The position numbers and the translations under genes were made by a program. A DNA stretch of 64,000 bases from Arthrobacter sp. MAHUQ-56. GTDB lineage: Bacteria > Actinomycetota > Actinomycetes > Actinomycetales > Micrococcaceae. Where the stretch lies: contig NZ_JAIFZQ010000017.1 of the NCBI RefSeq assembly GCF_019710585.1, positions 124,001-188,000 on the forward strand, written 5' to 3'. Below the pieces are notes generated by a model that was not told where the DNA came from, made no database searches, and was given only the letters and a program-made list of their open reading frames with translations. This document shows, piece after piece, positions 1 through 64,000 of this stretch (position 1 is the first letter of the stretch; each line of letters opens with the position of its first letter).

Positions 1-1301
1 CGCGCCTTCTGCAGCTCTTCGTCGGTGAGGTTCAGGAGGCCCTGGTACACGTCGGCATTGTGGGATCCATGCACCAGAGGTCCGTTCCAGCCAATCCGGC
101 CGGCCGAGCGCGTGAGCTTGGGGACGATTCCCGGCTGGACCACGGCGCCCAGCTCGTCGTCAGCCACTTCCACGAGCATGTCCCGGGCTTTGAGCTGCGG
201 GTCCTCGAAGATATCTTCAACGGTGCTCACCGTGCTGTTCGGAACACCGTGTTGGTCAAGCAGGCTGACCAGCTCGCCGGCGGTGTAGTGCACCGCCCAG
301 TCGGCGATGAGACCTTCCAGTTCCTCCTGGTTGTGGCCCCGCTGCGCATGGTCGCGGTATTTCGGATCCGCCGCCAGGCCGGGCATTCCCATCGCGTTGG
401 CCAGGCGCACGAAGACCGAGTCCTGGTTGGCCGCGATGACAACCCACTTGCCGTCGCTGGACCGGAAGATGTTCGACGGCGCGATTCCCTTCAGTCCCGA
501 ACCGCTGGGCCCCGGGACAATGCCGGTAGCGGCATAGTCGGGCACGGCGCTCTCCAGGAGCGAAAAGCACGCCTCGACGAGCGAGACGTCGACCACTTGG
601 CCGGTGCCCCCGCGCGCATCCCGCCAGTACAGCGCCAGCAGGATCCCCTGCAGGGCATACAGCGAGCCGAGGCTGTCCCCCAGGGAGATGCCGGTGCGGG
701 GCGGGGGCTGGTCGGGGTAGCCGTTGAGGTGCCGCAGCCCGCTCCGGGCCTCGGCCACGGAGGCATAGCCTGGCTTTGACGCTTCCGGGCCGGTCTGTCC
801 GTAGCCGGAGACCCGGGCGATGATGAGTCCGGGGTTGACCTTCCACAGCTCTTCCGGGCTGAGGCCAAGCTTTTCCATGGTGCCCGGGCGGAAGTTTTCC
901 AGGATGACGTCGGTTTCCTTGCAGAGCTCAAGAAAGAGCTCCCGCCCGCGCGGGGCTTTCAGGTCCAGGGTGACGCACTTCTTGCCGCGGGACTGCACCG
1001 ACCACCACAGGGTGTGGTCGTTGACCTGTGCCCGGCCCCACTCGCGCATGGGGTCTGGCCGGTTCGGGGATTCGATCTTGATGACTTCGGCTCCGAAGTC
1101 CGCCATCTGCCGTCCTGCGAAGGGCCCGGCGATCAGGGATCCCAGTTCGAGGACCCGCAACCCGGACAGGGGTCCGGCAGCGTCGCCGGCGGGCTGGGTC
1201 GCGCGTGCAGGGGCCCACGATGTGTCGGCAACGGTTCCGGGGCGGTCCCCGTCGGCGGCGCCCTTGCCCTGTTCAGCTGTGCCGGTTTCGAAAACCTTCA
1301 T
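1..1301 (-). CDS. CaiB/BaiF family (type III) CoA-transferase, 3' end beyond window
   Basis: Reading on the minus strand from ATG at 1301 gives an open frame of 433 codons that runs off the window edge (last residues NLTDEELQKA). The body starts at about residue 45 with PLSGLRVLELGS and continues with ADFGAEVIKIE, ENFRPGTMEKLGL and VSGYGQTGP, all typical of family III CoA-transferases such as formyl-CoA:oxalate transferase. The Asp in SLGDSLGS (about residue 209) sits where the catalytic Asp forms the aspartyl-CoA thioester in this family. An AGGAG ribosome-binding site lies 10 nt upstream of the ATG. The first ~45 residues are an unusually long, low-complexity extension, so a later start is possible. 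The gene lies downstream of the IclR gene, separated by a 28-nt dyad. Inference: it activates an organic acid handled by the neighbouring genes; the substrate cannot be read from sequence. Confidence 0.9.
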   Translation of the reverse strand, partial: MKVFETGTAEQGKGAADGDRPGTVADTSWAPARATQPAGDAAGPLSGLRVLELGSLIAGPFAGRQMADFGAEVIKIESPNRPDPMREWGRAQVNDHTLWWSVQSRGKKCVTLDLKAPRGRELFLELCKETDVILENFRPGTMEKLGLSPEELWKVNPGLIIARVSGYGQTGPEASKPGYASVAEARSGLRHLNGYPDQPPPRTGISLGDSLGSLYALQGILLALYWRDARGGTGQVVDVSLVEACFSLLESAVPDYAATGIVPGPSGSGLKGIAPSNIFRSSDGKWVVIAANQDSVFVRLANAMGMPGLAADPKYRDHAQRGHNQEELEGLIADWAVHYTAGELVSLLDQHGVPNSTVSTVEDIFEDPQLKARDMLVEVADDELGAVVQPGIVPKLTRSAGRIGWNGPLVHGSHNADVYQGLLNLTDEELQKA

Positions 1302-1404
1302 CAAATCTCAACTCCTGGTTCCTGATGCGGACCCGTGGGCGCCGAACACGCCCGGAGGGTCGGTCGAGCACCGTCCTACACGAACCAGTATGCACGCCCC
1401 TCGT

Positions 1405-1432
1405 CATATTGTGAACAGAAAATCACGATATG
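1405..1432. promoter_or_regulatory. Dyad upstream of the CoA-transferase, candidate IclR operator
   Basis: The arms CATATTGTGA (1405-1414) and TCACGATATG (1423-1432) are inverted repeats matching at 9 of 10 positions, spaced by 8 nt. The site lies about 105 nt upstream of the CoA-transferase start and overlaps the stop codon of the IclR gene. A closely related half-site (TCACAATGTG) recurs in front of the ABC transporter at 2322-2333, which favours an operator over a terminator. No T-run follows it. Confidence 0.45.
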
Positions 1433-2211
1433 GGCATTTCTTCGGAGGGAAGACTTCCCCCGATCAGCCGGGTGCCCTCAGCAGCTGCGGCGATGACAGG
1501 CTCGATCCAGGAAGCGCACACGTCATAGGGCATCCGCATGGTGGGCCCCATGACAGTCAGTGCACCGTAGAGCTCAGCCTGGGGTCCGAAGATCGGAGCG
1601 GACAAGCCGCTGGCCCCGGATACCCGCTCCCCGGTAGTGATGGCAAAACCGTCCGCGCGGGTCTTGGCCACCGCGGCATCAAGGTTTGCCGCGTCGGTGA
1701 TGGTGCGGTCCGTCATGGACTGCAGGCCCGAGCCGTAGACCTTCTCCGCCAGGTCGGTATTCCAGGCGAGCAGCACCCGGCCCGCGGAGCCGGCGTGGAG
1801 CGGCATGATGTCGCCCACCTCCACCGCCCGGCGAAGGACCCGCCGGGTCTCGGCCACCGCGATGCAGACCCTGCTGCCCCGGGATTCCCGGAAGATGCAG
1901 ACCGTTTCGCCCAGTTCATCGCGCAGCCGCCGGATGACGGGCGTGAGCAGTTCGAGGAAGTCTAGGCCCTGCCGGGCCGGGGCCGCCCAGTGGGTCATCC
2001 GCAACCCGATCCGGAAGTGGTCGCCGCGCCGGTCCAGCATTCCCTCGTGCACCAGGTTGGTGACAAGCCGCTGCACCGTGGAGTGCGGCAACCCCGTCTC
2101 GGCCCGGATTTCGGCGAGGCTCATCTCAGGCCGCGCCAGCGAGAAGGCGTCCAGGATGGCCGTGATCTTCTTTAGTACCAGCAGCGGGGCAGCATTTTCG
2201 GTTGCGCTCAT
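1423..2211 (-). CDS. IclR family transcriptional regulator
   Basis: A 262-residue protein from ATG at 2211. The N-terminal winged helix-turn-helix covers about residues 12-75 (MSLAEIRAETGLPHSTVQRL), followed by the IclR effector-binding domain (LHAGSAGRVLLAW, ASGLSAPIFG, GALTVMGP). The frame stays open upstream to a GTG at 2307, but those 32 residues do not resemble the family; AAGG lies about 16 nt before the chosen ATG, so the start is not fully certain. It is transcribed away from the ABC transporter at 2351 and towards the CoA-transferase. Local regulators of this family usually respond to the substrate or an intermediate of the adjacent pathway. Dyads at 1405-1432 and 2304-2333 are candidate binding sites. 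Confidence 0.93.
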   Translation of the reverse strand: MSATENAAPLLVLKKITAILDAFSLARPEMSLAEIRAETGLPHSTVQRLVTNLVHEGMLDRRGDHFRIGLRMTHWAAPARQGLDFLELLTPVIRRLRDELGETVCIFRESRGSRVCIAVAETRRVLRRAVEVGDIMPLHAGSAGRVLLAWNTDLAEKVYGSGLQSMTDRTITDAANLDAAVAKTRADGFAITTGERVSGASGLSAPIFGPQAELYGALTVMGPTMRMPYDVCASWIEPVIAAAAEGTRLIGGSLPSEEMPIS

Positions 2212-2303
2212 GGATGGATTCCGGATTCCTTCTTCTCGCAATACGGGAGGGGCCCCTATTGGCCCCCCTTGTAGTGTGACAGACGTTACTGTTAGCCTTG
2301 TGC

Positions 2304-2333
2304 CCACTATATGACCAACGACTCACAATGTGG
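2304..2333. promoter_or_regulatory. Dyad in the IclR/ABC transporter divergent region, candidate operator
   Basis: The arms CCACTATATGAC (2304-2315) and CTCACAATGTGG (2322-2333) match as an imperfect inverted repeat at 8 of 12 positions. The right arm shares TCACAATRTG with the dyad at 1405-1432. A second, weaker dyad TGACAG-N6-CTGTTA lies at 2277-2294. Both are in the divergent intergenic region where an autoregulating IclR protein would bind. Confidence 0.35.
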
Positions 2334-2350
2334 TTAGCGGGAGAACAGCA

Positions 2351-3196
2351 ATGACGCACCCCTTTCAGCCTAAGTCTTCGAATTACGCGGTCGAGCTCAA
2401 CGGATGCACCAAGGAGTTTGCAACGCCGGGCGGCGGCTCGTACTTCGCTGTGCGGGACATCGACCTCAAAGTGGAGCCAGGGCGCTTTGTCTCCATCGTC
2501 GGGCCGACGGGATCGGGCAAGTCCACCATCCTCAACATGGCAGCCGGACTCCTGAATCCATCCGAAGGAACCGTCCACAGCTTCGGCGAACCCGTCCACG
2601 GGGTGAACCGCCGCGCCTCCTACATGTTCCAGCAGGACGCCCTGCTGCCCTGGAAGTCGGTGATCGACAACGTCAGCCTCGGGCTCACCATGGCCGGGGT
2701 TTCCAAAGCCGAGGCCTACGACGAGTCGCGCCGCTGGCTGGAGAAGGTGGGTTTGAAGAACTTCGCTGACCGCTACCCGCACCAGCTCTCCGGCGGCATG
2801 CGCAAGCGCACCGCCGTCGCCCAGGCCTGGATCGTGAATCCGGACATCCTGCTGATGGACGAGCCGTTCTCCGCGCTGGACGTCCAAACCCGGCAGATTA
2901 TGGAGAACGAACTCCTCCAGCTCTGGCAGGAATCTGACAAGGCCGTCGTCTTCATTACCCACGACCTGGACGAGGCCATTGCCCTGTCCGACGAGGTGGT
3001 CATCCTCGGCGCCGGCCTGGGCAGCACCGTCGTCGGCAGCTACGAGATCGACATCCCCCGCCCCCGCGACCTCCTGGACATCCGGGACGATCCCAAATTC
3101 GTCGAACTCCACAGGGAAATCTGGGGACGCCTCAAGGTCGAGGTATCCAAAACCTATGAATCAGCTCGGGAAGAGGAAGAGAGCGACGCAGCATGA
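2351..3196 (+). CDS. NitT/TauT-type ABC transporter ATP-binding protein
   Basis: A 281-residue ATPase of the SsuB/TauB class. Walker A GPTGSGKST is at residues 51-59, the signature is LSGGMRKRT, Walker B is ILLMDEPFSALD, and FITHDLDEA holds the switch His. The chosen ATG has GGGAG 7-9 nt upstream; an in-frame GTG 21 nt earlier lacks this support. The gene overlaps the permease gene by 4 nt (ATGA), and the substrate-binding gene follows, so these three form one importer operon. Known members carry nitrate, sulfonates, pyrimidine precursors or aromatic/carboxylic acids. The substrate here is inferred to be the organic acid processed by the hydro-lyase and dehydrogenase downstream. Confidence 0.95.
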   Translation: MTHPFQPKSSNYAVELNGCTKEFATPGGGSYFAVRDIDLKVEPGRFVSIVGPTGSGKSTILNMAAGLLNPSEGTVHSFGEPVHGVNRRASYMFQQDALLPWKSVIDNVSLGLTMAGVSKAEAYDESRRWLEKVGLKNFADRYPHQLSGGMRKRTAVAQAWIVNPDILLMDEPFSALDVQTRQIMENELLQLWQESDKAVVFITHDLDEAIALSDEVVILGAGLGSTVVGSYEIDIPRPRDLLDIRDDPKFVELHREIWGRLKVEVSKTYESAREEEESDAA

Positions 3197-4056
3197 CAGT
3201 GGCACCAGCTTCCAAGAACACACAACGCTCTCCCCTCCGGAAGGACCGGGATCCGGCGGTGGCCCAGCGGCCCAAGCGCAAGCGGTCCGAAGCCTCGAAC
3301 TTCTCCATCCGGATGGGGCAGCTGGCCCTCGCCGCCGTCGTCCTGGGCGCGTGGGAGCTGCTGGGACGCGTCGGCGTCATCGACCCGTTCTTCTTCCCGC
3401 TCCCCTCCGACATCCTGCTGACCGTCTGGGTCTGGATCTCCAGCGGCTTTGTCTTCCCGCACCTGTGGATCACCCTGCAGGAATCGGTCCTCGCCTTCCT
3501 CACGGGCGCCGCGGCCGGCCTGGTGCTGGGCTTCCTGCTGGCCAGGGTCCGTTTCCTGGAGCGGCTCCTGGACCCGTTCCTGCAGATGTTCAACGCCCTT
3601 CCCCGCGTGGTGCTGGCGCCGATCTTCCTGCTGTGGTTCGGCCTGGGCATCTGGTCCAAGGTGGCCTTCGGCTTCACCCTGGTGTTCTTCATCGTCTTCT
3701 TCAACACCCTTGAGGGCGTCAAGAGCGTGGACCGGGTCCTGGTGGACAACGCCAAAATGCTCGGAGCCAGCGAGAAGCAGCTGCTCCGCCACGTGTTCAT
3801 CCCCAGCGCCCTGACCTGGATCTTCTCCAGCCTGCACATCAGCGTAGGTTTCGCCATCACCGGCGCAGTGGTGGGTGAATACCTCGGGGCCTCCGCCGGC
3901 GTGGGCTATGCCATCGCCCAGGCCCAGGGTGTCTTCGATACCAAGGGGGTCTTCGCCGGCATGTTCATCCTGATGTTCGTGGTCCTCATCATCGACCTCC
4001 TGGTCAACCGCCTCGAACGGCACCTCCTCAGGTGGCGCCCGGTCCGCTCCTCGTAA
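3193..4056 (+). CDS. NitT/TauT-type ABC transporter permease
   Basis: A 287-residue inner-membrane protein with a basic N-terminal tail (about 40 residues) and six hydrophobic segments. The BPD-transp-1 coupling-loop region reads LGASEKQLLRHVFIPSAL (about residues 190-207), typical of SsuC/TauC permeases. It overlaps the ATPase gene by 4 nt and is 32 nt from the substrate-binding protein gene, whose ATG is preceded by GAAAGGGAA. Together they make a complete importer of the nitrate/sulfonate/taurine family. Confidence 0.94.
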   Translation: MTVAPASKNTQRSPLRKDRDPAVAQRPKRKRSEASNFSIRMGQLALAAVVLGAWELLGRVGVIDPFFFPLPSDILLTVWVWISSGFVFPHLWITLQESVLAFLTGAAAGLVLGFLLARVRFLERLLDPFLQMFNALPRVVLAPIFLLWFGLGIWSKVAFGFTLVFFIVFFNTLEGVKSVDRVLVDNAKMLGASEKQLLRHVFIPSALTWIFSSLHISVGFAITGAVVGEYLGASAGVGYAIAQAQGVFDTKGVFAGMFILMFVVLIIDLLVNRLERHLLRWRPVRSS

Positions 4057-4088
4057 CCCAACACATCACCGCCTGAAAGGGAATCCCC

Positions 4089-5168
4089 ATGACTTCGAAC
4101 GAAACCCGGCACCGGCGCCGGGGCCTCTTCCGCCCGCTGACCGTTCTCGCCTCCGTTGCCCTCGCACTCTCCGCCTGCGGCGCCCCCGCGGCTGCACCAC
4201 CCGGCCAGGGCGGCACGGGTGCCGCCGGCGGCGGGGACGGCGCAAAGGTGATTATCGGCGTCGGAGGCCAGACACTCCTGACCTACCTTCCCACCACGCT
4301 GGCCCAGGAACTGGGCTACTACAAGGATGAGGGCCTGAACGTCGAACTCCAGGACCTGCAGGGCGGCTCCAAGGCGCTCACTGCGATGGTCGGGGGCAGC
4401 ACCCAAGTGACCAGCGGCTACTACGAGCACACCATCCAGATGCAGGCAAAGAACCAGCCCATCAAGGCGTTCGTTGACATGGGCCGGTCGTCGGGGCTCG
4501 CCCTCCTGGTGGCGCCCAAGAATGAGGGGCAGATCAAGTCCATCGCGGATCTCAAGGGCAAGAACGTGGGCGTGACCTCACCGGGGTCGTCCACGGACAT
4601 GTTCGTGAAGTATTTGTTGGCCAAGAACGGCATGCAGCAGACGGATGCCGCCGTATCGGCCATCGGCGCCGGATCTTCTGCCGTGGCTGCCATGGAGCAG
4701 AACCAGGTGGACGCCGCGGTGATGCTGGAGCCGGACATCTCCGTGCTCACCAAGCGGATCGGCCACGACCCGGTCATCCTGGAGGACGTCCGGACCGAGG
4801 AAGGGCTGAAGGAAGTCTTTGACACCGACGCGTGGCCGTCCGCCTCGCTCTACGCCAAGACCGAATGGCTGGACCAGAACAAGGAAACCGCGGGCAAGCT
4901 CGCCAAGGCGATCAAGCGCACGCTGGAGTTCATCAACAGCCATTCCGGCAAGGAGATCGCGGCGGAAATGCCTGAGAAGTTCGCCGGCGGCGACATGGAC
5001 CTTTACGCAAAGGTGATCGAGGATCTGAAGAAGACCCTCAGTAAGGACGGCACCTTCACGGAGGACGGCGTCAAGGCAGTCCTGAAGACACAGCAGGTCG
5101 CCAACCCCGAAGTCGGCAATAAGGACATCAAGCTGGCGGACACCTACACGAACGAATTCGTGAAGTAG
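4089..5168 (+). CDS. NitT/TauT-type ABC transporter substrate-binding lipoprotein
   Basis: A 359-residue secreted lipoprotein: positively charged start (RHRRRG), hydrophobic stretch and lipobox LALSAC with the lipidated Cys at residue 30, then a Gly-rich linker. The mature part has the two-lobe fold of SsuA/THI5-like proteins (QELGYYKDEGLNVELQDL; AVAAMEQNQVDAAVM; an aromatic/Ser-rich LYAKTEWL segment). It is the last gene of the transporter operon; a strong hairpin (5180-5214) follows 12 nt after the stop and probably sets its expression apart from the hydro-lyase downstream. Confidence 0.94.
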   Translation: MTSNETRHRRRGLFRPLTVLASVALALSACGAPAAAPPGQGGTGAAGGGDGAKVIIGVGGQTLLTYLPTTLAQELGYYKDEGLNVELQDLQGGSKALTAMVGGSTQVTSGYYEHTIQMQAKNQPIKAFVDMGRSSGLALLVAPKNEGQIKSIADLKGKNVGVTSPGSSTDMFVKYLLAKNGMQQTDAAVSAIGAGSSAVAAMEQNQVDAAVMLEPDISVLTKRIGHDPVILEDVRTEEGLKEVFDTDAWPSASLYAKTEWLDQNKETAGKLAKAIKRTLEFINSHSGKEIAAEMPEKFAGGDMDLYAKVIEDLKKTLSKDGTFTEDGVKAVLKTQQVANPEVGNKDIKLADTYTNEFVK

Positions 5169-5179
5169 CCCCGAAACAG

Positions 5180-5214
5180 ACAGGCACGCCATCCACCGCG
5201 GATGGCGTGCCTGT
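5180..5214 (+). terminator. 15-bp perfect hairpin after the substrate-binding protein gene
   Basis: ACAGGCACGCCATCC (5180-5194) and GGATGGCGTGCCTGT (5200-5214) are perfect inverted repeats with the 5-nt loop ACCGC. Only TCCGTT follows, so the U-tract is weak. It may act as a partial terminator or mRNA-stabilising hairpin between the transporter genes and the hydro-lyase gene 36 nt downstream. Confidence 0.6.
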
Positions 5215-5250
5215 TCCGTTACCGCGCCTTGTCTGAGGAGACCACCCGCA

Positions 5251-7248
5251 ATGCCCGAGACACTGACTCACAAGACCCTGGCCGGCCACCTCGCGTCCGG
5301 CGAGTTGACCCCCGGCGCCGACATCACCATCGCTGTGGACCAGGTCCTCATCGAGGACGCGACAGGGACCATGACCGCCATGCAGTTCGAAATGCTCGGC
5401 GTGGATTCCATCGCTGTGCCGCTGGCGGTCATGTATGTCGATCACAACGTCCTGCAGATCGATGACAAGAACATGCAGGACCATCACTACCTCAGAACGT
5501 TCTCCGCCCGCTACGGGCTGCGGTACTCCCCCGCCGGGCACGGCATTTCCCACTACATCCACCTGGAGCACTTCTCCCGGCCGGGCCAGGTCCTGGTGGG
5601 CGCGGACTCCCACACCTCCACGGCGGGCGCCCTCGGCATGTTCGCCCTCGGCGCCGGCGGGCTGGAGGTGGCCGTGGCGATGGCGGGCTACGGGTTCGAC
5701 TTTGTGTGCCCCGCCGTCGTGGGCGTGGAACTGACGGGCACGCCCGGACCCAATGCAGAAGCGAAGGACGTGGTGCTGGAGCTGCTGCGCCGCCACGGCG
5801 TGCGGGGCGGCCGCGGGAAGGTTTTCGAGTTCTACGGCGAGGGCGTGGCTTCCCTGTCAGTCTCAGCGCGCGCGACCATCTGCAACATGATCATCGAAAC
5901 AGGTGCTGCCACAGCCATCTTTCCCTCCGATGACCAGACCTTCGCGTGGCTTAGGGCCCAGCACCGCGAGGACCAGTTTGTTCCGCTGGCCGCAGACGCC
6001 GGGGCAAGGTACGACGAGGAGGAGCAGATTGATCTCTCAAGCCTCGTTCCGCTCGTGGCGCTGCCGCATTCACCAGGCAACGTCCGTCCCGTGTCGGAAC
6101 TGCCGCGCACCGAGGTGGTCCAGGTCTGCGTCGGTTCTTCCGTGAACAGTTCCTATGAGGACCTGGCCACTGTGGCGGCCATCCTCAAGGGACATACCGT
6201 CCATCCGTCCGTCCAGCTTACGGTCACGCCGGGATCACGGCAGATCCTCCAGACGATCATCGCCTCCGGTGTTTACGAAGACCTGATGGCGGCCGGGGCG
6301 CGGATGCTTGAGCCGGTATGTGGCCCTTGCGTGGGCATCGGGCAGGCACCCACGGAGGGTGCGCCGTCGTTGCGCACGTTCAACCGCAATTTCCCGGGCC
6401 GCAGCGGCACAGCCGAGGACTGCGTGTACCTGTGTTCGCCGTCCACCGCTGCTGCCAGCGCGCTGGAAGGCGCCATCGTCGACGCCTCCACCGTCAGCCG
6501 GGGCGAGCTGCGCCCCGCGGCTCCCCCGCATCCGGAAGTCCACGACCTGCACATCGCCGGCGTCCTGCCCCTTGAGGCGCGCCGAACCATCGAGATCGAG
6601 CGGGGCAGCAACCTCGTCCCGCCGCCGCAGCCCACACCGCTGCCGGCTGGCCTGGACGCCCGGGTGCTGATCGCCGTCGGGGATGACATTTCCACCGGTG
6701 ACATGGCTCCCGACGGCGCCATCGCCATGTCTGTATGGTCCAACATCGCCGTCTGCGCGCGCTTCATGTTCCGCCGCCTGGACCCCGGTTTCCACGACCG
6801 CGCCCTTGAATGGGGTGGCGGGATCATCGTGGGCGGGGAAAACTACGGGCAGGGTTCGTCGCGGGAGCATGCCGCCCTGATCCCGCTGTACCTGGGGGTC
6901 CGGGTGGTCGCTGCCCGCAGCTTCGCCCGGATCCACCGCCGCAACCTCATCGCCGCCGGCATCGTGCCGCTGATACTCCCCGCCGGCACGCAAAGTTCAA
7001 CCGGGCAGCGATGGGTCATCGAAGGGCTTGCCGACTCTTTGGCCGGTGGTCGCCGCTCCGTCACCGCCCGTGTGGACGGAGGCACCGAGCTGACGCTCGG
7101 GCTCGACTTCTCGCCTGCCGAACGTGCCGTCCTCACTGCCGGCGGCCTGCTGGCCCAGGTGCGGTCCGGTGGTCGCTCCACGTTGGCCGGCGCCGCCGTC
7201 GTACAGGACGACGCGGCAGGCGTTTCACAGAGCCGATCCGCACGATGA
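5251..7248 (+). CDS. Aconitase-superfamily hydro-lyase (aconitate hydratase, Aquifex-type)
   Basis: A 665-residue single-chain aconitase-fold enzyme, shorter than AcnA (about 890) and in the range of the putative Aquifex-type aconitases. Visible motifs: LEHFSRPGQVLVGADSHT (residues about 103-120), CGPCVG (Cys357, Cys360) and, after a linker, the swivel domain with GDDISTGDMAPDG and NYGQGSSREHAAL, which contains the substrate-binding SR pair. The first cluster ligand is odd: VGSSVNSS replaces the usual GSCTNS, so Ser297 stands where Cys358 of mitochondrial aconitase is found; Cys293 is four residues before it. GAGGAG precedes the ATG. The MFS gene overlaps by 4 nt. With a tartrate/isopropylmalate-type dehydrogenase next door, it likely isomerises or hydrates a di- or tricarboxylate other than citrate; this is inference. 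Confidence 0.88.
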   Translation: MPETLTHKTLAGHLASGELTPGADITIAVDQVLIEDATGTMTAMQFEMLGVDSIAVPLAVMYVDHNVLQIDDKNMQDHHYLRTFSARYGLRYSPAGHGISHYIHLEHFSRPGQVLVGADSHTSTAGALGMFALGAGGLEVAVAMAGYGFDFVCPAVVGVELTGTPGPNAEAKDVVLELLRRHGVRGGRGKVFEFYGEGVASLSVSARATICNMIIETGAATAIFPSDDQTFAWLRAQHREDQFVPLAADAGARYDEEEQIDLSSLVPLVALPHSPGNVRPVSELPRTEVVQVCVGSSVNSSYEDLATVAAILKGHTVHPSVQLTVTPGSRQILQTIIASGVYEDLMAAGARMLEPVCGPCVGIGQAPTEGAPSLRTFNRNFPGRSGTAEDCVYLCSPSTAAASALEGAIVDASTVSRGELRPAAPPHPEVHDLHIAGVLPLEARRTIEIERGSNLVPPPQPTPLPAGLDARVLIAVGDDISTGDMAPDGAIAMSVWSNIAVCARFMFRRLDPGFHDRALEWGGGIIVGGENYGQGSSREHAALIPLYLGVRVVAARSFARIHRRNLIAAGIVPLILPAGTQSSTGQRWVIEGLADSLAGGRRSVTARVDGGTELTLGLDFSPAERAVLTAGGLLAQVRSGGRSTLAGAAVVQDDAAGVSQSRSAR

Positions 7249-8456
7249 AGCCGGCAGCCGTCGAAGCCGTTCCAACACCTGCGCGCCGACCGGGACAGCG
7301 TGCCACGGCCATCGCGGCGCTGACAACGGTGGTGGCGGTGCTGCCTGTCTTCCTCGTGGGCGGGCTGGCTGTCCAGCTTGAGCAGGACCTGGGCATGACG
7401 GCGTCAGCCCTCGGAGCGGCCGTGGCCACCTTTTGGGCTGTCTCTGCGCTGCTGTCTGCCCCCGCCGGATATGTCGCGAGCGAACTCGGGCTCCGCCGCG
7501 GGGTCCCGCTCGCCGTCGGGCTGGGCTTCGTTGCACTGGCCGGCATCGCGTTTGTCACGCCGCACTGGGCATGGCTGATCGTCTGGCTCAGTTTCGCCGG
7601 TGCCGCGAACGCCCTCATCCACCCGCTGTCCAACGGCCTGATCGTGGACCAGGTGGCGGTACGCAACCGCGCCTTCTCATTCGGCCTCAAGCAGGCCGCC
7701 ATTCCGACAGCGACGCTCACCGCCGGCCTGTCGGTCCCGATATTCGCTCTTACCGTGGGGTGGAACTGGACCTTTGCGCTCGCAGCACTGCTGGCGGCCG
7801 CCCTGGTCCCGGCGCTCCTCGGCGCCCTCCCACGGACTGCCCCGTTCCATCGGCGCTCCGCTAAAGCCGCCAGGGAGCCGCTCCCCCGGAGGCTGAAACA
7901 ATTCCTTTTCGCTACCGCCGTGGCCAGCGCGCTGGGAGCGGGGCAGGCCAATGTGGTGGGTGCATTCACGGTGGCCATGGCTGTCCAGGCGGGATTCTCC
8001 GCCGCAGGGGCGGGCCTGTTGCTGGGCGCCGCAAGCGTGGCCGGGATTCTGGCGCGCCCGCTCGTGGGTATCGCTGCCGACCGGGGAATCGGCGGTTCGA
8101 TGGCCACCGTGTCCCTGATGATGGGGGCCGGAAGCCTGGGGCTGCTCAGCATGGCCTCCGGCTCCCCGATCGCCTACGGAACGGGAGCCGTTATCGCTTT
8201 CGGGTTGGGCTGGGGGTGGAACGGCCTGGCCCATTACGTGGTCTCGCGGACGGCGCATCCGTTCACCATCCAGGCCACAGGGATTACCCAGAGCGGAACC
8301 TACATCGGCGGGACGCTGGGGCCCTTATTGTTCGGGATCGTTTTCTCCCAGTTCAGTCCGGCCGTTGGATGGACCCTGGCAGCGGTGGTCGCAGCAGCCG
8401 GGGCGGCGGCCTCGCTGGTCGCGTTCCGTCTGGAAAAGCGTCTGCGCACCAGTTAA
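7245..8456 (+). CDS. MFS transporter
   Basis: A 403-residue membrane protein starting at ATG 7245, which overlaps the hydro-lyase stop as ATGA. About twelve hydrophobic segments are visible. The loop motif ELGLRRGVPLA lies between segments 2 and 3, and a related GIAADRGIGG lies in the second half, as expected of the duplicated MFS fold. A basic central loop (RTAPFHRRSAKAAREPLPRR) separates the halves. The translational coupling to the hydro-lyase suggests it carries the same substrate or a product, as an exporter or second uptake route. It ends 4 nt from the convergent dehydrogenase gene, leaving no room for a terminator between them. Confidence 0.9.
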   Translation: MKPAAVEAVPTPARRPGQRATAIAALTTVVAVLPVFLVGGLAVQLEQDLGMTASALGAAVATFWAVSALLSAPAGYVASELGLRRGVPLAVGLGFVALAGIAFVTPHWAWLIVWLSFAGAANALIHPLSNGLIVDQVAVRNRAFSFGLKQAAIPTATLTAGLSVPIFALTVGWNWTFALAALLAAALVPALLGALPRTAPFHRRSAKAAREPLPRRLKQFLFATAVASALGAGQANVVGAFTVAMAVQAGFSAAGAGLLLGAASVAGILARPLVGIAADRGIGGSMATVSLMMGAGSLGLLSMASGSPIAYGTGAVIAFGLGWGWNGLAHYVVSRTAHPFTIQATGITQSGTYIGGTLGPLLFGIVFSQFSPAVGWTLAAVVAAAGAAASLVAFRLEKRLRTS

Positions 8457-8460
8457 TTGT

Positions 8461-9519
8461 TTAGGACAGTCGCGACAGCACCGCGGCGGCGAACTCCGCT
8501 GTGGTAGCGGTTCCCTTCAGGTCCGGTGTCGCAGTGCCGTCAGCGAGCGTGCCCTCAAAGGCCAGGGTCAGGGACCGGGCGGCGTCCGCCTCACCGAGAT
8601 GGTTCAGCATCATCGCCGCGGCCCACAGAGCGCCGACCGGATTGGCGATTCCCTTGCCCGCAATGTCCGGAGCGGAGCCGTGCACAGGTTCGAACATCGA
8701 CGGGTGCCGGCGCTCCGGGTTGAGGTTGGCGCTGGGGGCAATGCCAATGGAGCCGGCAATACCAGCCACCAGGTCCGAGAGAATGTCCCCAAACAGGTTC
8801 GACGCAACGATGGTCCGGATACTCGTCGGCTTCATCACCAGCCGTGCCGCCAGGGCATCAATGAGCACCTTTTCGACGACGACGCCGGGGAACGCCTTGA
8901 CCGTCTCCGCCACCACCTCGTCCCAGAACGGCATGGTGTGGATGATGCCGTTCGATTTTGTTGCGGAGACGAGCCGGCCTCCGCGCTCCGTTGCGATGTT
9001 GGCGGCATAGCGCGCGGCCCGTGCGATACCGCGCCTGGTGAAGACGCTTTCCTGAACGGCGAACTCGCCGTCGGTTCCGCTGCCGAATCTTCCCCCGATC
9101 TGGGAGTACTCGCCTTCAACGTTCTCCCGCACCACCACGATGTCCAGGTCCTCAATGCCGGGCATGGCAGCGACGACGCCGGGCAGCAACCGCATGGGCC
9201 GGAGGTTGATGTACTGGTCGAACTCCCGGCGGATGGGAATGAGGAGCCCCCAGAGGGTCACGTCGTCGGGCACGTCCGGTGTCCCGACGGCTCCCAGGTA
9301 GATGCCATCGCCGCTGCTCAGCTGCTCTATCCCGTCGACGGGCATCATGCGGCCCGCCTTGCGGTACAGATCGCTGTTCCAGTCGCGGACCCGCCACTGG
9401 ACGTCGAAGTCGTAGAGTCCGGCGACGGCGTTGACGCACTGCATCGCGACGTCGGTGACATCCACGCCAATGCCGTCGCCGGGAATCGCATCGATGACAT
9501 AACGGCGGCTCATATCCAT
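8461..9519 (-). CDS. Isocitrate/isopropylmalate dehydrogenase family (tartrate / D-malate dehydrogenase-like)
   Basis: A 352-residue beta-decarboxylating dehydrogenase. Family signatures: IPGDGIGVDV at the N-terminus, NLRPMRLLPGV, VVRENVEGEYSQIGGR, SATKSNGI with the catalytic Lys, the metal-binding Asp cluster in SNLFGDILSDL, and FEPVHGSAPDIAGKGIANP, which forms part of the NAD site. The RENVEGEYS and NLRPMRLLPG wording resembles tartrate/D-malate dehydrogenases (TtuC/DmlA) more than LeuB. A start at the third residue (Met at 9513) is equally possible; no clear ribosome-binding site decides. It is convergent with the MFS gene. Inference: it oxidatively decarboxylates the 2-hydroxy acid made by the neighbouring hydro-lyase, giving a 2-oxo acid. 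Confidence 0.9.
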   Translation of the reverse strand: MDMSRRYVIDAIPGDGIGVDVTDVAMQCVNAVAGLYDFDVQWRVRDWNSDLYRKAGRMMPVDGIEQLSSGDGIYLGAVGTPDVPDDVTLWGLLIPIRREFDQYINLRPMRLLPGVVAAMPGIEDLDIVVVRENVEGEYSQIGGRFGSGTDGEFAVQESVFTRRGIARAARYAANIATERGGRLVSATKSNGIIHTMPFWDEVVAETVKAFPGVVVEKVLIDALAARLVMKPTSIRTIVASNLFGDILSDLVAGIAGSIGIAPSANLNPERRHPSMFEPVHGSAPDIAGKGIANPVGALWAAAMMLNHLGEADAARSLTLAFEGTLADGTATPDLKGTATTAEFAAAVLSRLS

Positions 9520-9704
9520 CCAATCGTTCGGGGTCTGTGAAGAGCATATGCGGATGGCCGGGCGCGCAGCCCCAACGAATCACGGCCCGGTGCAGATTCA
9601 GGGGTCAGCAGTGCCACCAGACCTCCGCTTGTGTCCTCGGCGATGTACCGGGAGGGCAAGAAGATGATGCCTTCCAGGTATTGACGCCATCTGGCGGCAA
9701 CGGA

Positions 9705-9947
9705 CTACTTTTCCCCTAAATCATCTGCCACCCTTCGGAGGTCCTGAACCCAGCCGGTCGAGCGGTTTGGCCCACTCACTCCGGCTTCGAAGTTCTCAAG
9801 CGCTTGTGCCATTAGTTCCAGTGCTGCCGCCATATTGGCTTTGACCCCGGCATAGCCCTCATCGGACCGCGGGTCGGATGACGCTGATAACAGCAGTTCC
9901 GCGCCGGATTTGATGACCACGGACGCCTCGTACTCGTTGACACTCAT
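9705..9947 (-). CDS. Small hypothetical protein
   Basis: An 80-residue acidic, Ala-rich, probably helical protein (EGYAGVKANMAAALELMAQA) ending in LGEK. A purine-rich GAGAAGAG lies about 7-8 nt before the ATG. Composition and codon use fit its surroundings and no longer frame competes here. I do not recognise the family. It stands alone between the dehydrogenase and the GAF-ANTAR gene. Confidence 0.5.
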   Translation of the reverse strand: MSVNEYEASVVIKSGAELLLSASSDPRSDEGYAGVKANMAAALELMAQALENFEAGVSGPNRSTGWVQDLRRVADDLGEK

Positions 9948-10511
9948 GCTCGGCTCTTCTCACCAGGTGTTGAACGGTGCGAAGCCGCCCCGTCCCTCAA
10001 CATTAGCTTCGGGCCCTGCTCCGCACGGCGGGCGCGGCCGGTTCTGCCCCGAGGGGAAGCTCCAGCCAGGTTCCGCTGTCGTGCTACCGCGCCTTACGGG
10101 AAGCCCCTGTGTGCCCTTGACGGGCCAGGCAGCGCAGTCCACACTTCAGGCAGGGAATTGACAAGAGTTGTAGTTGTCTATGTGTTTGGTACCGCACCAG
10201 CACGGTCCCGTCTCATGTGCTGTCCGGTGAGAACGCATCAGGAGCCGCAGAGATCATCTCTCGGGGTTGGGTGGGGTGAAAGGGTTCGGAGGGGACAGCG
10301 CAGCCCCCTCCAAACCGTGATCCAGCGGGTTCATGGCTGGCTCGGCCATGTTCTGCCATTCATGATGAATGAACGGGGCATCTCATGGACGCGACGTGGC
10401 CTGGTGACAGGGTCCGACATCACGTGGACGACGGGGGCAGCGAACCGGGCCTGCAGCAGGGAGTGACCCCGTCCGTGGCGCGTAGGCGCCGCCTGGACGA
10501 GGAAGAGCAGC
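9948..10511. other. Intergenic stretch upstream of the GAF-ANTAR gene
   Basis: No convincing gene on either strand. A promoter-like TTGACA (10158-10163) with TATGTG 15 nt further (10179-10184) points towards the GAF-ANTAR gene and would give a leader of more than 300 nt. That leader holds a hairpin with arms GGAGGGG (10288-10294) and CCCCTCC (10305-10311), extended by GGTT/AACC across one mismatch. Both readings are tentative. Confidence 0.35.
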
Positions 10512-11315
10512 GTGCCGCAGCTCCCGCCCCCGGAGGACTTGCTCCCGGGGGCCGGCGCTTCAGGAGCGGCGAAGTTTGTTCTGGACATGCGGGCGGACAG
10601 CACCGACGCGTCGCTTACCCTCCTGACTCAACTGGCGGCATCGAGGCTGGCCAATGCGACCGGACACGCCATGGACTGTACGGTGTCATTTCCAAACCCC
10701 TACCAGCGGCCCCTGCTCCTGGGTACCAGCCACCGCGCCCTGTGCGCCGCCCAAGCCGACCAGGACACCGAAGACGGCGCCGCGCCCCAAGCCCTCGCAG
10801 GCAAACTGACAATCCTCGGCCAGCACCACGCGGCCAGCCCCCGTTGGTCCGCACACTGGCACTCCTTTGCGGAAGCCGGCTACCGTTCGGTCCTGTCCAC
10901 CCCGCTGCTCCTCGGTGCCGACCGTACCGCGGCCCTGACATTCCTCTGCGCCCTCGACAACGTTTTCACTCCAGCCGCTGTCCTTGCAGTCGACGACTTT
11001 GTCCTGGCTGCGGGCAATGGCTTTCAATTGGCCGACCAGCTAAGGGCGGCCCGGTCGGTTGCAGAACAACTGAGTTCGGTACTGGCGCGCCGCACCTCAA
11101 TCGACGTCGCCTGCGGAGTCATCATGGGCCGGAACAGGTGTTCATACGAGGAAGCAACCCGCATCCTCGCCAGAGCCTCACAGCAAGGAGGCTCGCGCAT
11201 GCATGTGACCGCCGAAGCCATCCTCGCGCGCGCACCCGGCGGCGCCCCCGGCACTCACTTTCGACAACAAACAAACCAACATGCCGCTCCGGAGCAATCC
11301 CAGGAACAAGCGTAA
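10512..11315 (+). CDS. GAF and ANTAR domain protein (RNA-binding antiterminator type)
   Basis: A 267-residue protein from GTG at 10512, preceded by GAGGAAGAG. Residues about 25-185 form a GAF-like sensor domain; residues about 195-245 form an ANTAR domain (ARRTSIDVACGVIMGRNRCS followed by EEATRILARASQ), the three-helix RNA-binding module that acts in transcription antitermination. Such GAF-ANTAR proteins are common in actinobacteria (Rv1626-like output, stress or nutrient sensing). The tail after the ANTAR domain is Gln/Ala-rich and low-complexity. The gene is not in an operon. A long, hairpin-bearing leader would allow autoregulation, but that is speculative. Confidence 0.88.
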   Translation: MPQLPPPEDLLPGAGASGAAKFVLDMRADSTDASLTLLTQLAASRLANATGHAMDCTVSFPNPYQRPLLLGTSHRALCAAQADQDTEDGAAPQALAGKLTILGQHHAASPRWSAHWHSFAEAGYRSVLSTPLLLGADRTAALTFLCALDNVFTPAAVLAVDDFVLAAGNGFQLADQLRAARSVAEQLSSVLARRTSIDVACGVIMGRNRCSYEEATRILARASQQGGSRMHVTAEAILARAPGGAPGTHFRQQTNQHAAPEQSQEQA

Positions 11316-11539
11316 GGGTGCATTTACCTCCCCCGGGCAACGATGTCCATGAGGGTTGCCTGAGGTACTACCGCAAAAATGCAAACCCGCAGATCGAGGG
11401 CGCCAGAACAATCGAGTGGTACGACTTCCATTAAGGCACCGGATCCCTAAATTTTGGGGTATTCCATTACCTCCGCGACGGGAGCAAACTGCGACTGCGC
11501 GGTTCCCGCGCCTTGACCATCGAACAGGAGGGCGTTCCA

Positions 11540-12052
11540 ATGACCAGCTTCGAATCCTTTAGCGGGATCGGCGTCTACGAGATGCAAAGCGCGGCGGCCA
11601 GGGAAGTGAAGCGCATCATGGCTGAAGCCGGAGGCGACCGGCTGAAAGCCGACAAGATCGTGCTCGCCAAACTCCACGAGCTTAGCTTCATCACCGAGTC
11701 GGAGCTGCCCGTCCTGAGCCATATTTGCGAACTCGGCCACGCGGCGACGGGCGGTAAGCACGACGCCGGTAAGGCTTACCAGGAAGTCAAGAAGGCGTAC
11801 GAGGAACTGCTGGTCAAAGGCAACGCCAGCCCTGTCGCTCTGGCCTACGCCTCCGGCGCCGTCGGGTCCTACGTGTCCGGCGACGGAGGCGATGGATCAA
11901 CTGCGGTGGTCTACAAGAAATCGGGTAGCAACTGGCAGGGCACTCTCGCCGGCGCGGGTGGAGTGATTGGTGGCTACTTCGGCGGCTCCGGTGGCGCTGC
12001 CCTGGGCGCGGCGATAGGAAGCGTGGTCGGAAAAATCATTGACGAGTGCTGA
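11540..12052 (+). CDS. Hypothetical protein with glycine-zipper-like C-terminus
   Basis: A 170-residue protein; ATG at 11540 has AGGAGGG 7 nt upstream, preferred over a TTG 27 nt earlier. The first ~100 residues are mixed helical and charged (ARE VKRIMAEAGG, KAYQEVKKAYEELL). From about residue 125 the sequence becomes a Gly/Ala-rich hydrophobic stretch with small residues at regular spacing (GGVIGGYFGGSGGAALGAAI), ending in a Cys. Such glycine zippers occur in membrane-inserting peptides and some bacteriocin- or toxin-like proteins, but no leader peptide, immunity gene or secretion gene is adjacent. I do not recognise the family; the gene stands alone between the ANTAR and c-di-GMP genes. Confidence 0.7.
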   Translation: MTSFESFSGIGVYEMQSAAAREVKRIMAEAGGDRLKADKIVLAKLHELSFITESELPVLSHICELGHAATGGKHDAGKAYQEVKKAYEELLVKGNASPVALAYASGAVGSYVSGDGGDGSTAVVYKKSGSNWQGTLAGAGGVIGGYFGGSGGAALGAAIGSVVGKIIDEC

Positions 12053-12221
12053 ATCAACGAGGCAACGGGCTGGAGCCAGTCGCCGCAGGGCTGGCTCCCG
12101 GACTACTTTGCGGCGAGTTCGCGGCGGACCCGGCAACGGGGAGCTTGCAGCCATACTCGACCCGTTGGTATCCGGCCACCCGAGGTAACAGCCGCCGTTC
12201 CTGCGCAGGAGGGATGCCGTG

Positions 12222-14687
12222 TTAACGTGCTGGCGCCTGGCGTTTCTTGAGGGCGGGGAAGCCGCTGAGGAAGGCGGGCACTTGTTTGGCCGGTATTGGT
12301 TTGCTCCAGATGAACCCTTGGGCCCGCGTGACGCCCAGGCGGCGCAATTCACGTAGCTGGTTTTCGGTTTCCACACCTTCCGCGATGACGTCCAGTTTGA
12401 GGCTGTTCGCCATCCCGACGACGAGTTCGATCACTGTTCCTGCGCGGGGGTCCACGGCCAGTTCCTGAACGAAGGTACGGTCGATCTTCAGGGTCCGCGC
12501 GGAGAGCCATTTGAGGTAACTCAGCGACGAGTAGCCGGTACCGAAATCATCGATGGAGAGGCCGACCCCCATGTGGTACAGGCGCTGCAGCGTTTCCTTT
12601 GGCAGGTCGGGTTCGTCCATGAGGACTGTTTCGGTGATTTCGAGGTTTACGGCGGAAGGATCGATGCCGGTTTCCAGGATCGCTGTCTCCACGATGTCAG
12701 GGAAATCTTCGGCGACGAGCTGGCGTCCTGAGATGTTCACTGCGGCGGTGAGGTCAGCCCCTTCCGCCAGGTCCGTGCGCCACTGCTGGACCTGGTTCAG
12801 TGTTTCCTTCAACAGCCAGGTCCCGATCGGGACAATCAGGCCGGTTTCTTCGGCGATGGGGACAAACCTGTCCGGAGTCAGCAACCCATGGACGGGGTGC
12901 TGCCAGCGGAGCAATTCCTCGAATCCGAGCGGTACGCCCGCCTCGAGGTCCATGATCGGCTGGTAGTACAGGCAAAGTTCCTCCCGGTCCAGGGCCAGCC
13001 GCAGGTCTGACTCCAGATCAAGCCGCCCACTCGCCCGCTGGGTCATTCTGGAGTGGTAGACCACCGATGCGTCCCCGCCGGCCGATTTAGCCCGGTACAT
13101 GGCGGTGTCGGCGCCGCCGAGCATGGATTCGGCCGTCTCCTTCGGACCGGCCAATGAAATGCCGACGCTGACATTGAGGAACACCTGGCGATCCTCAACT
13201 TCAAAAGGGGCCCTGAGGCATTCGCGAATCTGCGAAGCCAGGACCTTGGCAGCACGCACCCCCAGGTTTTCGCAGACGATGATGAATTCATCACCACCGA
13301 AACGACCCACGGTATCGCCTTCCCGGACAGCCTCCATCAGCCGCTCACCCAGGAGCATCAGGATCCGGTCACCCCCACGGTGGCCGATGCCGTCATTGAC
13401 CAGTTTGAACCTGTCAATATCAATGAACATCACCGCCGGCCGCGAGCCGCGGTCAAGGAATCCCTGGAGTACCTCGGTGATCAGGTAGCGGTTCGGCAGG
13501 CCGGTCAGGGCGTCGTGGCGCGCCTGCCACTGCAGGACCTGTTCCGCGTCCTTGCGCTCGGTCACGTCCAGCACCGTGTCCAGAAACTGCACCGGCCTGC
13601 CATCCGGGCCGTGCACGGTCCGGATCCGTGAATGCAGCCAGCGTTGACCGCCGTCGGGCCGGATGATGCGGTACTCGATATCGGCATATCCCGAACCCGC
13701 GTGCAGGCTGTGCCAAACTTGCCTTACCCGCCCGCGATCCTCCGGGTGGGTCCTTTTCAGCATCCATGCCCGCGATAAGGAATCACCGCCCTTCGCCCCC
13801 ACAATGCGGCCGAATTCCTCCGAGTGCCAGGTCGCCGTGTCGTCGGCCGAATACTCGATGCTTCCCACCTGGGCCATCTCCTGGGCGGCCAGCAGCCGTC
13901 GCCGCTCCGCGTCGGCTTCGGCCCGGAGTGCCTTGATTTCCGTGATGTCGCGGGCGATGGCCGAGGCACCGGCGAGCTTGCCGTCCTGCCCGTATACCGG
14001 TGACACCGTCAGTTCAACATCGATGATTGAGCCGTCCTTGCGCCGCCACCGGGCTTCCACTCCGGTGACGAATGCCCCGCTACGGATCCGCTCGGCAACA
14101 CGATGGTCCAGGTCTTCGGAGTCTGCCGTCGTGAACAACTCGTGGGTTTTCCCCATGGCCTCGGGCCGGCTCCACCCGAACATACTGATGGCCCCCGCGT
14201 TCCACGTGGTGATTTTCCCGTCCATGTCCGCGCCGATGATGGCGTCTCCGGAGGACTCCACCATCGCGGAGAGGCGGCGCAGGACCGCTTCCTTGCGTTT
14301 CCTGTCCGTGATGTCCTTTGAGATGGCCACAATGTCCACGGGCACGGTGTGCCTGCCCCTGATCGGGCTGATCGTTGCATGCACCGGGAAGTGCCGACCG
14401 TCGCGATCACGGATCCACAACTCACCCGCCCAGTCGTGTCCGTGCGCGATAAGTTCCGCGATTTCTTCCCCCGTCGGCCCCGGCCCGGCGGCCTGGAGGT
14501 CCGTGACGATTCCCAAATCGCGGGGCGTCCTGCCCAGCACCTCAGTGGCGTCGAAACCATACAAACGCTCCGAAGCGCGGTTCCAGTACGTCACCCGCCA
14601 CTTGCTGTCCATCCCAATCACGGACTGGCCGATCTCGTCGAGCAGCAGCGACTGCGTCAGGAGATCATCCCGTTCTTCCTCAACCAT
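12222..14687 (-). CDS. PAS-PAS-PAS-GGDEF-EAL c-di-GMP signalling protein
   Basis: An 821-residue soluble protein from ATG at 14687 (GGGGAG close upstream; the open frame extends further but is not family-like). Three PAS domains lie at about 10-120, 140-260 and 280-400, each with PAC-type ends. A diguanylate cyclase domain follows at about 405-565 with intact RFGGDEF, and an RxxD inhibitory site (REGD) five residues before it. The phosphodiesterase domain spans about 580-815 with DDFGTGYSSL, KIDRTFV and EGVETENQ; its signature reads EEL instead of EAL, and the other metal and catalytic residues look present. No membrane segments are seen. It probably tunes c-di-GMP in response to a redox or ligand signal; which activity dominates is unknown. 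Confidence 0.95.
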   Translation of the reverse strand: MVEEERDDLLTQSLLLDEIGQSVIGMDSKWRVTYWNRASERLYGFDATEVLGRTPRDLGIVTDLQAAGPGPTGEEIAELIAHGHDWAGELWIRDRDGRHFPVHATISPIRGRHTVPVDIVAISKDITDRKRKEAVLRRLSAMVESSGDAIIGADMDGKITTWNAGAISMFGWSRPEAMGKTHELFTTADSEDLDHRVAERIRSGAFVTGVEARWRRKDGSIIDVELTVSPVYGQDGKLAGASAIARDITEIKALRAEADAERRRLLAAQEMAQVGSIEYSADDTATWHSEEFGRIVGAKGGDSLSRAWMLKRTHPEDRGRVRQVWHSLHAGSGYADIEYRIIRPDGGQRWLHSRIRTVHGPDGRPVQFLDTVLDVTERKDAEQVLQWQARHDALTGLPNRYLITEVLQGFLDRGSRPAVMFIDIDRFKLVNDGIGHRGGDRILMLLGERLMEAVREGDTVGRFGGDEFIIVCENLGVRAAKVLASQIRECLRAPFEVEDRQVFLNVSVGISLAGPKETAESMLGGADTAMYRAKSAGGDASVVYHSRMTQRASGRLDLESDLRLALDREELCLYYQPIMDLEAGVPLGFEELLRWQHPVHGLLTPDRFVPIAEETGLIVPIGTWLLKETLNQVQQWRTDLAEGADLTAAVNISGRQLVAEDFPDIVETAILETGIDPSAVNLEITETVLMDEPDLPKETLQRLYHMGVGLSIDDFGTGYSSLSYLKWLSARTLKIDRTFVQELAVDPRAGTVIELVVGMANSLKLDVIAEGVETENQLRELRRLGVTRAQGFIWSKPIPAKQVPAFLSGFPALKKRQAPAR

Positions 14688-15156
14688 CGCTCCCCTGCGT
14701 CCTCCCCAGCCCGAACCCGCCCGCCCCATCGGTCCAGTTGCTGAAGTATAGGCCAGGTGCCGGCACAACCGGCAGCCTTCCGCGGCCAAACAACGCACTG
14801 CAGCTGCCTCCGGAATGGGCGAACAAGACGCTTAATGCACCTAAACGGCTCGATAGCGGGAGCGACTGTCAACCAGCTGACAGTTGTAGTCCACAGGGGA
14901 AACAGTTGGCTTGGACCGCAAGGTACCGCCGGCACATGGATCAGGACCGAGCAACGTTCTGCGGCCCTCGCCTGGGCCACCGTCGAAACCCACTCCCAGC
15001 AGGAGAAAGCCCGCCGGTCAGGGGCCTGCTCCCGCTACCCACACACCTTAATACGCTCCGCGGACGCCACAGCCCGCACACCAATCGCCAGAGCCACGAG
15101 ACCACAAGCTTTGTCAACGCGTCGGAGCAAAATCGCCTCGGATGAGGGAGTCTCTC

Positions 15157-15181
15157 GTGCCCGAGGTGGGACTCGAACTAC
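15157..15181 (-). tRNA. tRNA 3'-end remnant, not a complete tRNA
   Basis: Read on the minus strand the sequence GTTCGAGTCCCACCTCGGGC looks like the T-loop and 3' acceptor strand of an actinobacterial tRNA. The 5' partner of the T-stem (TGTAG) does not pair with the 3' side, and no matching acceptor 5' strand or anticodon arm lies upstream, so only the 3' end remains. Such remnants are left when an element integrates at a tRNA gene. Confidence 0.4.
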
Positions 15182-15267
15182 ATTCCAGTCCTTGAAAACA
15201 CTGGGAACCCTCAGAAACATCCGGAATCCGGACCAGTACGAAGCCAGTAAGAGCCGATCCAGAGCCG

Positions 15268-15299
15268 AGAGTGTGGACAATGTCCACACTCTTATTTTT
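15268..15299 (+). terminator. Intrinsic terminator without an assigned gene
   Basis: AGAGTGTGGAC (15268-15278), loop AAT, GTCCACACTCT (15282-15292), then TTATTTTT. An 11-bp stem and a T-rich tail make this a strong rho-independent terminator for plus-strand transcription. No coding gene precedes it on that strand for more than 2 kb, so it may end a small RNA or read-through antisense to the c-di-GMP gene. Confidence 0.7.
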
Positions 15300-15474
15300 G
15301 CCGGTGACGCCCTGTTGAGGCCGACGGAATCACCATTATCGGCGCCCCAGCGACGTCGAAGCGGCGAGTCGCCCGCCGGTGACGGGATGCTGGACGTGAG
15401 TGTGTTCGGGATGCTGCCTGGTGTGTTGCCCGACAGCAATGCCGACGTCCATACGGCCCTTGGCTAATGCAACG

Positions 15475-15505
15475 AGGAACGGCCGGTGTTTCACCGGCCG
15501 TTCCT
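15475..15505 (-). terminator. 14-bp hairpin beyond the sialidase gene
   Basis: AGGAACGGCCGGTG (15475-15488) and CACCGGCCGTTCCT (15492-15505) are perfect inverted repeats around a TTT loop. It lies 60 nt past the stop of the minus-strand sialidase and probably terminates it. There is no pronounced T-tract on either side. Confidence 0.6.
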
Positions 15506-15564
15506 GCAATGCTGTCTCTTGAACCCTCGACTGAGGGTAGTGATTGAGCCTCTACTTCTTGTCC

Positions 15565-18386
15565 TTATCCTTTCGGCGTCACCTGGAGCCGGCCGAAAGA
15601 GACCTGTTCGCCGTTCTTGTTCAGGACCACGACGTCGTCGCGGCCGTTTTGGACGTCGGCGGGCAGGATGAATTCCAGCGTGTTGTCGGTGGTGGGGAAG
15701 ATCCAGCCGAGCCGATAGCTGTGCTTGTTGAGGTAGACGTAGTACCACTGCCCGTAGTCGAGTCCCTTGAGGACCACCTTCTGGCCGTTCCGGTACTTGT
15801 CCAGGGTTCCGAGATCGGACGGCGGCGTCTGGCCGTCGAAGTCCTGCACCGTCAAAGCCGGCATGGTGTCGGGCTGGGCGGGCTGGAGGTCGAGCTGGAT
15901 GCCGGCGCCCGTCACAGTGACCGTTACGTGCTTGGAGCCGTTGTCCGCGGCGGCCTCGAAGCTGACGGGCCCCAGTTGTCCGGCTGCGATGTCGGGCCCG
16001 GTGAGTACGTGGTCCCGGGTGGTGGTTACGCTGCTGCCGGCGGCGAGGAGGGCTTCGCTGATGCCGGCGTCCGGGGAGGTTACTCCGGTCAGGGCCACGT
16101 TGCCGGCATTGCCCAGGGTGTAGGTGTAGGTAACGGTGTCACCTACGGAGGCGTATCGGTCGGCGTCGTTGTCGGTCCATTTTACCGCGACGGTGCCTTC
16201 GAGCCTGGCGTCGCGGATCTTCAGGTCCACCTCTCCGCCGTTGACGGCATAGGTCCGGGTGGTCTGGCCTGCGGCGCTGACCTCCCACGAGGTGTCCGGG
16301 ACGAAGAAGCCCTGTGCTGCTTCCTCGGCGGTGACGGTATGGCGGGGCGTCGCGCAGGTATACGACTGGCCGGCGGGCAGTACGCTGTACCGGCAGTTCC
16401 CGGGACCGTCCGGCACGAACGGGCTGAAGTTGCCCGAGGTGGGCATCACCTTCTCCACCAGGGGGCTGGTGTTGGTGACATCGAACTTATAGGGGAAGGC
16501 TTCCCCCGCGCTGTACGGCTGCGCGGCCAGGTCACGGCCGGCGTCGTTGCGGCTGCCCATGATGTTCGCGGCCACCAGGCCGTCGCGCAGTGCCACGGCG
16601 GCGCCGGTGAAGGTGACCATCGTGGTGAGCGACGGCGTGGCGCTGGCCGTGATGCTGAAAGTTGCCTGGGGCACGAAGTAGCCGCGGGAGATGTCCTCGG
16701 CCGTCACCGTGTGCCTGGCTGTGGTGCAGGTATAGGAGGCGCCGGCGGCCAGGTTGCTGTACCGGCAGTTGGGGGCCGACGGCGGCAGGAACCCGGCGTC
16801 GAAGGTACCGGATATGGGCACGGAGTTTGCGGTGACGTTGGCCGTGCTCTTGACGTTGAAGGTGTAGCTGAGCACGTCGCCAACCTGGTACGGGCTGGCC
16901 GCGACGTCGCGGTCCTGTGCGGAACCGCTGATGGTGAGGCCCACCTGCGGTGCGACCGGGACGGTGGCCGTGAAGGTGGCCTGCGAAACCCGGCCGTCCG
17001 CCGTCGTGAATGCGGCGTTGAGGTTTTGCGGGCCGCTGGCACTGGGGTGACGGCCACCTGTTTGGTGGCCCCGGGTGCGGTGGTGACTGCGGGAACGCTT
17101 AGCGGGGCGCAGGCGTAGTTCAGCCATGCGTCGTCGAACGTGGCGAAGGGCATGTTGTCCGTGTAGTTGGCTTCGTACAGGACGCCGAACCGGCCGTCGT
17201 CGAGCCGGGTCACTGTGGAGTAAGCGGAGAAGCCGGAGCGGATGGTGCGCACGCCCGGCCAGGTGGCGCCGTCGTCGCAGGACACCCGGGCGGAGACGTT
17301 CTCCCGCGCGGTCTTGGAGTTGGCGTTGGTGAAGATCAGTTTCTTGGCGTCTGCCGATCCCTGCGGGGCGTGGGGGAACATCCGGGCGATGGAACCGTTG
17401 TTGGCGGGGTCCGGCAGTTCGGTGTCCTGCGTTACCGGCCCGTAGGTGGCGCCGCCGTCGGTGGAAACCGCCACCTTCCGGTAGCCCTGGTTGGCGTTGT
17501 CCCGGGAGTTGAGCAGGACCCGCCCGTCGGAAAGTTCCACGGTCTTGTTCTCATCCATCCGGTCGCCCACGTTGGCGCCCTTGTGCCAGGTGGCGCCGTG
17601 GTCGTCGGAGTAGACGCTGTAGGCCTGGATGAGGTTGCTGCCGTCAGCCTGGCGGACGTCGCCGGCGTACTGCTGGATCAGGCGGCCCTTGTAGGGACCG
17701 TACTTGAGCTGGATCCCTTCGCCGGAGGAGGCGAAGTTGGAGCGGACGTCGCCCGCCACGGGACTGGTCTTGCTGGTGCCCGGCTTGGTGACCTCGGTGA
17801 TCAGGCGGGGCTGGCTCCAGGTGGCGCCGCCGTCGGACGATTCAATGACTGGGGACGAAATGACGTTCCTGTCCGCATCACCATTTCCGAACTGGCTGCC
17901 GCCGAAGCCCTGGTCTTTCGAGTAGACGAAGAACGCGAAGACCTTCCCGGCCTCGGCGTCGTAAATGTAGGACGGATCGCTGTAGCCGTATTTCGGGCCG
18001 GTGGCATCGGCCACGTGCCCGGCGGCGATGACCTGCACGGGTCCCCAGGTCCGGCCGCCATCGGTGCTGCGGCGCTGCACGATCGAGTTGGGGTTGGGGG
18101 CGTCGGCCGCGCTGCCTGGCCTGCCGTCCCATGCGGCGAGGACCACGCCATTGCCCAGGTATGCCAGGGCGGGGATCCGGTAGAAGAAATTGGCGGCGGT
18201 TCGGTCCGCTGCGAGGTTGGTCTCCTGGAAGCTGCCCGGCGGCGCGGTCGGGCTCGTGGACGGGATGGGGGCCGCCTGGGCCGGCAGCCCGGTTCCAGCG
18301 AGTAGGGCCAGGACCAGGGCGCCTGTGCCCGTTGCCTGTCCCACTGATCTTTTCCTGGTTCTCTTGGTGCTGATTCGCAAACCCAT
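15565..18386 (-). pseudogene. nanH: Secreted multidomain sialidase (exo-alpha-sialidase), frameshifted
   Basis: Two overlapping frames together give one sialidase of about 940 residues. From Met at 18386 (a TTG at 18416 is an alternative): a basic start and a signal peptide (GALVLALLAGTGLPAQA, cut before APIP), then a six-bladed catalytic domain to about residue 425 with FYRIPALA (the RIP arginine) and five Asp boxes (STDGGRTWG, SSDGGATWS, SDDHGATWH, STDGGATYG, SCDDGATWP). At about 17044-17047, in a run of four G on the plus strand, the frame shifts as if one base were missing. The second frame continues with PSASGPQNLNAAF and three beta-sandwich repeats, two of them near-identical (NCRYS...AGxSYTC...RHTVTAE...GFVP). 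No cell-wall anchor motif is seen. A sequencing error in the homopolymer is possible; otherwise the product is a truncated catalytic domain with an aberrant Arg/Ser/Pro-rich tail ending near 16704. Confidence 0.85.
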
Positions 18387-18464
18387 GCCCTTTCTGGACG
18401 CCGCAGTGCGGCTCAAGTGGAGGTGAACGCCGCCGCGGATGTCCGCACTGTGATTCTTGCTACA

Positions 18465-18476
18465 TACGACGTCCTA
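18465..18476. promoter_or_regulatory. Palindrome between the sialidases, candidate NanR operator
   Basis: TACGACGTCCTA differs from the palindrome TAGGACGTCCTA at one position. It lies about 80 nt upstream of the secreted sialidase start and 40 nt upstream of the second sialidase. Related sites are at 18517-18528, 21188-21199 and 32392-32403. Confidence 0.5.
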
Positions 18477-18516
18477 CGACCATATGGCACACTCCTCAGG
18501 AAAGCTAGACTGAAGA

Positions 18517-18528
18517 TGTGACGTCCTA
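18517..18528. promoter_or_regulatory. Second, weaker NanR-like half-palindrome at the start of sialidase 2
   Basis: TGTGACGTCCTA keeps the right half (GACGTCCTA) of the TAGGACGTCCTA consensus and overlaps the GTG start codon. A TAGACT -10-like box ends at 18511, so transcription could begin almost at the GTG. The site would then sit on the transcription start. Confidence 0.35.
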
Positions 18529-20221
18529 CCTATCACCCCGGTTAGCCCCTGCCCGCCCCACTGTTGAGCACGTCCTGGCCACCCGAGGCCGCGGCGGATA
18601 CCGGCAATACCGCATTCCGGCGCTCGCCGTCACCGCAGAGGGAACGCTCCTTGCCGCCTATGACGGCAGGCCCAATCTGGACGACCTGCCCAGCCCCATC
18701 GACCTGCTGGTCCGGCGCAGCACGGACAGCGGAGCCACCTGGGGCGGCCAGGAGGTGGTCCGGCGCGGGACCGGTTTGGAAGGTTTCGGCGATCCCAGCC
18801 TGCTGGTGGACGCCGAAACAGGCTGCATCTTCCTGTTCCATGCCGCCGGCACCCGCGCCGGGTTCTTCGAGTCGACCACGGGAATGGACGCAGACGACGA
18901 GTCCGTCCAGCACTGCGACCTCAGCTGGTCCGACGACGACGGAGTCACCTGGCATCACCGGCGGCTCACCGCGGAGCTGAAGGGCAGCATCCCCGCGGGT
19001 CGGGACATCACTGGCATGTTCGCCGCAGCCGGGCAGGGGATCCAGATCCACACCGGCCCGCTCCGGGGCCGCCTGGTCCAGCAGTTCGTGCTGCTGTGCG
19101 GGGGCAAAATCATGGCCGCCTCCGCCTACAGCGACGACCACGGGGACAGCTGGAGGTTCGGGGAGCTCATCGGCGCCGGGACCCATGGCGCCGCGCCGAA
19201 CGAGAACAAGGTGGCGGCCCTGGCCGACGGGAGCCTGCTCCTGCACAGCCGGGCCATGCCGCGCCGGCTAGCTGCCACCTCCAGCGACGGCGGGCAGAGC
19301 TGGAGCGCGTTGGTTCCCGTTGCGGACCTCCCGGACCCGAGTGACAATGGATCGCTAGCCCGTTTTGACGGCTTGCCGGCGGTGAAGGGCCTCGCCATAC
19401 CGCCCACGGACGGGTGGCTGGTGGCCACCAACAACCAGGACACCGCCCTCCGGCGGAACACGGTGCTCAGTCTCTCCACCGACAACGGCAAGACCTGGCG
19501 CGCCGGGCTGGTCCTGTGCGCGGGCAGTTCCGCCTACTCCACGGCCACCCGATTGCCGGACGGCAACATCGGCGTACTGTACGAGCGCCAGGGATACCGG
19601 GAGATCGTGTTTGCCTCGGTTCCGCCGGGGCAGTTGACGGAACAGCTTGCCGCAGTCCCCGTCCAGGCAGACACAGAGCCGGAGCGCGGCCTCGCGTTCG
19701 ACATGGAACTCCGCTCCGTCACGCCGGGCCTGCCGTCCGAATGGCAGAACGTGGGCGAGTTCCATGTCATGGCAGAAGATGGGGGCGACTGGGGGCCGGC
19801 GTCGAAGGAGATCGGCCAGGGCTACTCAGCCGGGCAGGTCCAGGTCCTTGGCACCCGGGAGGCGCAGGACCTCAACTACGGTCCTATCGTCCCGGGCTAC
19901 AAGGCGGGCGACATCCTGGCGTTCACCGGCAGGGCGAGGAACGACGGCGGCACAGCAGTCACGCAGGTCCGGCTCGCCGGGCCCGGGGCCGAGGCTTTTC
20001 CCGCCACCGATCTGCCACCGGGCGGAGAGGCACTCTACTTCAACCCCTCGTACACAGTCACGGCTGCGGACATGGAGAAGGACGTCCTGGAACTCGTCTA
20101 CGCGATGGAGTGGCAGTGCACCGGTTCCCTGGTGCGGCTGTCGCGGATCTTCCGGTTCGACGTCGCCACCGGTGACGTCACCGTGGTTGATTCCCCTCCA
20201 CCAGGGTGCACATCTGCCTGA
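18518..20221 (+). CDS. Sialidase without signal peptide
   Basis: A 567-residue exo-alpha-sialidase paralogous to the neighbouring secreted one. QYRIPALAV carries the RIP arginine; five Asp boxes are visible (STDSGATWG, SDDDGVTWH, SDDHGDSWR, SSDGGQSWS, STDNGKTWR). After the catalytic domain (to about residue 385) follows one immunoglobulin-like domain (AGDILAFTGRARNDGGTA; TVTAADMEKDVLEL) similar to the repeats of the secreted enzyme. No signal peptide or membrane segment precedes the catalytic domain, so it appears cytoplasmic or exported by another route. No Shine-Dalgarno sequence precedes the GTG at 18518, and a TAGACT box lies 7 nt upstream, so a leaderless mRNA is likely. Its 3' end overlaps the convergent DUF4862 gene by 44 nt. 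Confidence 0.9.
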   Translation: MTSYLSPRLAPARPTVEHVLATRGRGGYRQYRIPALAVTAEGTLLAAYDGRPNLDDLPSPIDLLVRRSTDSGATWGGQEVVRRGTGLEGFGDPSLLVDAETGCIFLFHAAGTRAGFFESTTGMDADDESVQHCDLSWSDDDGVTWHHRRLTAELKGSIPAGRDITGMFAAAGQGIQIHTGPLRGRLVQQFVLLCGGKIMAASAYSDDHGDSWRFGELIGAGTHGAAPNENKVAALADGSLLLHSRAMPRRLAATSSDGGQSWSALVPVADLPDPSDNGSLARFDGLPAVKGLAIPPTDGWLVATNNQDTALRRNTVLSLSTDNGKTWRAGLVLCAGSSAYSTATRLPDGNIGVLYERQGYREIVFASVPPGQLTEQLAAVPVQADTEPERGLAFDMELRSVTPGLPSEWQNVGEFHVMAEDGGDWGPASKEIGQGYSAGQVQVLGTREAQDLNYGPIVPGYKAGDILAFTGRARNDGGTAVTQVRLAGPGAEAFPATDLPPGGEALYFNPSYTVTAADMEKDVLELVYAMEWQCTGSLVRLSRIFRFDVATGDVTVVDSPPPGCTSA

Positions 20222-21083
20222 GGCGGTCCACCCGCTGGCTGGCGGTAAGCCCAACGGGCGGCAGGCCGATCTTGAAACCAAGCACGGGAACCGGACCGGC
20301 AGCCGCGAGGCACCGCTGGATCTCAGCGCGGTTGAGCAGTGAGCTCTGCGGCGTGCCGTCCACCTCCACCGGCGGGAGGTGCGCGTCGATCCACGGATAG
20401 CCGAACTCCGTCTCTACGGATGAACACCCCGAAAACATGACCCCTGCCAGGACGCCCGCCGCACGGGCCTGCGCGATGTGCTCCGCGGCAGTGCCGGGAT
20501 TCCGGGTTTCAATGACCGACCGGGCCCAGTTGACGACCAGGCCAGCCGGGACCGCTGCATCGAGCTGGAGGGAATGAAGCACATCCACCTCTTCGGCGAA
20601 GGCGAGGAACCCTTTCTCCGGCCTGCTGTCGGACCTGGGCGCGTCGCAGTGCTCCACCAGCACCCGTGTGGAGCCCCAGTCCCAGTCGAGGACCTCCTTG
20701 AGGGACTCCCTGAACATCGGTGCGGACGCCCCGGGATACGGCGCCGAGTGCAACTCGACGGCCTCCACCGCATGTCCCTCACCTTCGAGGCTCCGTACGT
20801 ATGCATGGATTCCGGCCACGAAGTCGAGGGCTTCCCGCCTGCCAGCGGCGTCCGGGGAAGCCAGGCCGAAGGTTGGCGACCCACCCAGCCGCTGCATGGT
20901 GCCGGGGATGGAGGTCACCACCGCGGACCAGCCCCGCGGCGCCCCCGCCGGCCATCCCCCGCCACCGTAGGGACCAAAGGGGAGCTCCAGCCCGCGGATC
21001 GAGGGAAGCGCTCCGAGGCCTTCGTAGAACTGCTCCCGCAGTTCACTTGGCTGGGCGGCGTAGGCACCGATGATCAAAGACAT
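20178..21083 (-). CDS. DUF4862 family protein of the sialic-acid locus
   Basis: A 301-residue soluble protein from ATG at 21083 with GGAG 7 nt upstream. I recognise it as resembling DUF4862, a family of unknown function. Segments such as ELPFGPYGGGGW, VLVEHCDAPRSD, VVNWARSVIETRN and AGVLAGVMFSGCSS suggest a TIM-barrel fold related to sugar isomerase/epimerase-like proteins, with His/Asp/Glu residues at strand ends. It lies divergent to the siaE operon, whose promoter carries a NanR-like site, and overlaps the sialidase 2 gene tail to tail. Inference: it acts on a sialic acid or a derivative; the reaction is unknown. Confidence 0.85.
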   Translation of the reverse strand: MSLIIGAYAAQPSELREQFYEGLGALPSIRGLELPFGPYGGGGWPAGAPRGWSAVVTSIPGTMQRLGGSPTFGLASPDAAGRREALDFVAGIHAYVRSLEGEGHAVEAVELHSAPYPGASAPMFRESLKEVLDWDWGSTRVLVEHCDAPRSDSRPEKGFLAFAEEVDVLHSLQLDAAVPAGLVVNWARSVIETRNPGTAAEHIAQARAAGVLAGVMFSGCSSVETEFGYPWIDAHLPPVEVDGTPQSSLLNRAEIQRCLAAAGPVPVLGFKIGLPPVGLTASQRVDRLRQMCTLVEGNQPR

Positions 21084-21145
21084 TGGAACTCCATTCGAAA
21101 AAGAGGTACTTGGCAGACGCACGCCGCTGAGGTGTTTTAGTCCAC

Positions 21146-21199
21146 TTGACGCTCGCTGTGATCGCACTTACAGTTTTCACTACGAGCTAGGACATCCTA
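21146..21199 (+). promoter_or_regulatory. Promoter and NanR-like operator of the sialic-acid transport/catabolism operon
   Basis: TTGACG (21146-21151) and TACAGT (21169-21174) are spaced by 17 nt, a good vegetative promoter. The perfect-arm palindrome TAGGACATCCTA (21188-21199) starts about 7-8 nt past the expected transcription start, a repressor position. It is the best copy of the motif shared with the two sialidases and the esterase gene. Confidence 0.65.
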
Positions 21200-21232
21200 C
21201 ATCCGATAAACATCTTCTGAACGGTGAGGCAT

Positions 21233-22873
21233 ATGAACAACATCAAGAACCTGCCGCTGGTCAATGACGCCAGCCGCCGGAACTTCCTGAAGCTCGGCGG
21301 GGCCATGGGCCTTGCTGCAGCCTTCGCCAGCTCCCTGTCCGCCTGTGGGGGACCCGCGGCCACCACCACCGGCGCAGCTGAGAACACCTCCCCCATCAAC
21401 AAGGACCTCACTATTGAGGCCGGCATCTCCTACGCCCTCTCCACAGGTTTCGACCCCATCTCCTCCTCCGGCGCCACCCCCATGGCCGCTAACCTGCACA
21501 TCTTCGAGGGCCTGATCGAGCTGCATCCGGCAACCCGCGAGCCCTACAACGCCCTGGCCGCTGCCGACCCCAAGATGGTCAATGACACCACTTACCAGGT
21601 GGCCATTAGGGACGGAGCGACGTTCCATGACGGGAGCCCGGTGACCGCTGACGATGTGGTGTTTTCGTTCACCCGCGTCATGGACCCCGCAAATAAGTCC
21701 CTGTTCTCGCAGTTCATCCCGTTCATCAAGGAAGTCAAGGCGCTCGATGCCAAGACGGTGGAGTTCATCCTCAAGTACGCCTTCCCCGGCTTCGGACCGC
21801 GCATCTCCGTAGTAAAGGTAGTACCGAAGGCCCTCACCAACTTCCCGGTGGGCTCAGACCAGCTGAAGTCCTTCGATGCCAAGCCTGTTGGAACCGGCCC
21901 CTACAAACTGATCTCGGCCGTCAAGGACGACAAGATCATCTTCGAGGCCAACCAGGCCTACAACGGACCCATGCCGGCACTGGCCAAAGGCATGACCTGG
22001 CTCCTTCTATCGGACGCCGCCGCCCGGGTCACCGCCATGCAGTCCGGCCGCGTCCAGGCCATCGAAGACGTCCCCTACCTGGACATGCAGGGGCTTAAGT
22101 CCGCTGCCACCGTTGAATCCGTGCAGTCCTTCGGCTTGCTGTTCCTGATGTTCAACTGCAACGCCGCCCCCTTCAACAACAAGCTGGTCCGCCAGGCCCT
22201 GCACTACGGCCTGGACAAGGACTCCATTATCAAGAAGGCCCTGTTCGGCAACGCCAAGCCAGCCAGTTCGTACTTCCAGGAAGGCCACCCGGACTACGTC
22301 AAGGCCAAGAACGTCTACACCTACGATCCCAACAAGGCAGCCGACCTCCTCAAGCAGGCCGGCGTGACCAGCCTCGAGTTTGAACTCCTCACCACGGACA
22401 CCGCCTGGGTCAAGGACGTGGCACCCCTGATGCTCGAGTCCTGGAACAAGATCCCCGGCGTCAAGGTGACCCTGAAGAACCTGCAGTCCGGCGCCTTGTA
22501 CACGGACCGCGTGGGTAAGGGTGACTACACGGTTGTTGCCGCTCCGGGCGATCCTTCCGTCTTCGGCAATGACGCTGACCTGCTGCTGAGCTGGTTCTAC
22601 GCCGGTGACACCTGGATGAAGAACCGTGCCTTTTGGGGCGACACCCCGGAACGGGCACAGCTGGTGGACTTGATGGCCAAGGCGGGCCAGGCCACAAGGG
22701 AAGAGGCCAAGAAGCTCACGGGCGAGATCGTGGATCTCGTCTCCGAGGAAGTCCCCCTCTACCCGTTGTTCCACCGCCAGCTTCCCAGCGCCTGGGATGC
22801 CAAGAAGCTCAGCGGCTTCAAGCCCCTTCCCACCACCGGAGTGTCCTTCGTTGGTGTGGGCCGTACCGCTTAG
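21233..22873 (+). CDS. siaE: Sialic-acid ABC transporter substrate-binding lipoprotein (DppA/OppA family)
   Basis: A 546-residue solute-binding protein of the extracellular family 5. The N-terminus carries a twin-arginine motif ([10 protein letters not shown]) followed by a hydrophobic segment and lipobox-like LSAC, so it is probably a Tat-exported lipoprotein. [20 protein letters not shown] and the [16 protein letters not shown] block are typical of peptide/nickel binding proteins. A GTG lies 9 nt earlier; the ATG at 21233 is preferred but the GGTGAGG in front is very close. It heads an operon with two permease genes, two ATPase domains and nanA-nanK-nanE-nagA, the order known for Corynebacterium glutamicum SiaEFGI. 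The assignment to N-acetylneuraminate rests on this context. Confidence 0.9.
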
Positions 22874-22894
22874 CCACACCAACCGGAGACTACA

Positions 22895-23851
22895 TTGACC
22901 ACGATTTTGCGCCTCCTGGGCCGGAGGCTGGCAGCCCTGCCACTGATGGTCCTGGGCATTACCTTGCTCGTGTTCCTCGTGCTGCAGGCCGCCCCCGGAG
23001 ACCAGGCGAGCAGCGCCCTGGGCGAAGGGGCAAGCGAGGAAGCCAAAGAGCAGTACCGCCAGGCCAACGGCCTGAACGATCCCCTGCTGCTGCAGTACTT
23101 CCGCTTCCTCGGCAAGCTCCTCCAGTTCGACTTGGGGGTTACTACTCCCCCGGCCAAGTCCGTGGCAAGCATGATCGGCTCAGCGTTCCCCCTGACGCTG
23201 CAGCTGACGTTCCTGGGCGTCATCATCGCCGTCGTGGTCTCCTTGGTCTTCGGCATCATCGGCGCACTGTACCGGGACAAGTGGCAGGACCAGCTGGTGC
23301 GGGTTTTCTCCATCGCCGCAGTGGCGACGCCGTCATTCTGGCTAGGCATCCTGCTGATCCAATGGTTCGCACTGGGCCCGGCACCGATGTTCCCGTCCGG
23401 CGGCATCGCCACCCCCGAGTCCGGCTTTGGCGGCTGGCTCAACTCCATGGCCCTGCCCGCACTGGCACTCGGCATCCCGGTCTCGGCTTCCCTCATCAGG
23501 GTGGTGCGCACCTCCATGGTCGAGGAGCTGGACCGGGACTACGTGCGGACAGCCATCGGCAACGGTGTCCCCTACCGTGAAGTGGTCTCCAAGAACGTGC
23601 TCCGCAACGCGCTGGTTACCCCGGTAACCGTCCTTGGACTGCGGATCGGCTACCTGCTGGGCGGCGCCGTCGTGATTGAAATGATCTTCGCGCTGCCCGG
23701 CATGGGCCAACTGATCCTCAACGGCATCACCAACCTGGACGTGAACTTGGTGCAGGGCGTGGTGCTGACCATCTCCGTCACCTTCGTCCTGGTGAACATC
23801 GCCGTGGACCTTCTCTACCTGCTCATCAACCCCCGAATCAGGACCGTGTGA
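22895..23851 (+). CDS. siaF: Sialic-acid ABC transporter permease (DppB family)
   Basis: A 318-residue permease with TTG start and CCGGAG upstream. Six membrane segments are visible, with the family-typical first segment and APGDQAS loop, and the coupling loop DRDYVRTAIGNGVPYREVV followed by NVLRNALVTPVTVLG. It overlaps the following gene by 4 nt (GTGA). In the operon it pairs with the permease domain of the following fusion protein. Confidence 0.93.
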   Translation: MTTILRLLGRRLAALPLMVLGITLLVFLVLQAAPGDQASSALGEGASEEAKEQYRQANGLNDPLLLQYFRFLGKLLQFDLGVTTPPAKSVASMIGSAFPLTLQLTFLGVIIAVVVSLVFGIIGALYRDKWQDQLVRVFSIAAVATPSFWLGILLIQWFALGPAPMFPSGGIATPESGFGGWLNSMALPALALGIPVSASLIRVVRTSMVEELDRDYVRTAIGNGVPYREVVSKNVLRNALVTPVTVLGLRIGYLLGGAVVIEMIFALPGMGQLILNGITNLDVNLVQGVVLTISVTFVLVNIAVDLLYLLINPRIRTV

Positions 23852-25977
23852 CCATGCGCAGCAAACTCGCTGAACGTCTGAGCGCCCCCGGACTCCGCTT
23901 CAAGGCCCTGCCCTGGGGCTCCCGGCTGGCCCTCGCCTTCCTGGCGTTGATCGCCTTCGCCGCCGTGTTCGCCCCGACGCTGGCGCCGCACGACCCTCTG
24001 GAAACCTTCATGCCGGCCACCCCGCCCGGCGCCGAGCACTTCTTCGGCACCGACCGCCTTGGCCGGGACATCTTCTCCCGTCTCCTGTACGGATCGCAGT
24101 CCTCCCTGATGATCGGCCTCGGCGCCGTCGGACTGGCCGTCCTGGCGGGCGCCCTCCTAGGCTCGCTGGCGGCAACGTCCAGCAAGCCCGTGAACGAGCT
24201 CATCATGCGGATCATGGACATCCTGATGGCCTTCCCCGGCATCGCCCTGGCAGCGGTGCTGCTTGCCGCCTTCGGCAACTCGGTGCCCACCATCATCGTC
24301 GCGATCGCAATCATCTACACCCCGCAGCTGGCCCGGGTGGTCCGGGCCAACGTGCTGGCGCAGTACGGCGAGGACTACGTCCGTGCCGAACGCGTCATCG
24401 GCGCCGGCCGCTTCTACATCCTGGCCAAGCACATCGTGCGCAACACCGCCGCCCCCGTCCTGGTGTTCGCCACCGTGATGGTGGCGGACGCAATCATCCT
24501 TGAGGCTTCGCTCTCCTTCCTCGGCGCCGGCGTCCAGGACCCCGCGCCGTCCTGGGGCAATGTGATCTCCTACGGCCGCAACCTCGTTTTGTCCGGCGGC
24601 TGGTGGGCCACCACCTTCGCCGGCCTCACCATCCTCCTCACCGTCCTGGCGCTGAACATCCTCGCTGAGGGACTCACCGACGCCATGGTCAACCCCCGGC
24701 TGCGCCGCGCACCGGCAGTGAAGGACGACGACGGTGCTGCCGCCTCCGTAGCCGGCGCCGCTGTCACCGGCTCCGCGGTGGACACGGAAGTGGCCACCTC
24801 GGTTGCCCAGCCGTCGGTCGTAGAACAGCACGAGCTCGACGGCGTCCTGCCAGCCTCCGGAACAACCCCCACCGAAAGCCGGCAGGACACTTCAGCCCTG
24901 CTCACCGATGTTCAGACCGCAGCCAATCCGCATGCCCTGCTGGACCGCGAGCTGGAACTGCTCGCCGCCGTCGAAGCCCAGCGCACTGACCGGCTCCCGC
25001 AGGTGCCCGCGGGTGCCCGGACGGTGCTGGAAGTGAAGAACCTGTCCATCCGCTTCCCCGGCCGCTTCGGCGAGACGGCCATCGTGGACAACGTCTCATT
25101 CACGGTCCGCGAAGGCGAGACCATGGGCCTGGTGGGCGAATCCGGCTGCGGCAAGTCCATCACTTCACTCGCCATCATGGGCCTGCTGCCCAAGACGGCA
25201 CGGATCACCGGCTCCATCCGGTTCGACAGCAAGGAGCTCCTTGACCCGAACACCAGCCACAGCAACATCAAGGCCTACCAGGGCCTTCGCGGTGAGCAGA
25301 TTGCCATGGTCTACCAGGACGCCCTCAGTTCGCTGAACCCGTCCATGAAGATCAAGGACCAGATGCTCCAGCTGACCCGCCGCGGCGGCCGCAAAACGCC
25401 GGGAGAGCTGCTGGAAATGGTGAAGCTGGACCCGGTCCGGACCCTGGCCAGCTACCCGCACGAACTTTCCGGCGGCCAGCGCCAGCGCGTCCTGATCGCC
25501 ATGGCACTGTCCCGTTCGCCCAAGATCGTGGTGGCGGACGAGCCCACCACAGCCCTGGACGTCACCGTGCAGAAACAGGTGGTGGACCTGCTCAACGAAC
25601 TGCGCGAGGAGCTGGGTTTCGCCATGGTGTTCGTCAGCCACGACCTCGCCCTGGTGGCATCACTGGCCCACCGGATCACGGTGATGTACGCCGGCCAAGT
25701 GGTGGAATCGGCCCAGGCTTCCGAACTGCTGCAGAACCCGAAGCACGAATACACCAGGGGCCTGCTGGGCGCCGTGCTGTCCATCGAAGCGGACGCAACA
25801 CGGCTGCACCAGATCCCGGGGACCGTGCCGTCACCGCAGGATTTTGCCCCCGGTGACCGCTTCGCGCCCCGGTCCCTCCGCGCTGACGCCGACCCCAACC
25901 AGCGACTGGTCCTCACCGCCGTGGGCGGCGGCGCGGACCACTACTGGGCCAGCCACCTTGAGGAGGACGCCAAGTGA
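23848..25977 (+). CDS. siaG: Fused ABC transporter permease (DppC) and ATP-binding protein (DppD)
   Basis: A 709-residue two-part protein. Residues 1 to about 290 form a DppC-type permease (APHDPLETF; FGTDRLGRDIFSRLLYGSQ; the coupling loop GEDYVRAERVIGAG). A poorly conserved Ala/Thr/Glu-rich linker spans about 290-390. Residues about 390-700 form a DppD-type ATPase with Walker A GESGCGKS, signature LSGGQRQRV, Walker B VVADEPTTALD, and the oligopeptide-transporter C-terminal extension. Permease-ATPase fusions of this type are known in actinobacterial peptide-type importers and in the C. glutamicum sialic-acid system. Start and stop overlap both neighbours by 4 nt. Confidence 0.93.
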   Translation: MTMRSKLAERLSAPGLRFKALPWGSRLALAFLALIAFAAVFAPTLAPHDPLETFMPATPPGAEHFFGTDRLGRDIFSRLLYGSQSSLMIGLGAVGLAVLAGALLGSLAATSSKPVNELIMRIMDILMAFPGIALAAVLLAAFGNSVPTIIVAIAIIYTPQLARVVRANVLAQYGEDYVRAERVIGAGRFYILAKHIVRNTAAPVLVFATVMVADAIILEASLSFLGAGVQDPAPSWGNVISYGRNLVLSGGWWATTFAGLTILLTVLALNILAEGLTDAMVNPRLRRAPAVKDDDGAAASVAGAAVTGSAVDTEVATSVAQPSVVEQHELDGVLPASGTTPTESRQDTSALLTDVQTAANPHALLDRELELLAAVEAQRTDRLPQVPAGARTVLEVKNLSIRFPGRFGETAIVDNVSFTVREGETMGLVGESGCGKSITSLAIMGLLPKTARITGSIRFDSKELLDPNTSHSNIKAYQGLRGEQIAMVYQDALSSLNPSMKIKDQMLQLTRRGGRKTPGELLEMVKLDPVRTLASYPHELSGGQRQRVLIAMALSRSPKIVVADEPTTALDVTVQKQVVDLLNELREELGFAMVFVSHDLALVASLAHRITVMYAGQVVESAQASELLQNPKHEYTRGLLGAVLSIEADATRLHQIPGTVPSPQDFAPGDRFAPRSLRADADPNQRLVLTAVGGGADHYWASHLEEDAK

Positions 25978-26780
25978 GCGTATCCACCGGCAAGCCGGTC
26001 ATTGAACTCAAGAACGTGAAAGTCCACCACCGGGCCAGGACCGGCGGCCTCTTCCGGCCGAACATCGTCAAGGCCGTCAACGGCGTGGACTTCACCATCA
26101 GCCGCGGCGAAACCGTGGGCATCGTGGGCGAATCCGGCTGCGGCAAATCCACCCTCGCCTCCGTGCTGGTCGGCCTGCAGACCCCAACCTCCGGCCAGGT
26201 GCTCTTCCACGGCAAACCCGCCATCAAGCGGAACGCAACCATGCGCAAGGAATTCGGCCGGGCCGTCTCCGTGGTGTTCCAGGACCCCGCCACCGCCCTG
26301 AACCCGCGCATGACCATCCAGGACATCCTCACCGACCCGCTGCAGATACACGGTATCGGCAACGCCACCACCAGGGCCGCCAAGGTCAAGGAACTCCTTG
26401 CGCTGGTTGGCCTGCCGGCCTCCGCAACCGAAGTGACGCCGTCGCAGGTTTCCGGCGGCCAGCGCCAGCGCGTGGCCATCGCCAGGGCCCTGGCACTCGA
26501 CCCGGACATCATCGTTGCGGACGAACCCACCTCCGCCCTGGACGTTTCCGTCCGCGCACAGGTCCTGAACCTGCTTTCGGACCTGAAGACCCAGCTGAAC
26601 CTCGGCATGGTGTTCATCTCCCATGACATCCAGACCGTCCGCTATGTCTCCGACCGCATCTGCGTCATGTACTTCGGCGAAATCGTGGAGGAAGGACCGG
26701 CTGCCCAGGTGTTCGACAACCCCCGGAACGACTACACCCGCAAACTCCTCGGCGCCGCTCCAAGCTTGCTTCACACCTGA
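25974..26780 (+). CDS. siaI: ABC transporter ATP-binding protein (DppF family)
   Basis: A 268-residue ATPase: Walker A GESGCGKST, Q-loop VFQDPATALNPR, signature VSGGQRQRV, Walker B IIVADEPTSALDV, switch FISHDIQ. It overlaps the fused gene by 4 nt and completes the importer with the second nucleotide-binding site. The nanA gene begins 40 nt downstream. Confidence 0.93.
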   Translation: MSVSTGKPVIELKNVKVHHRARTGGLFRPNIVKAVNGVDFTISRGETVGIVGESGCGKSTLASVLVGLQTPTSGQVLFHGKPAIKRNATMRKEFGRAVSVVFQDPATALNPRMTIQDILTDPLQIHGIGNATTRAAKVKELLALVGLPASATEVTPSQVSGGQRQRVAIARALALDPDIIVADEPTSALDVSVRAQVLNLLSDLKTQLNLGMVFISHDIQTVRYVSDRICVMYFGEIVEEGPAAQVFDNPRNDYTRKLLGAAPSLLHT

Positions 26781-26820
26781 TTTTTCCACCCACCTTTCAA
26801 CCTTCACATTGGAGTTTTCC

Positions 26821-27738
26821 GTGTCTTCCCAGTTCTCGGGCGTCATCCCGCCCGTTGTCACACCCCGCCACGCAGACGGCAGCATTGACACTGCCTCGCT
26901 GCGGAACCTGACCAAGCACCTGCTCGACGGCGGTGTGTCCGGTCTTTTCGTCCTGGGTTCCTCCGGCGAAGTGCCGTACATGACCGATGCCGAACGTGCC
27001 CAGGTGGTCAGCACCATCGCTGACGCCAACGCAGGGGCAGTGCCTTTGATCGTTGGCGCCAACGAGCAGACCACCAACCGCGTCATCAACGAGGCAAGGA
27101 AGGTCATCGACCAGGGCGCAGACGCCATCGTGGTGACCTCCATGTACTACGCGATCGGCAACACAGCGGAAACCGAGACCCACTTCCGCAACATCCACGC
27201 AGCGGTTGATGTGCCGGTCTTCGCCTACGATGTTCCCGTCCGCACCCACTACAAGCTCCCCACCGACCTGCTGGTCCGCCTGGGCCGCGATGGCGTGATT
27301 GCCGGTGTCAAGGACTCCTCCGGCGACGACGTCTCCTTCCGCCAGCTGTTGCTCGCCGCCAAGGACATCGAGGACTTCGATATCTTCACCGGCCACGAAG
27401 TGGTGGTGGACGGCGCGCTGCTCGGCGGCGCGCAGGGCGTGGTCCCGGGGCTGGGCAACGTGGACCCGCGCGGCTACCGCAACCTGGTGGATGCTGCCGC
27501 CGCCGGTGACTGGGCGAAGGCCGCCGCCGAGCAAGACCGCCTGGCCGACCTCTTCGAGATCGTCTACACCCCCAACGGACGGGTTTCCGGGGGGGCGGCC
27601 GGGTTGGGTGCGTTCAAGACCGCGCTGCAAATCATGGGCATCATCGAATCCAACACCATGAGTCTCCCCATGCCGGCGCTGAACGAGGAGGAAACGACCG
27701 CCATCAAGGTCATCCTCGAACGCAATGGGCTGGTCTAG
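26821..27738 (+). CDS. nanA: N-acetylneuraminate lyase (DHDPS family)
   Basis: A 305-residue class I aldolase from GTG at 26821 with TTGGAG 8 nt upstream. Family motifs: GSSGEVPYMT (carboxylate-binding GxxGE), TSMYY, YDVPVRT with the catalytic Tyr, and GVKDSSGD with the Schiff-base Lys. The YDVP and SSGD wording is closer to neuraminate lyase/DHDPS-like enzymes than to DapA. Position between a sialic-acid transporter and ManNAc kinase supports cleavage of N-acetylneuraminate to ManNAc and pyruvate in the cytoplasm. Confidence 0.9.
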   Translation: MSSQFSGVIPPVVTPRHADGSIDTASLRNLTKHLLDGGVSGLFVLGSSGEVPYMTDAERAQVVSTIADANAGAVPLIVGANEQTTNRVINEARKVIDQGADAIVVTSMYYAIGNTAETETHFRNIHAAVDVPVFAYDVPVRTHYKLPTDLLVRLGRDGVIAGVKDSSGDDVSFRQLLLAAKDIEDFDIFTGHEVVVDGALLGGAQGVVPGLGNVDPRGYRNLVDAAAAGDWAKAAAEQDRLADLFEIVYTPNGRVSGGAAGLGAFKTALQIMGIIESNTMSLPMPALNEEETTAIKVILERNGLV

Positions 27739-27744
27739 GCCCGC

Positions 27745-28731
27745 GTGTATGCCGTTGGTGTTGATCTCGGCGGAACCAAGACGGCTGCCGGGGTTGTTTC
27801 CGCGGACGGTCAGGTGCTCTTCTCGGAGACCATCCCCACGCTGAACCGCGACGGCGGCGAGGCCATCCTCGATGCCACGGCCGCACTGGTCTCTTCCCTT
27901 ATGTCCCGGGCACATGCAGAGGGCCTGGACCTTGCCGGGGTAGGCGTCGGCTCAGCCGGGGTCATCGATGCCGCCCGCGGCGTGGTGGTTTCCGCAACTG
28001 ATGCCATCCGCGGCTGGGCCGGCACTGCACTCACTGCAGGCTTGGCCGCGCGGCTGGACCTTCCGCCGTCGTCCGTCCGGGCGGTCAACGATGTCCATGC
28101 CCATTCGCTCGGCGAGGCATGGATCGGAGCCGCAGAGGCGAGCTCAAGCTCGCTGTTGGTGGCGTTCGGAACCGGCGTTGGGGGCAGTTTCGTGGTAAAC
28201 GGCAGACCCGTACTGGGACACCGCCATGCCGGTGGGCACGTTGGGCATTTCGCCTCCCCGTACGCCTACGACGGCGGCACACCCCTCCCTTGTGTCTGCG
28301 GCCGCTCCGGGCACGTGGAGGCCGTCGCGTCCGGTCCTGCCATCCTGGAGTCCTACGTCCGCCGGACCGGACAGTCTTCCGTGCCTGACACCCGGGCTGT
28401 CTTTGCTTTGGCCGAAGCCGGCGATGCCACCGCCGCCGAAGCCGTACGTATTGCCGCTGCCGCTGCCGGTCAGGCTGTCGGGGGCCTCGCCAACATCCTG
28501 GACCCCGAGGTGGTGCTGGTGTCCGGCGGGCTGGCCGACGCCGGGGACCGCTGGTGGAGGCCCATGGAGGCAGCACTGCGCGCCGAACTCCTTCCGGCCC
28601 TGGACGGTCTTCCGGTTCGGCCCGCTGCCTTGGGCAATGCCGCCGCCATTACCGGCGCCGCCCGGTTCGCCTTTGAATCCGCCGTTCACGAATCCGCCCA
28701 AACGTCCCAAAGGATTTGGCCATGCTCCTGA
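27745..28731 (+). CDS. nanK: ROK family kinase, probable N-acetylmannosamine kinase
   Basis: A 328-residue sugar kinase from GTG at 27745. DLGGTKTAAG is the phosphate-binding start, AVNDVHAHSLGE holds the catalytic Asp, and GTGVGGSFV and GHVGHFA follow. The ROK zinc site reads CVCGRSGHVE, with His in place of the last Cys of CxCGxxGCxE. Gene order nanA-nanK-nanE indicates phosphorylation of ManNAc at O6. It overlaps nanE by 10 nt. Confidence 0.9.
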   Translation: MYAVGVDLGGTKTAAGVVSADGQVLFSETIPTLNRDGGEAILDATAALVSSLMSRAHAEGLDLAGVGVGSAGVIDAARGVVVSATDAIRGWAGTALTAGLAARLDLPPSSVRAVNDVHAHSLGEAWIGAAEASSSSLLVAFGTGVGGSFVVNGRPVLGHRHAGGHVGHFASPYAYDGGTPLPCVCGRSGHVEAVASGPAILESYVRRTGQSSVPDTRAVFALAEAGDATAAEAVRIAAAAAGQAVGGLANILDPEVVLVSGGLADAGDRWWRPMEAALRAELLPALDGLPVRPAALGNAAAITGAARFAFESAVHESAQTSQRIWPCS

Positions 28732-29405
28732 CCTCCGAAGCCCTCGAATCCCTTCGGGGCCGGCTCATCGTGTCCTGCCAGGCGTACCCGGGCGAGCCGA
28801 TGCGCGATCCCCGCACCACTGCCCAGGTCGCGGCATCCGCGGTCCTCGGGGGCGCCGTGGCCGTCCGGGTCCAGGGTCTGGCGGACATCCAGCACACGCG
28901 TTCCGCGGTGGAGGTCCCGGTCATCGGCCTGTGGAAAGACGGACACGAGGGCGTCTTCATCACTCCCACCCTCCGGCACGCACTGGCTGTAGCCAATGCC
29001 GGCGCGCACATCGTGGCAATCGACGGGACCCGGCGGGCCCGCCCTGATGGGCTCACCCTCGCCGAGACCGTAAAGGGAATCCACGCTAATGCCCACGCAC
29101 TGGTCATGGCTGACTGCGGCTCACTTGAAGACGCCGCTGCCGCAGCCGCAGCCGGCGCAGACCTGATCGGAACCACGTTGGCCGGCTACACCGGCGAACG
29201 GCCCAAGACCCATGGCCCGGACCTGGAACTTCTCGAGCAGATAGCCGCAGCAGGCTTCGGTGTTCCGCTCATCGCCGAAGGACGGCTGCGCACCCCTGCC
29301 CAAGCCCGCCAGGCACTGGACGCCGGCGCCTATGCAGTAGTGGTGGGAACGGCCATCACCCACCCCGCCACCATCACCGGCTGGTTCACGGACGCCCTAA
29401 AGTGA
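28722..29405 (+). CDS. nanE: N-acetylmannosamine-6-phosphate 2-epimerase
   Basis: A 227-residue TIM-barrel protein from ATG at 28722, inside the 3' end of nanK. RLIVSCQAYPGEPMRDP at the N-terminus, AVRVQGLADI, GLWKDGHEG (catalytic Lys region), ADCGSLEDA, GTTLAGYTG and PLIAEGRLRTP (phosphate/acid-base Glu) are characteristic of NanE. It converts ManNAc-6-P to GlcNAc-6-P, the substrate of the adjacent nagA. The stop overlaps the nagA start. Confidence 0.94.
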   Translation: MLLTSEALESLRGRLIVSCQAYPGEPMRDPRTTAQVAASAVLGGAVAVRVQGLADIQHTRSAVEVPVIGLWKDGHEGVFITPTLRHALAVANAGAHIVAIDGTRRARPDGLTLAETVKGIHANAHALVMADCGSLEDAAAAAAAGADLIGTTLAGYTGERPKTHGPDLELLEQIAAAGFGVPLIAEGRLRTPAQARQALDAGAYAVVVGTAITHPATITGWFTDALK

Positions 29406-30658
29406 TGACCCAGGCACAGTCCCCATACCTGCTTTCCGGCACCATAATCAGCGACGGGCTCGTTCTTGAGGATGGGGTGGTCGCCGTTTCCGGGGAACGC
29501 ATCACCTACGCCGGGCCGCGAACCGGCTTCGATCCCGACACGCTTTCGAAGTTGGAGGAGGTGCTGCTGCCGCCCGGCAGCATGCTCCTTCCCGGCATGG
29601 TCGATCTGCACTGCCACGGCGCGGCAGGAGGTGACTTCCCCGGCGGCGATCCGGCATTGGCCCGTTCTGCTGTGGACTTCCTGCACGCAAGCGGCACCAC
29701 CACCCTTCTGGCCAGTCTGGTCACAGGGTCACGCGAGGACCTGCTTGGGGCCGCGGCAGCCCTACGAGTCCTCGCAGATGAGGGACTCATCGCAGGCATC
29801 CATGCCGAGGGCCCCTTCCTGTCCCACGCCCGCTGCGGCGCCCAAGACCCGAGGTTCCTCCTCGAACCGGACCTCCCGCTGCTCCGTGACCTTACCGCCA
29901 GGTCCGGGGGCCACCTGAGGACCATGACCTACGCACCCGAACTTCCAGGCGCCCAAGCCCTGGTGCAAACAATGGCGGAACTCGGCGTCACCCCATCCCT
30001 TGGCCACACCGACGCGAGTGCCCAAATAACAGCGGAGTCACTGTCACAAGCAGCCGACCTGCTCGGCTCATCCCCGCGTGGAGCCGGCGCCCGGCCCACC
30101 GTCACCCACTTGTTCAATGGGATGCCGCCGCTGCACCACCGCCAGCCCGGGCCCGTTGCCGCGTGTCTGCGCCTGGCAGCAGCGGGCACGGTGGCGGTGG
30201 AACTGGTGGCCGATGGCGTACATCTGGACCCGGAAACCGTCCGGATGGTCTTCGCATCGGTGGGCAGCGCGAACATCCTTCTGGTGACCGATTCGATGGC
30301 TGCCACCGGCCTGCCCGATGGCGACTACGACCTCGGGCCCGCGCAGGTCGTCGTCACCAGTGGTGAGGCCCGGCTTCGCAGTAACGGTTCACTCGCTGGC
30401 GGTACAGCTACGCTGCTTGACGTTGTACGGAGGACGATTACGTCCGGTGCGGACCCCGCGGCGGCCGTGCTGTCGGCCACGGCTGTCCCCGCCATGATCC
30501 TTGGCCTCAACGACGACGTCGGAAGCCTCCGTTCCGGGCTGCAGGCCGACATCGTCGTCGTGGACCATGACTTCCGCCCCATCAAAGTGTTCCGCCGTGG
30601 CCGTCCGCTTTCGCGGACAGTCCTCGGCATGGCTGACGATCTGTCATTTCGCCATTAA
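29402..30658 (+). CDS. nagA: N-acetylglucosamine-6-phosphate deacetylase
   Basis: A 418-residue amidohydrolase. Metal and catalytic motifs are intact: DLHCHG, HAEGPF, SLGHTDAS, THLFNGM, DGVHLDP and VTDSM with the catalytic Asp, ending with GLQADIVVVD. It gives glucosamine-6-phosphate and acetate. The start overlaps nanE (GTGATG) and it is the last gene of the 9.4-kb operon beginning at siaE; a terminator follows directly. Confidence 0.94.
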   Translation: MMTQAQSPYLLSGTIISDGLVLEDGVVAVSGERITYAGPRTGFDPDTLSKLEEVLLPPGSMLLPGMVDLHCHGAAGGDFPGGDPALARSAVDFLHASGTTTLLASLVTGSREDLLGAAAALRVLADEGLIAGIHAEGPFLSHARCGAQDPRFLLEPDLPLLRDLTARSGGHLRTMTYAPELPGAQALVQTMAELGVTPSLGHTDASAQITAESLSQAADLLGSSPRGAGARPTVTHLFNGMPPLHHRQPGPVAACLRLAAAGTVAVELVADGVHLDPETVRMVFASVGSANILLVTDSMAATGLPDGDYDLGPAQVVVTSGEARLRSNGSLAGGTATLLDVVRRTITSGADPAAAVLSATAVPAMILGLNDDVGSLRSGLQADIVVVDHDFRPIKVFRRGRPLSRTVLGMADDLSFRH

Positions 30659-30663
30659 GAGCG

Positions 30664-30696
30664 AGACCCCCTGCAGCTTGCTGCTGGGGGTCTTTC
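30664..30696. terminator. Bidirectional terminator between nagA and nagB
   Basis: AGACCCCCTGCAGC and GCTGCTGGGGGTCT form a hairpin stem around a short loop (30665-30692), followed by TTTCC on the plus strand. It lies 6 nt past the nagA stop and 8 nt before the nagB stop on the other strand, so it can end both convergent transcripts. Confidence 0.75.
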
Positions 30697-30703
30697 CTCT
30701 TAG

Positions 30704-31462
30704 TCAGGCGCTGGGAGTGGCGACCTGCAGGGTCACCTGCCTAAACGCATCCAAGTGAGTTGCTGCAGCTTGGTCCGCCACCACGGTCACGTGCGGGTGC
30801 AGCTGCAGCACGGACCCGGGGCACTCGGGCGAAACCGGACCAGACAGCGCCGCGGCCAGAACCTCGGCCTTGTCGGCCCCACGGACCACCATCAACAGCT
30901 GCCGGGCTTCCAGGATCGTTCCCAGCCCTTGGGTGATGCACCTGGTCGGGACGTCATCAAGGGAACGAAAGTAACGAGCGTTGGCCTGCCGGGTTCGGTC
31001 CGCCAGGACCTCCACCCGCGTTCGCGAATCCAGCTCCGAGCCCGGCTCATTGAACGCGATGTGGCCGTTATGACCTATCCCCAGCAGCTGCACGTCAATG
31101 CCCCCCGCCTCCCGGATCGCTGAATCGTAATTGACTGCCGCCTCATGCGGATCGCCGGCACCGCCATCAGGGACGGCAACACGTGCCGGGTCCAAGCCCA
31201 GGCGTTCGGTCACTTCACGCCGGACTACTTCCGCGTAGCTTTGCGGATGCCCCGCCGGGAGGCCGACGTATTCATCCAAGGCGAACGTCCGTAGCTGTGA
31301 CATGTCCAGGTCATGGGCGGCCAACGCCTCATAGACCGGAATAGGTGAGCTGCCGGTTGCGACACCCAGGATTGCATTCGGTTTGCTGCGCACGACGGCA
31401 GCGAGGATACCGGCGGCAACGACTCCTGTCGCGGGGGCATCAGGAACGACATAAATTTCCAT
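30704..31462 (-). CDS. nagB: Glucosamine-6-phosphate deaminase
   Basis: A 252-residue protein from ATG at 31462; the frame extends 27 codons further upstream but that part is Arg/Cys-rich and not family-like. GVATGSSPIPVYEAL (phosphate loop), FALDEYVGL (catalytic Asp) and GIGHNGHIAFNEPGS (ring-opening His and Glu) are diagnostic. It converts GlcN-6-P to fructose-6-P and ammonia, completing the route from sialic acid. It is convergent to nagA and downstream of the GntR regulator on the same strand, 137 nt apart. Confidence 0.94.
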   Translation of the reverse strand: MEIYVVPDAPATGVVAAGILAAVVRSKPNAILGVATGSSPIPVYEALAAHDLDMSQLRTFALDEYVGLPAGHPQSYAEVVRREVTERLGLDPARVAVPDGGAGDPHEAAVNYDSAIREAGGIDVQLLGIGHNGHIAFNEPGSELDSRTRVEVLADRTRQANARYFRSLDDVPTRCITQGLGTILEARQLLMVVRGADKAEVLAAALSGPVSPECPGSVLQLHPHVTVVADQAAATHLDAFRQVTLQVATPSA

Positions 31463-31599
31463 TGCAAAAGGGCGCTCTCTACTAAGGTGGCGGCATCGGG
31501 CCGTTCTGCGGCAGATGCTGGAAACGAAAAAGGCGCGGAACAATCAACACGCCGATTCGGGACGGCAGGGCGTTTTTCTTCCACCCCGGTGCCGTGAGG

Positions 31600-32331
31600 C
31601 TAGGAGGACGCGACTTCTTTGAGCTTCCGGCGGATCCCGTCGAAGTGGCGCTGGAGGCGTTCCGAAGCCAAAGCCTTATCCCTTTTGGCGACGGCGTCGT
31701 AAATGTCCCAATGAATCTGAACTTGTTCCTTAAGGTTGACCGGGCCTGAACCCAGCGCCTCATGGATTTGGCGGTACACCTGCCAAAACACGTCCATCAG
31801 GTTGATCAGCAGGTCGTTGTTCAGGGGTGCGTAAAGACGGCGGTGAAACTCCGCATCATGCTGGGCAAGGGGTTCACTCTGCCCCGCCGCGGCCTCCATT
31901 GCTTCCATGGTGGCGCGAAGATCAGCAAGGTGTTCGTCCGTCAGAAGATCAATGGCCGATCCGATCAGGCCCGATTCCAGGGCCTGACGCACATCAATCA
32001 GCTCCCGCGCCTCCTCGCCCTTATGGCGGAGTGAGAGGCGGCCGCGGAATGTCAGTCCCGACACCAAGGCGCTGAAGTTATTCGGCGCAACAAACATGCC
32101 GAAACCATGACGGATCTCAATGACGCCCAAGGCCTGCAGGACCTTTAATGACTCGCGGACCGTATTTCGGCCTACACCCAGTTCAGCGGACAGCTCGCTC
32201 TCGGTCGGAAGCGCATCGCCAACGTCAAGGCCCCTCTCCAGGATCAGATCCATGATCCTTGTCTGCAAAGCCTGGGAGCGGATCTGCGCGCTGAACCTTG
32301 CAGACGATACCGAGGCGGGTGTTGCTGTCAC
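31600..32331 (-). CDS. nanR: GntR family (FCD subfamily) regulator, probable NanR
   Basis: A 243-residue repressor-type protein from GTG at 32331 (GGAG 5 nt upstream; another GTG 18 nt earlier lacks such a site). The winged HTH covers about 15-75 (LPTESELSAELGVGRNTVRESL), followed by a helical FCD ligand-binding domain with metal-ligand residues (DVRQALESG, HDAEFHRRLY, HWDIYDAV). It sits inside the sialic-acid island between nagB and the esterase gene. C. glutamicum NanR, also GntR-type, controls the equivalent genes. Palindromes of TAGGACRTCCTA type at 18465, 21188 and 32392 are its likely targets. Confidence 0.9.
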   Translation of the reverse strand: MTATPASVSSARFSAQIRSQALQTRIMDLILERGLDVGDALPTESELSAELGVGRNTVRESLKVLQALGVIEIRHGFGMFVAPNNFSALVSGLTFRGRLSLRHKGEEARELIDVRQALESGLIGSAIDLLTDEHLADLRATMEAMEAAAGQSEPLAQHDAEFHRRLYAPLNNDLLINLMDVFWQVYRQIHEALGSGPVNLKEQVQIHWDIYDAVAKRDKALASERLQRHFDGIRRKLKEVASS

Positions 32332-32391
32332 GTCATCTCCTTCGGTCACACTCCGGCGGCGACCATTCGTTTACACTGATGATACAGGAGA

Positions 32392-32403
32392 TGGGACGTC
32401 CTC
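32392..32403. promoter_or_regulatory. NanR-like operator in the nanR/esterase divergent region
   Basis: TGGGACGTCCTC matches TAGGACGTCCTA at 10 of 12 positions with a perfect GGACGTCC core. It lies 61 nt upstream of the regulator start and 88 nt upstream of the esterase start, fitting autoregulation and inclusion of the esterase in the regulon. Confidence 0.5.
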
Positions 32404-32490
32404 TGTCCTATTTCTAGTGAATCATTTCCAGATCCTACAATCCGCCGCTTCCAGAGGTGGAGAGACAAGCCCAGATAGTGGAGATCCCGT

Positions 32491-33519
32491 ATGCCGACCG
32501 CCGATATACCGCTTGAGCAATTGCGCAGTTATAAGTCAGCAGCAACTGAGCCGGAGGACTTCGACCGGTTCTGGAAGGACACCCTCGCTGAGGCCAGGAC
32601 ACTCCCACTGGCACCGCTCGTAACACCCGTTGATAATCTGCTGCCAGTCATCGACAGCTACAACGTTTCCTTCTCGGGTTATGGAGGGGCACGGATCAAT
32701 GGTTGGTTGCACCTGCCAGCTCGCCGGGCGCGTGACCGGCAGCTGCCCGCAGTGGTCCAGTACATCGGATACTCCGGTGGCAGAGGCCTGGTGCAACAGG
32801 ACACAAAGTGGGCGCAGGCAGGATATGCGCACTTCATCATGGACACACGTGGCCAGGGCTACGGCGGGATCACCGGCGACACCCCGGACCCCCACCCCTC
32901 GGCCGGAGGAGTTGCCTACCCCGGCCTCATGACGCGGGGGCTCGGCTCAAAGGAGGACTACTACTACCGCAGGCTGTATGTGGATGCGTTCCGGGCGATA
33001 GAGACAGTTCAAAACCTCCCGGAGGTGGATCCAAGCAACATCATCCTGACAGGGATAAGCCAAGGCGGCGGGCTCGCCCTCGCGGCCGCCGGGCTTGCAG
33101 CCGGCAGGCTCGATGGGATTCGGGCGGTGCTCGCAGATGTGCCCTTCCTCCAAGACTTCCCCCGCGCGATCAACCTCGCACAACGGGGTCCCTACCCGGA
33201 AATCACCGCCTTCCTGGCCCGCCACCGCGACCGCCACGAACAAACGTTCGCGGTCCTCAACTACTTCGACGGAGTCCACCTCGCCAGCAGGGCTATCGCA
33301 CCCGCCTTGTACTCGGTAGCCCTGCTTGACGATGTCTGCCCGCCATCGACAGTCTTCGCCTCGTACAACAGCTACGGAGCCAGAAGCGTCTCGAAGTTAG
33401 AAAAAGGGTCAGCCAAATCCATTGACGTTTATCCCTTTAGCAACCATGAGGGTGGTCAAGAGCACCACTGGGTCCGTCAGCTTCGATACCTGAACGAAAC
33501 GCTCAAGGGCAGCCGGTGA
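32491..33519 (+). CDS. Acetyl xylan esterase (AXE1) / cephalosporin-C deacetylase family hydrolase
   Basis: A 342-residue carbohydrate esterase family 7 type protein with GGAG 7 nt before the ATG. Features: the N-terminal PEDFDRFWKDTL block, MDTRGQGYGG, GISQGGGLALAAA with the nucleophile Ser, LLDDVCPPSTVFA with the catalytic Asp, and SNHEGGQEHH with the His. No signal peptide, so it is cytoplasmic. The divergent NanR-like site suggests it serves the sialic-acid pathway. Inference: it removes O-acetyl groups from imported O-acetylated sialic acids; a role with other acetylated sugars is also possible. Confidence 0.88.
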   Translation: MPTADIPLEQLRSYKSAATEPEDFDRFWKDTLAEARTLPLAPLVTPVDNLLPVIDSYNVSFSGYGGARINGWLHLPARRARDRQLPAVVQYIGYSGGRGLVQQDTKWAQAGYAHFIMDTRGQGYGGITGDTPDPHPSAGGVAYPGLMTRGLGSKEDYYYRRLYVDAFRAIETVQNLPEVDPSNIILTGISQGGGLALAAAGLAAGRLDGIRAVLADVPFLQDFPRAINLAQRGPYPEITAFLARHRDRHEQTFAVLNYFDGVHLASRAIAPALYSVALLDDVCPPSTVFASYNSYGARSVSKLEKGSAKSIDVYPFSNHEGGQEHHWVRQLRYLNETLKGSR

Positions 33520-33522
33520 TGC

Positions 33523-34128
33523 TCAGTCAGTGGCCGGCGTCAGCCCCCTCGATGGCGTTCCGGCAGGCCCATGGGGATCCACCCGGAACACGCGGAGCTG
33601 CAATGCCAGGGTTGAGTAGTAACCCACCAAAGTCACCAGTTCGAAGACCGTGCGCTGGCCGAGGACATCCTGCGCCTCGCTCCAAGCCCAATCACCGAGG
33701 TCTCCGTCGAGCAGCGCCAGGACCGTCCGGCCGACCAGGGACTCAACGCCCTCGAAAGAGGTCACATCTTCCCGCCGTATGGCTTCCAACTCATCCCGGG
33801 TGAACCCGAGGGCCCGCGCTATGGCCTCATGCGACTCCCGCTCGAAGGTTGAGTGATGGCGGGCCGCGACGAGGAGAATGGCGAGTTCACGCGCCCGCCC
33901 GGTCAATTTGGTTTCGTAGCGCAGCGCGGAACCAAGCCCTTGGAGCGCCATCCCGACCGACGGCGACAACAGGAAGTCGCCGAACGGCCCGTTGAGACGG
34001 CCTTGCTGATCCGTCAGGGCAAAGTGCTGCGGGCCTTGGGCCCGGGCGCCTTGCGTGATAGCTTCGTACAGTTTCTTCTGGTCCGGCTCCATCTGATCCG
34101 GCCGCGGGCTGTCCGTGCGCCGCAGCAT
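33523..34128 (-). CDS. Carboxymuconolactone decarboxylase family protein
   Basis: A 201-residue protein from ATG at 34128; the stop of the upstream MFS gene (34130-34132) lies 1 nt before it, and a TTG at 34161 is an alternative start. The AhpD/CMD-like core reads TGRARELAILLVAARHHSTFERESHEAIARA, without the CxxC of AhpD peroxidase-linked members. Such proteins act as decarboxylases in beta-ketoadipate-type routes or as generic CMD-like proteins of unknown activity. It is coupled to an aromatic-acid-type symporter and lies beside aromatic ring-cleavage genes. Confidence 0.85.
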   Translation of the reverse strand: MLRRTDSPRPDQMEPDQKKLYEAITQGARAQGPQHFALTDQQGRLNGPFGDFLLSPSVGMALQGLGSALRYETKLTGRARELAILLVAARHHSTFERESHEAIARALGFTRDELEAIRREDVTSFEGVESLVGRTVLALLDGDLGDWAWSEAQDVLGQRTVFELVTLVGYYSTLALQLRVFRVDPHGPAGTPSRGLTPATD

Positions 34129-34129
34129 G

Positions 34130-35500
34130 TCAAGCGTTGACTCCGTGGATGGGGCTTTCAACCCGTTCCGCCGCTTCTGCGCCCAGCGGCACGCCCGTGC
34201 GGTCGCGGACCAGGAGGGTGGCGACGATGGACACCACCACCATCACTTCCAGGTAGACAGTCACGGCGCCGGTGGAGCCAGTGGCTTGAACCAAGGCCTG
34301 GGCAATAGTCGGAGCGAAAGCACCACCAACGATTGCGCCCAGTGCGTAGGCAATCGAAACCCCGGAGAAGCGCACTGTCGCAGGGAATATCTCTGTGTAG
34401 TGCGCCGACAACGGGCCAATGACCATTCCAAGGCCAACGGTGACCAGGGTCAGTCCGGCGAACAGGCCGGCGATCGACGCGGTGTTCACCAGCGGGAAGA
34501 GCCCAAGCAGCGCCGCGGAGAGCAGCAACCATCCGAGGAGCATCGTCTTTTGGCGTCCGAACTTGTCAGAGAGCCATCCGCCAACAAGGGTGAATATCAG
34601 CCAGGAAACGGCCGAGGCAGTGACCACCCAGAGGACTTCCCCGGCGTTCAAACCAACAGGGCCCGCGGGATCGGTGGCGTAGCGCTGGATGTAGCCGCCG
34701 GTAGTCATGTACCCGGCAGCCTGGCTTGCGGAAGGAATCAAAGCCGCCAGCAGCACGAGGCGCCAGTGCTTCCGGAAAAGCTCGACGATCGGCGCGCGGG
34801 CTTCCTTCTTGCGTTCGGCCAGTTCACTGAACACCGGGCTCTCGTCCACCCGCCGCCGAATGTAGTAGCCGATGACGATCAGCGCTACGGAAAGGATGAA
34901 CGGCACGCGCCATCCCCACTCAAGGAAGGCGTCACCAGGTGCCATCATGGTCATCGTGGCCAACATGCCCGACGCGAGAAGCAGACCCAGTGGAGTGCCG
35001 ATTTGCGGTGATGCTCCGAAGATTCCGCGTCGGCGGGTGGGGGCGTGTTCAACGGCCAGGAGCGCGGCGCCTCCCCACTCGCCTCCAGCCGAGATACCCT
35101 GCAGGATCCTCAGCACGACCAGAAGGATCGGAGCCACCAGTCCGATGGAATCGTAGGTCGGCAACAGGCCGATCAGTGCGGTCGAAGCACCCATCAACAC
35201 CAGGGTGGCCATCAGAACAACGCGGCGGCCGTATCGGTCACCGAAATGCCCGGCCAGGAACGCACCGAGCGGACGGAATAGGAAGCTGATGCCAACCGTC
35301 AGGAATGCCAGAAGCGGTGCGGCGGCTGATCCCGCGGGCTCGAAGTAGACCTTGGTGAAGATCAGGCCCGCGGCGGTGGCGTAAAGGAAGAAGTCGTACC
35401 ACTCGATGGTGGTGCCGGCGACGGTCGCAAAGACCACGCGTCGGCGTTCCCGGGAGCTGCTGCGCAACTCCGGGCTCCGCGTAAATGTCCGTTCTGTCAT
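34130..35500 (-). CDS. MFS transporter, metabolite:H+ symporter (MHS) family
   Basis: A 456-residue twelve-segment carrier. TTIEWYDFFLYATAAGLIF at segment 1 and GHFGDRYGRRVVL between segments 2 and 3 are hallmarks of the MHS family (KgtP, ShiA, ProP); GGWLSDKFGRQK is the second-half copy. Family members import organic and aromatic acids with protons. Its promoter region carries a strong 26-nt dyad (35552-35577) also found near the divergent dioxygenase operon, so the two are probably co-regulated and it is likely the uptake system for that pathway. Confidence 0.93.
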   Translation of the reverse strand: MTERTFTRSPELRSSSRERRRVVFATVAGTTIEWYDFFLYATAAGLIFTKVYFEPAGSAAAPLLAFLTVGISFLFRPLGAFLAGHFGDRYGRRVVLMATLVLMGASTALIGLLPTYDSIGLVAPILLVVLRILQGISAGGEWGGAALLAVEHAPTRRRGIFGASPQIGTPLGLLLASGMLATMTMMAPGDAFLEWGWRVPFILSVALIVIGYYIRRRVDESPVFSELAERKKEARAPIVELFRKHWRLVLLAALIPSASQAAGYMTTGGYIQRYATDPAGPVGLNAGEVLWVVTASAVSWLIFTLVGGWLSDKFGRQKTMLLGWLLLSAALLGLFPLVNTASIAGLFAGLTLVTVGLGMVIGPLSAHYTEIFPATVRFSGVSIAYALGAIVGGAFAPTIAQALVQATGSTGAVTVYLEVMVVVSIVATLLVRDRTGVPLGAEAAERVESPIHGVNA

Positions 35501-35551
35501 GTCATGTCCTTTCCCAAGTCACACCTTTGTAGAGGGGAAATTTGCAGTTTC

Positions 35552-35577
35552 GCATACCAGAACATGTTCTGCTATGC
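35552..35577. promoter_or_regulatory. Strong dyad upstream of the MHS transporter, candidate IclR operator
   Basis: The core CAGAACATGTTCTG is a perfect 14-nt palindrome, extended by GCATA and TATGC arms to 26 nt with only one mismatched pair (24 of 26 symmetric). It lies 52 nt upstream of the MHS gene start. A second copy lies in front of the divergent dioxygenase at 35695. Confidence 0.65.
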
Positions 35578-35694
35578 GGGAATGACCACACGCTACTGGA
35601 GGTGAGAGTTGCAGCACAAGCCCCAAGTTTAAGCTGAAAAAGGGGGTTGCGGGGGCTGAGCCAAAGCTGCTAGCGTCCTCATAACATCCGCAAA

Positions 35695-35724
35695 GCAGAA
35701 CACGTTCTACTTAGCAGAACATGC
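35695..35724. promoter_or_regulatory. Second operator copy in front of the dioxygenase operon
   Basis: GCAGAACACGTTCTAC (35695-35710) matches the 35559-35572 palindrome with two changes, and a further half-site AGCAGAACATGC (35713-35724) follows. A TAACAT box at 35682-35687 could be the -10 element, putting the site over the transcription start. The likely protein is the IclR regulator encoded at 39267. Confidence 0.55.
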
Positions 35725-35749
35725 AAACTCATCCAGAAGTGGAGTACCA

Positions 35750-36661
35750 ATGTCCTGGGGCGCAATTTCCGAAATGGGACCGGTATCAATCCGGACCTCC
35801 AACCTTGAACAGTCCGTCTTTGATGCCACGCAGATTCTTGGACTGCGCGAAACCAAGCGAGCCGATGGCGTCTCATACTTGGCCGCCGCAGACGTGCACC
35901 ACGAACTGACGTACGTCGAGTCCGACGTCGACGGCCTGGAGGCCTTGGGACTCATCGCCGCGAACGGTGACGCGCTCAGGGAAATACGACGGCGGGTAGA
36001 GGACGAGGGCTTGCTGGTCGTCTCCGAGAAGCCCACCGGAGAAGGCGTAGAGGACGGCTTCACGTTCATCGGCCCGGAAGGCTTCGCCTTCGAAATTTCC
36101 CTGGGCCTGCAAAAGGCCGGCATCGCCCCCAAGGGTTTCGGCCCCAACCGTTACGGCCACTTCAACTTCCATCCGCAGGACCATTACGGGATGGTGCAAT
36201 TCCTGACCAAGGTCCTGGACTTCCGGGTTTCAGATGTGATTGGCACCGGCGGTTCAAGGGGCTACTTCCTTCGCTGCAACACCGAACACCACGGCATCGC
36301 CGTCCTGCAGGGACGCGGCACCTTCCACCACCACGCCTGGGAGGTCCAGGGCGTCAGCGACCTTACTAAAGCCGGAGACCGGCTCCATGCCCTGGGCCGG
36401 GAACTGCTGTGGGGTCCCGTCCGGCACGGCGCCGGCAACAACATCGCCTGCTACTACAAAGAGCACTCCGGCAATGTGGTGGAGCTCTACACCGACATCG
36501 AACAGATTTATGACGACAACCGCGAACCAGTGGTGTGGGAAGACGGCGAAGTCTGGTGGAACCAGTGGAACGACTACCTCCCCGAAGGCTTCCGCGCCCT
36601 GGGATTGGCCCCCACCCCGTCCAAGTACCGCCAGAACACCCTGCTTGTGGGAGGACGCTAA
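35750..36661 (+). CDS. Extradiol ring-cleavage dioxygenase (VOC superfamily, type I)
   Basis: A 303-residue two-domain catechol 2,3-dioxygenase-like enzyme, GGAG 5 nt before the ATG. The catalytic C-terminal domain carries the expected iron ligands: His137 in GHFNFHP, a His in FHHHAWEV (193-195) and Glu245 in NVVELYTD. HHGIAVLQGRG and RHGAGNNIACYY are conserved surroundings. It should cleave a substituted catechol next to the hydroxyls. It starts an operon with an FAA-family hydrolase and an FAD hydroxylase. A decayed paralog is at 47769-48205. Confidence 0.92.
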   Translation: MSWGAISEMGPVSIRTSNLEQSVFDATQILGLRETKRADGVSYLAAADVHHELTYVESDVDGLEALGLIAANGDALREIRRRVEDEGLLVVSEKPTGEGVEDGFTFIGPEGFAFEISLGLQKAGIAPKGFGPNRYGHFNFHPQDHYGMVQFLTKVLDFRVSDVIGTGGSRGYFLRCNTEHHGIAVLQGRGTFHHHAWEVQGVSDLTKAGDRLHALGRELLWGPVRHGAGNNIACYYKEHSGNVVELYTDIEQIYDDNREPVVWEDGEVWWNQWNDYLPEGFRALGLAPTPSKYRQNTLLVGGR

Positions 36662-36664
36662 GCC

Positions 36665-37603
36665 ATGAAGTTCGTTCGATTCACCAGCGAAGGCGAACTG
36701 CCCCGCGTCGGCGTCGTTGTCGACGGCACTTACCGGGTCATCGAGGGCCACCATGACCTGCTCGGCCTGATCCAGCAGGGCGAAGAAGCCCTGCGGGAGG
36801 CGGGCGAACAAGCGACCCGTGACGGCGCCGTCGTCGATCCTTCAACGGTCCGTAACCTCTCACCGATTGCCACGCCGCCCACGTTCCGCGACTTCTATGC
36901 CTTCGAACAGCACGTCAAGGCCGGCCGGGAATCGCGCGGCCTCGAGATGAACCCGCTCTGGTACAAGATCCCGGTGTTCTACTTCTCCAACCCCTACAAC
37001 TTCAAGGGCGAAGGCGAAATCCCCATGACCCCGGGCTCGGAGCGCTTCGACTTCGAGCTCGAGGTTGCCGCTGTTCTTGGCAAGGGCGGGCAGGACCTCA
37101 CGGCCGAGGAGGGCGAAGACGCCGTCATCGGCTACAGCATCCTGTGCGACTGGAGCGGCCGCGACATCCAGCATGAGGAAATGCTCCTGTCGATGGGCCC
37201 CGTGAAGGGCAAGGATACCGCCACTTCGCTCGGCCCATGGCTGGTCACCAAGGAAGAACTGGAGCCGTACAAGACGGTGACGGGCTTTGACCGCGCCATG
37301 TCCCTTAAGGTCAACGGCGTCGAATACTCGCGGGCCAACTGGGCTGACGTCCACTACTCGTTCGGGGAGATGGTTTCCTACGCGAGCCGCGGCACCGAAG
37401 TCCGCCCGGGGGACGTCTTTGGTTCAGGCACCTGCGGCACGGGCTGCATCCTTGAACTGAGCCGCACCCACGGCGAAGGCGAGTTTCCGTGGCTGCAGGC
37501 CGGCGACGAGGTGCTGATCGAAATCGAGGGCCTCGGGACCCAGCGCACCACAATGACCAAGACCCCGGAGCCGGCGTCCTTCCGCCGCCAGGGGCTGGAG
37601 TAG
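36665..37603 (+). CDS. Fumarylacetoacetate hydrolase family protein
   Basis: A 312-residue FAH-fold protein. The metal site is visible as FELEVAAVLGKGG (E-x-E) and CDWSGRDIQ (Asp), followed by KDTATSLGPWLVT and GSGTCGTGC. The family includes acylpyruvate hydrolases, 2-keto-4-pentenoate hydratase-like and decarboxylase/isomerase enzymes acting on ring-cleavage products. It begins 3 nt after the dioxygenase gene and ends 3 nt before the hydroxylase gene, so the operon is tight. The exact reaction on the ring-fission product is not decided by sequence. Confidence 0.92.
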   Translation: MKFVRFTSEGELPRVGVVVDGTYRVIEGHHDLLGLIQQGEEALREAGEQATRDGAVVDPSTVRNLSPIATPPTFRDFYAFEQHVKAGRESRGLEMNPLWYKIPVFYFSNPYNFKGEGEIPMTPGSERFDFELEVAAVLGKGGQDLTAEEGEDAVIGYSILCDWSGRDIQHEEMLLSMGPVKGKDTATSLGPWLVTKEELEPYKTVTGFDRAMSLKVNGVEYSRANWADVHYSFGEMVSYASRGTEVRPGDVFGSGTCGTGCILELSRTHGEGEFPWLQAGDEVLIEIEGLGTQRTTMTKTPEPASFRRQGLE

Positions 37604-37606
37604 GAG

Positions 37607-39199
37607 ATGGAAGCAGCCACGAACTATGACGTCGCGATCGTCGGCTATGGCCCGGTTGGCCAGACTTTGGCCACGCTGCTCGGACGTCAAGGATGGTCGG
37701 TATTGGTCCTGGACAAGCAAGCCGGCCTGTATCCCCTCCCCCGCGCTTGCCACCTGGACCATGAGGCGATGCGGATCCTGCAGGCGATGGCGATCTCCAA
37801 GGAGATCAATGACGCAATTGTCCCTGCGCGCGAATACCTGTTGCTCCGCGCCGACCTTAGCGTCCTGTCCAACCTGCCACGTGGCTGGGAAACTCCAAGC
37901 GGCTGGGAATCTTCGTACCACTTCTACCAGCCGGACATCGAGGGCATCTTCGATGCGACGGCCAAGTCAACGCCAGGCGTGACCGTTCGCCAGGCCACTA
38001 ACGTGCGGACCGTTTCCGACCTCGGTGACCGGATTGAGTTAAAGGTCGACGGCGGGACCGAACCAATCCGTGCGCGTTTCGTTGTGGGGGCGGACGGTGC
38101 CAACAGCCTGGTCCGTGAGCAGGCGGGGATAGCGAGGGATGACCTCGGATTCGAGGCGACCTGGGTGGTTATCGACGTGGAAATGAAAGCGGGTGCCAAA
38201 GCCCCCAAGGTCCCGGACACCGGTCAGGTGCTTGATCCCGCGCAGCCCTCGCACATGGCCTGGCTGGGTGGCGACCACTACCGCTGGGAGTTCATGATCG
38301 TCGATGGCGACGATCCCGTGGAAGCAGCCAAGCCGGAGAACGTCTGGTCCAAGCTGCGTCGGTGGATCACTCCAGAGACAGCCACTCTCCTCCGGTCCAC
38401 CACGTACACGTTCCAGTCCTTGGTGGCCTCGACCTTCAACCGGGGCCGCGTATTGCTGGCCGGCGACGCTGCGCACCTCATGCCGCCGTTCATGGGCCAA
38501 GGGATGATCAGCGGAATGCGCGATGCCATGACGCTGTCCTGGACGCTCAACAAGGTGCTAACGGGTACCGCTCCGATCGAATTCCTGGACGCCTATACCG
38601 ACAGCCGACGACCCCACGTGACGGAGTACATCGCCGAATCTGTCCGCGTGGGCCAGATGGTCTGCGAGACGGATCCGGCCAAAGCGGCCGAACGGGACCG
38701 TAAACTGGAGGCCCAAACGGAGGCAAAACCGCCGTTCCAGCCCCGACTCGGAGCCGGTTTCGTTGACGGTCCCCTGGGCGGTCGACTGGCCGTTCAACCG
38801 CGCATTGCAGGTGCCCAGGACGTCCTTTTGGACGATCTCCTCGGGTCCTCCCTGACGCTGCTGACGGTTCAGCCGGAGGTGTTGGACAGCTTGTCTGCCA
38901 CCGCCAAGAGTCATCTGGAACTGCTGGACGTCTCAGTAGCCGCCATCTGTGCGGGGCCGGCTGGCGCCACCCCGAGACGCTTTGTTGAGCAAGGAAGCCG
39001 CTTCGCGGATTGGTTGGGTGCCGCTGACGCCGAATGGGTGCTGGTCCGGCCGGATGCTTACGTGTTCGACGCCGGCAAGGGCGCAGGGGCTTTGGAGGAA
39101 TCCATTGACCAGCTTCGGGCGTACATAACCCGGGAGGCACGGATGTTGGCCGGAGATGAAGAGGCCGCCATGCTGGTGGGAGGTTCTGCCCATGCGTAG
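37607..39199 (+). CDS. FAD-dependent aromatic hydroxylase (MhpA/PheA-like)
   Basis: A 530-residue class A flavoprotein monooxygenase. VAIVGYGPVGQTLATLLGRQ is the FAD dinucleotide-binding site, VVGADGANSLVR the DG motif, and LLAGDAAHLMPPFMGQGM the GD motif; the C-terminal thioredoxin-like domain is present. GGAG overlaps the previous stop. It likely adds an ortho hydroxyl to a phenolic substrate, giving the catechol cleaved by the dioxygenase two genes upstream. A paralog lies at 44984-46579 and a true MhpA ortholog at 53271-54914. Confidence 0.92.
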   Translation: MEAATNYDVAIVGYGPVGQTLATLLGRQGWSVLVLDKQAGLYPLPRACHLDHEAMRILQAMAISKEINDAIVPAREYLLLRADLSVLSNLPRGWETPSGWESSYHFYQPDIEGIFDATAKSTPGVTVRQATNVRTVSDLGDRIELKVDGGTEPIRARFVVGADGANSLVREQAGIARDDLGFEATWVVIDVEMKAGAKAPKVPDTGQVLDPAQPSHMAWLGGDHYRWEFMIVDGDDPVEAAKPENVWSKLRRWITPETATLLRSTTYTFQSLVASTFNRGRVLLAGDAAHLMPPFMGQGMISGMRDAMTLSWTLNKVLTGTAPIEFLDAYTDSRRPHVTEYIAESVRVGQMVCETDPAKAAERDRKLEAQTEAKPPFQPRLGAGFVDGPLGGRLAVQPRIAGAQDVLLDDLLGSSLTLLTVQPEVLDSLSATAKSHLELLDVSVAAICAGPAGATPRRFVEQGSRFADWLGAADAEWVLVRPDAYVFDAGKGAGALEESIDQLRAYITREARMLAGDEEAAMLVGGSAHA

Positions 39200-39266
39200 T
39201 GCCGGCGCGGTCCACGGTATGTCTATGCTGGCTACAGACCACCCGCATACGAAGAGGCTGAGCGCC

Positions 39267-40058
39267 ATGAACGTCACCGTCCCCGAGGAGTCCTCGACGG
39301 ATCCGGCCTACCGGTATCCGATCGAGTCGGTTGAGAACGCCGCCCGCACCCTCCTCATGCTGCGTTCAAGGGCCAGCATCCGCATCGTCGACGTTGCTGA
39401 GGAACTTGGTGCGGCACGATCAACGGCGCATCGAATGGTGTCCACCCTTGCCCAAGCCGGGTTACTGGAACGCCACCCGACGGACAAGTCATTCGTTGCG
39501 GGTCCGGCGCTGATGCAACTGGCGCAGGCCCTGACCAACAAGGGCGACATCCGGACCGAGATCGAGCCGACCCTTGCCTGGTTGGCGAAGCAGACCGGTG
39601 AGACAGCCCACTATCTGGTGCTCAAGGAAGACCAGGCGTTGTTCCTTGCGTGCGTAGAAAGCCCGCACATCATCCGCGCCGTCTCCCGGGTGGGACATCG
39701 CCTACCGGCCCACATAACTTCCGCTGGGAAATGCCTTCTGGCAGCCCTTCCCCCGGAAGAAGTGGATCGCATGTTTTCCGGCGAACGGAGCTGGACCACC
39801 GGCACCGATCTGGCGATCCACGACCGCGACCACTTGCTTGCCGAACTCGCCCAAATCTCCAACCGGGGCTGGGCCCTGAACAATGAAGAAAGCGAACCGG
39901 GAGTCATCGGCGTCAGTTCTGTTGTCCGTGACGGTCAAGGGGAAGTCCTGGGCGCTGTGACAGTCTCCGGGCCGGCTGAGCGTATGCGACCGCGGATCAC
40001 GGAAATCGTGGCAGCCGTACGGACCGCCACGGACGATTTCCGCCTTCACAGGGGCTGA
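39267..40058 (+). CDS. IclR family transcriptional regulator
   Basis: A 263-residue regulator from ATG at 39267, with AGAGG upstream. The HTH is at about 20-80 (IRIVDVAEELGAARSTAHRM), and the effector domain shows THYLVLKED-like ETAHYLVLKED, HITSAGKCLLAALP and GVIGVSSVVRDGQG. It lies between the hydroxylase and the Baeyer-Villiger gene on the same strand and is the best candidate to bind the CAGAACATGTTCTG-type sites at 35552 and 35695. Confidence 0.92.
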   Translation: MNVTVPEESSTDPAYRYPIESVENAARTLLMLRSRASIRIVDVAEELGAARSTAHRMVSTLAQAGLLERHPTDKSFVAGPALMQLAQALTNKGDIRTEIEPTLAWLAKQTGETAHYLVLKEDQALFLACVESPHIIRAVSRVGHRLPAHITSAGKCLLAALPPEEVDRMFSGERSWTTGTDLAIHDRDHLLAELAQISNRGWALNNEESEPGVIGVSSVVRDGQGEVLGAVTVSGPAERMRPRITEIVAAVRTATDDFRLHRG

Positions 40059-40163
40059 CAGTACTTCTCTCAGTTCCCGAGTAACCGCGCCGATAACGCG
40101 CTATTTCCTGACCAAGACAACGTCGTCATAACCCGCGCCGTAAAGGCGCGCAGGAGGAAACTC

Positions 40164-42173
40164 ATGAATGCCTTGACCTCGCCCGCGACCACCGCCGACC
40201 TGACCTCGCCCGTCCGCTTCGGAGACCTCTACGCCAGGGACGCCTACGCCCAGGTGACGGAGACCGACCAGGAGCTATGGACCTTCGTTGAAGGTGCGGA
40301 ACTGCCGGTCCTCATGGTCGCGCTGGCCGCGGCGCTGAAGGATATGTCCCTGCTGGAGCCGGACCTCTCCCCACCGTTGCCACCCATGGGCGCCACCACA
40401 CAGCCCCACGGAGGCCTGAACGAGGACGAGATCGCCCGCGGACGGCAGATTGCCTTCGAAGGGCTCAGGCGCCTACGCGATGAAGACATCCGGACCGTAG
40501 CCGAACTTACCGCGGAGCAGGCCGACTACATCCTCGACTGGTTCACCGGCGGACGCACCAGCTCCGATCCTGGCTGGGCGGGAGAAATGCAGCATGAATT
40601 ACTCATCAGCCCCAAAAGGAACGGTTCGGCCAACTGGTCTTTCGAGGAGCTTTCCCAGGGACGAACCTTCGAGACGCTGATTGTGGGCGCGGGTGTCTCC
40701 GGCATCGCTGCAGCGTACAGACTCAAGGAAGCCGGACTCCCCTACACCTGGATTGAATCCTCCCACCGGATTGGAGGAACGTGGTGGAAGAACCACTACC
40801 CCGGAGTCCGACTGGACACCCCAACCTATGGTTACAGCTTTTCCTTCGCGCAGCGCGACGATTGGCCTCATCAGTACGCCAAGGGCGAGGAAGTCCTTGA
40901 CTACCTGGAAACGGTGGTGGCCCGCGCGGAGCTTGCCGACGAACTCGAACTCCATACGTGGCTGGAGAAGGCCGAGTTCGATGAGGTAACCAGAACGTGG
41001 GCAGCCACCACAGGATCCGCAGACGGGACCCGGCAAACCCGCCGCTTCAACGCCATCATCACCTGCGTAGGCCAGCTCGATCATCCCCACATTCCAACGT
41101 GGCCCGGGCAGGAGCACTTCACGGGCGCGCAGATGCACTCCCAGGAGTGGGACCACTCCGTGGACCTTCTCGGCAAGAAGGTGGCCGTGATCGGTACTGG
41201 CGCAAGCGCCTACCAAATCATCCCGGCAATCGTTGACCAGGTCGAGAGCCTTCACGTCTTCCAGCGCAGCGCGCCCTGGATGCTGCCCGCCGAGAGCTAC
41301 CACGAGCCGATGTCGGAAACCGCCAATTGGCTGCATTCGAAGGTTCCCCACTACGGCAAGTGGTTCCGTCTCTGGGTCACTGCCCTCGGCATCGAAGGAC
41401 GCATTAACGTCGCAACTGTCGCAGAGGGCTGGGACAAGGCTCCCCTGAGCGTCGGCCCCAGAAACGAGGCCTTCCGCCAGGAGGTCATCCGCCGCATGGA
41501 GCTCCAATACGAAGGCCGTCCGGACCTCCTCGAAAAAGCAATCCCCAACTACCCACCGTCGGCCAAGCGTATGCTCCGCGACAACGGCGTCTGGGCGGCC
41601 GCGCTCATGGCACCAGTCACCACCGTGATTTCCGACGGGCTGGAATCGTTCACCCCGACGGGACTGGTTACCGGCGCCGGAAAACACATCGATGTGGACG
41701 TGGTGATCTACGCGACCGGGTTCCGCCCCTCCGACTACCTGGACCCCATTGAAATCGTTGGACGCGGAGGACTTGAAATCCACGACTACTGGCAGGGCGA
41801 TGCAAAGGGATTTGCAGGAATCACCGTGCCCAATTTCCCCAACCTGTTCATGATGCTGGGACCCAACACCACAGGAGTGGCGGCGGGCGGCCTGCACATC
41901 ATGATGGAGCGCGCCGCCGAGTACGTCGTCGAGGCAATCCACCAGCTCCTCCTGCGGGACAAGGCTGCGCTCGACCTAAAACAGGAAGCACTTGACCGGC
42001 ACATCGAGTGGGTGGACGCCGAGAACCGCCGCATGACGTGGGGGCAGCCCTATGTGACCAACTGGTACAAGAACCGCTTCAACAGGGTCTCCCAGGTGTG
42101 GCCTTTTAAAACCACCGAATATTGGCGGATCACTGACAGGATTGAGGCCGACGACTACGTGTTCCTGGGATGA
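40164..42173 (+). CDS. Baeyer-Villiger monooxygenase, 4-hydroxyacetophenone monooxygenase-like
   Basis: A 669-residue type I BVMO with AGGAGG before the ATG. An N-terminal extension of about 165 residues (AELPVLMVALAAALKDMSLL) precedes the first Rossmann fold, as in 4-hydroxyacetophenone monooxygenase (HAPMO). The FAD site is VGAGVSGIAAAYRLKE and GGTWW; the fingerprint reads FTGAQMHSQEWD (F-x-G-x-x-x-H-x-x-x-W-D); the NADPH Rossmann fold is VIGTGASAYQ and ATGF follows. It inserts oxygen next to a ketone, turning aryl ketones into esters. A paralog in inverted orientation is at 42986-44965. Confidence 0.92.
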   Translation: MNALTSPATTADLTSPVRFGDLYARDAYAQVTETDQELWTFVEGAELPVLMVALAAALKDMSLLEPDLSPPLPPMGATTQPHGGLNEDEIARGRQIAFEGLRRLRDEDIRTVAELTAEQADYILDWFTGGRTSSDPGWAGEMQHELLISPKRNGSANWSFEELSQGRTFETLIVGAGVSGIAAAYRLKEAGLPYTWIESSHRIGGTWWKNHYPGVRLDTPTYGYSFSFAQRDDWPHQYAKGEEVLDYLETVVARAELADELELHTWLEKAEFDEVTRTWAATTGSADGTRQTRRFNAIITCVGQLDHPHIPTWPGQEHFTGAQMHSQEWDHSVDLLGKKVAVIGTGASAYQIIPAIVDQVESLHVFQRSAPWMLPAESYHEPMSETANWLHSKVPHYGKWFRLWVTALGIEGRINVATVAEGWDKAPLSVGPRNEAFRQEVIRRMELQYEGRPDLLEKAIPNYPPSAKRMLRDNGVWAAALMAPVTTVISDGLESFTPTGLVTGAGKHIDVDVVIYATGFRPSDYLDPIEIVGRGGLEIHDYWQGDAKGFAGITVPNFPNLFMMLGPNTTGVAAGGLHIMMERAAEYVVEAIHQLLLRDKAALDLKQEALDRHIEWVDAENRRMTWGQPYVTNWYKNRFNRVSQVWPFKTTEYWRITDRIEADDYVFLG

Positions 42174-42235
42174 CAAGCCGGACTGGTTCAGCTGAAGGTT
42201 CACTTCGTTATCCTGCCCAAGCGTCGAGCCGTCCT

Positions 42236-42496
42236 TTACCATTCATCGTCTAGGATCTGTACGGATTCGCAATCATGGAAGTGAACCATTTTGCGCTCGT
42301 TCATGTCGGTTCTGATCCAGATGATGAGGCCGTCGGCTGTTCCTGTTTCCACTACGCCCACCAGCTTCCGGCCCCCGCGTAGCCGGAGAGCAATGGCAGC
42401 TCCGGTGCGGATGTTGGTCCAGGCCAGCAGTGGATGCATAGCCTTGGATCCGGAAGTGTTTCCCGTGGTCGGGATGCTGTCCTTAGCGGGAGCCAT
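42236..42496 (-). CDS. Small hypothetical protein
   Basis: An 86-residue protein with an excellent ribosome-binding site (GAAGGAG, 6 nt before the ATG). The C-terminal half (about 28-86) alternates hydrophobic and polar residues as in a small beta-barrel (GAAIALRLRGGRKLVGVVET; GLIIWIRTDMNERK). I do not recognise the family; an Sm-like or PilZ-like small barrel is possible but unproven. It lies downstream of another small gene, between the two facing BVMO clusters. Confidence 0.65.
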   Translation of the reverse strand: MAPAKDSIPTTGNTSGSKAMHPLLAWTNIRTGAAIALRLRGGRKLVGVVETGTADGLIIWIRTDMNERKMVHFHDCESVQILDDEW

Positions 42497-42520
42497 CGGT
42501 TGCTCCTTCGAGACTCCGCG

Positions 42521-42724
42521 TCACGCCTGATCTTTTTCTTGGGTTAGGCCGAATGGGACGTCGGGTGACAGGGTCACGGTGAAGTGGTGAAGTTTATGAC
42601 GGGTTATAAGAACCCCCATTCCCCCCTTTGCCCGTGGGTCAGAATGAGCGGCTGCGACTGCGGCGTCGAGCTTTTCATTCAGCCCAGCTTTTTCCTGAAC
42701 TTCAATGTCCGCAATTTTGTGCAT
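42521..42724 (-). CDS. Small hypothetical protein
   Basis: A 67-residue protein from ATG at 42724 (GGAG about 12 nt upstream; a GTG at 42751 is an alternative). Sequence MHKIADIEVQEKAGLNEKL leads into a basic stretch and a beta-like tail (GVLITRHKLHHFTVTLSPDV). It precedes the other small gene by 25 nt on the same strand. Family unknown. Confidence 0.5.
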   Translation of the reverse strand: MHKIADIEVQEKAGLNEKLDAAVAAAHSDPRAKGGMGVLITRHKLHHFTVTLSPDVPFGLTQEKDQA

Positions 42725-42985
42725 TGGAGGGTTGTCTCCTATCTGGGTCACTAGGGGTTCTACGGCCGAGGGTGAGGGCGGCGCGCTGTCGATGTGATAT
42801 TCGCGCCAACCGGGCCCCCTGGCCTTCCGCCAGCGCGGCTCGTGTCCGGGACGGTCGTAAAACCTCTGGGGATGAAGAAAAGTACTGGGAATCCATGGGC
42901 ACCCGACTGCCTCCTGGACTCGCCCCGTCAGCGCGTCTTCACGCTGTACAAGTTCGCTCAGCCAGTGCCAAGCAAGCCAGCGACG

Positions 42986-44965
42986 TTACGCAAGGAACTC
43001 GTGATCGTCGGCCTTGACCGTCTCCGTCGCTTCCCAGTACTCAACATTGGTGTAGGGCCATACTTGCGACACCCGGCCGTGCGAGTTCTGATACCAACTG
43101 CGCACGTAAGGCTGCCCCCAAGCCATCCGGCGGTTTCCGGCGTCGACCCATTCCACAAACCGGTCCAGAGCGGCTGGCGTGACGTCGATCGCGGAGGCGC
43201 CACGCTGCAGGACCTCGTGGACCGCCTTCAGGGAGAATTCAACGGCCCGCTCGATCATGAAGTGCAGGCTTCCCGCCACCACTCCTCCAACGTTGGGGCC
43301 ATAGATCAGGAAGAAGTTGGGGAACCCGGGCACAGTGACACCGTTGTAGGCCCTGGCGTCGCCCTTCCAGAAGTCGTGGATCTCCACGCCCTCGCGGCCA
43401 ACAACCTCCACCTCGTCGAGGTAATCGGAGGGTTTGAACCCAGTGGCGAAAACCACGATGTCCACCTCGTGGTCAACGCCGTCGTTGTCAACAATGCCGC
43501 TTTCAGTGAACCGGTCGATCCCCGCGGTGATCACCGTGGTGCGCTCGGACTTAAGGGCCGCAGCCCACACACCGTTGTCACGCAGCATCCGCTTGGCACC
43601 GGGCGGGTAGTTGGGAATAGCGTTCTCCAGCAGTTCAGGGCGGTCTGCGAACTGCTCCTTGAGGCGCTCGATCAGCACCTCCCGAACGTCCTGGTTCTTG
43701 GCGGAGACACTCAAGGGCGCCCCTTGCCACCCATCCTCGGCCGTCACGGTGTGCATGCGGCCCGGGATGCCCTGAAGTGTCACCCACAGGCGGTACCACT
43801 GGGCGTAGTGGGGCACCTTGCGCCGCAACCAGTCAAAGGTGTCACTGACGGTGTCGTGATAATTGGGAGCCGGCAGCATCCACGGCGCGCTGCGCTGGAA
43901 CAGCACCAGCCCGTCGACCTCGTCCGCCAGCGCGGGCACAATCTGATACGCGCTGGCACCGGTGCCGATGACCGCCACGCGCTTGCCGCGGTAGTCGGCG
44001 TCGTGCGACCACTCCTGCGAATGCATGGTCACCCCGCGGTACACCTCAACGCCGGGGAAATCGGGAATGTTGGGCCGGTCCAGTTGCCCAAGCGCGCTGA
44101 CTACGGCGGCAAAAGTCCGGACCTGCTCCTGCCCGCCGTGGCGGGTGGTCGCCTGCCACGCGCGGGATTCTTCGTCCCACACCAAGCGGACAAGACGGGT
44201 GTTTAACTCGATGGATTCCACCAGCCCTGCACGCTCGGCCACATCCCGGACGTAGTCCAGGACATCTCCGCCTTCGGCGAACTGATGCGGCCAGTCCCCT
44301 CGCTGGGCGAAGGAATAAGAATAGCCGAACGTGGGCGTATCGAGGCGCACACCGGGGTAGGTGTTCTTCGCCCAGGTCCCGCCTAGGGCGGGTGCGTCTT
44401 CCACCACGGTGAAAGGCACGCCCGCCTGCGAATAGCGATAAGCTGCAGCAATTCCGGCAATCCCAGCGCCGATGATCAGGACGGGAAAGTCACGACCATC
44501 AGCCACCTCCTCAAACTGCCAGCCAGGGGCCCCGCCCTTGTCAGGAGCGAGATCGAGCTCATGCTTCAGCGACGGGTGCCAGTGTTCGCGGCCACCTGTG
44601 AGGAACCCGAGGAGGTCCGTCACGGCGTTGCCCTCCAGCATGTCAACGCTGGTGATTGCCTTGTCCCGCAGCTGGCGCAAGCCCTCCAAGGCCAGCGCCT
44701 TGGCGCGTTCCTGCTGATCCGGTGACATGCCTCCATGTGGATGAGGCTGGGTATCCACCAAGGTCAGGGGAGGCTGCAAGTCGCTCGTGAGGAACGAGGT
44801 GTCGCCCAGTGCCGCCGCAATGGCGGCCAACAGGACGGGAAGTTCGGCCTGCGCAACGATCTTTTCCAGTTCGCCGTCGTCGTCGACAATGGGCTCCGCG
44901 TTTGCCTCCCAGTAGAGGTCGTCAAACCGCGTTGTTCCAGACCTCGTTCCCTGCATGCTGGGCAT
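42986..44965 (-). CDS. Baeyer-Villiger monooxygenase, 4-hydroxyacetophenone monooxygenase-like (paralog)
   Basis: A 659-residue paralog of the enzyme at 40164, with a perfect GGAGG site before the ATG. The HAPMO-type N-terminal extension is present (AELPVLLAAIAAALGDTSFL). IIGAGIAGIAAAYR and GGTWAKN form the FAD site; VIGTGASAYQIVPAL the NADPH site; the fingerprint is YRGVTMHSQEWS, with Tyr for Phe and Ser for Asp at the ends, a mild departure from consensus. Long shared segments with its partner (PYVRSWYQN/PYVTNWYKN endings, YPGVRLDTPT) show a duplication. It is the last gene of a three-gene operon behind the FAA-family hydrolase and FAD hydroxylase. Confidence 0.92.
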   Translation of the reverse strand: MPSMQGTRSGTTRFDDLYWEANAEPIVDDDGELEKIVAQAELPVLLAAIAAALGDTSFLTSDLQPPLTLVDTQPHPHGGMSPDQQERAKALALEGLRQLRDKAITSVDMLEGNAVTDLLGFLTGGREHWHPSLKHELDLAPDKGGAPGWQFEEVADGRDFPVLIIGAGIAGIAAAYRYSQAGVPFTVVEDAPALGGTWAKNTYPGVRLDTPTFGYSYSFAQRGDWPHQFAEGGDVLDYVRDVAERAGLVESIELNTRLVRLVWDEESRAWQATTRHGGQEQVRTFAAVVSALGQLDRPNIPDFPGVEVYRGVTMHSQEWSHDADYRGKRVAVIGTGASAYQIVPALADEVDGLVLFQRSAPWMLPAPNYHDTVSDTFDWLRRKVPHYAQWYRLWVTLQGIPGRMHTVTAEDGWQGAPLSVSAKNQDVREVLIERLKEQFADRPELLENAIPNYPPGAKRMLRDNGVWAAALKSERTTVITAGIDRFTESGIVDNDGVDHEVDIVVFATGFKPSDYLDEVEVVGREGVEIHDFWKGDARAYNGVTVPGFPNFFLIYGPNVGGVVAGSLHFMIERAVEFSLKAVHEVLQRGASAIDVTPAALDRFVEWVDAGNRRMAWGQPYVRSWYQNSHGRVSQVWPYTNVEYWEATETVKADDHEFLA

Positions 44966-44983
44966 TCTTTCCTCCTTGGTTGT

Positions 44984-46579
44984 TCAGCGCGGCGCGAGCG
45001 GGTCGACGTACGACCGCAGTTTGTTGATGACAGCCTGCTCGCTATGCTCTGTGAACACGGCAGCGACGTAACGGTCCGGTCGAACCACGACTGTGTGGGG
45101 TTTCGTCAGCCCCGGTAATGCGAGGACCCGTCCGCTGTCAATCAGGAGTGGCTCGTTGCCGTTTCCGGGTGATGCGGGGGGATGTCCCACCAGTCGAAGC
45201 CGGCGGGCACCGAGCAAGGACCAGAACTCGTTTCCCACAACTGCTCGGGTGCTTTCGGCTTCGAGGGTGATGAGTGCCCAGCCGCTACCCAAAAGGGAGT
45301 CCAGCGGGGCTGTGAGGCCGTCCTCATCGGTTGCTGAAGGCTGACTCAGGGCACGGCCCACCCAGGCCGCTACTCGGCGGTCAACGTCGCGACCTGATTT
45401 GATCGCCACGCCGTTGCGGTAGTCCGGTGGAGTGATGAACCGCATCGATCCCAGGTAGCGGTGGACAGCGGGAATCAGGCTGACCGTACGGAAGGCAATG
45501 TCCCGGAGGTTGGTTCGGAACGCACCGACTGCCATGACCACCGCGCCGGTCCTGCGCGAAACCCTGACCATCTTCGCCGCGTGGGTGCGACGTTCAGATT
45601 CGTAGGTGGACAGCAGCCGATCCGTGCCAACGCCGCGAAGCACCTCAAGCAGCTTCCAACTCAGGTTGAGGGCATCACGCAGGCCTGCGTTCAACCCTTG
45701 TCCGGAAAAGGGAGGCATCAAGTGTGCCGCATCCCCGATCAGGAAAGCGCGCCCCGAACGGTATGTGCGTGCCAGGCGCTGGTGCGCTACATAAACCACA
45801 GCACGCCGGACGTCTTCGGTGCGGAGCTCCGGGTGGAAGGGTCTGGACAGCTCCAGGATCTTTTCCGGGGACGTCATTTCATCCGCGTCTTCGTGATCGA
45901 AAAGCATGAACTCAAGCCGCAGGCGGCCCTTGATTCCAGGAACCAGGACGTAGGGACGAGTCCCGTTGCCGTGGAACTCGGCGAAAGGTTCGCGTGTCCC
46001 GGGGACGTTGATCAAGTCCACCACAATCCATCGTTCCTGCTGGGTGGAACCTACCAGGTCGATGCCCAGGCTCTCGCGGACAAAGCTGCGACCGCCATCT
46101 GCCCCAACAAGCCAGGAGGCCGTCACGGTGCCGGCGCCGGCGTCGGATTCGAATCCGAGGCACACGCCGTCGGATTTCCGGTTGATGGAAGTTACCTGCG
46201 CACCGGCGAGGAACTCAATCCCTTGGTGGTTCCGGGCCTTGTTCCACAACAGCTCTTCCAGCACGGGCTGGTCGAACTGCGACTTCGCAGGATGCCCGAT
46301 ACGGGAGGGAACGGGCGTGGACGAAGCAAGTGGCCTGTCATTCAGCCCAAAGTAGCGGCTGCCGGTTCCCAGCAGCGATTCCGCCTTCAGCGCGTCCGCG
46401 AGGCCCAAGCGGTCCATCGTCCGGAAGGTTTCGTCAGCGATGCTGATAGCTCGCGGCAGATCCATCGGCGCCGTGGCGGTTTCGAGCAGCACAACGCGTG
46501 CACCGCCGTCGGCAAGCAACAGGGCCGCCGTAAGTCCCACCGGACCGGCCCCCACGACCGCAACTTCGAAGTCCTCCAT
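44984..46579 (-). CDS. FAD-dependent aromatic hydroxylase (MhpA/PheA-like)
   Basis: A 531-residue class A flavin monooxygenase from ATG at 46579 (GGAGGT upstream). VAVVGAGPVGLTAALLLAD is the FAD site, LVGADGGRSFVRE the DG motif and LIGDAAHLMPPFSGQGLNAG the GD motif. It corresponds in cluster position to the enzyme at 37607. It lies 20 nt after the hydrolase gene and 18 nt before the BVMO gene. The substrate is probably a monophenol; specificity is unknown. Confidence 0.92.
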   Translation of the reverse strand: MEDFEVAVVGAGPVGLTAALLLADGGARVVLLETATAPMDLPRAISIADETFRTMDRLGLADALKAESLLGTGSRYFGLNDRPLASSTPVPSRIGHPAKSQFDQPVLEELLWNKARNHQGIEFLAGAQVTSINRKSDGVCLGFESDAGAGTVTASWLVGADGGRSFVRESLGIDLVGSTQQERWIVVDLINVPGTREPFAEFHGNGTRPYVLVPGIKGRLRLEFMLFDHEDADEMTSPEKILELSRPFHPELRTEDVRRAVVYVAHQRLARTYRSGRAFLIGDAAHLMPPFSGQGLNAGLRDALNLSWKLLEVLRGVGTDRLLSTYESERRTHAAKMVRVSRRTGAVVMAVGAFRTNLRDIAFRTVSLIPAVHRYLGSMRFITPPDYRNGVAIKSGRDVDRRVAAWVGRALSQPSATDEDGLTAPLDSLLGSGWALITLEAESTRAVVGNEFWSLLGARRLRLVGHPPASPGNGNEPLLIDSGRVLALPGLTKPHTVVVRPDRYVAAVFTEHSEQAVINKLRSYVDPLAPR

Positions 46580-46599
46580 GGTGTTACCTCCACGCATCC

Positions 46600-47442
46600 C
46601 TAAGCAACGAGGACGTTGCGAAGGGTGCCGAGCTTGCCGACCTCGACCTCAACCACGTCACCGGGGACCAGGAATGTTGGCGGCTCCATGAACAGCCCCA
46701 CACCGCCGGGCGTACCGGTGACAATGACGTCGCCCGGAGCCAGCGGAGTGAACGCGGTGACGTACTCCATGATGGCGGGGATGTCGAAGATGAGGTCGGC
46801 CACGGCGGCACGCTGCCTCACCTCACCGTTGACGCGGGTTTCCACCACGAGTTCGGTGACGTCACCGACTTCCTCGGCGGACATGAAGTATGGGCCGAAG
46901 GCTCCGCTCAGCGGGAAGTTCTTGCCAGGGGTCCACTGACCCGTGTGGCGCTGCCAGTCGCGGGCGCTGAAGTCGTTGAACGCTGCGTAGCCGGCAATGT
47001 AGTTCCAAGCCTCTTCCGGCTTGACGTGATCCGCGTGGGCTCCGATTACCAGTGCGACTTCGCCTTCGTAGTCGTACATGGAGCTTTCGGCGGGGATCGG
47101 CAGGTCTGCGCCGTGGGCAGCCAGGGTATCTGAGAAACGTGCGAAGACGGTGGGCTTGCCGACCGAGTCGCGTCCGGTTTCTTCTTGGTGGCTCCTGTAG
47201 TTGACGCCGATGCAGATCACCTTCCCGGGGGTGGACAGAAGCGGCAGGAATGTGGTCCCCTCAACCGGTTGCGACGGCGCGTTGTCCGACGCCAAGGGGG
47301 CCGACAGCAAGCCTTCCACGATCGCCGTCTGCAGGGACGGGCTGAGGTTGGCACCGCTGGGCCCCAGGTCCAGAAGCTCTCCATCGGCTTCAAGGCCCCA
47401 CGTGGTCTGTCCGTCCTGATTGAGGTAACTCGCGTAGCGCAT
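46600..47442 (-). CDS. Fumarylacetoacetate hydrolase family protein
   Basis: A 280-residue FAH-fold enzyme from ATG at 47442 (GAAAGGA upstream). CIGVNYRSHQEE, YDYEGEVALVIG (metal Glu pair), FNDFSARDWQ (metal Asp), SGAFGPYFM and TGTPGGVG are complete family motifs, closer to the acylpyruvate hydrolase / 2-hydroxyhepta-diene-dioate isomerase type than its cluster-1 counterpart. It heads the operon, and the AT-rich palindrome at 47503-47520 lies 61 nt upstream. Confidence 0.92.
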   Translation of the reverse strand: MRYASYLNQDGQTTWGLEADGELLDLGPSGANLSPSLQTAIVEGLLSAPLASDNAPSQPVEGTTFLPLLSTPGKVICIGVNYRSHQEETGRDSVGKPTVFARFSDTLAAHGADLPIPAESSMYDYEGEVALVIGAHADHVKPEEAWNYIAGYAAFNDFSARDWQRHTGQWTPGKNFPLSGAFGPYFMSAEEVGDVTELVVETRVNGEVRQRAAVADLIFDIPAIMEYVTAFTPLAPGDVIVTGTPGGVGLFMEPPTFLVPGDVVEVEVGKLGTLRNVLVA

Positions 47443-47768
47443 GTTTATCCTTTCTGCGACCGGGGTCATTCCTCCCGGCCGTACCTGTATTTGGAATCAA
47501 GATTGATAATGCATTATTAAACCATGAATGTATAGCTAGGGTAAGTGTGTATGCACTTTTACTGCACCAAGTGCCGCTCCAGGCCCCCGGGCTTCCTGAT
47601 TACGGACACGGGAAGAACTCCGCTGTCGGGGCGCACTTGCGTGCAGTGTGGAGGAATACGGCCTCACTCTTGCCATTGAGCCGGCCAGCCGTCCCGGGAC
47701 ACATCGAAGCCTCCATCCGGCCTCCCGAAGCCGGGCTGCCGAGGGAGTAGGGGCAGCCCGGTCCGGTT
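47443..47768. other. Intergenic region between hydrolase operon and dioxygenase remnant
   Basis: No gene is supported. It holds the palindrome at 47503-47520; the rest is GC-rich and shows no family-like translation. Confidence 0.5.
47503..47520. promoter_or_regulatory. AT-rich palindrome upstream of the second hydrolase operon, candidate TetR operator
   Basis: TTGATAATGCATTATTAA is symmetric at 8 of 9 base pairs around ATGCAT. It stands out from its GC-rich surroundings. Similar but weaker elements are TGAATGTATA at 47525 and TGAATGTATTA at 53236, the latter in front of the ABC transporter gene. The TetR regulator at 48935 is the likely ligand. Confidence 0.45.
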
Positions 47769-48205
47769 CTACTTCACTGCGATGGGAAAGGCTCCGTGGA
47801 AACGAAAATCTTCGCCGTTGCAGACGCCCCACCGGTCGAACCTCCGGTCGCCCTGGTCCCATCCGATGGGAGGACGGTCAACCTCATGGATGTGCTCCAG
47901 ATCGGTGTACAACTCCACCACCCTGCCATTCGGCTCGACGTAATAAGCCGCGATGTGATGCCCGGCGCCGTGCCGCACCGGGCCTCAGATCAGCCTGCGG
48001 TCCGTGCGACAGCCTGTCGCCCAGCCATCCAGGACCCGCGACAAACTGCGCCTGCCAGGCGTGGTGGTGCAGGGAACCACGACCATTGATGGGGGCAATG
48101 CCATGATGGTCCGGTTGGCACCGCAGGACGTATGCAAAATCCTGGCCGATGACGTCCGAAACCTTGAAGCCGAAGAACGCCACCCGGGAAGTCCTTAAAA
48201 AGCCT
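47769..48205 (-). pseudogene. Extradiol dioxygenase, C-terminal remnant with frameshift
   Basis: Two frames on the minus strand carry the catalytic half of a type I extradiol dioxygenase similar to the intact enzyme at 35750. The first (about 48205 to 48010) reads FKVSDVIG, PDHHGIAPINGRGSLHHHAW; the second (about 47978 to 47769) reads RHGAGHHIAAYY, GRVVELYTD and ends at a stop. They are joined by a one-base shift near 47980-48010. The N-terminal domain and the first iron-binding His are missing, and no start codon or ribosome-binding site precedes it. Its place just upstream of the hydrolase operon matches the gene order of cluster 1. Confidence 0.85.
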
Positions 48206-48224
48206 TTCTTTCAGGTGCCGGCAC

Positions 48225-48938
48225 CTAGACGGAGCGTGACGCGCCACCATCCACGCGGATGTTCTGGCCTGTGATGTAGCTGGATTCCCCGCTGGCGAGG
48301 AAACGGATGACGCTGGCCACTTCTTCGGTGCCGGCAGCCCTGCGCAGTGGTATCCGGGAAGTCCATTCAGACGGCACAGCATCGGGGTCTTCCTTGGTGA
48401 AGCCAGGGAGGACGTTGTTCATCCGGATCCCGGACGGCCCGTACTCGTCCGCATACAGCTTGGTAAAGGAACCCAGGGCGGCACGAAAAGTCCCGGAGAC
48501 CGGGTATTTAGGGTTCGGTTCATAGGGTGAACTCGTGGAGACATTGACAATCGATCCCCCGCCGGCAGCAAGCAAATGGGGAGTCACGATTCGCGCGATC
48601 CGAATGACGTTCAAAAGGTACAGCTCGTAACCTTCGGTCCATTCGTCATCGCTGATCTCCAGCACCGGCTTCCTGGCAGCGTGGCCGGAGCTGTTGATGA
48701 CGACGTCGATACGCCCACCTGCGGACAGCGCCAGCTCCGTGATTGCCTCAAGATCCGCAACGGAGCGGTTGGAACCTTCCAGCCCCACCCCGCCCAGGCT
48801 GCGGGCCAGTTCCATGGCACTTCCGGACGGGGACATGGCGGCAACCCGGAATCCGTCCGCCGCCAAGGCCCGGATAGTTGCGGCCGCGATCCCGCGTCCG
48901 CCTCCGACAATCAGTGCGACGCGGTCCTGGCTTTTCAT
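48225..48938 (-). CDS. Atypical short-chain dehydrogenase/reductase
   Basis: A 237-residue SDR. LIVGGGRGIAAATIRAL is the cofactor loop, VINSSGH stands for the NNAG motif, and VDGGAS ends the protein. The active site is unusual: after the catalytic-strand VNVSTSS, aligning the following AAL shows S-G-T-F-R where Y-x-x-x-K is expected; a Tyr sits three residues too early. It may have a different mechanism or not be a dehydrogenase. It overlaps the TetR gene by 4 nt. A 14-nt perfect palindrome AGGTGCCGGCACCT covers its stop region (48213-48226), next to the dioxygenase remnant. Confidence 0.88.
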   Translation of the reverse strand: MKSQDRVALIVGGGRGIAAATIRALAADGFRVAAMSPSGSAMELARSLGGVGLEGSNRSVADLEAITELALSAGGRIDVVINSSGHAARKPVLEISDDEWTEGYELYLLNVIRIARIVTPHLLAAGGGSIVNVSTSSPYEPNPKYPVSGTFRAALGSFTKLYADEYGPSGIRMNNVLPGFTKEDPDAVPSEWTSRIPLRRAAGTEEVASVIRFLASGESSYITGQNIRVDGGASRSV

Positions 48939-49630
48939 GCCCGCTCCCCCATGGCACCCAGCTCAGCGTAGTGCTGCACGAGTTTTTCCATGGCCAGGGC
49001 AGAAAGCTCTGCTGCCTCGGCGAAGTCGATCTGGTCCCCGGCCGACGCCGAAATGTAGAACCCATCTGTCAGTGCGCGGCCGAGCATGACCACCTTGCGG
49101 GCGAGATCCGGCTTGACGTCCAGCGCTTCCTGCGGGATGCCCGGCGTCACTGCCTCGACCATAAGTTCGTACATCTCCTCACGGACTTCCAAGTACTTCT
49201 GGCGTGCCGCGTTGCCCGCCAACCGCTTCTCAAGCGCGAAGAGCAGGCCGATGATCCAGAACGCTTCCTGCGCATTGGCAGGATCGGCGGAGTTCGCGGC
49301 AGAACCGGCGATACTCGTGCGGAGGATGGCCCTGTTTTCGGGGCCGCGGTGGCGCGTCTTCCAGTGCTCGAAGCAGTAGTCGATCAGGGCGGCGAACAAG
49401 CCTTCCTTGTTCTCGAAATGCCAGTACACCGAGCCGATCGGCAGTCCAGCCACGCGGGCCACCTCTGCCATCGTCGTTCCCTCGTAGCCCACCTTCACAG
49501 CGAGCTGCAACACGGCTTCCAGGATGGCGCGTTCGTTTTCCGGCGTGGACTGGTGGACCCGGCGCCGCTTGCCAGCCTCCGGCTTGTCTCCTCCGTTGTT
49601 CCTTGCCTCGGCGTCTGCCCGCGGGCTCAT
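48935..49630 (-). CDS. TetR family transcriptional regulator
   Basis: A 231-residue regulator. The N-terminal tail is charged; the HTH spans about 30-80 (EGTTMAEVARVAGLPIGSVYWHFENKEGLF), then a helical ligand-binding domain. It overlaps the ABC ATPase gene upstream and the SDR gene downstream by 4 nt each, an unusual position inside a transporter operon. It probably responds to an aromatic compound and controls the transporter and the hydrolase-hydroxylase-BVMO operon; the palindrome at 47503 is a candidate target. Confidence 0.92.
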   Translation of the reverse strand: MSPRADAEARNNGGDKPEAGKRRRVHQSTPENERAILEAVLQLAVKVGYEGTTMAEVARVAGLPIGSVYWHFENKEGLFAALIDYCFEHWKTRHRGPENRAILRTSIAGSAANSADPANAQEAFWIIGLLFALEKRLAGNAARQKYLEVREEMYELMVEAVTPGIPQEALDVKPDLARKVVMLGRALTDGFYISASAGDQIDFAEAAELSALAMEKLVQHYAELGAMGERA

Positions 49631-50463
49631 GAGGGCAACCCATCCCGGACGGACATCCGTTCGCCGCCTGGGTTGGTCTTGGCGAACTGAACTTCCTCGT
49701 ACACTTGGTGGCGAAGTTCGCCGAAGCGGTGCAGGGACCGTGTGTCAGCCTGGCTGCGGACATCGGGAAGGTCGATGTGGATGTCAGCCTGGACAATAGT
49801 GGGCGAGCTGGACAACACCAGGACGCGTTCAGCCAGGTAGACGGATTCGTCAATGTCGTGGGTCACGAAGAGGATGGTCATGTCCAACCGCTTCCAGACT
49901 TCACGGACCAGGTCCTCCAGCTCTCCCCGGGTTTGCGCGTCGACTGCAGCGAACGGCTCGTCCATGAGCAGGACACTGGGGTTGGAAGCCACGGCACGGG
50001 CGATCGCCACGCGCTGCTGCATGCCCCCGGAGAGCTGCCACGGGTAGCTCTTGGCAGCGTGGGACAGGGTGACTGCATCAAGCGCATCCTTGACCCGGGC
50101 CTTACGCTCAGCCTTGGGCACGCCGGAAGTCTTGAGCGGCAGCTCGACATTGTCCTCGACACTCAACCAAGGGAAGAGGCTCCGGCTGTATTCCTGGAAG
50201 ACCACGGCCATGCCCTCGGCGGGCCCTGAGACGCGCCTGCCATCCAGGACCACTTCACCGGATGTTGGATCCAGGAGCCCGGCAATGCATTTGAGCAGCG
50301 TCGTCTTTCCGGAACCGGAGGGCCCTACCAGGCAGGCAAACTCCCCGGCGTGGAGATCGAAGGTCAGGGACCGAACAGCCTCCACCTCGTTCCGAGAACC
50401 GGCGCCGTAGACCTTTCGCACCTGCTGGACACTGAGCCGGATATCCGACTTGCTAGCCGTCAT
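49627..50463 (-). CDS. NitT/TauT-type ABC transporter ATP-binding protein
   Basis: A 278-residue ATPase with Walker A GPSGSGKTT, Q-loop VFQEYSRSLFPW, signature LSGGMQQRVAIARA, Walker B LLMDEPFAAVDAQ and VTHDIDES. It overlaps the upstream permease gene by 11 nt and the TetR gene by 4 nt. With two permeases and a binding protein it forms an importer of the family often used for aromatic acids such as phthalates or phenylpropanoids. Confidence 0.94.
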   Translation of the reverse strand: MTASKSDIRLSVQQVRKVYGAGSRNEVEAVRSLTFDLHAGEFACLVGPSGSGKTTLLKCIAGLLDPTSGEVVLDGRRVSGPAEGMAVVFQEYSRSLFPWLSVEDNVELPLKTSGVPKAERKARVKDALDAVTLSHAAKSYPWQLSGGMQQRVAIARAVASNPSVLLMDEPFAAVDAQTRGELEDLVREVWKRLDMTILFVTHDIDESVYLAERVLVLSSSPTIVQADIHIDLPDVRSQADTRSLHRFGELRHQVYEEVQFAKTNPGGERMSVRDGLPS

Positions 50464-51226
50464 TGGAGGCCTCCTTCAGACCGTAATACCATCCCAGAAC
50501 CCGCTTCTGGATTGCTTGGAACACCACTGAAAGCAGCACTCCGATGATCCCCAGAAGAAATATTCCGCTCCACATTTCGGGGATCGCAATGCGGTTCTGG
50601 AAGTTAATAATGGAGTAGCCAATACCGTCGGTCGAAGCGAACATCTCCGAGACGACCAAGAGGATAAGCCCCACTGCAAGGCTATGCCGGATGCCGGCCA
50701 TGATGAGTGGCGAAGCGCCGGGAAGCACCAGGTAGCGGATGCGGTCGAATCCGCGGAGCCGGTATACGAGCGCCGTATTCTTCAGCACCTCGTCGAGCGA
50801 CCGTACGCCTTCGATCGTATTGAGCAGGATGGGCCAGAGGCAGCCCAGGACGATTACGGTGATCTTCATTGCGTCATTGATGCCAATGAGCAGGAGCAAC
50901 ACCGGGATGAGAATGGTGGAAGGCACTGCCCGGATGAATTCAAGCAAGGGCTCCAGAAGCCAGCGCAAGGTGCGCGAGAGCCCGATGGCGATCCCCAGCG
51001 CCACCCCGAGTACCAGGGAGACGGCAAGGCTTATGAGCAGTCGGCCCATGCTGGGCATCACGTCTGTAAAGAACTTCTCGCTGAACCACACTGTGACGAA
51101 CGTGTTGGCAAGTTTGTCCGGCTTCGGAACAAAGAAGTTGACTCCCTGGGCTGTGAACGCCCACCAAACAGCGATGAGGATTGCCGGCAAACCGAACCAC
51201 AAAGCCAGGCGTTTGAGGACGATCAT
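50453..51226 (-). CDS. NitT/TauT-type ABC transporter permease
   Basis: A 257-residue permease from ATG at 51226, which overlaps the stop of the preceding permease gene (ATGA); the frame is open further upstream but only as a shadow of that gene. About six membrane segments; the coupling loop reads YRLRGFDRIRYLVLPGASPL. It pairs with the permease encoded just upstream, so the importer has a heterodimeric channel. Confidence 0.93.
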   Translation of the reverse strand: MIVLKRLALWFGLPAILIAVWWAFTAQGVNFFVPKPDKLANTFVTVWFSEKFFTDVMPSMGRLLISLAVSLVLGVALGIAIGLSRTLRWLLEPLLEFIRAVPSTILIPVLLLLIGINDAMKITVIVLGCLWPILLNTIEGVRSLDEVLKNTALVYRLRGFDRIRYLVLPGASPLIMAGIRHSLAVGLILLVVSEMFASTDGIGYSIINFQNRIAIPEMWSGIFLLGIIGVLLSVVFQAIQKRVLGWYYGLKEASNDG

Positions 51227-52083
51227 GCCGCCACCTCCGAACGGACCGAGCTGTGCCAGAACAGCACCTTGCGCTCGATGAAGCGGAAAATAAGGTTCAC
51301 CAGAATGCCCAGGAGGCCGGATGTCAGGATAAGGGCGATCATCGCCGCCGGATTGTCGTTCAGCTGGGCCTGCGCCACAGCCCGGCCAATACCGGGCGTA
51401 CCGACAATGAGTTCGGAACTGATTGCCAGGATAAGGGCGACTGTGGCAGCGAGGCGGATGCCGGTCATCAGATATGGGAGGAGCGTAGGCAATACCAGAT
51501 GCCGGACCCGCTGGAGCCACGTCATGCGCAGGGTTCGGACGGTGTCATCGGCCACTTTGTCGATGTCCGTGATGCCGTACATGGCCTGGATCATCACAAT
51601 CCAGAAGCAGCCGTAAACCACAATCAGGAGTTCGGCGCCGATGCGCGGCCCGAACAACAATGCGGCCAACGGAATGAGGCCTACAGCAGGGATGGGGCGC
51701 AGGAACTCCACCGTGGTGTGCGTGCCAGTGCGCAGCAAGCTGCTCGACCCGATAAGCAGGCCAACGGCGAGGCCGCCGAAGGTGGCGAGGGTCAGCCCAA
51801 GGAACCAGGCCCACATCGTCTGGCCCACCGTGAGCCAGAACTGCGTAAAGGTGAAGTTGTTAAGGAAGGTAGGAATGACCACCGATGGTGGTGGCAGGTG
51901 GTGCTGGCTGACTGGGCCAAAGGCTGAGAAGAGCTCCCAGGCAATGAGTGCCGCCAGGATGCCGGCGACACCCAGGACGTAGGGCCCCGCAGCAGTCCAC
52001 TGGGCAGCGCGGCGCGCTGTGTGTCCCCGCGTGGGCAGGGTACTCACTGCCACGCTGCTCAGGATTGGAGTTTGCGTTTCCAC
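51223..52083 (-). CDS. NitT/TauT-type ABC transporter permease
   Basis: A 286-residue permease with a basic N-terminal tail and six to seven hydrophobic segments. The coupling loop is LRMTWLQRVRHLVLPTLLPYLMTGIR-like (positions about 180-205). It lies 75 nt after the binding-protein gene. Two different permeases with one ATPase is less common in this family, where a homodimer of one permease is usual. Confidence 0.92.
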   Translation of the reverse strand: METQTPILSSVAVSTLPTRGHTARRAAQWTAAGPYVLGVAGILAALIAWELFSAFGPVSQHHLPPPSVVIPTFLNNFTFTQFWLTVGQTMWAWFLGLTLATFGGLAVGLLIGSSSLLRTGTHTTVEFLRPIPAVGLIPLAALLFGPRIGAELLIVVYGCFWIVMIQAMYGITDIDKVADDTVRTLRMTWLQRVRHLVLPTLLPYLMTGIRLAATVALILAISSELIVGTPGIGRAVAQAQLNDNPAAMIALILTSGLLGILVNLIFRFIERKVLFWHSSVRSEVAA

Positions 52084-52158
52084 GGTTCTTGTTCTGCTCT
52101 CATTTGTGCGATCAGTTGGCTGTCGGGGCCGCAGGGGGGAGCGGCCCCGACAGCGGCT

Positions 52159-53154
52159 TTATGGCTTCCAGATCACCTTCGCCACATCGGGTTTGGTGTT
52201 CACGATGCCGTACTTGACGAGCAGATCAGCGAACAACTGGATGGTTTCCTGTGAGACGTCCGGGCTGTAGAGCGAGAGCTGGGCTTTTTTCGCAGCGGCC
52301 GGATCGGTGCCGAGGGCCGCCGGCATGGCTTCGCGGATCAGACCATTGTTTTCGGTCAGGAAAGGCAGGGCCTCCTTCATGGCGTCCGTGAACCGCTTGA
52401 CCTTGTCAGGATCACTTTGCACCAGTTTGCCACTGGAGATGGAGACCAGTTCGTTGGCGCCAAGGCCGGTGTCGTGAATGAAGTCACTGACGACCCGGCC
52501 GCCCTTGGCCACTACCTGTTGCATGAAGGGAGAGCCCGCCATGCCGGCGTCGATCTGGCCCGCTTCGATCTGGGCTGCAACCTCCGGGAAAGACAACTGG
52601 ACGAACGTCACCTTCTTCGGGTCACCACCGTCCTTGGCTATTGCTTCCCGGATACCGATCTCGCCGATGCCTCCCAGCGCGTTGACGGAGACCTTTTTGC
52701 CTTCAAGGTCCCTGGCGGTCTTGATGGTGGACGAGGCGCCCACTACTACGGCGGTGGAGTCTTCCACGGTCTTGGGGTCGTTTTGGGTGACACCTTCGAC
52801 GATGCGGACATCGAGCCCCTGGGTGGTGGCCGTCAGCGCCGTCACCGGGCTTGCCAGCATAAAATCCAGGTCGCCGGTTGCCAGCGCCGGAAGCTGTGCC
52901 GCGCTGCTGCCTGCTCCTACTACCAGTTGCAGGTCGATGCCATGCTTTTCGAAAAAGCCTTTGTCCTTGGCGACCTGGAATGCTGCCACGGTGTTGGACG
53001 GGAAGATCCCGTAGGTGACCTTGGTCAGCGCTCCGGAGTTGGTGTCTGCGGCGGCGGGGGCGCTGCCGTCAACAGATCCGGATGCGCAGCCGCTGAGTGC
53101 CAGGGCCAGGGCTACGACTCCGATGGCCGCTGTACGACTTTTCTTGATGTTCAT
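52159..53154 (-). CDS. NitT/TauT-type ABC transporter substrate-binding lipoprotein
   Basis: A 331-residue lipoprotein from ATG at 53154 with AAAGGAGAG 7 nt upstream. Signal peptide KKSRTAAIGVVALALALSGC with the lipidated Cys at residue 23; then an SsuA/TauA-like domain (AKDKGFFEKHGIDLQLVVGA; ARDLEGKKVSVNALGG; AAQIEAGQIDAGMAG). It lies 117 nt downstream of mhpA, so it may be part of the same transcript or have its own promoter near the TGAATGTATTA element at 53236. Confidence 0.93.
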   Translation of the reverse strand: MNIKKSRTAAIGVVALALALSGCASGSVDGSAPAAADTNSGALTKVTYGIFPSNTVAAFQVAKDKGFFEKHGIDLQLVVGAGSSAAQLPALATGDLDFMLASPVTALTATTQGLDVRIVEGVTQNDPKTVEDSTAVVVGASSTIKTARDLEGKKVSVNALGGIGEIGIREAIAKDGGDPKKVTFVQLSFPEVAAQIEAGQIDAGMAGSPFMQQVVAKGGRVVSDFIHDTGLGANELVSISSGKLVQSDPDKVKRFTDAMKEALPFLTENNGLIREAMPAALGTDPAAAKKAQLSLYSPDVSQETIQLFADLLVKYGIVNTKPDVAKVIWKP

Positions 53155-53270
53155 TGATTCGCTCTCCTTTGAGTGAACGCTGCGTGGCCTTTGCCTGCGG
53201 TCTTTACCAACGGGTGGCAGCAACGGAATTTGAAGTGAATGTATTAGTGCGGATTACGGAGCCTGAATTC

Positions 53271-54914
53271 TTATGCGTTCTGTGGTTCCAAAGTGACCGC
53301 TGCCGCGCTGAAGACCTGCTTTAAGACGCCGTTCAGTTCCTGCGCGAGGCACTCGGCGGCCACCACATGGTCCGGCCTCACAACGATTGCTGAGAAGGAC
53401 CTTTCATCAAACCAAGACTTCAAGACACCGCTTTCGTCGCCCACCACGCGGACTCCAGGTGCAGCTGCAGCTTTCGCCCACGGCAGCTGGGAGGCCGGCA
53501 CCGCGTGAACCATCACGCCGCCGAGTCCGGTGAGCTTTTCCACCTCAACCTCAGCGATGAATGCCAGGGGGTCATTGTTCCAGACGACCACCCGCCAGCC
53601 CTGGCCCGTGGCGTCGTCGAGCAGGACCGACTGGCCGTTCTCATTTTGGACCGTCGGCTGTGGGAACAGGGTTCCCACCGCACGCGGTGCGTCTTCCCGG
53701 TCCGGCAAGGATTTCCAGGCGGGAAGGGCGGATGGGACCACTACGCCGTGATCGTACTTGGGCATCGGTTTGTAGCCCTGGCTGTTGAGCCGTGCGCGGG
53801 CCTTGGGGAGCCGATCTACTACCGCGGCGGCAATGTCCCGGACAGCCGTACGCAGCCTGTTGTGGTCCGTGACGAGATTTGCCATGTTCAGGGACAACGC
53901 GACCATGGCCTTCACATGTTCACGGCGCTCATCCTCGTAGGAATCCAGCAAGCTGTCATTCGCTTTGCCTTGGACCACGGCTGCAAGCTTCCAGCCCAAG
54001 TTCAACGCGTCCCGGATGCCGGAGTTCCACCCTTGGCCGGCCACGACCGGCATGACGTGGGCGGCATCGCCCGCCAGCAGGAAACGTCCCACCCGGAACT
54101 TCTCCGCGACGCGGGCGTGATGGGCATAGACCCGACGGCGGATGATGTCTAAGCTTGCTGGATCCGGAACGTGGGGAGCAAGGAGCGAGAAGACGAATGC
54201 ATCGTCCTCGGCCACTTCTTCGGATTCACCTTCGAACAGCGTGAACTCCCAGCGGCGAATGCCGTGGGGCAGGCTCAGCGTGGCGTAGCCGCGGCTTGGG
54301 TCTCCCCCAAATACCGCGTGGGGTGTGCCGATGGGATCGTTGGCGACGTCGATCACCAGCCCGCGGGTCGACCGGGTTTCGCCTTCGAACGCCAAGCCAA
54401 GGTGCTGACGTGTCAACGACCGGCCACCGTCGCAACCCACAACGTAGCTGCCGGTAACCCGCTCCTCACCGGTGGGTGTGCTGACGGTGGCGGTGACGCC
54501 GTCGGAAGCTGACTCGAAAGCTTCAACGCGGCAACCGAAACGCACCTCCACATGCGGATAGCGTGCGAGGCCTTCGAGCAGGGCCTCGTCAACCAGGGGC
54601 TGGATAAAGCCGTTACGTCGGGGCCAGCCGAATTCACGCGTCGTTGGGTTGATTTCCGCCAGCACCTTGCGATCACCGTTGACGATGCGGATCTTCTGGT
54701 CCGGAACCGTGTGCGGCAGCACCTTGTCCACCAAACCGATGGTCTGCATGGTCCGGAGGGCCTCATCGTCAATTCCGACAGCGCGAGGGTAGTCGATAAG
54801 TTCATCGCGGCCTTCAAAGACCACAGTGCTTACGCCAAACTGGCCAAGGAGGTTGGCCAGGGTCAAACCGACCGGCCCGGCTCCAACGATAATGACGTCC
54901 TTGCGGTCGCTCAT
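53271..54914 (-). CDS. mhpA: 3-(3-hydroxyphenyl)propionate hydroxylase (MhpA)
   Basis: A 547-residue class A flavoprotein hydroxylase, near the length of E. coli MhpA (554). Shared stretches include LIDYPRAVGIDDEALRTMQ, GLVDKVLPHT, EFGWPRRNGFIQP and RRVYAHHARVAEKFRVGR, and the GD motif LLAGDAAHVMPVVAGQGWNSG; these are unusually close to MhpA and separate it from the two other hydroxylases in this window. It makes 3-(2,3-dihydroxyphenyl)propionate. It overlaps the aldolase gene by 4 nt and ends the mhp operon. Confidence 0.93.
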   Translation of the reverse strand: MSDRKDVIIVGAGPVGLTLANLLGQFGVSTVVFEGRDELIDYPRAVGIDDEALRTMQTIGLVDKVLPHTVPDQKIRIVNGDRKVLAEINPTTREFGWPRRNGFIQPLVDEALLEGLARYPHVEVRFGCRVEAFESASDGVTATVSTPTGEERVTGSYVVGCDGGRSLTRQHLGLAFEGETRSTRGLVIDVANDPIGTPHAVFGGDPSRGYATLSLPHGIRRWEFTLFEGESEEVAEDDAFVFSLLAPHVPDPASLDIIRRRVYAHHARVAEKFRVGRFLLAGDAAHVMPVVAGQGWNSGIRDALNLGWKLAAVVQGKANDSLLDSYEDERREHVKAMVALSLNMANLVTDHNRLRTAVRDIAAAVVDRLPKARARLNSQGYKPMPKYDHGVVVPSALPAWKSLPDREDAPRAVGTLFPQPTVQNENGQSVLLDDATGQGWRVVVWNNDPLAFIAEVEVEKLTGLGGVMVHAVPASQLPWAKAAAAPGVRVVGDESGVLKSWFDERSFSAIVVRPDHVVAAECLAQELNGVLKQVFSAAAVTLEPQNA

Positions 54915-55663
54915 TCTGTGCCCCTCAGGGTCTTGATGGATTCCTGTGCCGCACGGCTAAGGAATACGAGGTCGATGCCGAGGCCGACGTAGTCGATGAG
55001 TTCCCGGTCAAGAAGGTCAGCTGCGTAGGCACCGGATCCCGAGTAGATGCCCAAGGTGACGTCGTGTTCCCTCGTCAAAGCTGCCAAGTGGATGATGGCT
55101 TCCCGGACCGGTCCGTCGTCCCAGTCTCCCCGGCCGGGAAGGCCGAAGGAAACTGCCAAGTCGGCCGGTCCGATGTAGATGGAATCCAGGCCGGGAGTGG
55201 TGACGATCTCTTCCGCGTTCTTCAAGCCCGCCACTGTTTCAATCTGGGCGATAGTGGACACTGCGTGGTTGCCGGCCTCCGGGTAGGACTCTCCCTTATA
55301 TAATGCGGGTCTGCTGGGACCGAGGCTGCGGTTGCCCACGCCGGGGTACTTGGTAGCTTCCACCAGCATTCGCGCTTGTGCGCCCGACTCGATGGTGGGG
55401 GCGATGATTCCGCGTGCGCCACTGTCCAGTAGACGAAGGATGGATGCCGGATCGAGGCTTCCCACCCGGGCATAGGTGTAGGCGGACTCGCGGGGTGCGG
55501 CCCGCAGCATGGTGCAGGCTGCTTCGAGTCCCACTTCGCCGTGCTGCAGGTCGACCACTACGCCGTCGTATCCGGCTGCAAGCGCCCACTCCGTGACGGA
55601 GAGGGAGGGAATGGCTTGGTGCAACAGGGCGGGCGGCTGGCCGCCGCGGCTTTCCCACTTCAT
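54911..55663 (-). CDS. HpcH/HpaI family aldolase
   Basis: A 250-residue metal-dependent class II pyruvate aldolase from ATG at 55663, overlapping the NTF2-like gene (ATGA). YDGVVVDLQHGEVG (catalytic His), ARVGSLDPASILRLLDSGARGIIAP, a Gln-Ile-Glu metal ligand in AQIETVAG and YIGPADLAVSFG are family marks. In E. coli the last steps use MhpE (an HMG-lyase-type aldolase) plus MhpF; here neither is present in the operon, and this protein probably cleaves 4-hydroxy-2-oxopentanoate-type intermediates to pyruvate and an aldehyde. Confidence 0.9.
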   Translation of the reverse strand: MKWESRGGQPPALLHQAIPSLSVTEWALAAGYDGVVVDLQHGEVGLEAACTMLRAAPRESAYTYARVGSLDPASILRLLDSGARGIIAPTIESGAQARMLVEATKYPGVGNRSLGPSRPALYKGESYPEAGNHAVSTIAQIETVAGLKNAEEIVTTPGLDSIYIGPADLAVSFGLPGRGDWDDGPVREAIIHLAALTREHDVTLGIYSGSGAYAADLLDRELIDYVGLGIDLVFLSRAAQESIKTLRGTE

Positions 55664-56112
55664 TTGGCGGTGCTTTCCGTCAGGCGCTTGGCGTGGGCGG
55701 CAGCGTTCATTCCGCCGAAGATGGGGTTGATCTCGCGTCGCGCGATCTTCCACTCGCCGTCTACCTCGCGGTAGACCTCCCGGAATTCACCTACGCTGGC
55801 AGGCATGAGTGGGTTCTCCGAGGAGTCCCGGAAAGTCAGGTACTGCGTCCAGCCGCGGAGTTCCTCGCCGACCCATTCCAAGCGGATGCCGCCGATAAGG
55901 TGGCGACCCACAACTCCCGTGACTTTGGCGCGACTTTCGCCCCAGGCCCTGATGGCGTCACGGCCATCCATGTCCCCCAGGGGACCGGTGGATACAGCGT
56001 CTTCTGTGTAGAGCTCCCAGGTCGTGTCCGCCTTGCCGTGATCGAGGCGCCACAGCAATTCCGCGACGAGTGCCTCGATCGCCACCCGGGTTTCGATTGT
56101 CACCTTACGCAT
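55660..56112 (-). CDS. SnoaL/NTF2-like protein of the mhp operon
   Basis: A 150-residue cone-fold protein (NTF2/SnoaL-like): AELLWRLDHGKADTTWELYT, MDGRDAIRAWGESRA, GEFREVYREVDGEWKIARREI. Relatives include hydroxylating-dioxygenase small subunits, ketosteroid isomerases and polyketide cyclases. It lies inside the overlapping mhp genes (8-nt overlap with mhpD, 4-nt with the aldolase), where E. coli has no counterpart. An isomerase or hydrolase-assist role on the ring-cleavage product is possible but unproven. Confidence 0.85.
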   Translation of the reverse strand: MRKVTIETRVAIEALVAELLWRLDHGKADTTWELYTEDAVSTGPLGDMDGRDAIRAWGESRAKVTGVVGRHLIGGIRLEWVGEELRGWTQYLTFRDSSENPLMPASVGEFREVYREVDGEWKIARREINPIFGGMNAAAHAKRLTESTAK

Positions 56113-56905
56113 CGACGGCCTCCGTCAGGTGTGCGACGACGTCTCCGAACCCGTGGGAGTACTTGGCCGTGTACGTAATGTGGGGATCCCAGTCCACGAT
56201 CAGGCCGATGGATCCGGAGAGCAGGATCTCTCCCGCGCGAAGGGGTTTGCCGATCCTCAACGAGGTTTCCGCCAACCACTGGACGGCGTTGATGGGATCA
56301 CCCATGACGTTGCCTCCGACGCCGCGCGTCAGTTCTTCGTTGCCGCGGTAGAGGACCATCTCCACTTGTTTGAGGTCGACTTCGCCGTAGGGGACGCGGA
56401 CAGATCCTGTGACGATTCCCTCGCACGCGGCGTTATCGGCGATCGTGTCAACGATGCCCATCTTGTAGCTGTGATAGCGGTTATCCACCAGTTCCATTGC
56501 AGGCGTTACATAGTCGATGGCCGCTTCCACTGATGCCAGGTCCGAATCCAGGATGTCTGATTTCAGGACGAAAGCCAGCTCGGCTTCGATCTTGGGGTGG
56601 AAGTACGCTGACGACGGCCGTTCAACCGGGGACTCAAAGACCATGTTGTCGAGAATGATGCCGTAGTCCGGCTCGTCCACGCCGGCACGCTCCTGGACCA
56701 CAGGATTGGTCAGGCCAACCTTCCGGCCAACACGACGGCGGCCTTCCGCGGCTTCGCGCTGCTGGGTGACGAGTTCGGAGATGCGGTAGGCGGCGTCCTT
56801 GTCCTTCTCCGGCAGCCGGTGGCGAACGAATTCGATAGGGGTGCGCGTTGTACGCGCTTTGTAGAGATCGTCAGCGATCTCCGTAATGATGTCCGGCATC
56901 TTCAT
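56105..56905 (-). CDS. mhpD: 2-keto-4-pentenoate hydratase (MhpD)
   Basis: A 266-residue hydratase from ATG at 56905, overlapping the mhpC stop (TGATG); a second Met two codons later is possible. VGRKVGLTNPVVQE, DYGIILDNMVFES, KIEAELAFVLK (metal Glu pair) and ELVDNRYHSYKMGIVDTIADNA are typical. It adds water to 2-hydroxypenta-2,4-dienoate, giving 4-hydroxy-2-oxopentanoate, the substrate for the aldolase two genes on. Confidence 0.92.
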   Translation of the reverse strand: MKMPDIITEIADDLYKARTTRTPIEFVRHRLPEKDKDAAYRISELVTQQREAAEGRRRVGRKVGLTNPVVQERAGVDEPDYGIILDNMVFESPVERPSSAYFHPKIEAELAFVLKSDILDSDLASVEAAIDYVTPAMELVDNRYHSYKMGIVDTIADNAACEGIVTGSVRVPYGEVDLKQVEMVLYRGNEELTRGVGGNVMGDPINAVQWLAETSLRIGKPLRAGEILLSGSIGLIVDWDPHITYTAKYSHGFGDVVAHLTEAVDA

Positions 56906-57765
56906 CACGCCTTTCTGCTGAGGAAGTCGAGTGCTTTTTCGTTGAATGTCGTGGGATCCTCCCACTGCGGCCAATGGGCGGCGTTGCGGATCAGCGCGAA
57001 TTCGCCGTCAGGAATTGCCGCCGCCAGGGTCTCGCCTGTTGCCACACCGCCGGTCGGTTCATGGTCCGTCCACACGAGCAGGGCCGGCACCGGGATGGCA
57101 GCATAGTCTTCCTTGGTCACTTGGTTCCGTGCGCGGATGTCCGGAACCTGGAGCGCCATGATGTGCTCCATGGAGGTGATGAAGCCCGGCCGGCCGTAGA
57201 CGGCACGGCGTACTTCCACCAGCTCGTCCGTAATCTGTTCAGGATTGTGGATGACGACTTGTAGCCGCGCCTTGACGTTCTCGTAGCTGGGATCCTCCAC
57301 GGCCTTGCGGCTAACTGGGCTGACGCGGTCCATGGACGTAGGGCCCATCATGCGGCCGCCGGGAGCGCTTAGGACAATGGTGTGCAGGCGCTCGGGGTGG
57401 CGGGCGGCGAACTTGATGGCGATCCACCCACCGAGGGACTCGCCCAGGAGGTGGACCTTGTCCAGGCCGAGCACATCCAGGAGCTCCAGGAGATGTGCCT
57501 CGTAATCCGGGATTTCCAGGTCGGCATCAGCCAACGTGGAAAAGCCATGCCCGGGGTAGTCGTAACCGATGACCTTGTAATTCTGGGCCAGCGCCCGGAG
57601 GTTGTGGGTCCATGCTTCAATGTGCCCGCTGGTGCCGTTGAGGAGGACCAAGGTCTGTTCGCCGGCGCCCACTGTGAGAACCCGTGTGCGCCATGGTCCT
57701 ACTTGGACATACTCAAGGGTGTGGGGAAGATCGGCGATCTCGCCCCACATGGTTACCTGGGTCAT
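56905..57765 (-). CDS. mhpC: Alpha/beta hydrolase, 2-hydroxy-6-oxonona-2,4-dienedioate hydrolase (MhpC)
   Basis: A 286-residue meta-cleavage product hydrolase (E. coli MhpC is 288). LLNGTSGHIEAW is the oxyanion region, LLGESLGGWIA carries the nucleophile Ser, an Asp lies in LLVWTDHEP and NAAHWPQWEDP holds the His. It hydrolyses the ring-fission product to 2-hydroxypenta-2,4-dienoate and succinate. Its start overlaps mhpB by 4 nt. Confidence 0.92.
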   Translation of the reverse strand: MTQVTMWGEIADLPHTLEYVQVGPWRTRVLTVGAGEQTLVLLNGTSGHIEAWTHNLRALAQNYKVIGYDYPGHGFSTLADADLEIPDYEAHLLELLDVLGLDKVHLLGESLGGWIAIKFAARHPERLHTIVLSAPGGRMMGPTSMDRVSPVSRKAVEDPSYENVKARLQVVIHNPEQITDELVEVRRAVYGRPGFITSMEHIMALQVPDIRARNQVTKEDYAAIPVPALLVWTDHEPTGGVATGETLAAAIPDGEFALIRNAAHWPQWEDPTTFNEKALDFLSRKA

Positions 57766-58703
57766 GCGTTCTGGGGAAGAGCAGCTGTGATGCCGAAGCC
57801 GGCGCCCCAGGTCTTAACCGGCCAGTAGCGGTCCACGACCATGCTGTAGTCCCCCGCCGTCGACAATGCGCTGAAGGCCGCGATCCAGGAACGCATCTCA
57901 TGCGCCGCGCTTCCGCCTTCGGCGATGAACTCATCATTGTCCCAGCAATCCACGTCGCTCAGGGAACCAGAACGGAACACCTTCATCAGCTTCTGGTCCC
58001 ATTCCTCATTAAGGGGCGCGCTGGATGCCCGACCGTCCGCAATGGCCTGGATGCCCTCAATGATCTTTCCTTCGCGGGCTGCACGGTCTTCTTTCGACGG
58101 GGCATAAGAGACCAATCGCTGCTGCACAGGTTCGGGCGCGCCGTCGTACTCGGGAATCGGCGGGTTGTGGGAGAGCCCGCCCGAGGCCACCAGGAGAACG
58201 CGCTTGTCCAGTTGCTGGGCAGCGCGACCCAACGCCTCACCCATCAGACGGATCCGGGCCATGGGGGTAAGGGGCTTTCCGATGGCGTTCACGAATACGG
58301 GAACGAATGGGTTGGTGAAGCCCGAGCCAAACAGGAATTCGAGCGGCTGCATGACGCCGTGGTCAACTTCGAGGCGCTCGGAGCGGGCGATGTCTATTCC
58401 CTGGGCGATGGTGAGCGCGTGCAGTTCCCGAGCAGTCCGGGAATCGACAGGAAGGGGCCCTTCGCCGGTTCCGTAGTCACCAACGCCCACGGCCTGCGCA
58501 CCAATGGCGAACGGCGGCATCATCGAATAGAGCACGCCGTTGAAGTGGTCCGGGCCGAAGATGACGGTGACGTCCGGGTCGAAGTCCTCAACGAATGAGC
58601 GGACTTCTCCCAGGGCCTCGTTAATTTCCGCGAAAATCGTTCCGCCTGGATCGACGTTTCCAAATGATGGCGCGTGTGACAACGCGGCAAGTGCAAGCGA
58701 CAT
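57762..58703 (-). CDS. mhpB: 2,3-dihydroxyphenylpropionate 1,2-dioxygenase (MhpB)
   Basis: A 313-residue LigB-type extradiol dioxygenase, matching E. coli MhpB (314). ATG at 58703 has GAGAGGGAAA upstream. FGPDHFNGVLYSMMPPF, VDHGVMQPLEFLFG (catalytic His) and ASGGLSHNPPIPE (second His) follow E. coli MhpB closely. It cleaves 3-(2,3-dihydroxyphenyl)propionate. First gene of the mhp operon. Confidence 0.95.
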   Translation of the reverse strand: MSLALAALSHAPSFGNVDPGGTIFAEINEALGEVRSFVEDFDPDVTVIFGPDHFNGVLYSMMPPFAIGAQAVGVGDYGTGEGPLPVDSRTARELHALTIAQGIDIARSERLEVDHGVMQPLEFLFGSGFTNPFVPVFVNAIGKPLTPMARIRLMGEALGRAAQQLDKRVLLVASGGLSHNPPIPEYDGAPEPVQQRLVSYAPSKEDRAAREGKIIEGIQAIADGRASSAPLNEEWDQKLMKVFRSGSLSDVDCWDNDEFIAEGGSAAHEMRSWIAAFSALSTAGDYSMVVDRYWPVKTWGAGFGITAALPQNA

Positions 58704-58744
58704 TGCTTTCCCTCTCAGTGATCCCGACCACACCAGGTCGTTCC

Positions 58745-58766
58745 CTAGAGTGTAGATTCTAGATTC
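58745..58766. promoter_or_regulatory. Repeat element in the mhpB promoter region
   Basis: Tandem TAGATTC copies (58753-58766) overlap an inverted pair CTAGA-N8-TCTAG (58745-58762), 42-63 nt upstream of the mhpB start. The surroundings are locally AT-rich. No regulator gene adjoins it, so the binding protein is unknown. Confidence 0.3.
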
Positions 58767-59555
58767 GTCATTTTGCAATAGCTCATGCCGAGGTGCGCAG
58801 GGCTAGCACGCGGCCCATTAAGCCGCTCATTCCTTGAACGGTTTTGTAGGGTTGGCGATGCTTGGCGCGACCTTGGACCCCATCGGCACAAAGCTCCGGA
58901 TCATCGGGCTTACAAGGCAGGCCACAATCAGGTATATGGATAATGCCTACTTGCCGCTGAAGACCTTGCAGCTGGTTGCCTCCGGCCAGGCAGCAGGAGG
59001 CACACCAATAGAAAGCCGGCTTTCAGCGCTGGATTCAAAGACCGCTAGCGTAGTGGGTTCTCCAAGCGGACTCCGGCAAGCTTGACCTCGCGCAGGTGCC
59101 GCAGCCGCCGGCACTCCAGCAACCCGCTTTCGGGGTCCTACAACGTCTCTCCAGGCTACGAAGCCGAAGCGGAAGCGCTGCGGGGGGTGAAGAATTGGGC
59201 ACTAAAGGCACCGGGCGGGCAATAGGCCGCTGGGCCTAGGAGATTAACAAGTTGGTCGAACAGTACTCCGACCTCATCAGTGCTGCTACTGCAGGGAGTC
59301 CTCCATCAGCGAGGCCGTGCAGATGTGGAAGCCGCCGTCCAACCGGGGCAGCTTAGGAGCTCGCGGCCGGGCCCGCAGAAGAAGGGGACAAACTTCAAGG
59401 GAGGGATACCGAGACCAAAGATGACGGCCAGTTACAACAACAGTTTCCCGGGATCACGCCCCTGGTGAGACCACAATGGATATGCAGAGCGACCCGGCGC
59501 TGGCGTCGACGGCGCCCCAAAGGCGAGCCCCGGCGTCGTCCTGCGTGACAAGAAC
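58767..59555. other. Gene-poor, apparently decayed stretch
   Basis: No frame gives a family-like protein on either strand. A frame at 58834-59085 (83 residues) and short pieces such as INKLVEQYSDLISA near 59240 look like eroded coding DNA but cannot be assigned. Confidence 0.5.
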
Positions 59556-60125
59556 TTACACGGAATGTGCCCTGAGACTGGTTCCATTCATTGACCCAAC
59601 TGCTGGCCTAGCCTCGTCCCGAGGAGCTACTGCTGGTTGAGGGGCCGGGACTGACGAGGTGCCGTGACCCGTTGCACTGAGCACGCTATCTAGCCAGCTG
59701 ACGCGATTAGCAAACCGCTTTGCCTTGCGCGGATCCGTCCACCGGTAGCAGTCGTACTCCCGATTGATTCCTAGCCGCCTTCGGTATGTTAGGGCAGTGA
59801 AAGTGTGAACGAGCCACGGGGTTCCAGAGCGGTCCGTGACCACGAGGTCCGGCCCTTGATGGAGCGCCTGGAGGTCTTCGACCCGCAGCCCCGCTTCTTT
59901 GAAGAGTTCTTCAAGTGCCTGCTGTTCCGGTGTCGCCCCTGCGCTCAGAAACCCTGTGATACATTGCCAAAGACCGGGGTCGTGGCTAGAGCGGCCGCTT
60001 CTTCTAAACAAGGCGATCCTGCCCCGCCACTGGATGACAGCGGCGACGACTATGTGATTCAGAGGAATGTCCGGTGCAACGCCAGTGGGAGTGCTGGTGC
60101 CAAAGGCAGTATTGACTGCGCCCAA
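59556..60125 (-). CDS. Nudix hydrolase domain protein with degenerate Nudix box
   Basis: A 189-residue protein from TTG at 60125, chosen for the AAGGAG 6 nt upstream. VAAVIQWRGRIALFRRSG begins the fold. The Nudix box reads GFLSAGATPEQQALEELFKE followed by AGL: compared with GX5EX7REUXEEXGU the first Glu is Ala and one of the metal-site Glu is Lys. WLVHTFTAL and WTDP follow as in NTP pyrophosphohydrolases. The C-terminal 35 residues are low-complexity. It stands alone in a decayed stretch, so activity is doubtful. Confidence 0.7.
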   Translation of the reverse strand: MGAVNTAFGTSTPTGVAPDIPLNHIVVAAVIQWRGRIALFRRSGRSSHDPGLWQCITGFLSAGATPEQQALEELFKEAGLRVEDLQALHQGPDLVVTDRSGTPWLVHTFTALTYRRRLGINREYDCYRWTDPRKAKRFANRVSWLDSVLSATGHGTSSVPAPQPAVAPRDEARPAVGSMNGTSLRAHSV

Positions 60126-60358
60126 GTTTCTCTCCTTAATTAAAAGTGCTCTCGAGGCCAGGCATACTCGCACTTGGGCATGATCCGCTGCGCCCGGTTA
60201 CTAAACCGGCACCCAAAGCGAGGAGAGTTGCACCCGCTCCGCCCGTTAGCGCCACTCGACGAATAGCCGACTCGTACGCCGTAACTTCAGAGAGGTGAAG
60301 TGGCGAACTCATAGGTAGTTCTCCAGGGAACTAGATGGCGCCCGCAAACTCTTCTCTG

Positions 60359-60508
60359 TCACGCCTCGGGGTCTGCTTCATACCAACCCAGCCAGGCGGA
60401 TGAGGTCAATTTGATGGTGGGTGCCGCCAGTTCGGCTTCCCACAGGGCGAGATCCTGCTTGTCTCTGAGGTGGGACAGCAGTCTCAGGTAATGCGCCAGA
60501 ACACTCAT
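60359..60508 (-). CDS. Very small hypothetical protein
   Basis: A 49-residue frame from ATG at 60508 with GGAAGGGA about 7 nt upstream. The sequence (VLAHYLRLLSHLRDKQDLAL...WLGWYEADPEA) is helical and rich in Leu/Trp. No family recognised; short length keeps this uncertain. Confidence 0.35.
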   Translation of the reverse strand: MSVLAHYLRLLSHLRDKQDLALWEAELAAPTIKLTSSAWLGWYEADPEA

Positions 60509-60731
60509 CGCTATTTCCCTTCCAAGTGGAGTTGAGCGGCCGATCCGGCTCCGCATCGGCGATGCGGCGGGGATTCGACAGCGGGACATTCGGCATAATC
60601 AGATTTCACGGCTGGTCCACTGGGTTTGCGGCCACACGAAATCGTCGAGGCGTTGGATGGGCCAGGAGAAGTAACCACGTACATGCAGGTCAGACGCATG
60701 AAGGTTCAGACGGGAACTTGTCGGTGGCTCT

Positions 60732-62339
60732 CTAGGACAGTCGTCCTGACAAGGGCACAGCCGACTCGACCGCCGCGTCCGGGGCCTCCGCTCCGACCTC
60801 ACGATAGCGCCGGGGCCAAACCCCCTGCTTTCCGGGCGCCAGAATACCGTTGGGATCCAACGCATCCTTTAGTGTCTCTTGGAGGCGACGAATGGCGTTG
60901 TTGTTGTAGTCGAAGCCGTCAGCGATGACGTCCATGTAGTCGACATGGCTGCGGTAGGGCGCGTACCCGTGGCTGCGGGCCGCGGCAAGCAGCGCCGAGT
61001 AGAGAGCCCTGGCGCGAGCCAGCTGTTCCTGGTTGTCGTTTTCAAAGAAAATCATGGTCACGTGCACCATGTGGCGCGGGTAGAGGTGGTAGCCGATGTA
61101 CAGGTCGAAGCCGAACCGGCGGTAAAGCTCTTTAGCTTCCCGATAGAACGCCCACACTTCCTCCCCTCGGGCGGGAATGATGGGGGCAGCGTCGATATGC
61201 CCACCGTTTTCGGCCGCCCATGCCACTGTGGACAAGGGCTTCAGGGTGGGCACGCCGGCCATTTGCGTGCGGTCCATGTCAGCAATATCTTCGTAGGCGA
61301 CCTGTACGCCATCCACACCTTCATAGAGCCTGGCTTTGACGGTAAACCCTTCAAGCCCGGCGAATCGTTCCCGAATGATCTCAAGCCTGCGTTGGGCGAG
61401 TCCCTTGTCGCCGTAGATCGCGAACTTTGCGTTCCACTGGCCAATGCCCATCTCTTGGCGCATTTCCTCCAGACGGTCGTCCGGTATGGATCCCTCCCCC
61501 TCGTACCAGCGTGACCGCGGACCGTTCATGGTGGCTGCCCGAACCACGTTGCCGCAGAGGGCGTTGTTCTGAATGACGTCCTCGCGCCGGAGCTGGGTAA
61601 GGATGTCCACCAGCTTTGGCATGTCCTCCTCGCGCTCCACCACAACGTCGCCATTGATGTACACGTCCGGCCAGGGCATCAGCCAAAGACCAATCTTGGT
61701 CACTACGCCGAGATTGGATTGGGTGAAGATACCGTCCAGAGTGGGGCCAAATCCGCCTTTGAAGATGGGCCCAAGTTCCGTACCCTCCATGGCCCACATT
61801 CCTGTACGCACCAGCTCACCGTCAGGCAGGACCACCTCCATGCCACAAATGGACTGCACATGGTCCCCCATCGGCGTCATGCCGTAGCCCCGGTCCAGCG
61901 CATTTCCCATAATGGAACCCCAGCCCAGGGCAGGAACGGACATCCACAGCTTCAAACCCTTCTCCTGGATGTGTTCGAAGAGATCAAAGAACGTGACGCC
62001 CGGCTCAATGACGGCATAATTCAAGTGATCATTGACCTCGAGGATGTTGTTAAGGCGGCTCAGATCCAACGCCACCATGCCGCGGGCGCGCGGTTCCGGC
62101 CCTCCGTAGCCCAGGTTCTTACCCTTGGAGAAAGACCACAGCGGAACACCAGTGCTGTTGGCGAGACGGACGAGCGCTTGGACCTCCTCCACACTGCCGG
62201 GACGAACGCCCGGCCACTTCGCCCGCCCGGAGTTCAGGGGGTAGGGATCGATATAGCCCTCCTGGGGCGTGGGGCGGACAACGTTGCCTTTGCCGATAAT
62301 GGCTTCCGCCTCGTCGAGGAATGCGGCTTGGGCATCCAT
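60732..62339 (-). CDS. FAD-linked oxidase, vanillyl-alcohol oxidase / 4-cresol dehydrogenase family
   Basis: A 535-residue PCMH-type flavoprotein from ATG at 62339 (no clear ribosome-binding site; the frame is open upstream but not family-like). FAD-binding domain: WPGVRPGSVEEVQALVRLAN, FSKGKNLGYGGPEPR, EPGVTFFDLFEHIQ, GWGSIMGNALDRGYG. Cap domain: IGYHLYPRHMVHVTMIFFEN, with a His at the place of the covalent flavin link in VAO/eugenol oxidase. YAPYRSHVDYMD carries the Tyr-Arg pair that binds the phenolate. Length matches eugenol oxidase of Rhodococcus (526). Likely substrates are para-alkylphenols or 4-hydroxybenzyl alcohols. Divergent from a LysR gene. Confidence 0.92.
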   Translation of the reverse strand: MDAQAAFLDEAEAIIGKGNVVRPTPQEGYIDPYPLNSGRAKWPGVRPGSVEEVQALVRLANSTGVPLWSFSKGKNLGYGGPEPRARGMVALDLSRLNNILEVNDHLNYAVIEPGVTFFDLFEHIQEKGLKLWMSVPALGWGSIMGNALDRGYGMTPMGDHVQSICGMEVVLPDGELVRTGMWAMEGTELGPIFKGGFGPTLDGIFTQSNLGVVTKIGLWLMPWPDVYINGDVVVEREEDMPKLVDILTQLRREDVIQNNALCGNVVRAATMNGPRSRWYEGEGSIPDDRLEEMRQEMGIGQWNAKFAIYGDKGLAQRRLEIIRERFAGLEGFTVKARLYEGVDGVQVAYEDIADMDRTQMAGVPTLKPLSTVAWAAENGGHIDAAPIIPARGEEVWAFYREAKELYRRFGFDLYIGYHLYPRHMVHVTMIFFENDNQEQLARARALYSALLAAARSHGYAPYRSHVDYMDVIADGFDYNNNAIRRLQETLKDALDPNGILAPGKQGVWPRRYREVGAEAPDAAVESAVPLSGRLS

Positions 62340-62486
62340 AAAGATCACATCACTTTCGGTGAAGGTGCCGCGGGTGCGGCAACGAATTGGGTCGCCTCGG
62401 TCTAAGGCGTTTCTTTCATCATGGCAAGCCGAATTCATCAAGTAAATGCCATGTTTTTGCTCATGCTCATCAGTAGAATTGACAAT

Positions 62487-63458
62487 ATGAATATCAGCCT
62501 GCACCCGTCGATCACGCTGCGCCAAGTCCTGCACTTTGTGGTCGCCGCGGAAACCGGGACCATGAGCGAGGCGGCCCGCAGACTGCACATGGCACCGTCA
62601 GCCATCTCCATGTCCATCGCCGAACTCGAGCGAATTGTCGGGGCGCAGTTGTGCATCAAGCGCAAATCCAAGGGCCTAACACTTACCTCCACCGGCATTG
62701 TGGTGTTCAGGCAGGCGCGCCAACTGCTTGACCTCGCCGACGACATAACGTCCTTGTCGAAGAGCGACCGTACAGACATCCGTGGCCCGTTGATCGTGGG
62801 GTGCTTCATGTCGCTGGCGCCCACCATCATTCCCCAGATGCTGGCCGATTTTGCGGATCAATGCCCGCACGTGGAGGTCGACTTCATCGAGGGGTATCAC
62901 GAGGACCTTCAGGAACGCCTGCTCAACGGCTCCATCGACGCCGCCTTCGTCTATGACATGGACATCTCCCCTGCCCTGAAGACGGCGCCGTTGCTCTCGG
63001 TGGAACCTTATATCCTGCTCCCACAGGATCATTCCCTGCGCGAGGCCGAGGTGGTTTCGCTTCGGGATCTGGCCGCCAGCCCACTCATTTTCTTCGACGC
63101 CCCGCCCATCTCTACCCGCATCCTGGACATGTACCGCGACGCCGGACTTACTCCGAACATCCGGCACCGGTCACGCAGCTATGCCACGGTCAGATCCCTC
63201 GTTGCTGCGGGCCGCGGGGTTGCGGTGCTCTTCCAGCGGCCCATGCTCGACGCGCCTTACGAGGAACTGAAAGTTGTCCTGAAGCGTGTTGTGGCACCCC
63301 GCGTCGACACCCGCCCACCGGCCACCGTTTCGCTGGCCTGGACGCGGAGCATGCGCTTGAACGCCCGAGCCCAGGCATGGGTGGATGTGGCCGTCGAACG
63401 ATTTGGCTCCGCGGGCACGGCGCCGAGCGGCCCTGGACTGGCGGGGGTGGTGGTTTAA
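62487..63458 (+). CDS. LysR family transcriptional regulator
   Basis: A 323-residue LTTR from ATG at 62487. HTH at about 8-65 (LRQVLHFVVAAETGTMSEAA; HMAPSAISMSIAELERIVGA), then the periplasmic-binding-like effector domain (GPLIVGCFMSLAPTIIPQML; SVEPYILLPQDHSL; SLVAAGRGVAVLFQRP). It shares a 147-nt divergent region with the VAO-family gene and so is expected to control it. Its stop overlaps the convergent flavin monooxygenase by 2 nt. Confidence 0.93.
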   Translation: MNISLHPSITLRQVLHFVVAAETGTMSEAARRLHMAPSAISMSIAELERIVGAQLCIKRKSKGLTLTSTGIVVFRQARQLLDLADDITSLSKSDRTDIRGPLIVGCFMSLAPTIIPQMLADFADQCPHVEVDFIEGYHEDLQERLLNGSIDAAFVYDMDISPALKTAPLLSVEPYILLPQDHSLREAEVVSLRDLAASPLIFFDAPPISTRILDMYRDAGLTPNIRHRSRSYATVRSLVAAGRGVAVLFQRPMLDAPYEELKVVLKRVVAPRVDTRPPATVSLAWTRSMRLNARAQAWVDVAVERFGSAGTAPSGPGLAGVVV

Positions 63459-64000
63459 GCCGAAGGGCGGGTCAGTCCAAGGTTGTCGCGTAGAGTGCTG
63501 CCCTCGTACTCACTGCGAAAGTAGCCACGATCCTGCAGCTCCGGCACCAGCTTGTCGCAGATCAGCTTGAAGCCTCCGGGGTTGAAGGGAGCGTTGAGGT
63601 TGAAACCGTCACAGGCCTTCGATTCGAACCAGTCCACCATGCGGTCGGCAACTTGCGAGGGAGTCCCGGCCATCCATTGATGTCCGGTGGACCGGGCAAG
63701 GTCCACGATCAGCTCGCGCAACGTCATGCCCATGTCCACGCTCTTCTTCCGGTAGATCTGGTAGCGGCTCCCCAGTCTGGGGTCGTCGGAAAACCACTCG
63801 GCCGGGATCTTCTCATCGAAGTCCAACTCCGACAGATCCATCTTCAGGTCAGCACCCACCTGCTTGCGGCCGTTACCGAGGTGCACGTAGCTGGCCAACT
63901 CGTCGGCAAGGTCCTGCGCCTCCTTCTCGGTGTCGCCGAGAATGGGCAGGATGCCCGGAATGATTTTGACGTCGTCGGGGTTCCGACCCTTTTCCGCCAC
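63455..64000 (-). CDS. LLM-class flavin-dependent monooxygenase (NtaA/SnaA/DszA type), N-terminus beyond window
   Basis: The C-terminal 181 residues of a two-component flavin monooxygenase; the frame continues past position 64000, so the GTG at the very edge is probably internal. GRNPDDVKIIPGILPILGDTEKEAQDLADE, LARSTGHQWMAGTPSQVADRM-like and CDGFNLNAPFNPGGF segments are typical of the NtaA/DszA subfamily, which uses FMNH2 from a separate reductase to oxidise aminopolycarboxylates, sulfur heterocycles or similar. It is convergent with the LysR gene. Confidence 0.9.
   Translation of the reverse strand: MAEKGRNPDDVKIIPGILPILGDTEKEAQDLADELASYVHLGNGRKQVGADLKMDLSELDFDEKIPAEWFSDDPRLGSRYQIYRKKSVDMGMTLRELIVDLARSTGHQWMAGTPSQVADRMVDWFESKACDGFNLNAPFNPGGFKLICDKLVPELQDRGYFRSEYEGSTLRDNLGLTRPSA

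Follow-up and report, generated by a model that had tools for sequence, protein, structure and literature searches.

The locus raises two questions: how a catabolic operon of mhp type is completed when the MhpE aldolase and the MhpF acylating dehydrogenase are missing from it, and what an NTF2-like protein does among its enzymes. The window, meaning the whole stretch of 64,000 nucleotides that was analysed, comes from a soil actinobacterium and carries at 53271-58703 six minus-strand genes in the order MhpB, MhpC, MhpD, SnoaL/NTF2, HpaI-type aldolase and MhpA:

57762..58703, minus strand: MhpB-type LigB extradiol dioxygenase, 313 aa (PF02900, 137.5 bits; NF009910; His115 and His179 kept)
56905..57765, minus strand: MhpC-type alpha/beta-fold C-C hydrolase, 286 aa (PF00561; Glu236)
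56105..56905, minus strand: MhpD/HpaH-type hydratase of the FAH superfamily, 266 aa (PF01557; residues kept with E. coli MhpD)
55660..56112, minus strand: SnoaL_4/NTF2-like protein, 150 aa, a proposed acid-base isomerase or dehydratase (PF13577)
54911..55663, minus strand: HpcH/HpaI class II pyruvate aldolase, 250 aa (PF03328; invariant residues)
53271..54914, minus strand: MhpA-type FAD hydroxylase, 547 aa (PF01494, 274.2 bits; NF004831)

By the coordinates of their open reading frames, successive genes overlap by 4, 1, 8, 4 and 4 nt, with MhpD started at the ATG at 56905 (a longer TTG frame being unnecessary) and the aldolase at the ATG at 55663. This is in agreement with a preliminary description of this DNA, which had six genes overlapping by 1-8 nt and the NTF2-like gene between those of hydratase and aldolase.

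The upper part of the operon resembles the pathway for 3-hydroxyphenylpropionate (3HPP). MhpB exceeds the cut-off of NCBIfam model NF009910 (429.7 against 291 bits), and MhpA those of NF004831 (557.1 against 546) and of the subfamily NF004829 (399.8 against 390), while falling below that of its top-scoring model, NF004828 (679.5 against 853 bits). By the models for MhpA and MhpB this is therefore an mhp operon; by those for MhpE and MhpF, neither of which is found over its cut-off genome-wide, it is not. MhpD is under the cut-off for both NF008461 (203 bits) and HpaH (183 bits), and has E106, E108, E137, D79 and K61 in common with E. coli MhpD. No NCBIfam model tried for MhpC, MhpD or the aldolase passes its cut-off, and the substrates of these proteins may therefore differ from those of their namesakes. 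The acid residue of MhpC, Glu236 in the window, is Glu in 33 of 33 operon copies and Asp in 33 of 33 comparison copies, E. coli MhpC and ordinary actinobacterial MhpC having Asp. The hydrolase motif GESLGG (GNSMGG in E. coli) was rejected as a peculiarity of the operon, as it also occurs in three ordinary actinobacterial MhpC proteins.

The preliminary description had noted MhpE and MhpF as missing from the operon, and profile searches of the whole genome found no mhpEF-like genes over the curated cut-offs elsewhere either: the top match for MhpE has 35.6 bits against a cut-off of 286, and MhpF has no match. The same searches pass both cut-offs in the two genomes known to hold these genes (G657 and G365), and therefore work; in 14 control genomes, one E. 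coli among them, nothing exceeds the cut-offs. Among ten operon-bearing genomes tested, this one included, MhpE and MhpF over cut-off are absent from five, so that the aldolase there has no such enzyme to lean on, and are present elsewhere in the genome in five. Aldehyde dehydrogenases of PF00171 have 24 matches in the genome, none of them on the window's contig, which supports the earlier prediction that the aldehyde is dealt with elsewhere.

In the place of MhpE stands an aldolase of the HpcH/HpaI class II family, as had been proposed. Its PF03328 domain, scored on a longer frame, reaches 83.8 bits against a cut-off of 25, and the expected active-site residues are present: H40, R65, Q139, E141 and D167 are invariant in 33 non-redundant operon copies and include what we take to be the metal ligands of such aldolases. 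It falls well below the HpaI equivalog model for 4-hydroxy-2-oxoheptanedioate aldolase (TIGR02311; 112.4 against 368.8 bits), and its closest solved relative is a hydroxyketoacid aldolase of the HpcH/HpaI family, PDB 6r62 (127.9 bits). The available text on E. coli HpaI gives His45 and Arg70 as catalytic residues and reports that the enzyme, given pyruvate and acetaldehyde, forms 4-hydroxy-2-oxopentanoate in both stereoisomeric forms (PMC8560999).

The arrangement is conserved as a module in other genera, among them Sinomonas, Streptomyces and Nocardioides. Among 35 loci with the NTF2-like gene, the order B-C-D-NTF2-HpaI-A is contiguous and on one strand in 34, the exception (L025) lying at a contig end; HpaI is present in all 35 and MhpE/MhpF nearby in none. 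The 35 are counted without the window and with two repeats (L104 = L018, L115 = L034); also outside the locus counts are L001-L015 and L043-L072 (short stretches, mostly from genomes that were taken a second time at greater length), the distant matches L040-L042, the E. coli locus L073, and L112 and L113 (own flanks). Some stretches that were counted are short (4.1 kb for L126). The NTF2-like gene is absent from 47 MhpB loci; none of these has HpaI above 100 bits, nine have MhpE and MhpF, and 38 have neither HpaI nor MhpE/F above 100 bits, so that the lower pathway is not visible at all there. At L092, a locus without the NTF2-like gene, an ordinary MhpB has a 30% HpaI-like gene (86 bits), an MhpD and an MhpC about 6 kb away. 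In an independent draw from 394 genomes of the class, 51 MhpB matches of at least 250 bits outside the window's genome were taken, weaker ones (131 bits or less) being left out; the NTF2-like gene occurred in three of the resulting 50 stretches, and HpaI in the same three. Across 295 genomes of the family, the aldolase (E <= 1e-40) and the NTF2-like protein (at least 58% identity) mark the same nine. Their genes overlap by a median of 4 nt in the 35 loci, with start codons picked by script, and distances between NTF2-like proteins track those between the aldolases (r 0.95) and MhpA proteins (r 0.94). The replacement seen in the preliminary description thus holds, though not as a one-off within a standard 3HPP operon, since the module recurs across genera.

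The NTF2-like protein itself looks like an enzyme. It belongs to the SnoaL_4/NTF2-like superfamily by domain score (PF13577, 60.3 bits against a cut-off of 24) and by a predicted structure of NTF2/SnoaL fold (pLDDT 87.1) built from 22 sequences, namely the window's, 19 operon copies and two distant relatives; an earlier, poor model from 12 close sequences (pLDDT 59.3) was set aside. In 33 non-redundant operon copies D24, H71, E109 and R70 are invariant, and 28 positions besides D24 and H71 are so too. With the two distant relatives included, which have 24 and 29% identity, D24 stays invariant and H71 drops out of the fully invariant list. The nearest proteins are scytalone-dehydratase-like. 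In a profile match to 3ef8, a putative scytalone dehydratase (E 4e-4), D24 and H71 align with an Asp and a His that we take to be active-site residues, as in scytalone dehydratase. With true scytalone dehydratase, a weak match (E 0.2), H71 faces the His of an HFIGG stretch, the two proteins sharing His-(Phe/Leu)-Ile-Gly-Gly; in the profile alignment the histidines outside that stretch are absent from the NTF2-like protein, among them the second catalytic histidine, presumably His110, whose GHAHSAN stretch faces ASVGEFR. In fold comparison the model has Z scores of 16.7 to 3ef8, 15.5 to scytalone dehydratase and 15.2 to bile-acid 7-alpha-dehydratase, at structural-alignment identities of 21, 18 and 12%, and of 15-17.7 to NTF2-fold chains among the 50 matches listed. 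True nuclear transport factor 2 scores equally high (Z 16.1), so the fold shows no function. Its structural neighbours include LdpA, presumably a lignin-dimer enzyme; with scytalone dehydratase, BaiE and LdpA the fold is held in common, while the pathways are other. FAH-family genes accompany more distant relatives on two plasmids of Rhodococcus and at L012, L013 and L015, though not at L014, the fourth of these short loci; in four other plasmid contexts there is no such gene beside them.

Downstream of the operon, the window carries further genes that bear on the substrate:

49627..53223, minus strand: SsuABC/TauABC-like ABC importer, comprising a binding protein (PF09084), two permeases and an ATPase (PF00005)
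48225..49630, minus strand: TetR regulator and SDR oxidoreductase, an overlapping pair (PF00440, PF13561)
46600..47469, minus strand: FAH-family hydrolase, FAH2 (PF01557, 215.7 bits; in 10 of 35 loci)
44984..46597, minus strand: second MhpA-like FAD hydroxylase, MhpA2 (PF01494, 224.2 bits; in 10 of 35 loci)
42986..44965, minus strand: type I Baeyer-Villiger monooxygenase, extended at the N-terminus by about 140 residues (PF00743; in 18 of 35 loci)

The importer, whose permeases were assigned from position and translation, adjoins the operon directly, and 11 of the 35 loci have a relative of its binding protein next to the operon. For the SDR 30 of the 35 loci, and for TetR 29, have a relative above 100 bits nearby, some of these relatives being just 40-48% identical; all such neighbour counts take any match above 100 bits in the stretch and may include non-orthologues. 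From about residue 159 onward, the Baeyer-Villiger monooxygenase matches PDB entries for phenylacetone, steroid and cyclohexanone monooxygenases. These neighbours suggest a substrate other than 3-hydroxyphenylpropionate and, given the frequencies of the Baeyer-Villiger monooxygenase, second flavin hydroxylase and second FAH protein listed above, 'mhp' may mislabel the substrate.

From the observed gene content, order, co-occurrence, absence of MhpE/F, conserved residues and predicted fold, we rate the chances as about even that the operon is a variant, conserved in actinobacteria, of the meta-cleavage module of mhp type, with the NTF2-like protein an enzyme of its chain and HpaI freeing an aldehyde. 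We infer the reactions, that of the NTF2-like protein above all, and the substrate. MhpA would convert a substituted phenol to a catechol, MhpB would open the ring beside the side chain, and MhpC would cleave the resulting ring-cleavage product, giving an acid and a 2-hydroxy-2,4-dienoate; MhpD would hydrate the latter to a 4-hydroxy-2-oxoacid, which HpaI would cleave to pyruvate and a free aldehyde, to be oxidised by one or more unlinked aldehyde dehydrogenases. The NTF2-like protein would most likely use Asp24 and His71 in acid-base catalysis to isomerise or dehydrate an intermediate that arises after the C-C hydrolase and before the aldolase, possibly turning dienol to enone before the hydratase, like the HHDD isomerase of the HpaI-ended 4-hydroxyphenylacetate (4-HPA) pathway. 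MhpD-type hydratases are thought to handle the enol substrate unaided, which counts against a separate isomerase. In the 4-HPA pathway, as the available text describes it, an isomerase is followed by a hydratase and then HpaI, and added isomerase did not raise hydratase activity, which also speaks against such a role (PMC12718150). A more specific version, in which a new SnoaL-family isomerase/dehydratase of the lower meta-cleavage steps is obligately paired with a free-standing HpaI-type aldolase as the MhpEF-independent finish of a widespread actinobacterial pathway for aryl ketones or phenylpropanoids, started by a Baeyer-Villiger monooxygenase, we hold only tentatively.

Less probable than the main reading is that the NTF2-like protein acts upstream with the SDR, on the side chain or a ring substituent, the lower pathway needing only MhpD and HpaI; for example, a beta-hydroxy-arylpropionate might be dehydrated to a hydroxycinnamate that MhpA accepts. 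The frequency of the SDR near the operon and the presence of LdpA among the structural neighbours are consistent with this, as is the account of the known catabolic SnoaL enzymes SteC and BaiE as dehydratases acting on hydroxyls (PMC13101464). Against it, the gene sits between hydratase and aldolase and overlaps the latter, its presence tracks the aldolase, and some of its distant relatives occur by FAH-family genes. We think it unlikely that the protein is non-catalytic and takes the place of the MhpE-MhpF complex by stabilising or channelling HpaI or the hydratase. The constant pairing with HpaI (35 of 35 loci, nine of nine genomes) and the overlap of the genes would suit such a role, but the 30 invariant positions, and D24 kept even in the two distant relatives, argue against it, and to our knowledge NTF2-fold helper subunits occur mainly with Rieske oxygenases. 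Protein-protein help between decarboxylase and isomerase is described in the 4-HPA pathway, which favours it (PMC12718150). Least probable is an ordinary 3-hydroxyphenylpropionate operon in which HpaI replaces MhpE/F and the NTF2-like protein is a dispensable passenger: MhpA and MhpB do pass the cut-offs of 3HPP-pathway models, but a passenger is unlikely to stay in place in 34 of 35 loci, a Baeyer-Villiger monooxygenase is nearby in about half, and MhpC is set apart from its ordinary actinobacterial counterparts by 15 near-fixed positions, though MhpB by just 2.

The preferred reading, a variant meta-cleavage module, can be set beside known systems. With mhpABCDFE of E. coli K-12 the operon shares the families of hydroxylase, LigB dioxygenase, C-C hydrolase and hydratase and the tight packing; it differs in having NTF2-like and HpaI-type proteins for MhpF and MhpE, in gene order, in its TetR/SDR and importer neighbours and in the Glu of MhpC. 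In the hpa (homoprotocatechuate) pathway, too, the product of a hydratase goes to a class II aldolase of the HpcH/HpaI family, with release of an aldehyde; according to the available text, the isomerase ahead of the hydratase there is homologous to the N-terminal domain of HpcE, whereas the operon has at best an NTF2-fold protein, is entered through MhpA, MhpB and MhpC types and contains neither a CHMS dehydrogenase nor a decarboxylase (PMC12718150, PMC8560999). The hcdABC genes of Pseudomonas mandelii 7HK4 form a similar hydroxylase-dioxygenase-hydrolase set for a substituted phenylpropionate, but were rejected as the same system, having a type I extradiol dioxygenase and, in the text available, no aldolase or NTF2 protein named (PMC6222606). 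The isoflavone ifc cluster was likewise rejected, its available description giving FdeE/FdeC-like genes, an alpha/beta hydrolase and cupins and leaving an aldolase unmentioned (PMC11069340), as was Rhodococcus opacus 1CP, for which a Baeyer-Villiger monooxygenase and MhpA-like genes are named and no such operon was found in the text available (PMC13101518). Among the titles and abstract openings listed, with subscription journals outside the scope, no description of the NTF2/HpaI/mhp combination was found.

The finding would first of all correct annotations: by NCBI models MhpA and MhpB count as 3HPP enzymes, while the context of Baeyer-Villiger monooxygenase, second hydroxylase, FAH protein and importer suggests another substrate. 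The NTF2-HpaI pair also offers a directly testable missing function, in the form of a small conserved protein fixed between hydratase and aldolase at 34 of 35 loci. Schemes of meta-cleavage pathways usually show the corresponding step as spontaneous or assign it to the hydratase; should the NTF2-like protein prove to be an isomerase or dehydratase, this step would gain an enzyme of its own.

The six genes of the operon lie on the minus strand at 53271-58703 and overlap, in order from MhpB to MhpA, by 4, 1, 8, 4 and 4 nt, in agreement with the coordinates and overlaps of the preliminary description, and their order confirms that the gene for the SnoaL/NTF2-like protein (hereafter NTF2) sits between hydratase and aldolase genes:

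58703-57762, minus strand, MhpB
57765-56905, minus strand, MhpC
56905-56105, minus strand, MhpD (start picked by eye from the frames)
56112-55660, minus strand, SnoaL/NTF2-like protein
55663-54911, minus strand, HpaI-type aldolase (start picked by eye from the frames)
54914-53271, minus strand, MhpA

All six proteins have a clear family assignment. MhpB exceeds the NCBI cut-off of NF009910 (429.7 vs 291) and MhpA those of NF004831 (557.1 vs 546) and NF004829 (399.8 vs 390), with MhpA below that of its own top-scoring model, NF004828 (679.5 vs 853). MhpC, MhpD and the aldolase reach no cut-off among the NCBI models matched by each, and NTF2 matches none of the NCBIfam models at E <= 0.001. The aldolase is clearly of the HpcH/HpaI type, as had been proposed, its nearest solved structures being 6r62 and then E. 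coli HpaI entries, and H40, R65, Q139, E141 and D167 are kept in 33/33 copies. MhpB keeps His115 and His179, and the acidic cluster known from E. coli MhpD is retained in the operon's MhpD. The triad acid of MhpC (56905-57765) is Glu in all 33 non-redundant operon copies and Asp in 33/33 ordinary actinobacterial copies.

This arrangement is conserved. A pattern scan based on NTF2, with one genome per species across 84,980 species, returned 27 loci, 24 of them at 60-78% identity, in Streptomyces, Nocardioides, Sinomonas, Georgenia, Salinibacterium, Amycolatopsis, Agromyces and one Limnohabitans MAG; the last carries the entire operon, owing either to misbinning or to a transfer into Pseudomonadota. 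The scan loci, 8 family-genome stretches and 3 class-draw stretches gave a set of 35 NTF2 loci at >100 bits, two of which duplicate another locus. MhpB-MhpC-MhpD-NTF2-HpaI-MhpA is contiguous on a single strand in 34 of the 35, the remaining locus being cut by a contig end; neighbouring genes are never more than 97 nt apart, and the median NTF2/HpaI overlap is 4 nt. The aldolase is present in 35/35, and MhpE and MhpF in 0/35 of the fetched stretches. A counter-sample was drawn by MhpB from 394 class genomes (96 with a match); 50 stretches were fetched for 51 matches of at least 250 bits, with the window's genome excluded. NTF2 and HpaI occur together in three stretches and neither occurs at >100 bits in the other 47, of which 9 hold MhpE and MhpF and 38 show no lower pathway of either sort within view. 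The exception is L092, which has no NTF2: there an HpaI-like gene (30%, 86 bits), an MhpD-like gene and an MhpC-like gene lie some 6 kb away from an ordinary MhpB. Among 295 family genomes, the aldolase (E <= 1e-40) and NTF2 (at least 58% identity) occur in the identical nine. Three further genomes have weaker NTF2 matches, and G151 carries a weaker second copy. None of these locus and genome counts represents independent events, since related genomes share ancestry. NTF2's pairwise distances track those of all five partner proteins (r 0.89-0.95), most closely those of HpaI, within a range of 0.88-0.95 for all pairs among the six. The operon is an accessory set, since the 12 matching genomes of the family sample include no same-genus genome besides the window's own.

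The operon's lack of MhpE and MhpF extends to the whole genome (4.57 Mb, 26 contigs, completeness 100), where the best MhpE match scored 35.6 bits vs a cut-off of 286 and MhpF had no match. Because the fixed control genomes gave nothing over either cut-off, both searches were rerun on a set of 12 genomes, two of them known positives, and both positives were recovered for MhpE and MhpF. Five of ten operon-bearing genomes have both enzymes over cut-off (G151, G126, G279, G492, G380), in every case distant from the operon or on a different contig, and five do not (G000, the window's own, G135, G104, G172, G385). The window's genome gives 24 matches to the aldehyde dehydrogenase family PF00171, all on contigs other than the window's, so the free aldehyde could possibly be oxidised by an enzyme encoded elsewhere, as had been supposed. 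E. coli HpaI forms both stereoisomers of 4-hydroxy-2-oxopentanoate from pyruvate and acetaldehyde, according to PMC8560999, and by analogy an HpaI enzyme can perform the MhpE reaction without MhpF.

NTF2 has 30 invariant positions in 33 non-redundant copies, including D24, H25, R70, H71 and E109; when two relatives (24 and 29% identity) are added, D24 stays invariant and H71 becomes nearly invariant. Its profile finds first the putative scytalone dehydratase 3ef8 (E 4e-4), 2rfr (0.001) and Rv3472 (0.05), and next, at 0.2, the true scytalone dehydratases, which share a His-(Phe/Leu)-Ile-Gly-Gly stretch with NTF2 but whose second histidine NTF2 lacks. An AlphaFold2 model (mean pLDDT 87.1) retrieved 3ef8 first in Foldseek (E 1.7e-9), with LdpA, LinA, ActVI-ORFA, Rieske beta subunits and bile-acid 7-alpha-dehydratase within the first 50. 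VIA-align Z scores were 17.7 for ActVI-ORFA, 16.7 for 3ef8, 15.5 for scytalone dehydratase and 15.2 for bile-acid dehydratase; the fold by itself gives no function, since true nuclear transport factor 2 also scores 16.1. We take NTF2 as a putative enzyme with an Asp/His pair. On a Rhodococcus opacus plasmid (L134, 6081-7423), a run of P450/dioxygenase genes includes a distant NTF2-like protein right behind an FAH-family gene.

The operon's genes from MhpB to HpaI stand in the order of their reactions, NTF2 being placed between hydratase and aldolase, and the 4-hydroxyphenylacetate route runs isomerase, hydratase, HpaI, aldehyde dehydrogenase (PMC12718150). Together with HpaI chemistry, this leads us to propose that NTF2 would isomerise or dehydrate an intermediate near the hydratase and aldolase steps. 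PMC12718150 also holds a counterpoint, in that the isomerase gave no rise in hydratase activity, which its authors ascribe to substrate already in the keto form. The main rival is that NTF2 may instead act upstream in a dehydration together with the neighbouring SDR, by analogy with SteC and BaiE, SnoaL dehydratases acting on hydroxyl groups (PMC13101464).

Within the fetched stretches, relatives at >100 bits of this SDR occur in 30 of the 35 NTF2 loci and of a TetR regulator in 29, some of them only 40-48% identical, with a Baeyer-Villiger monooxygenase in 18, the importer binding protein SsuA in 11, and a second MhpA-like FAD hydroxylase and an FAH-family hydrolase in 10 each; each is found in 0/47 of the other MhpB loci. 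Two further groups lie in the window:

32491-42173, plus and minus strands, second ring-cleavage set, with an AXE1 esterase, CMD protein, MFS transporter and IclR regulator
35750, VOC extradiol dioxygenase of the second set
36665, FAH hydrolase of the second set
37607, FAD hydroxylase of the second set
40164, second Baeyer-Villiger monooxygenase, in the second set
60732-64000, vanillyl-alcohol-oxidase-type flavoprotein, LysR regulator and luciferase-like monooxygenase

The second set and the minus-strand set look like two parallel aromatic pathways adjoining one another. The flavoprotein (60732-62588, upstream of the operon) is kin to eugenol and 4-allylsyringol oxidases, and its trio adjoins the operon in 1/35 loci (L110). 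These neighbouring genes suggest a lignin- or phenylpropanoid-type substrate rather than plain 3HPP. Two clusters, L016 and L114, hold two LigB dioxygenases each, which share 46-47% and 66-69% identity with the one in the window, and L016 additionally holds a PcaF-like thiolase and a CoA-transferase subunit.

The overall observation of six overlapping genes with MhpE and MhpF missing stands. No description of the NTF2/HpaI/mhp combination was found in the literature surveyed, which covered part of the matching publications. The pathway represents a conserved form of the known mhp-type route, in which NTF2 probably has a catalytic role.
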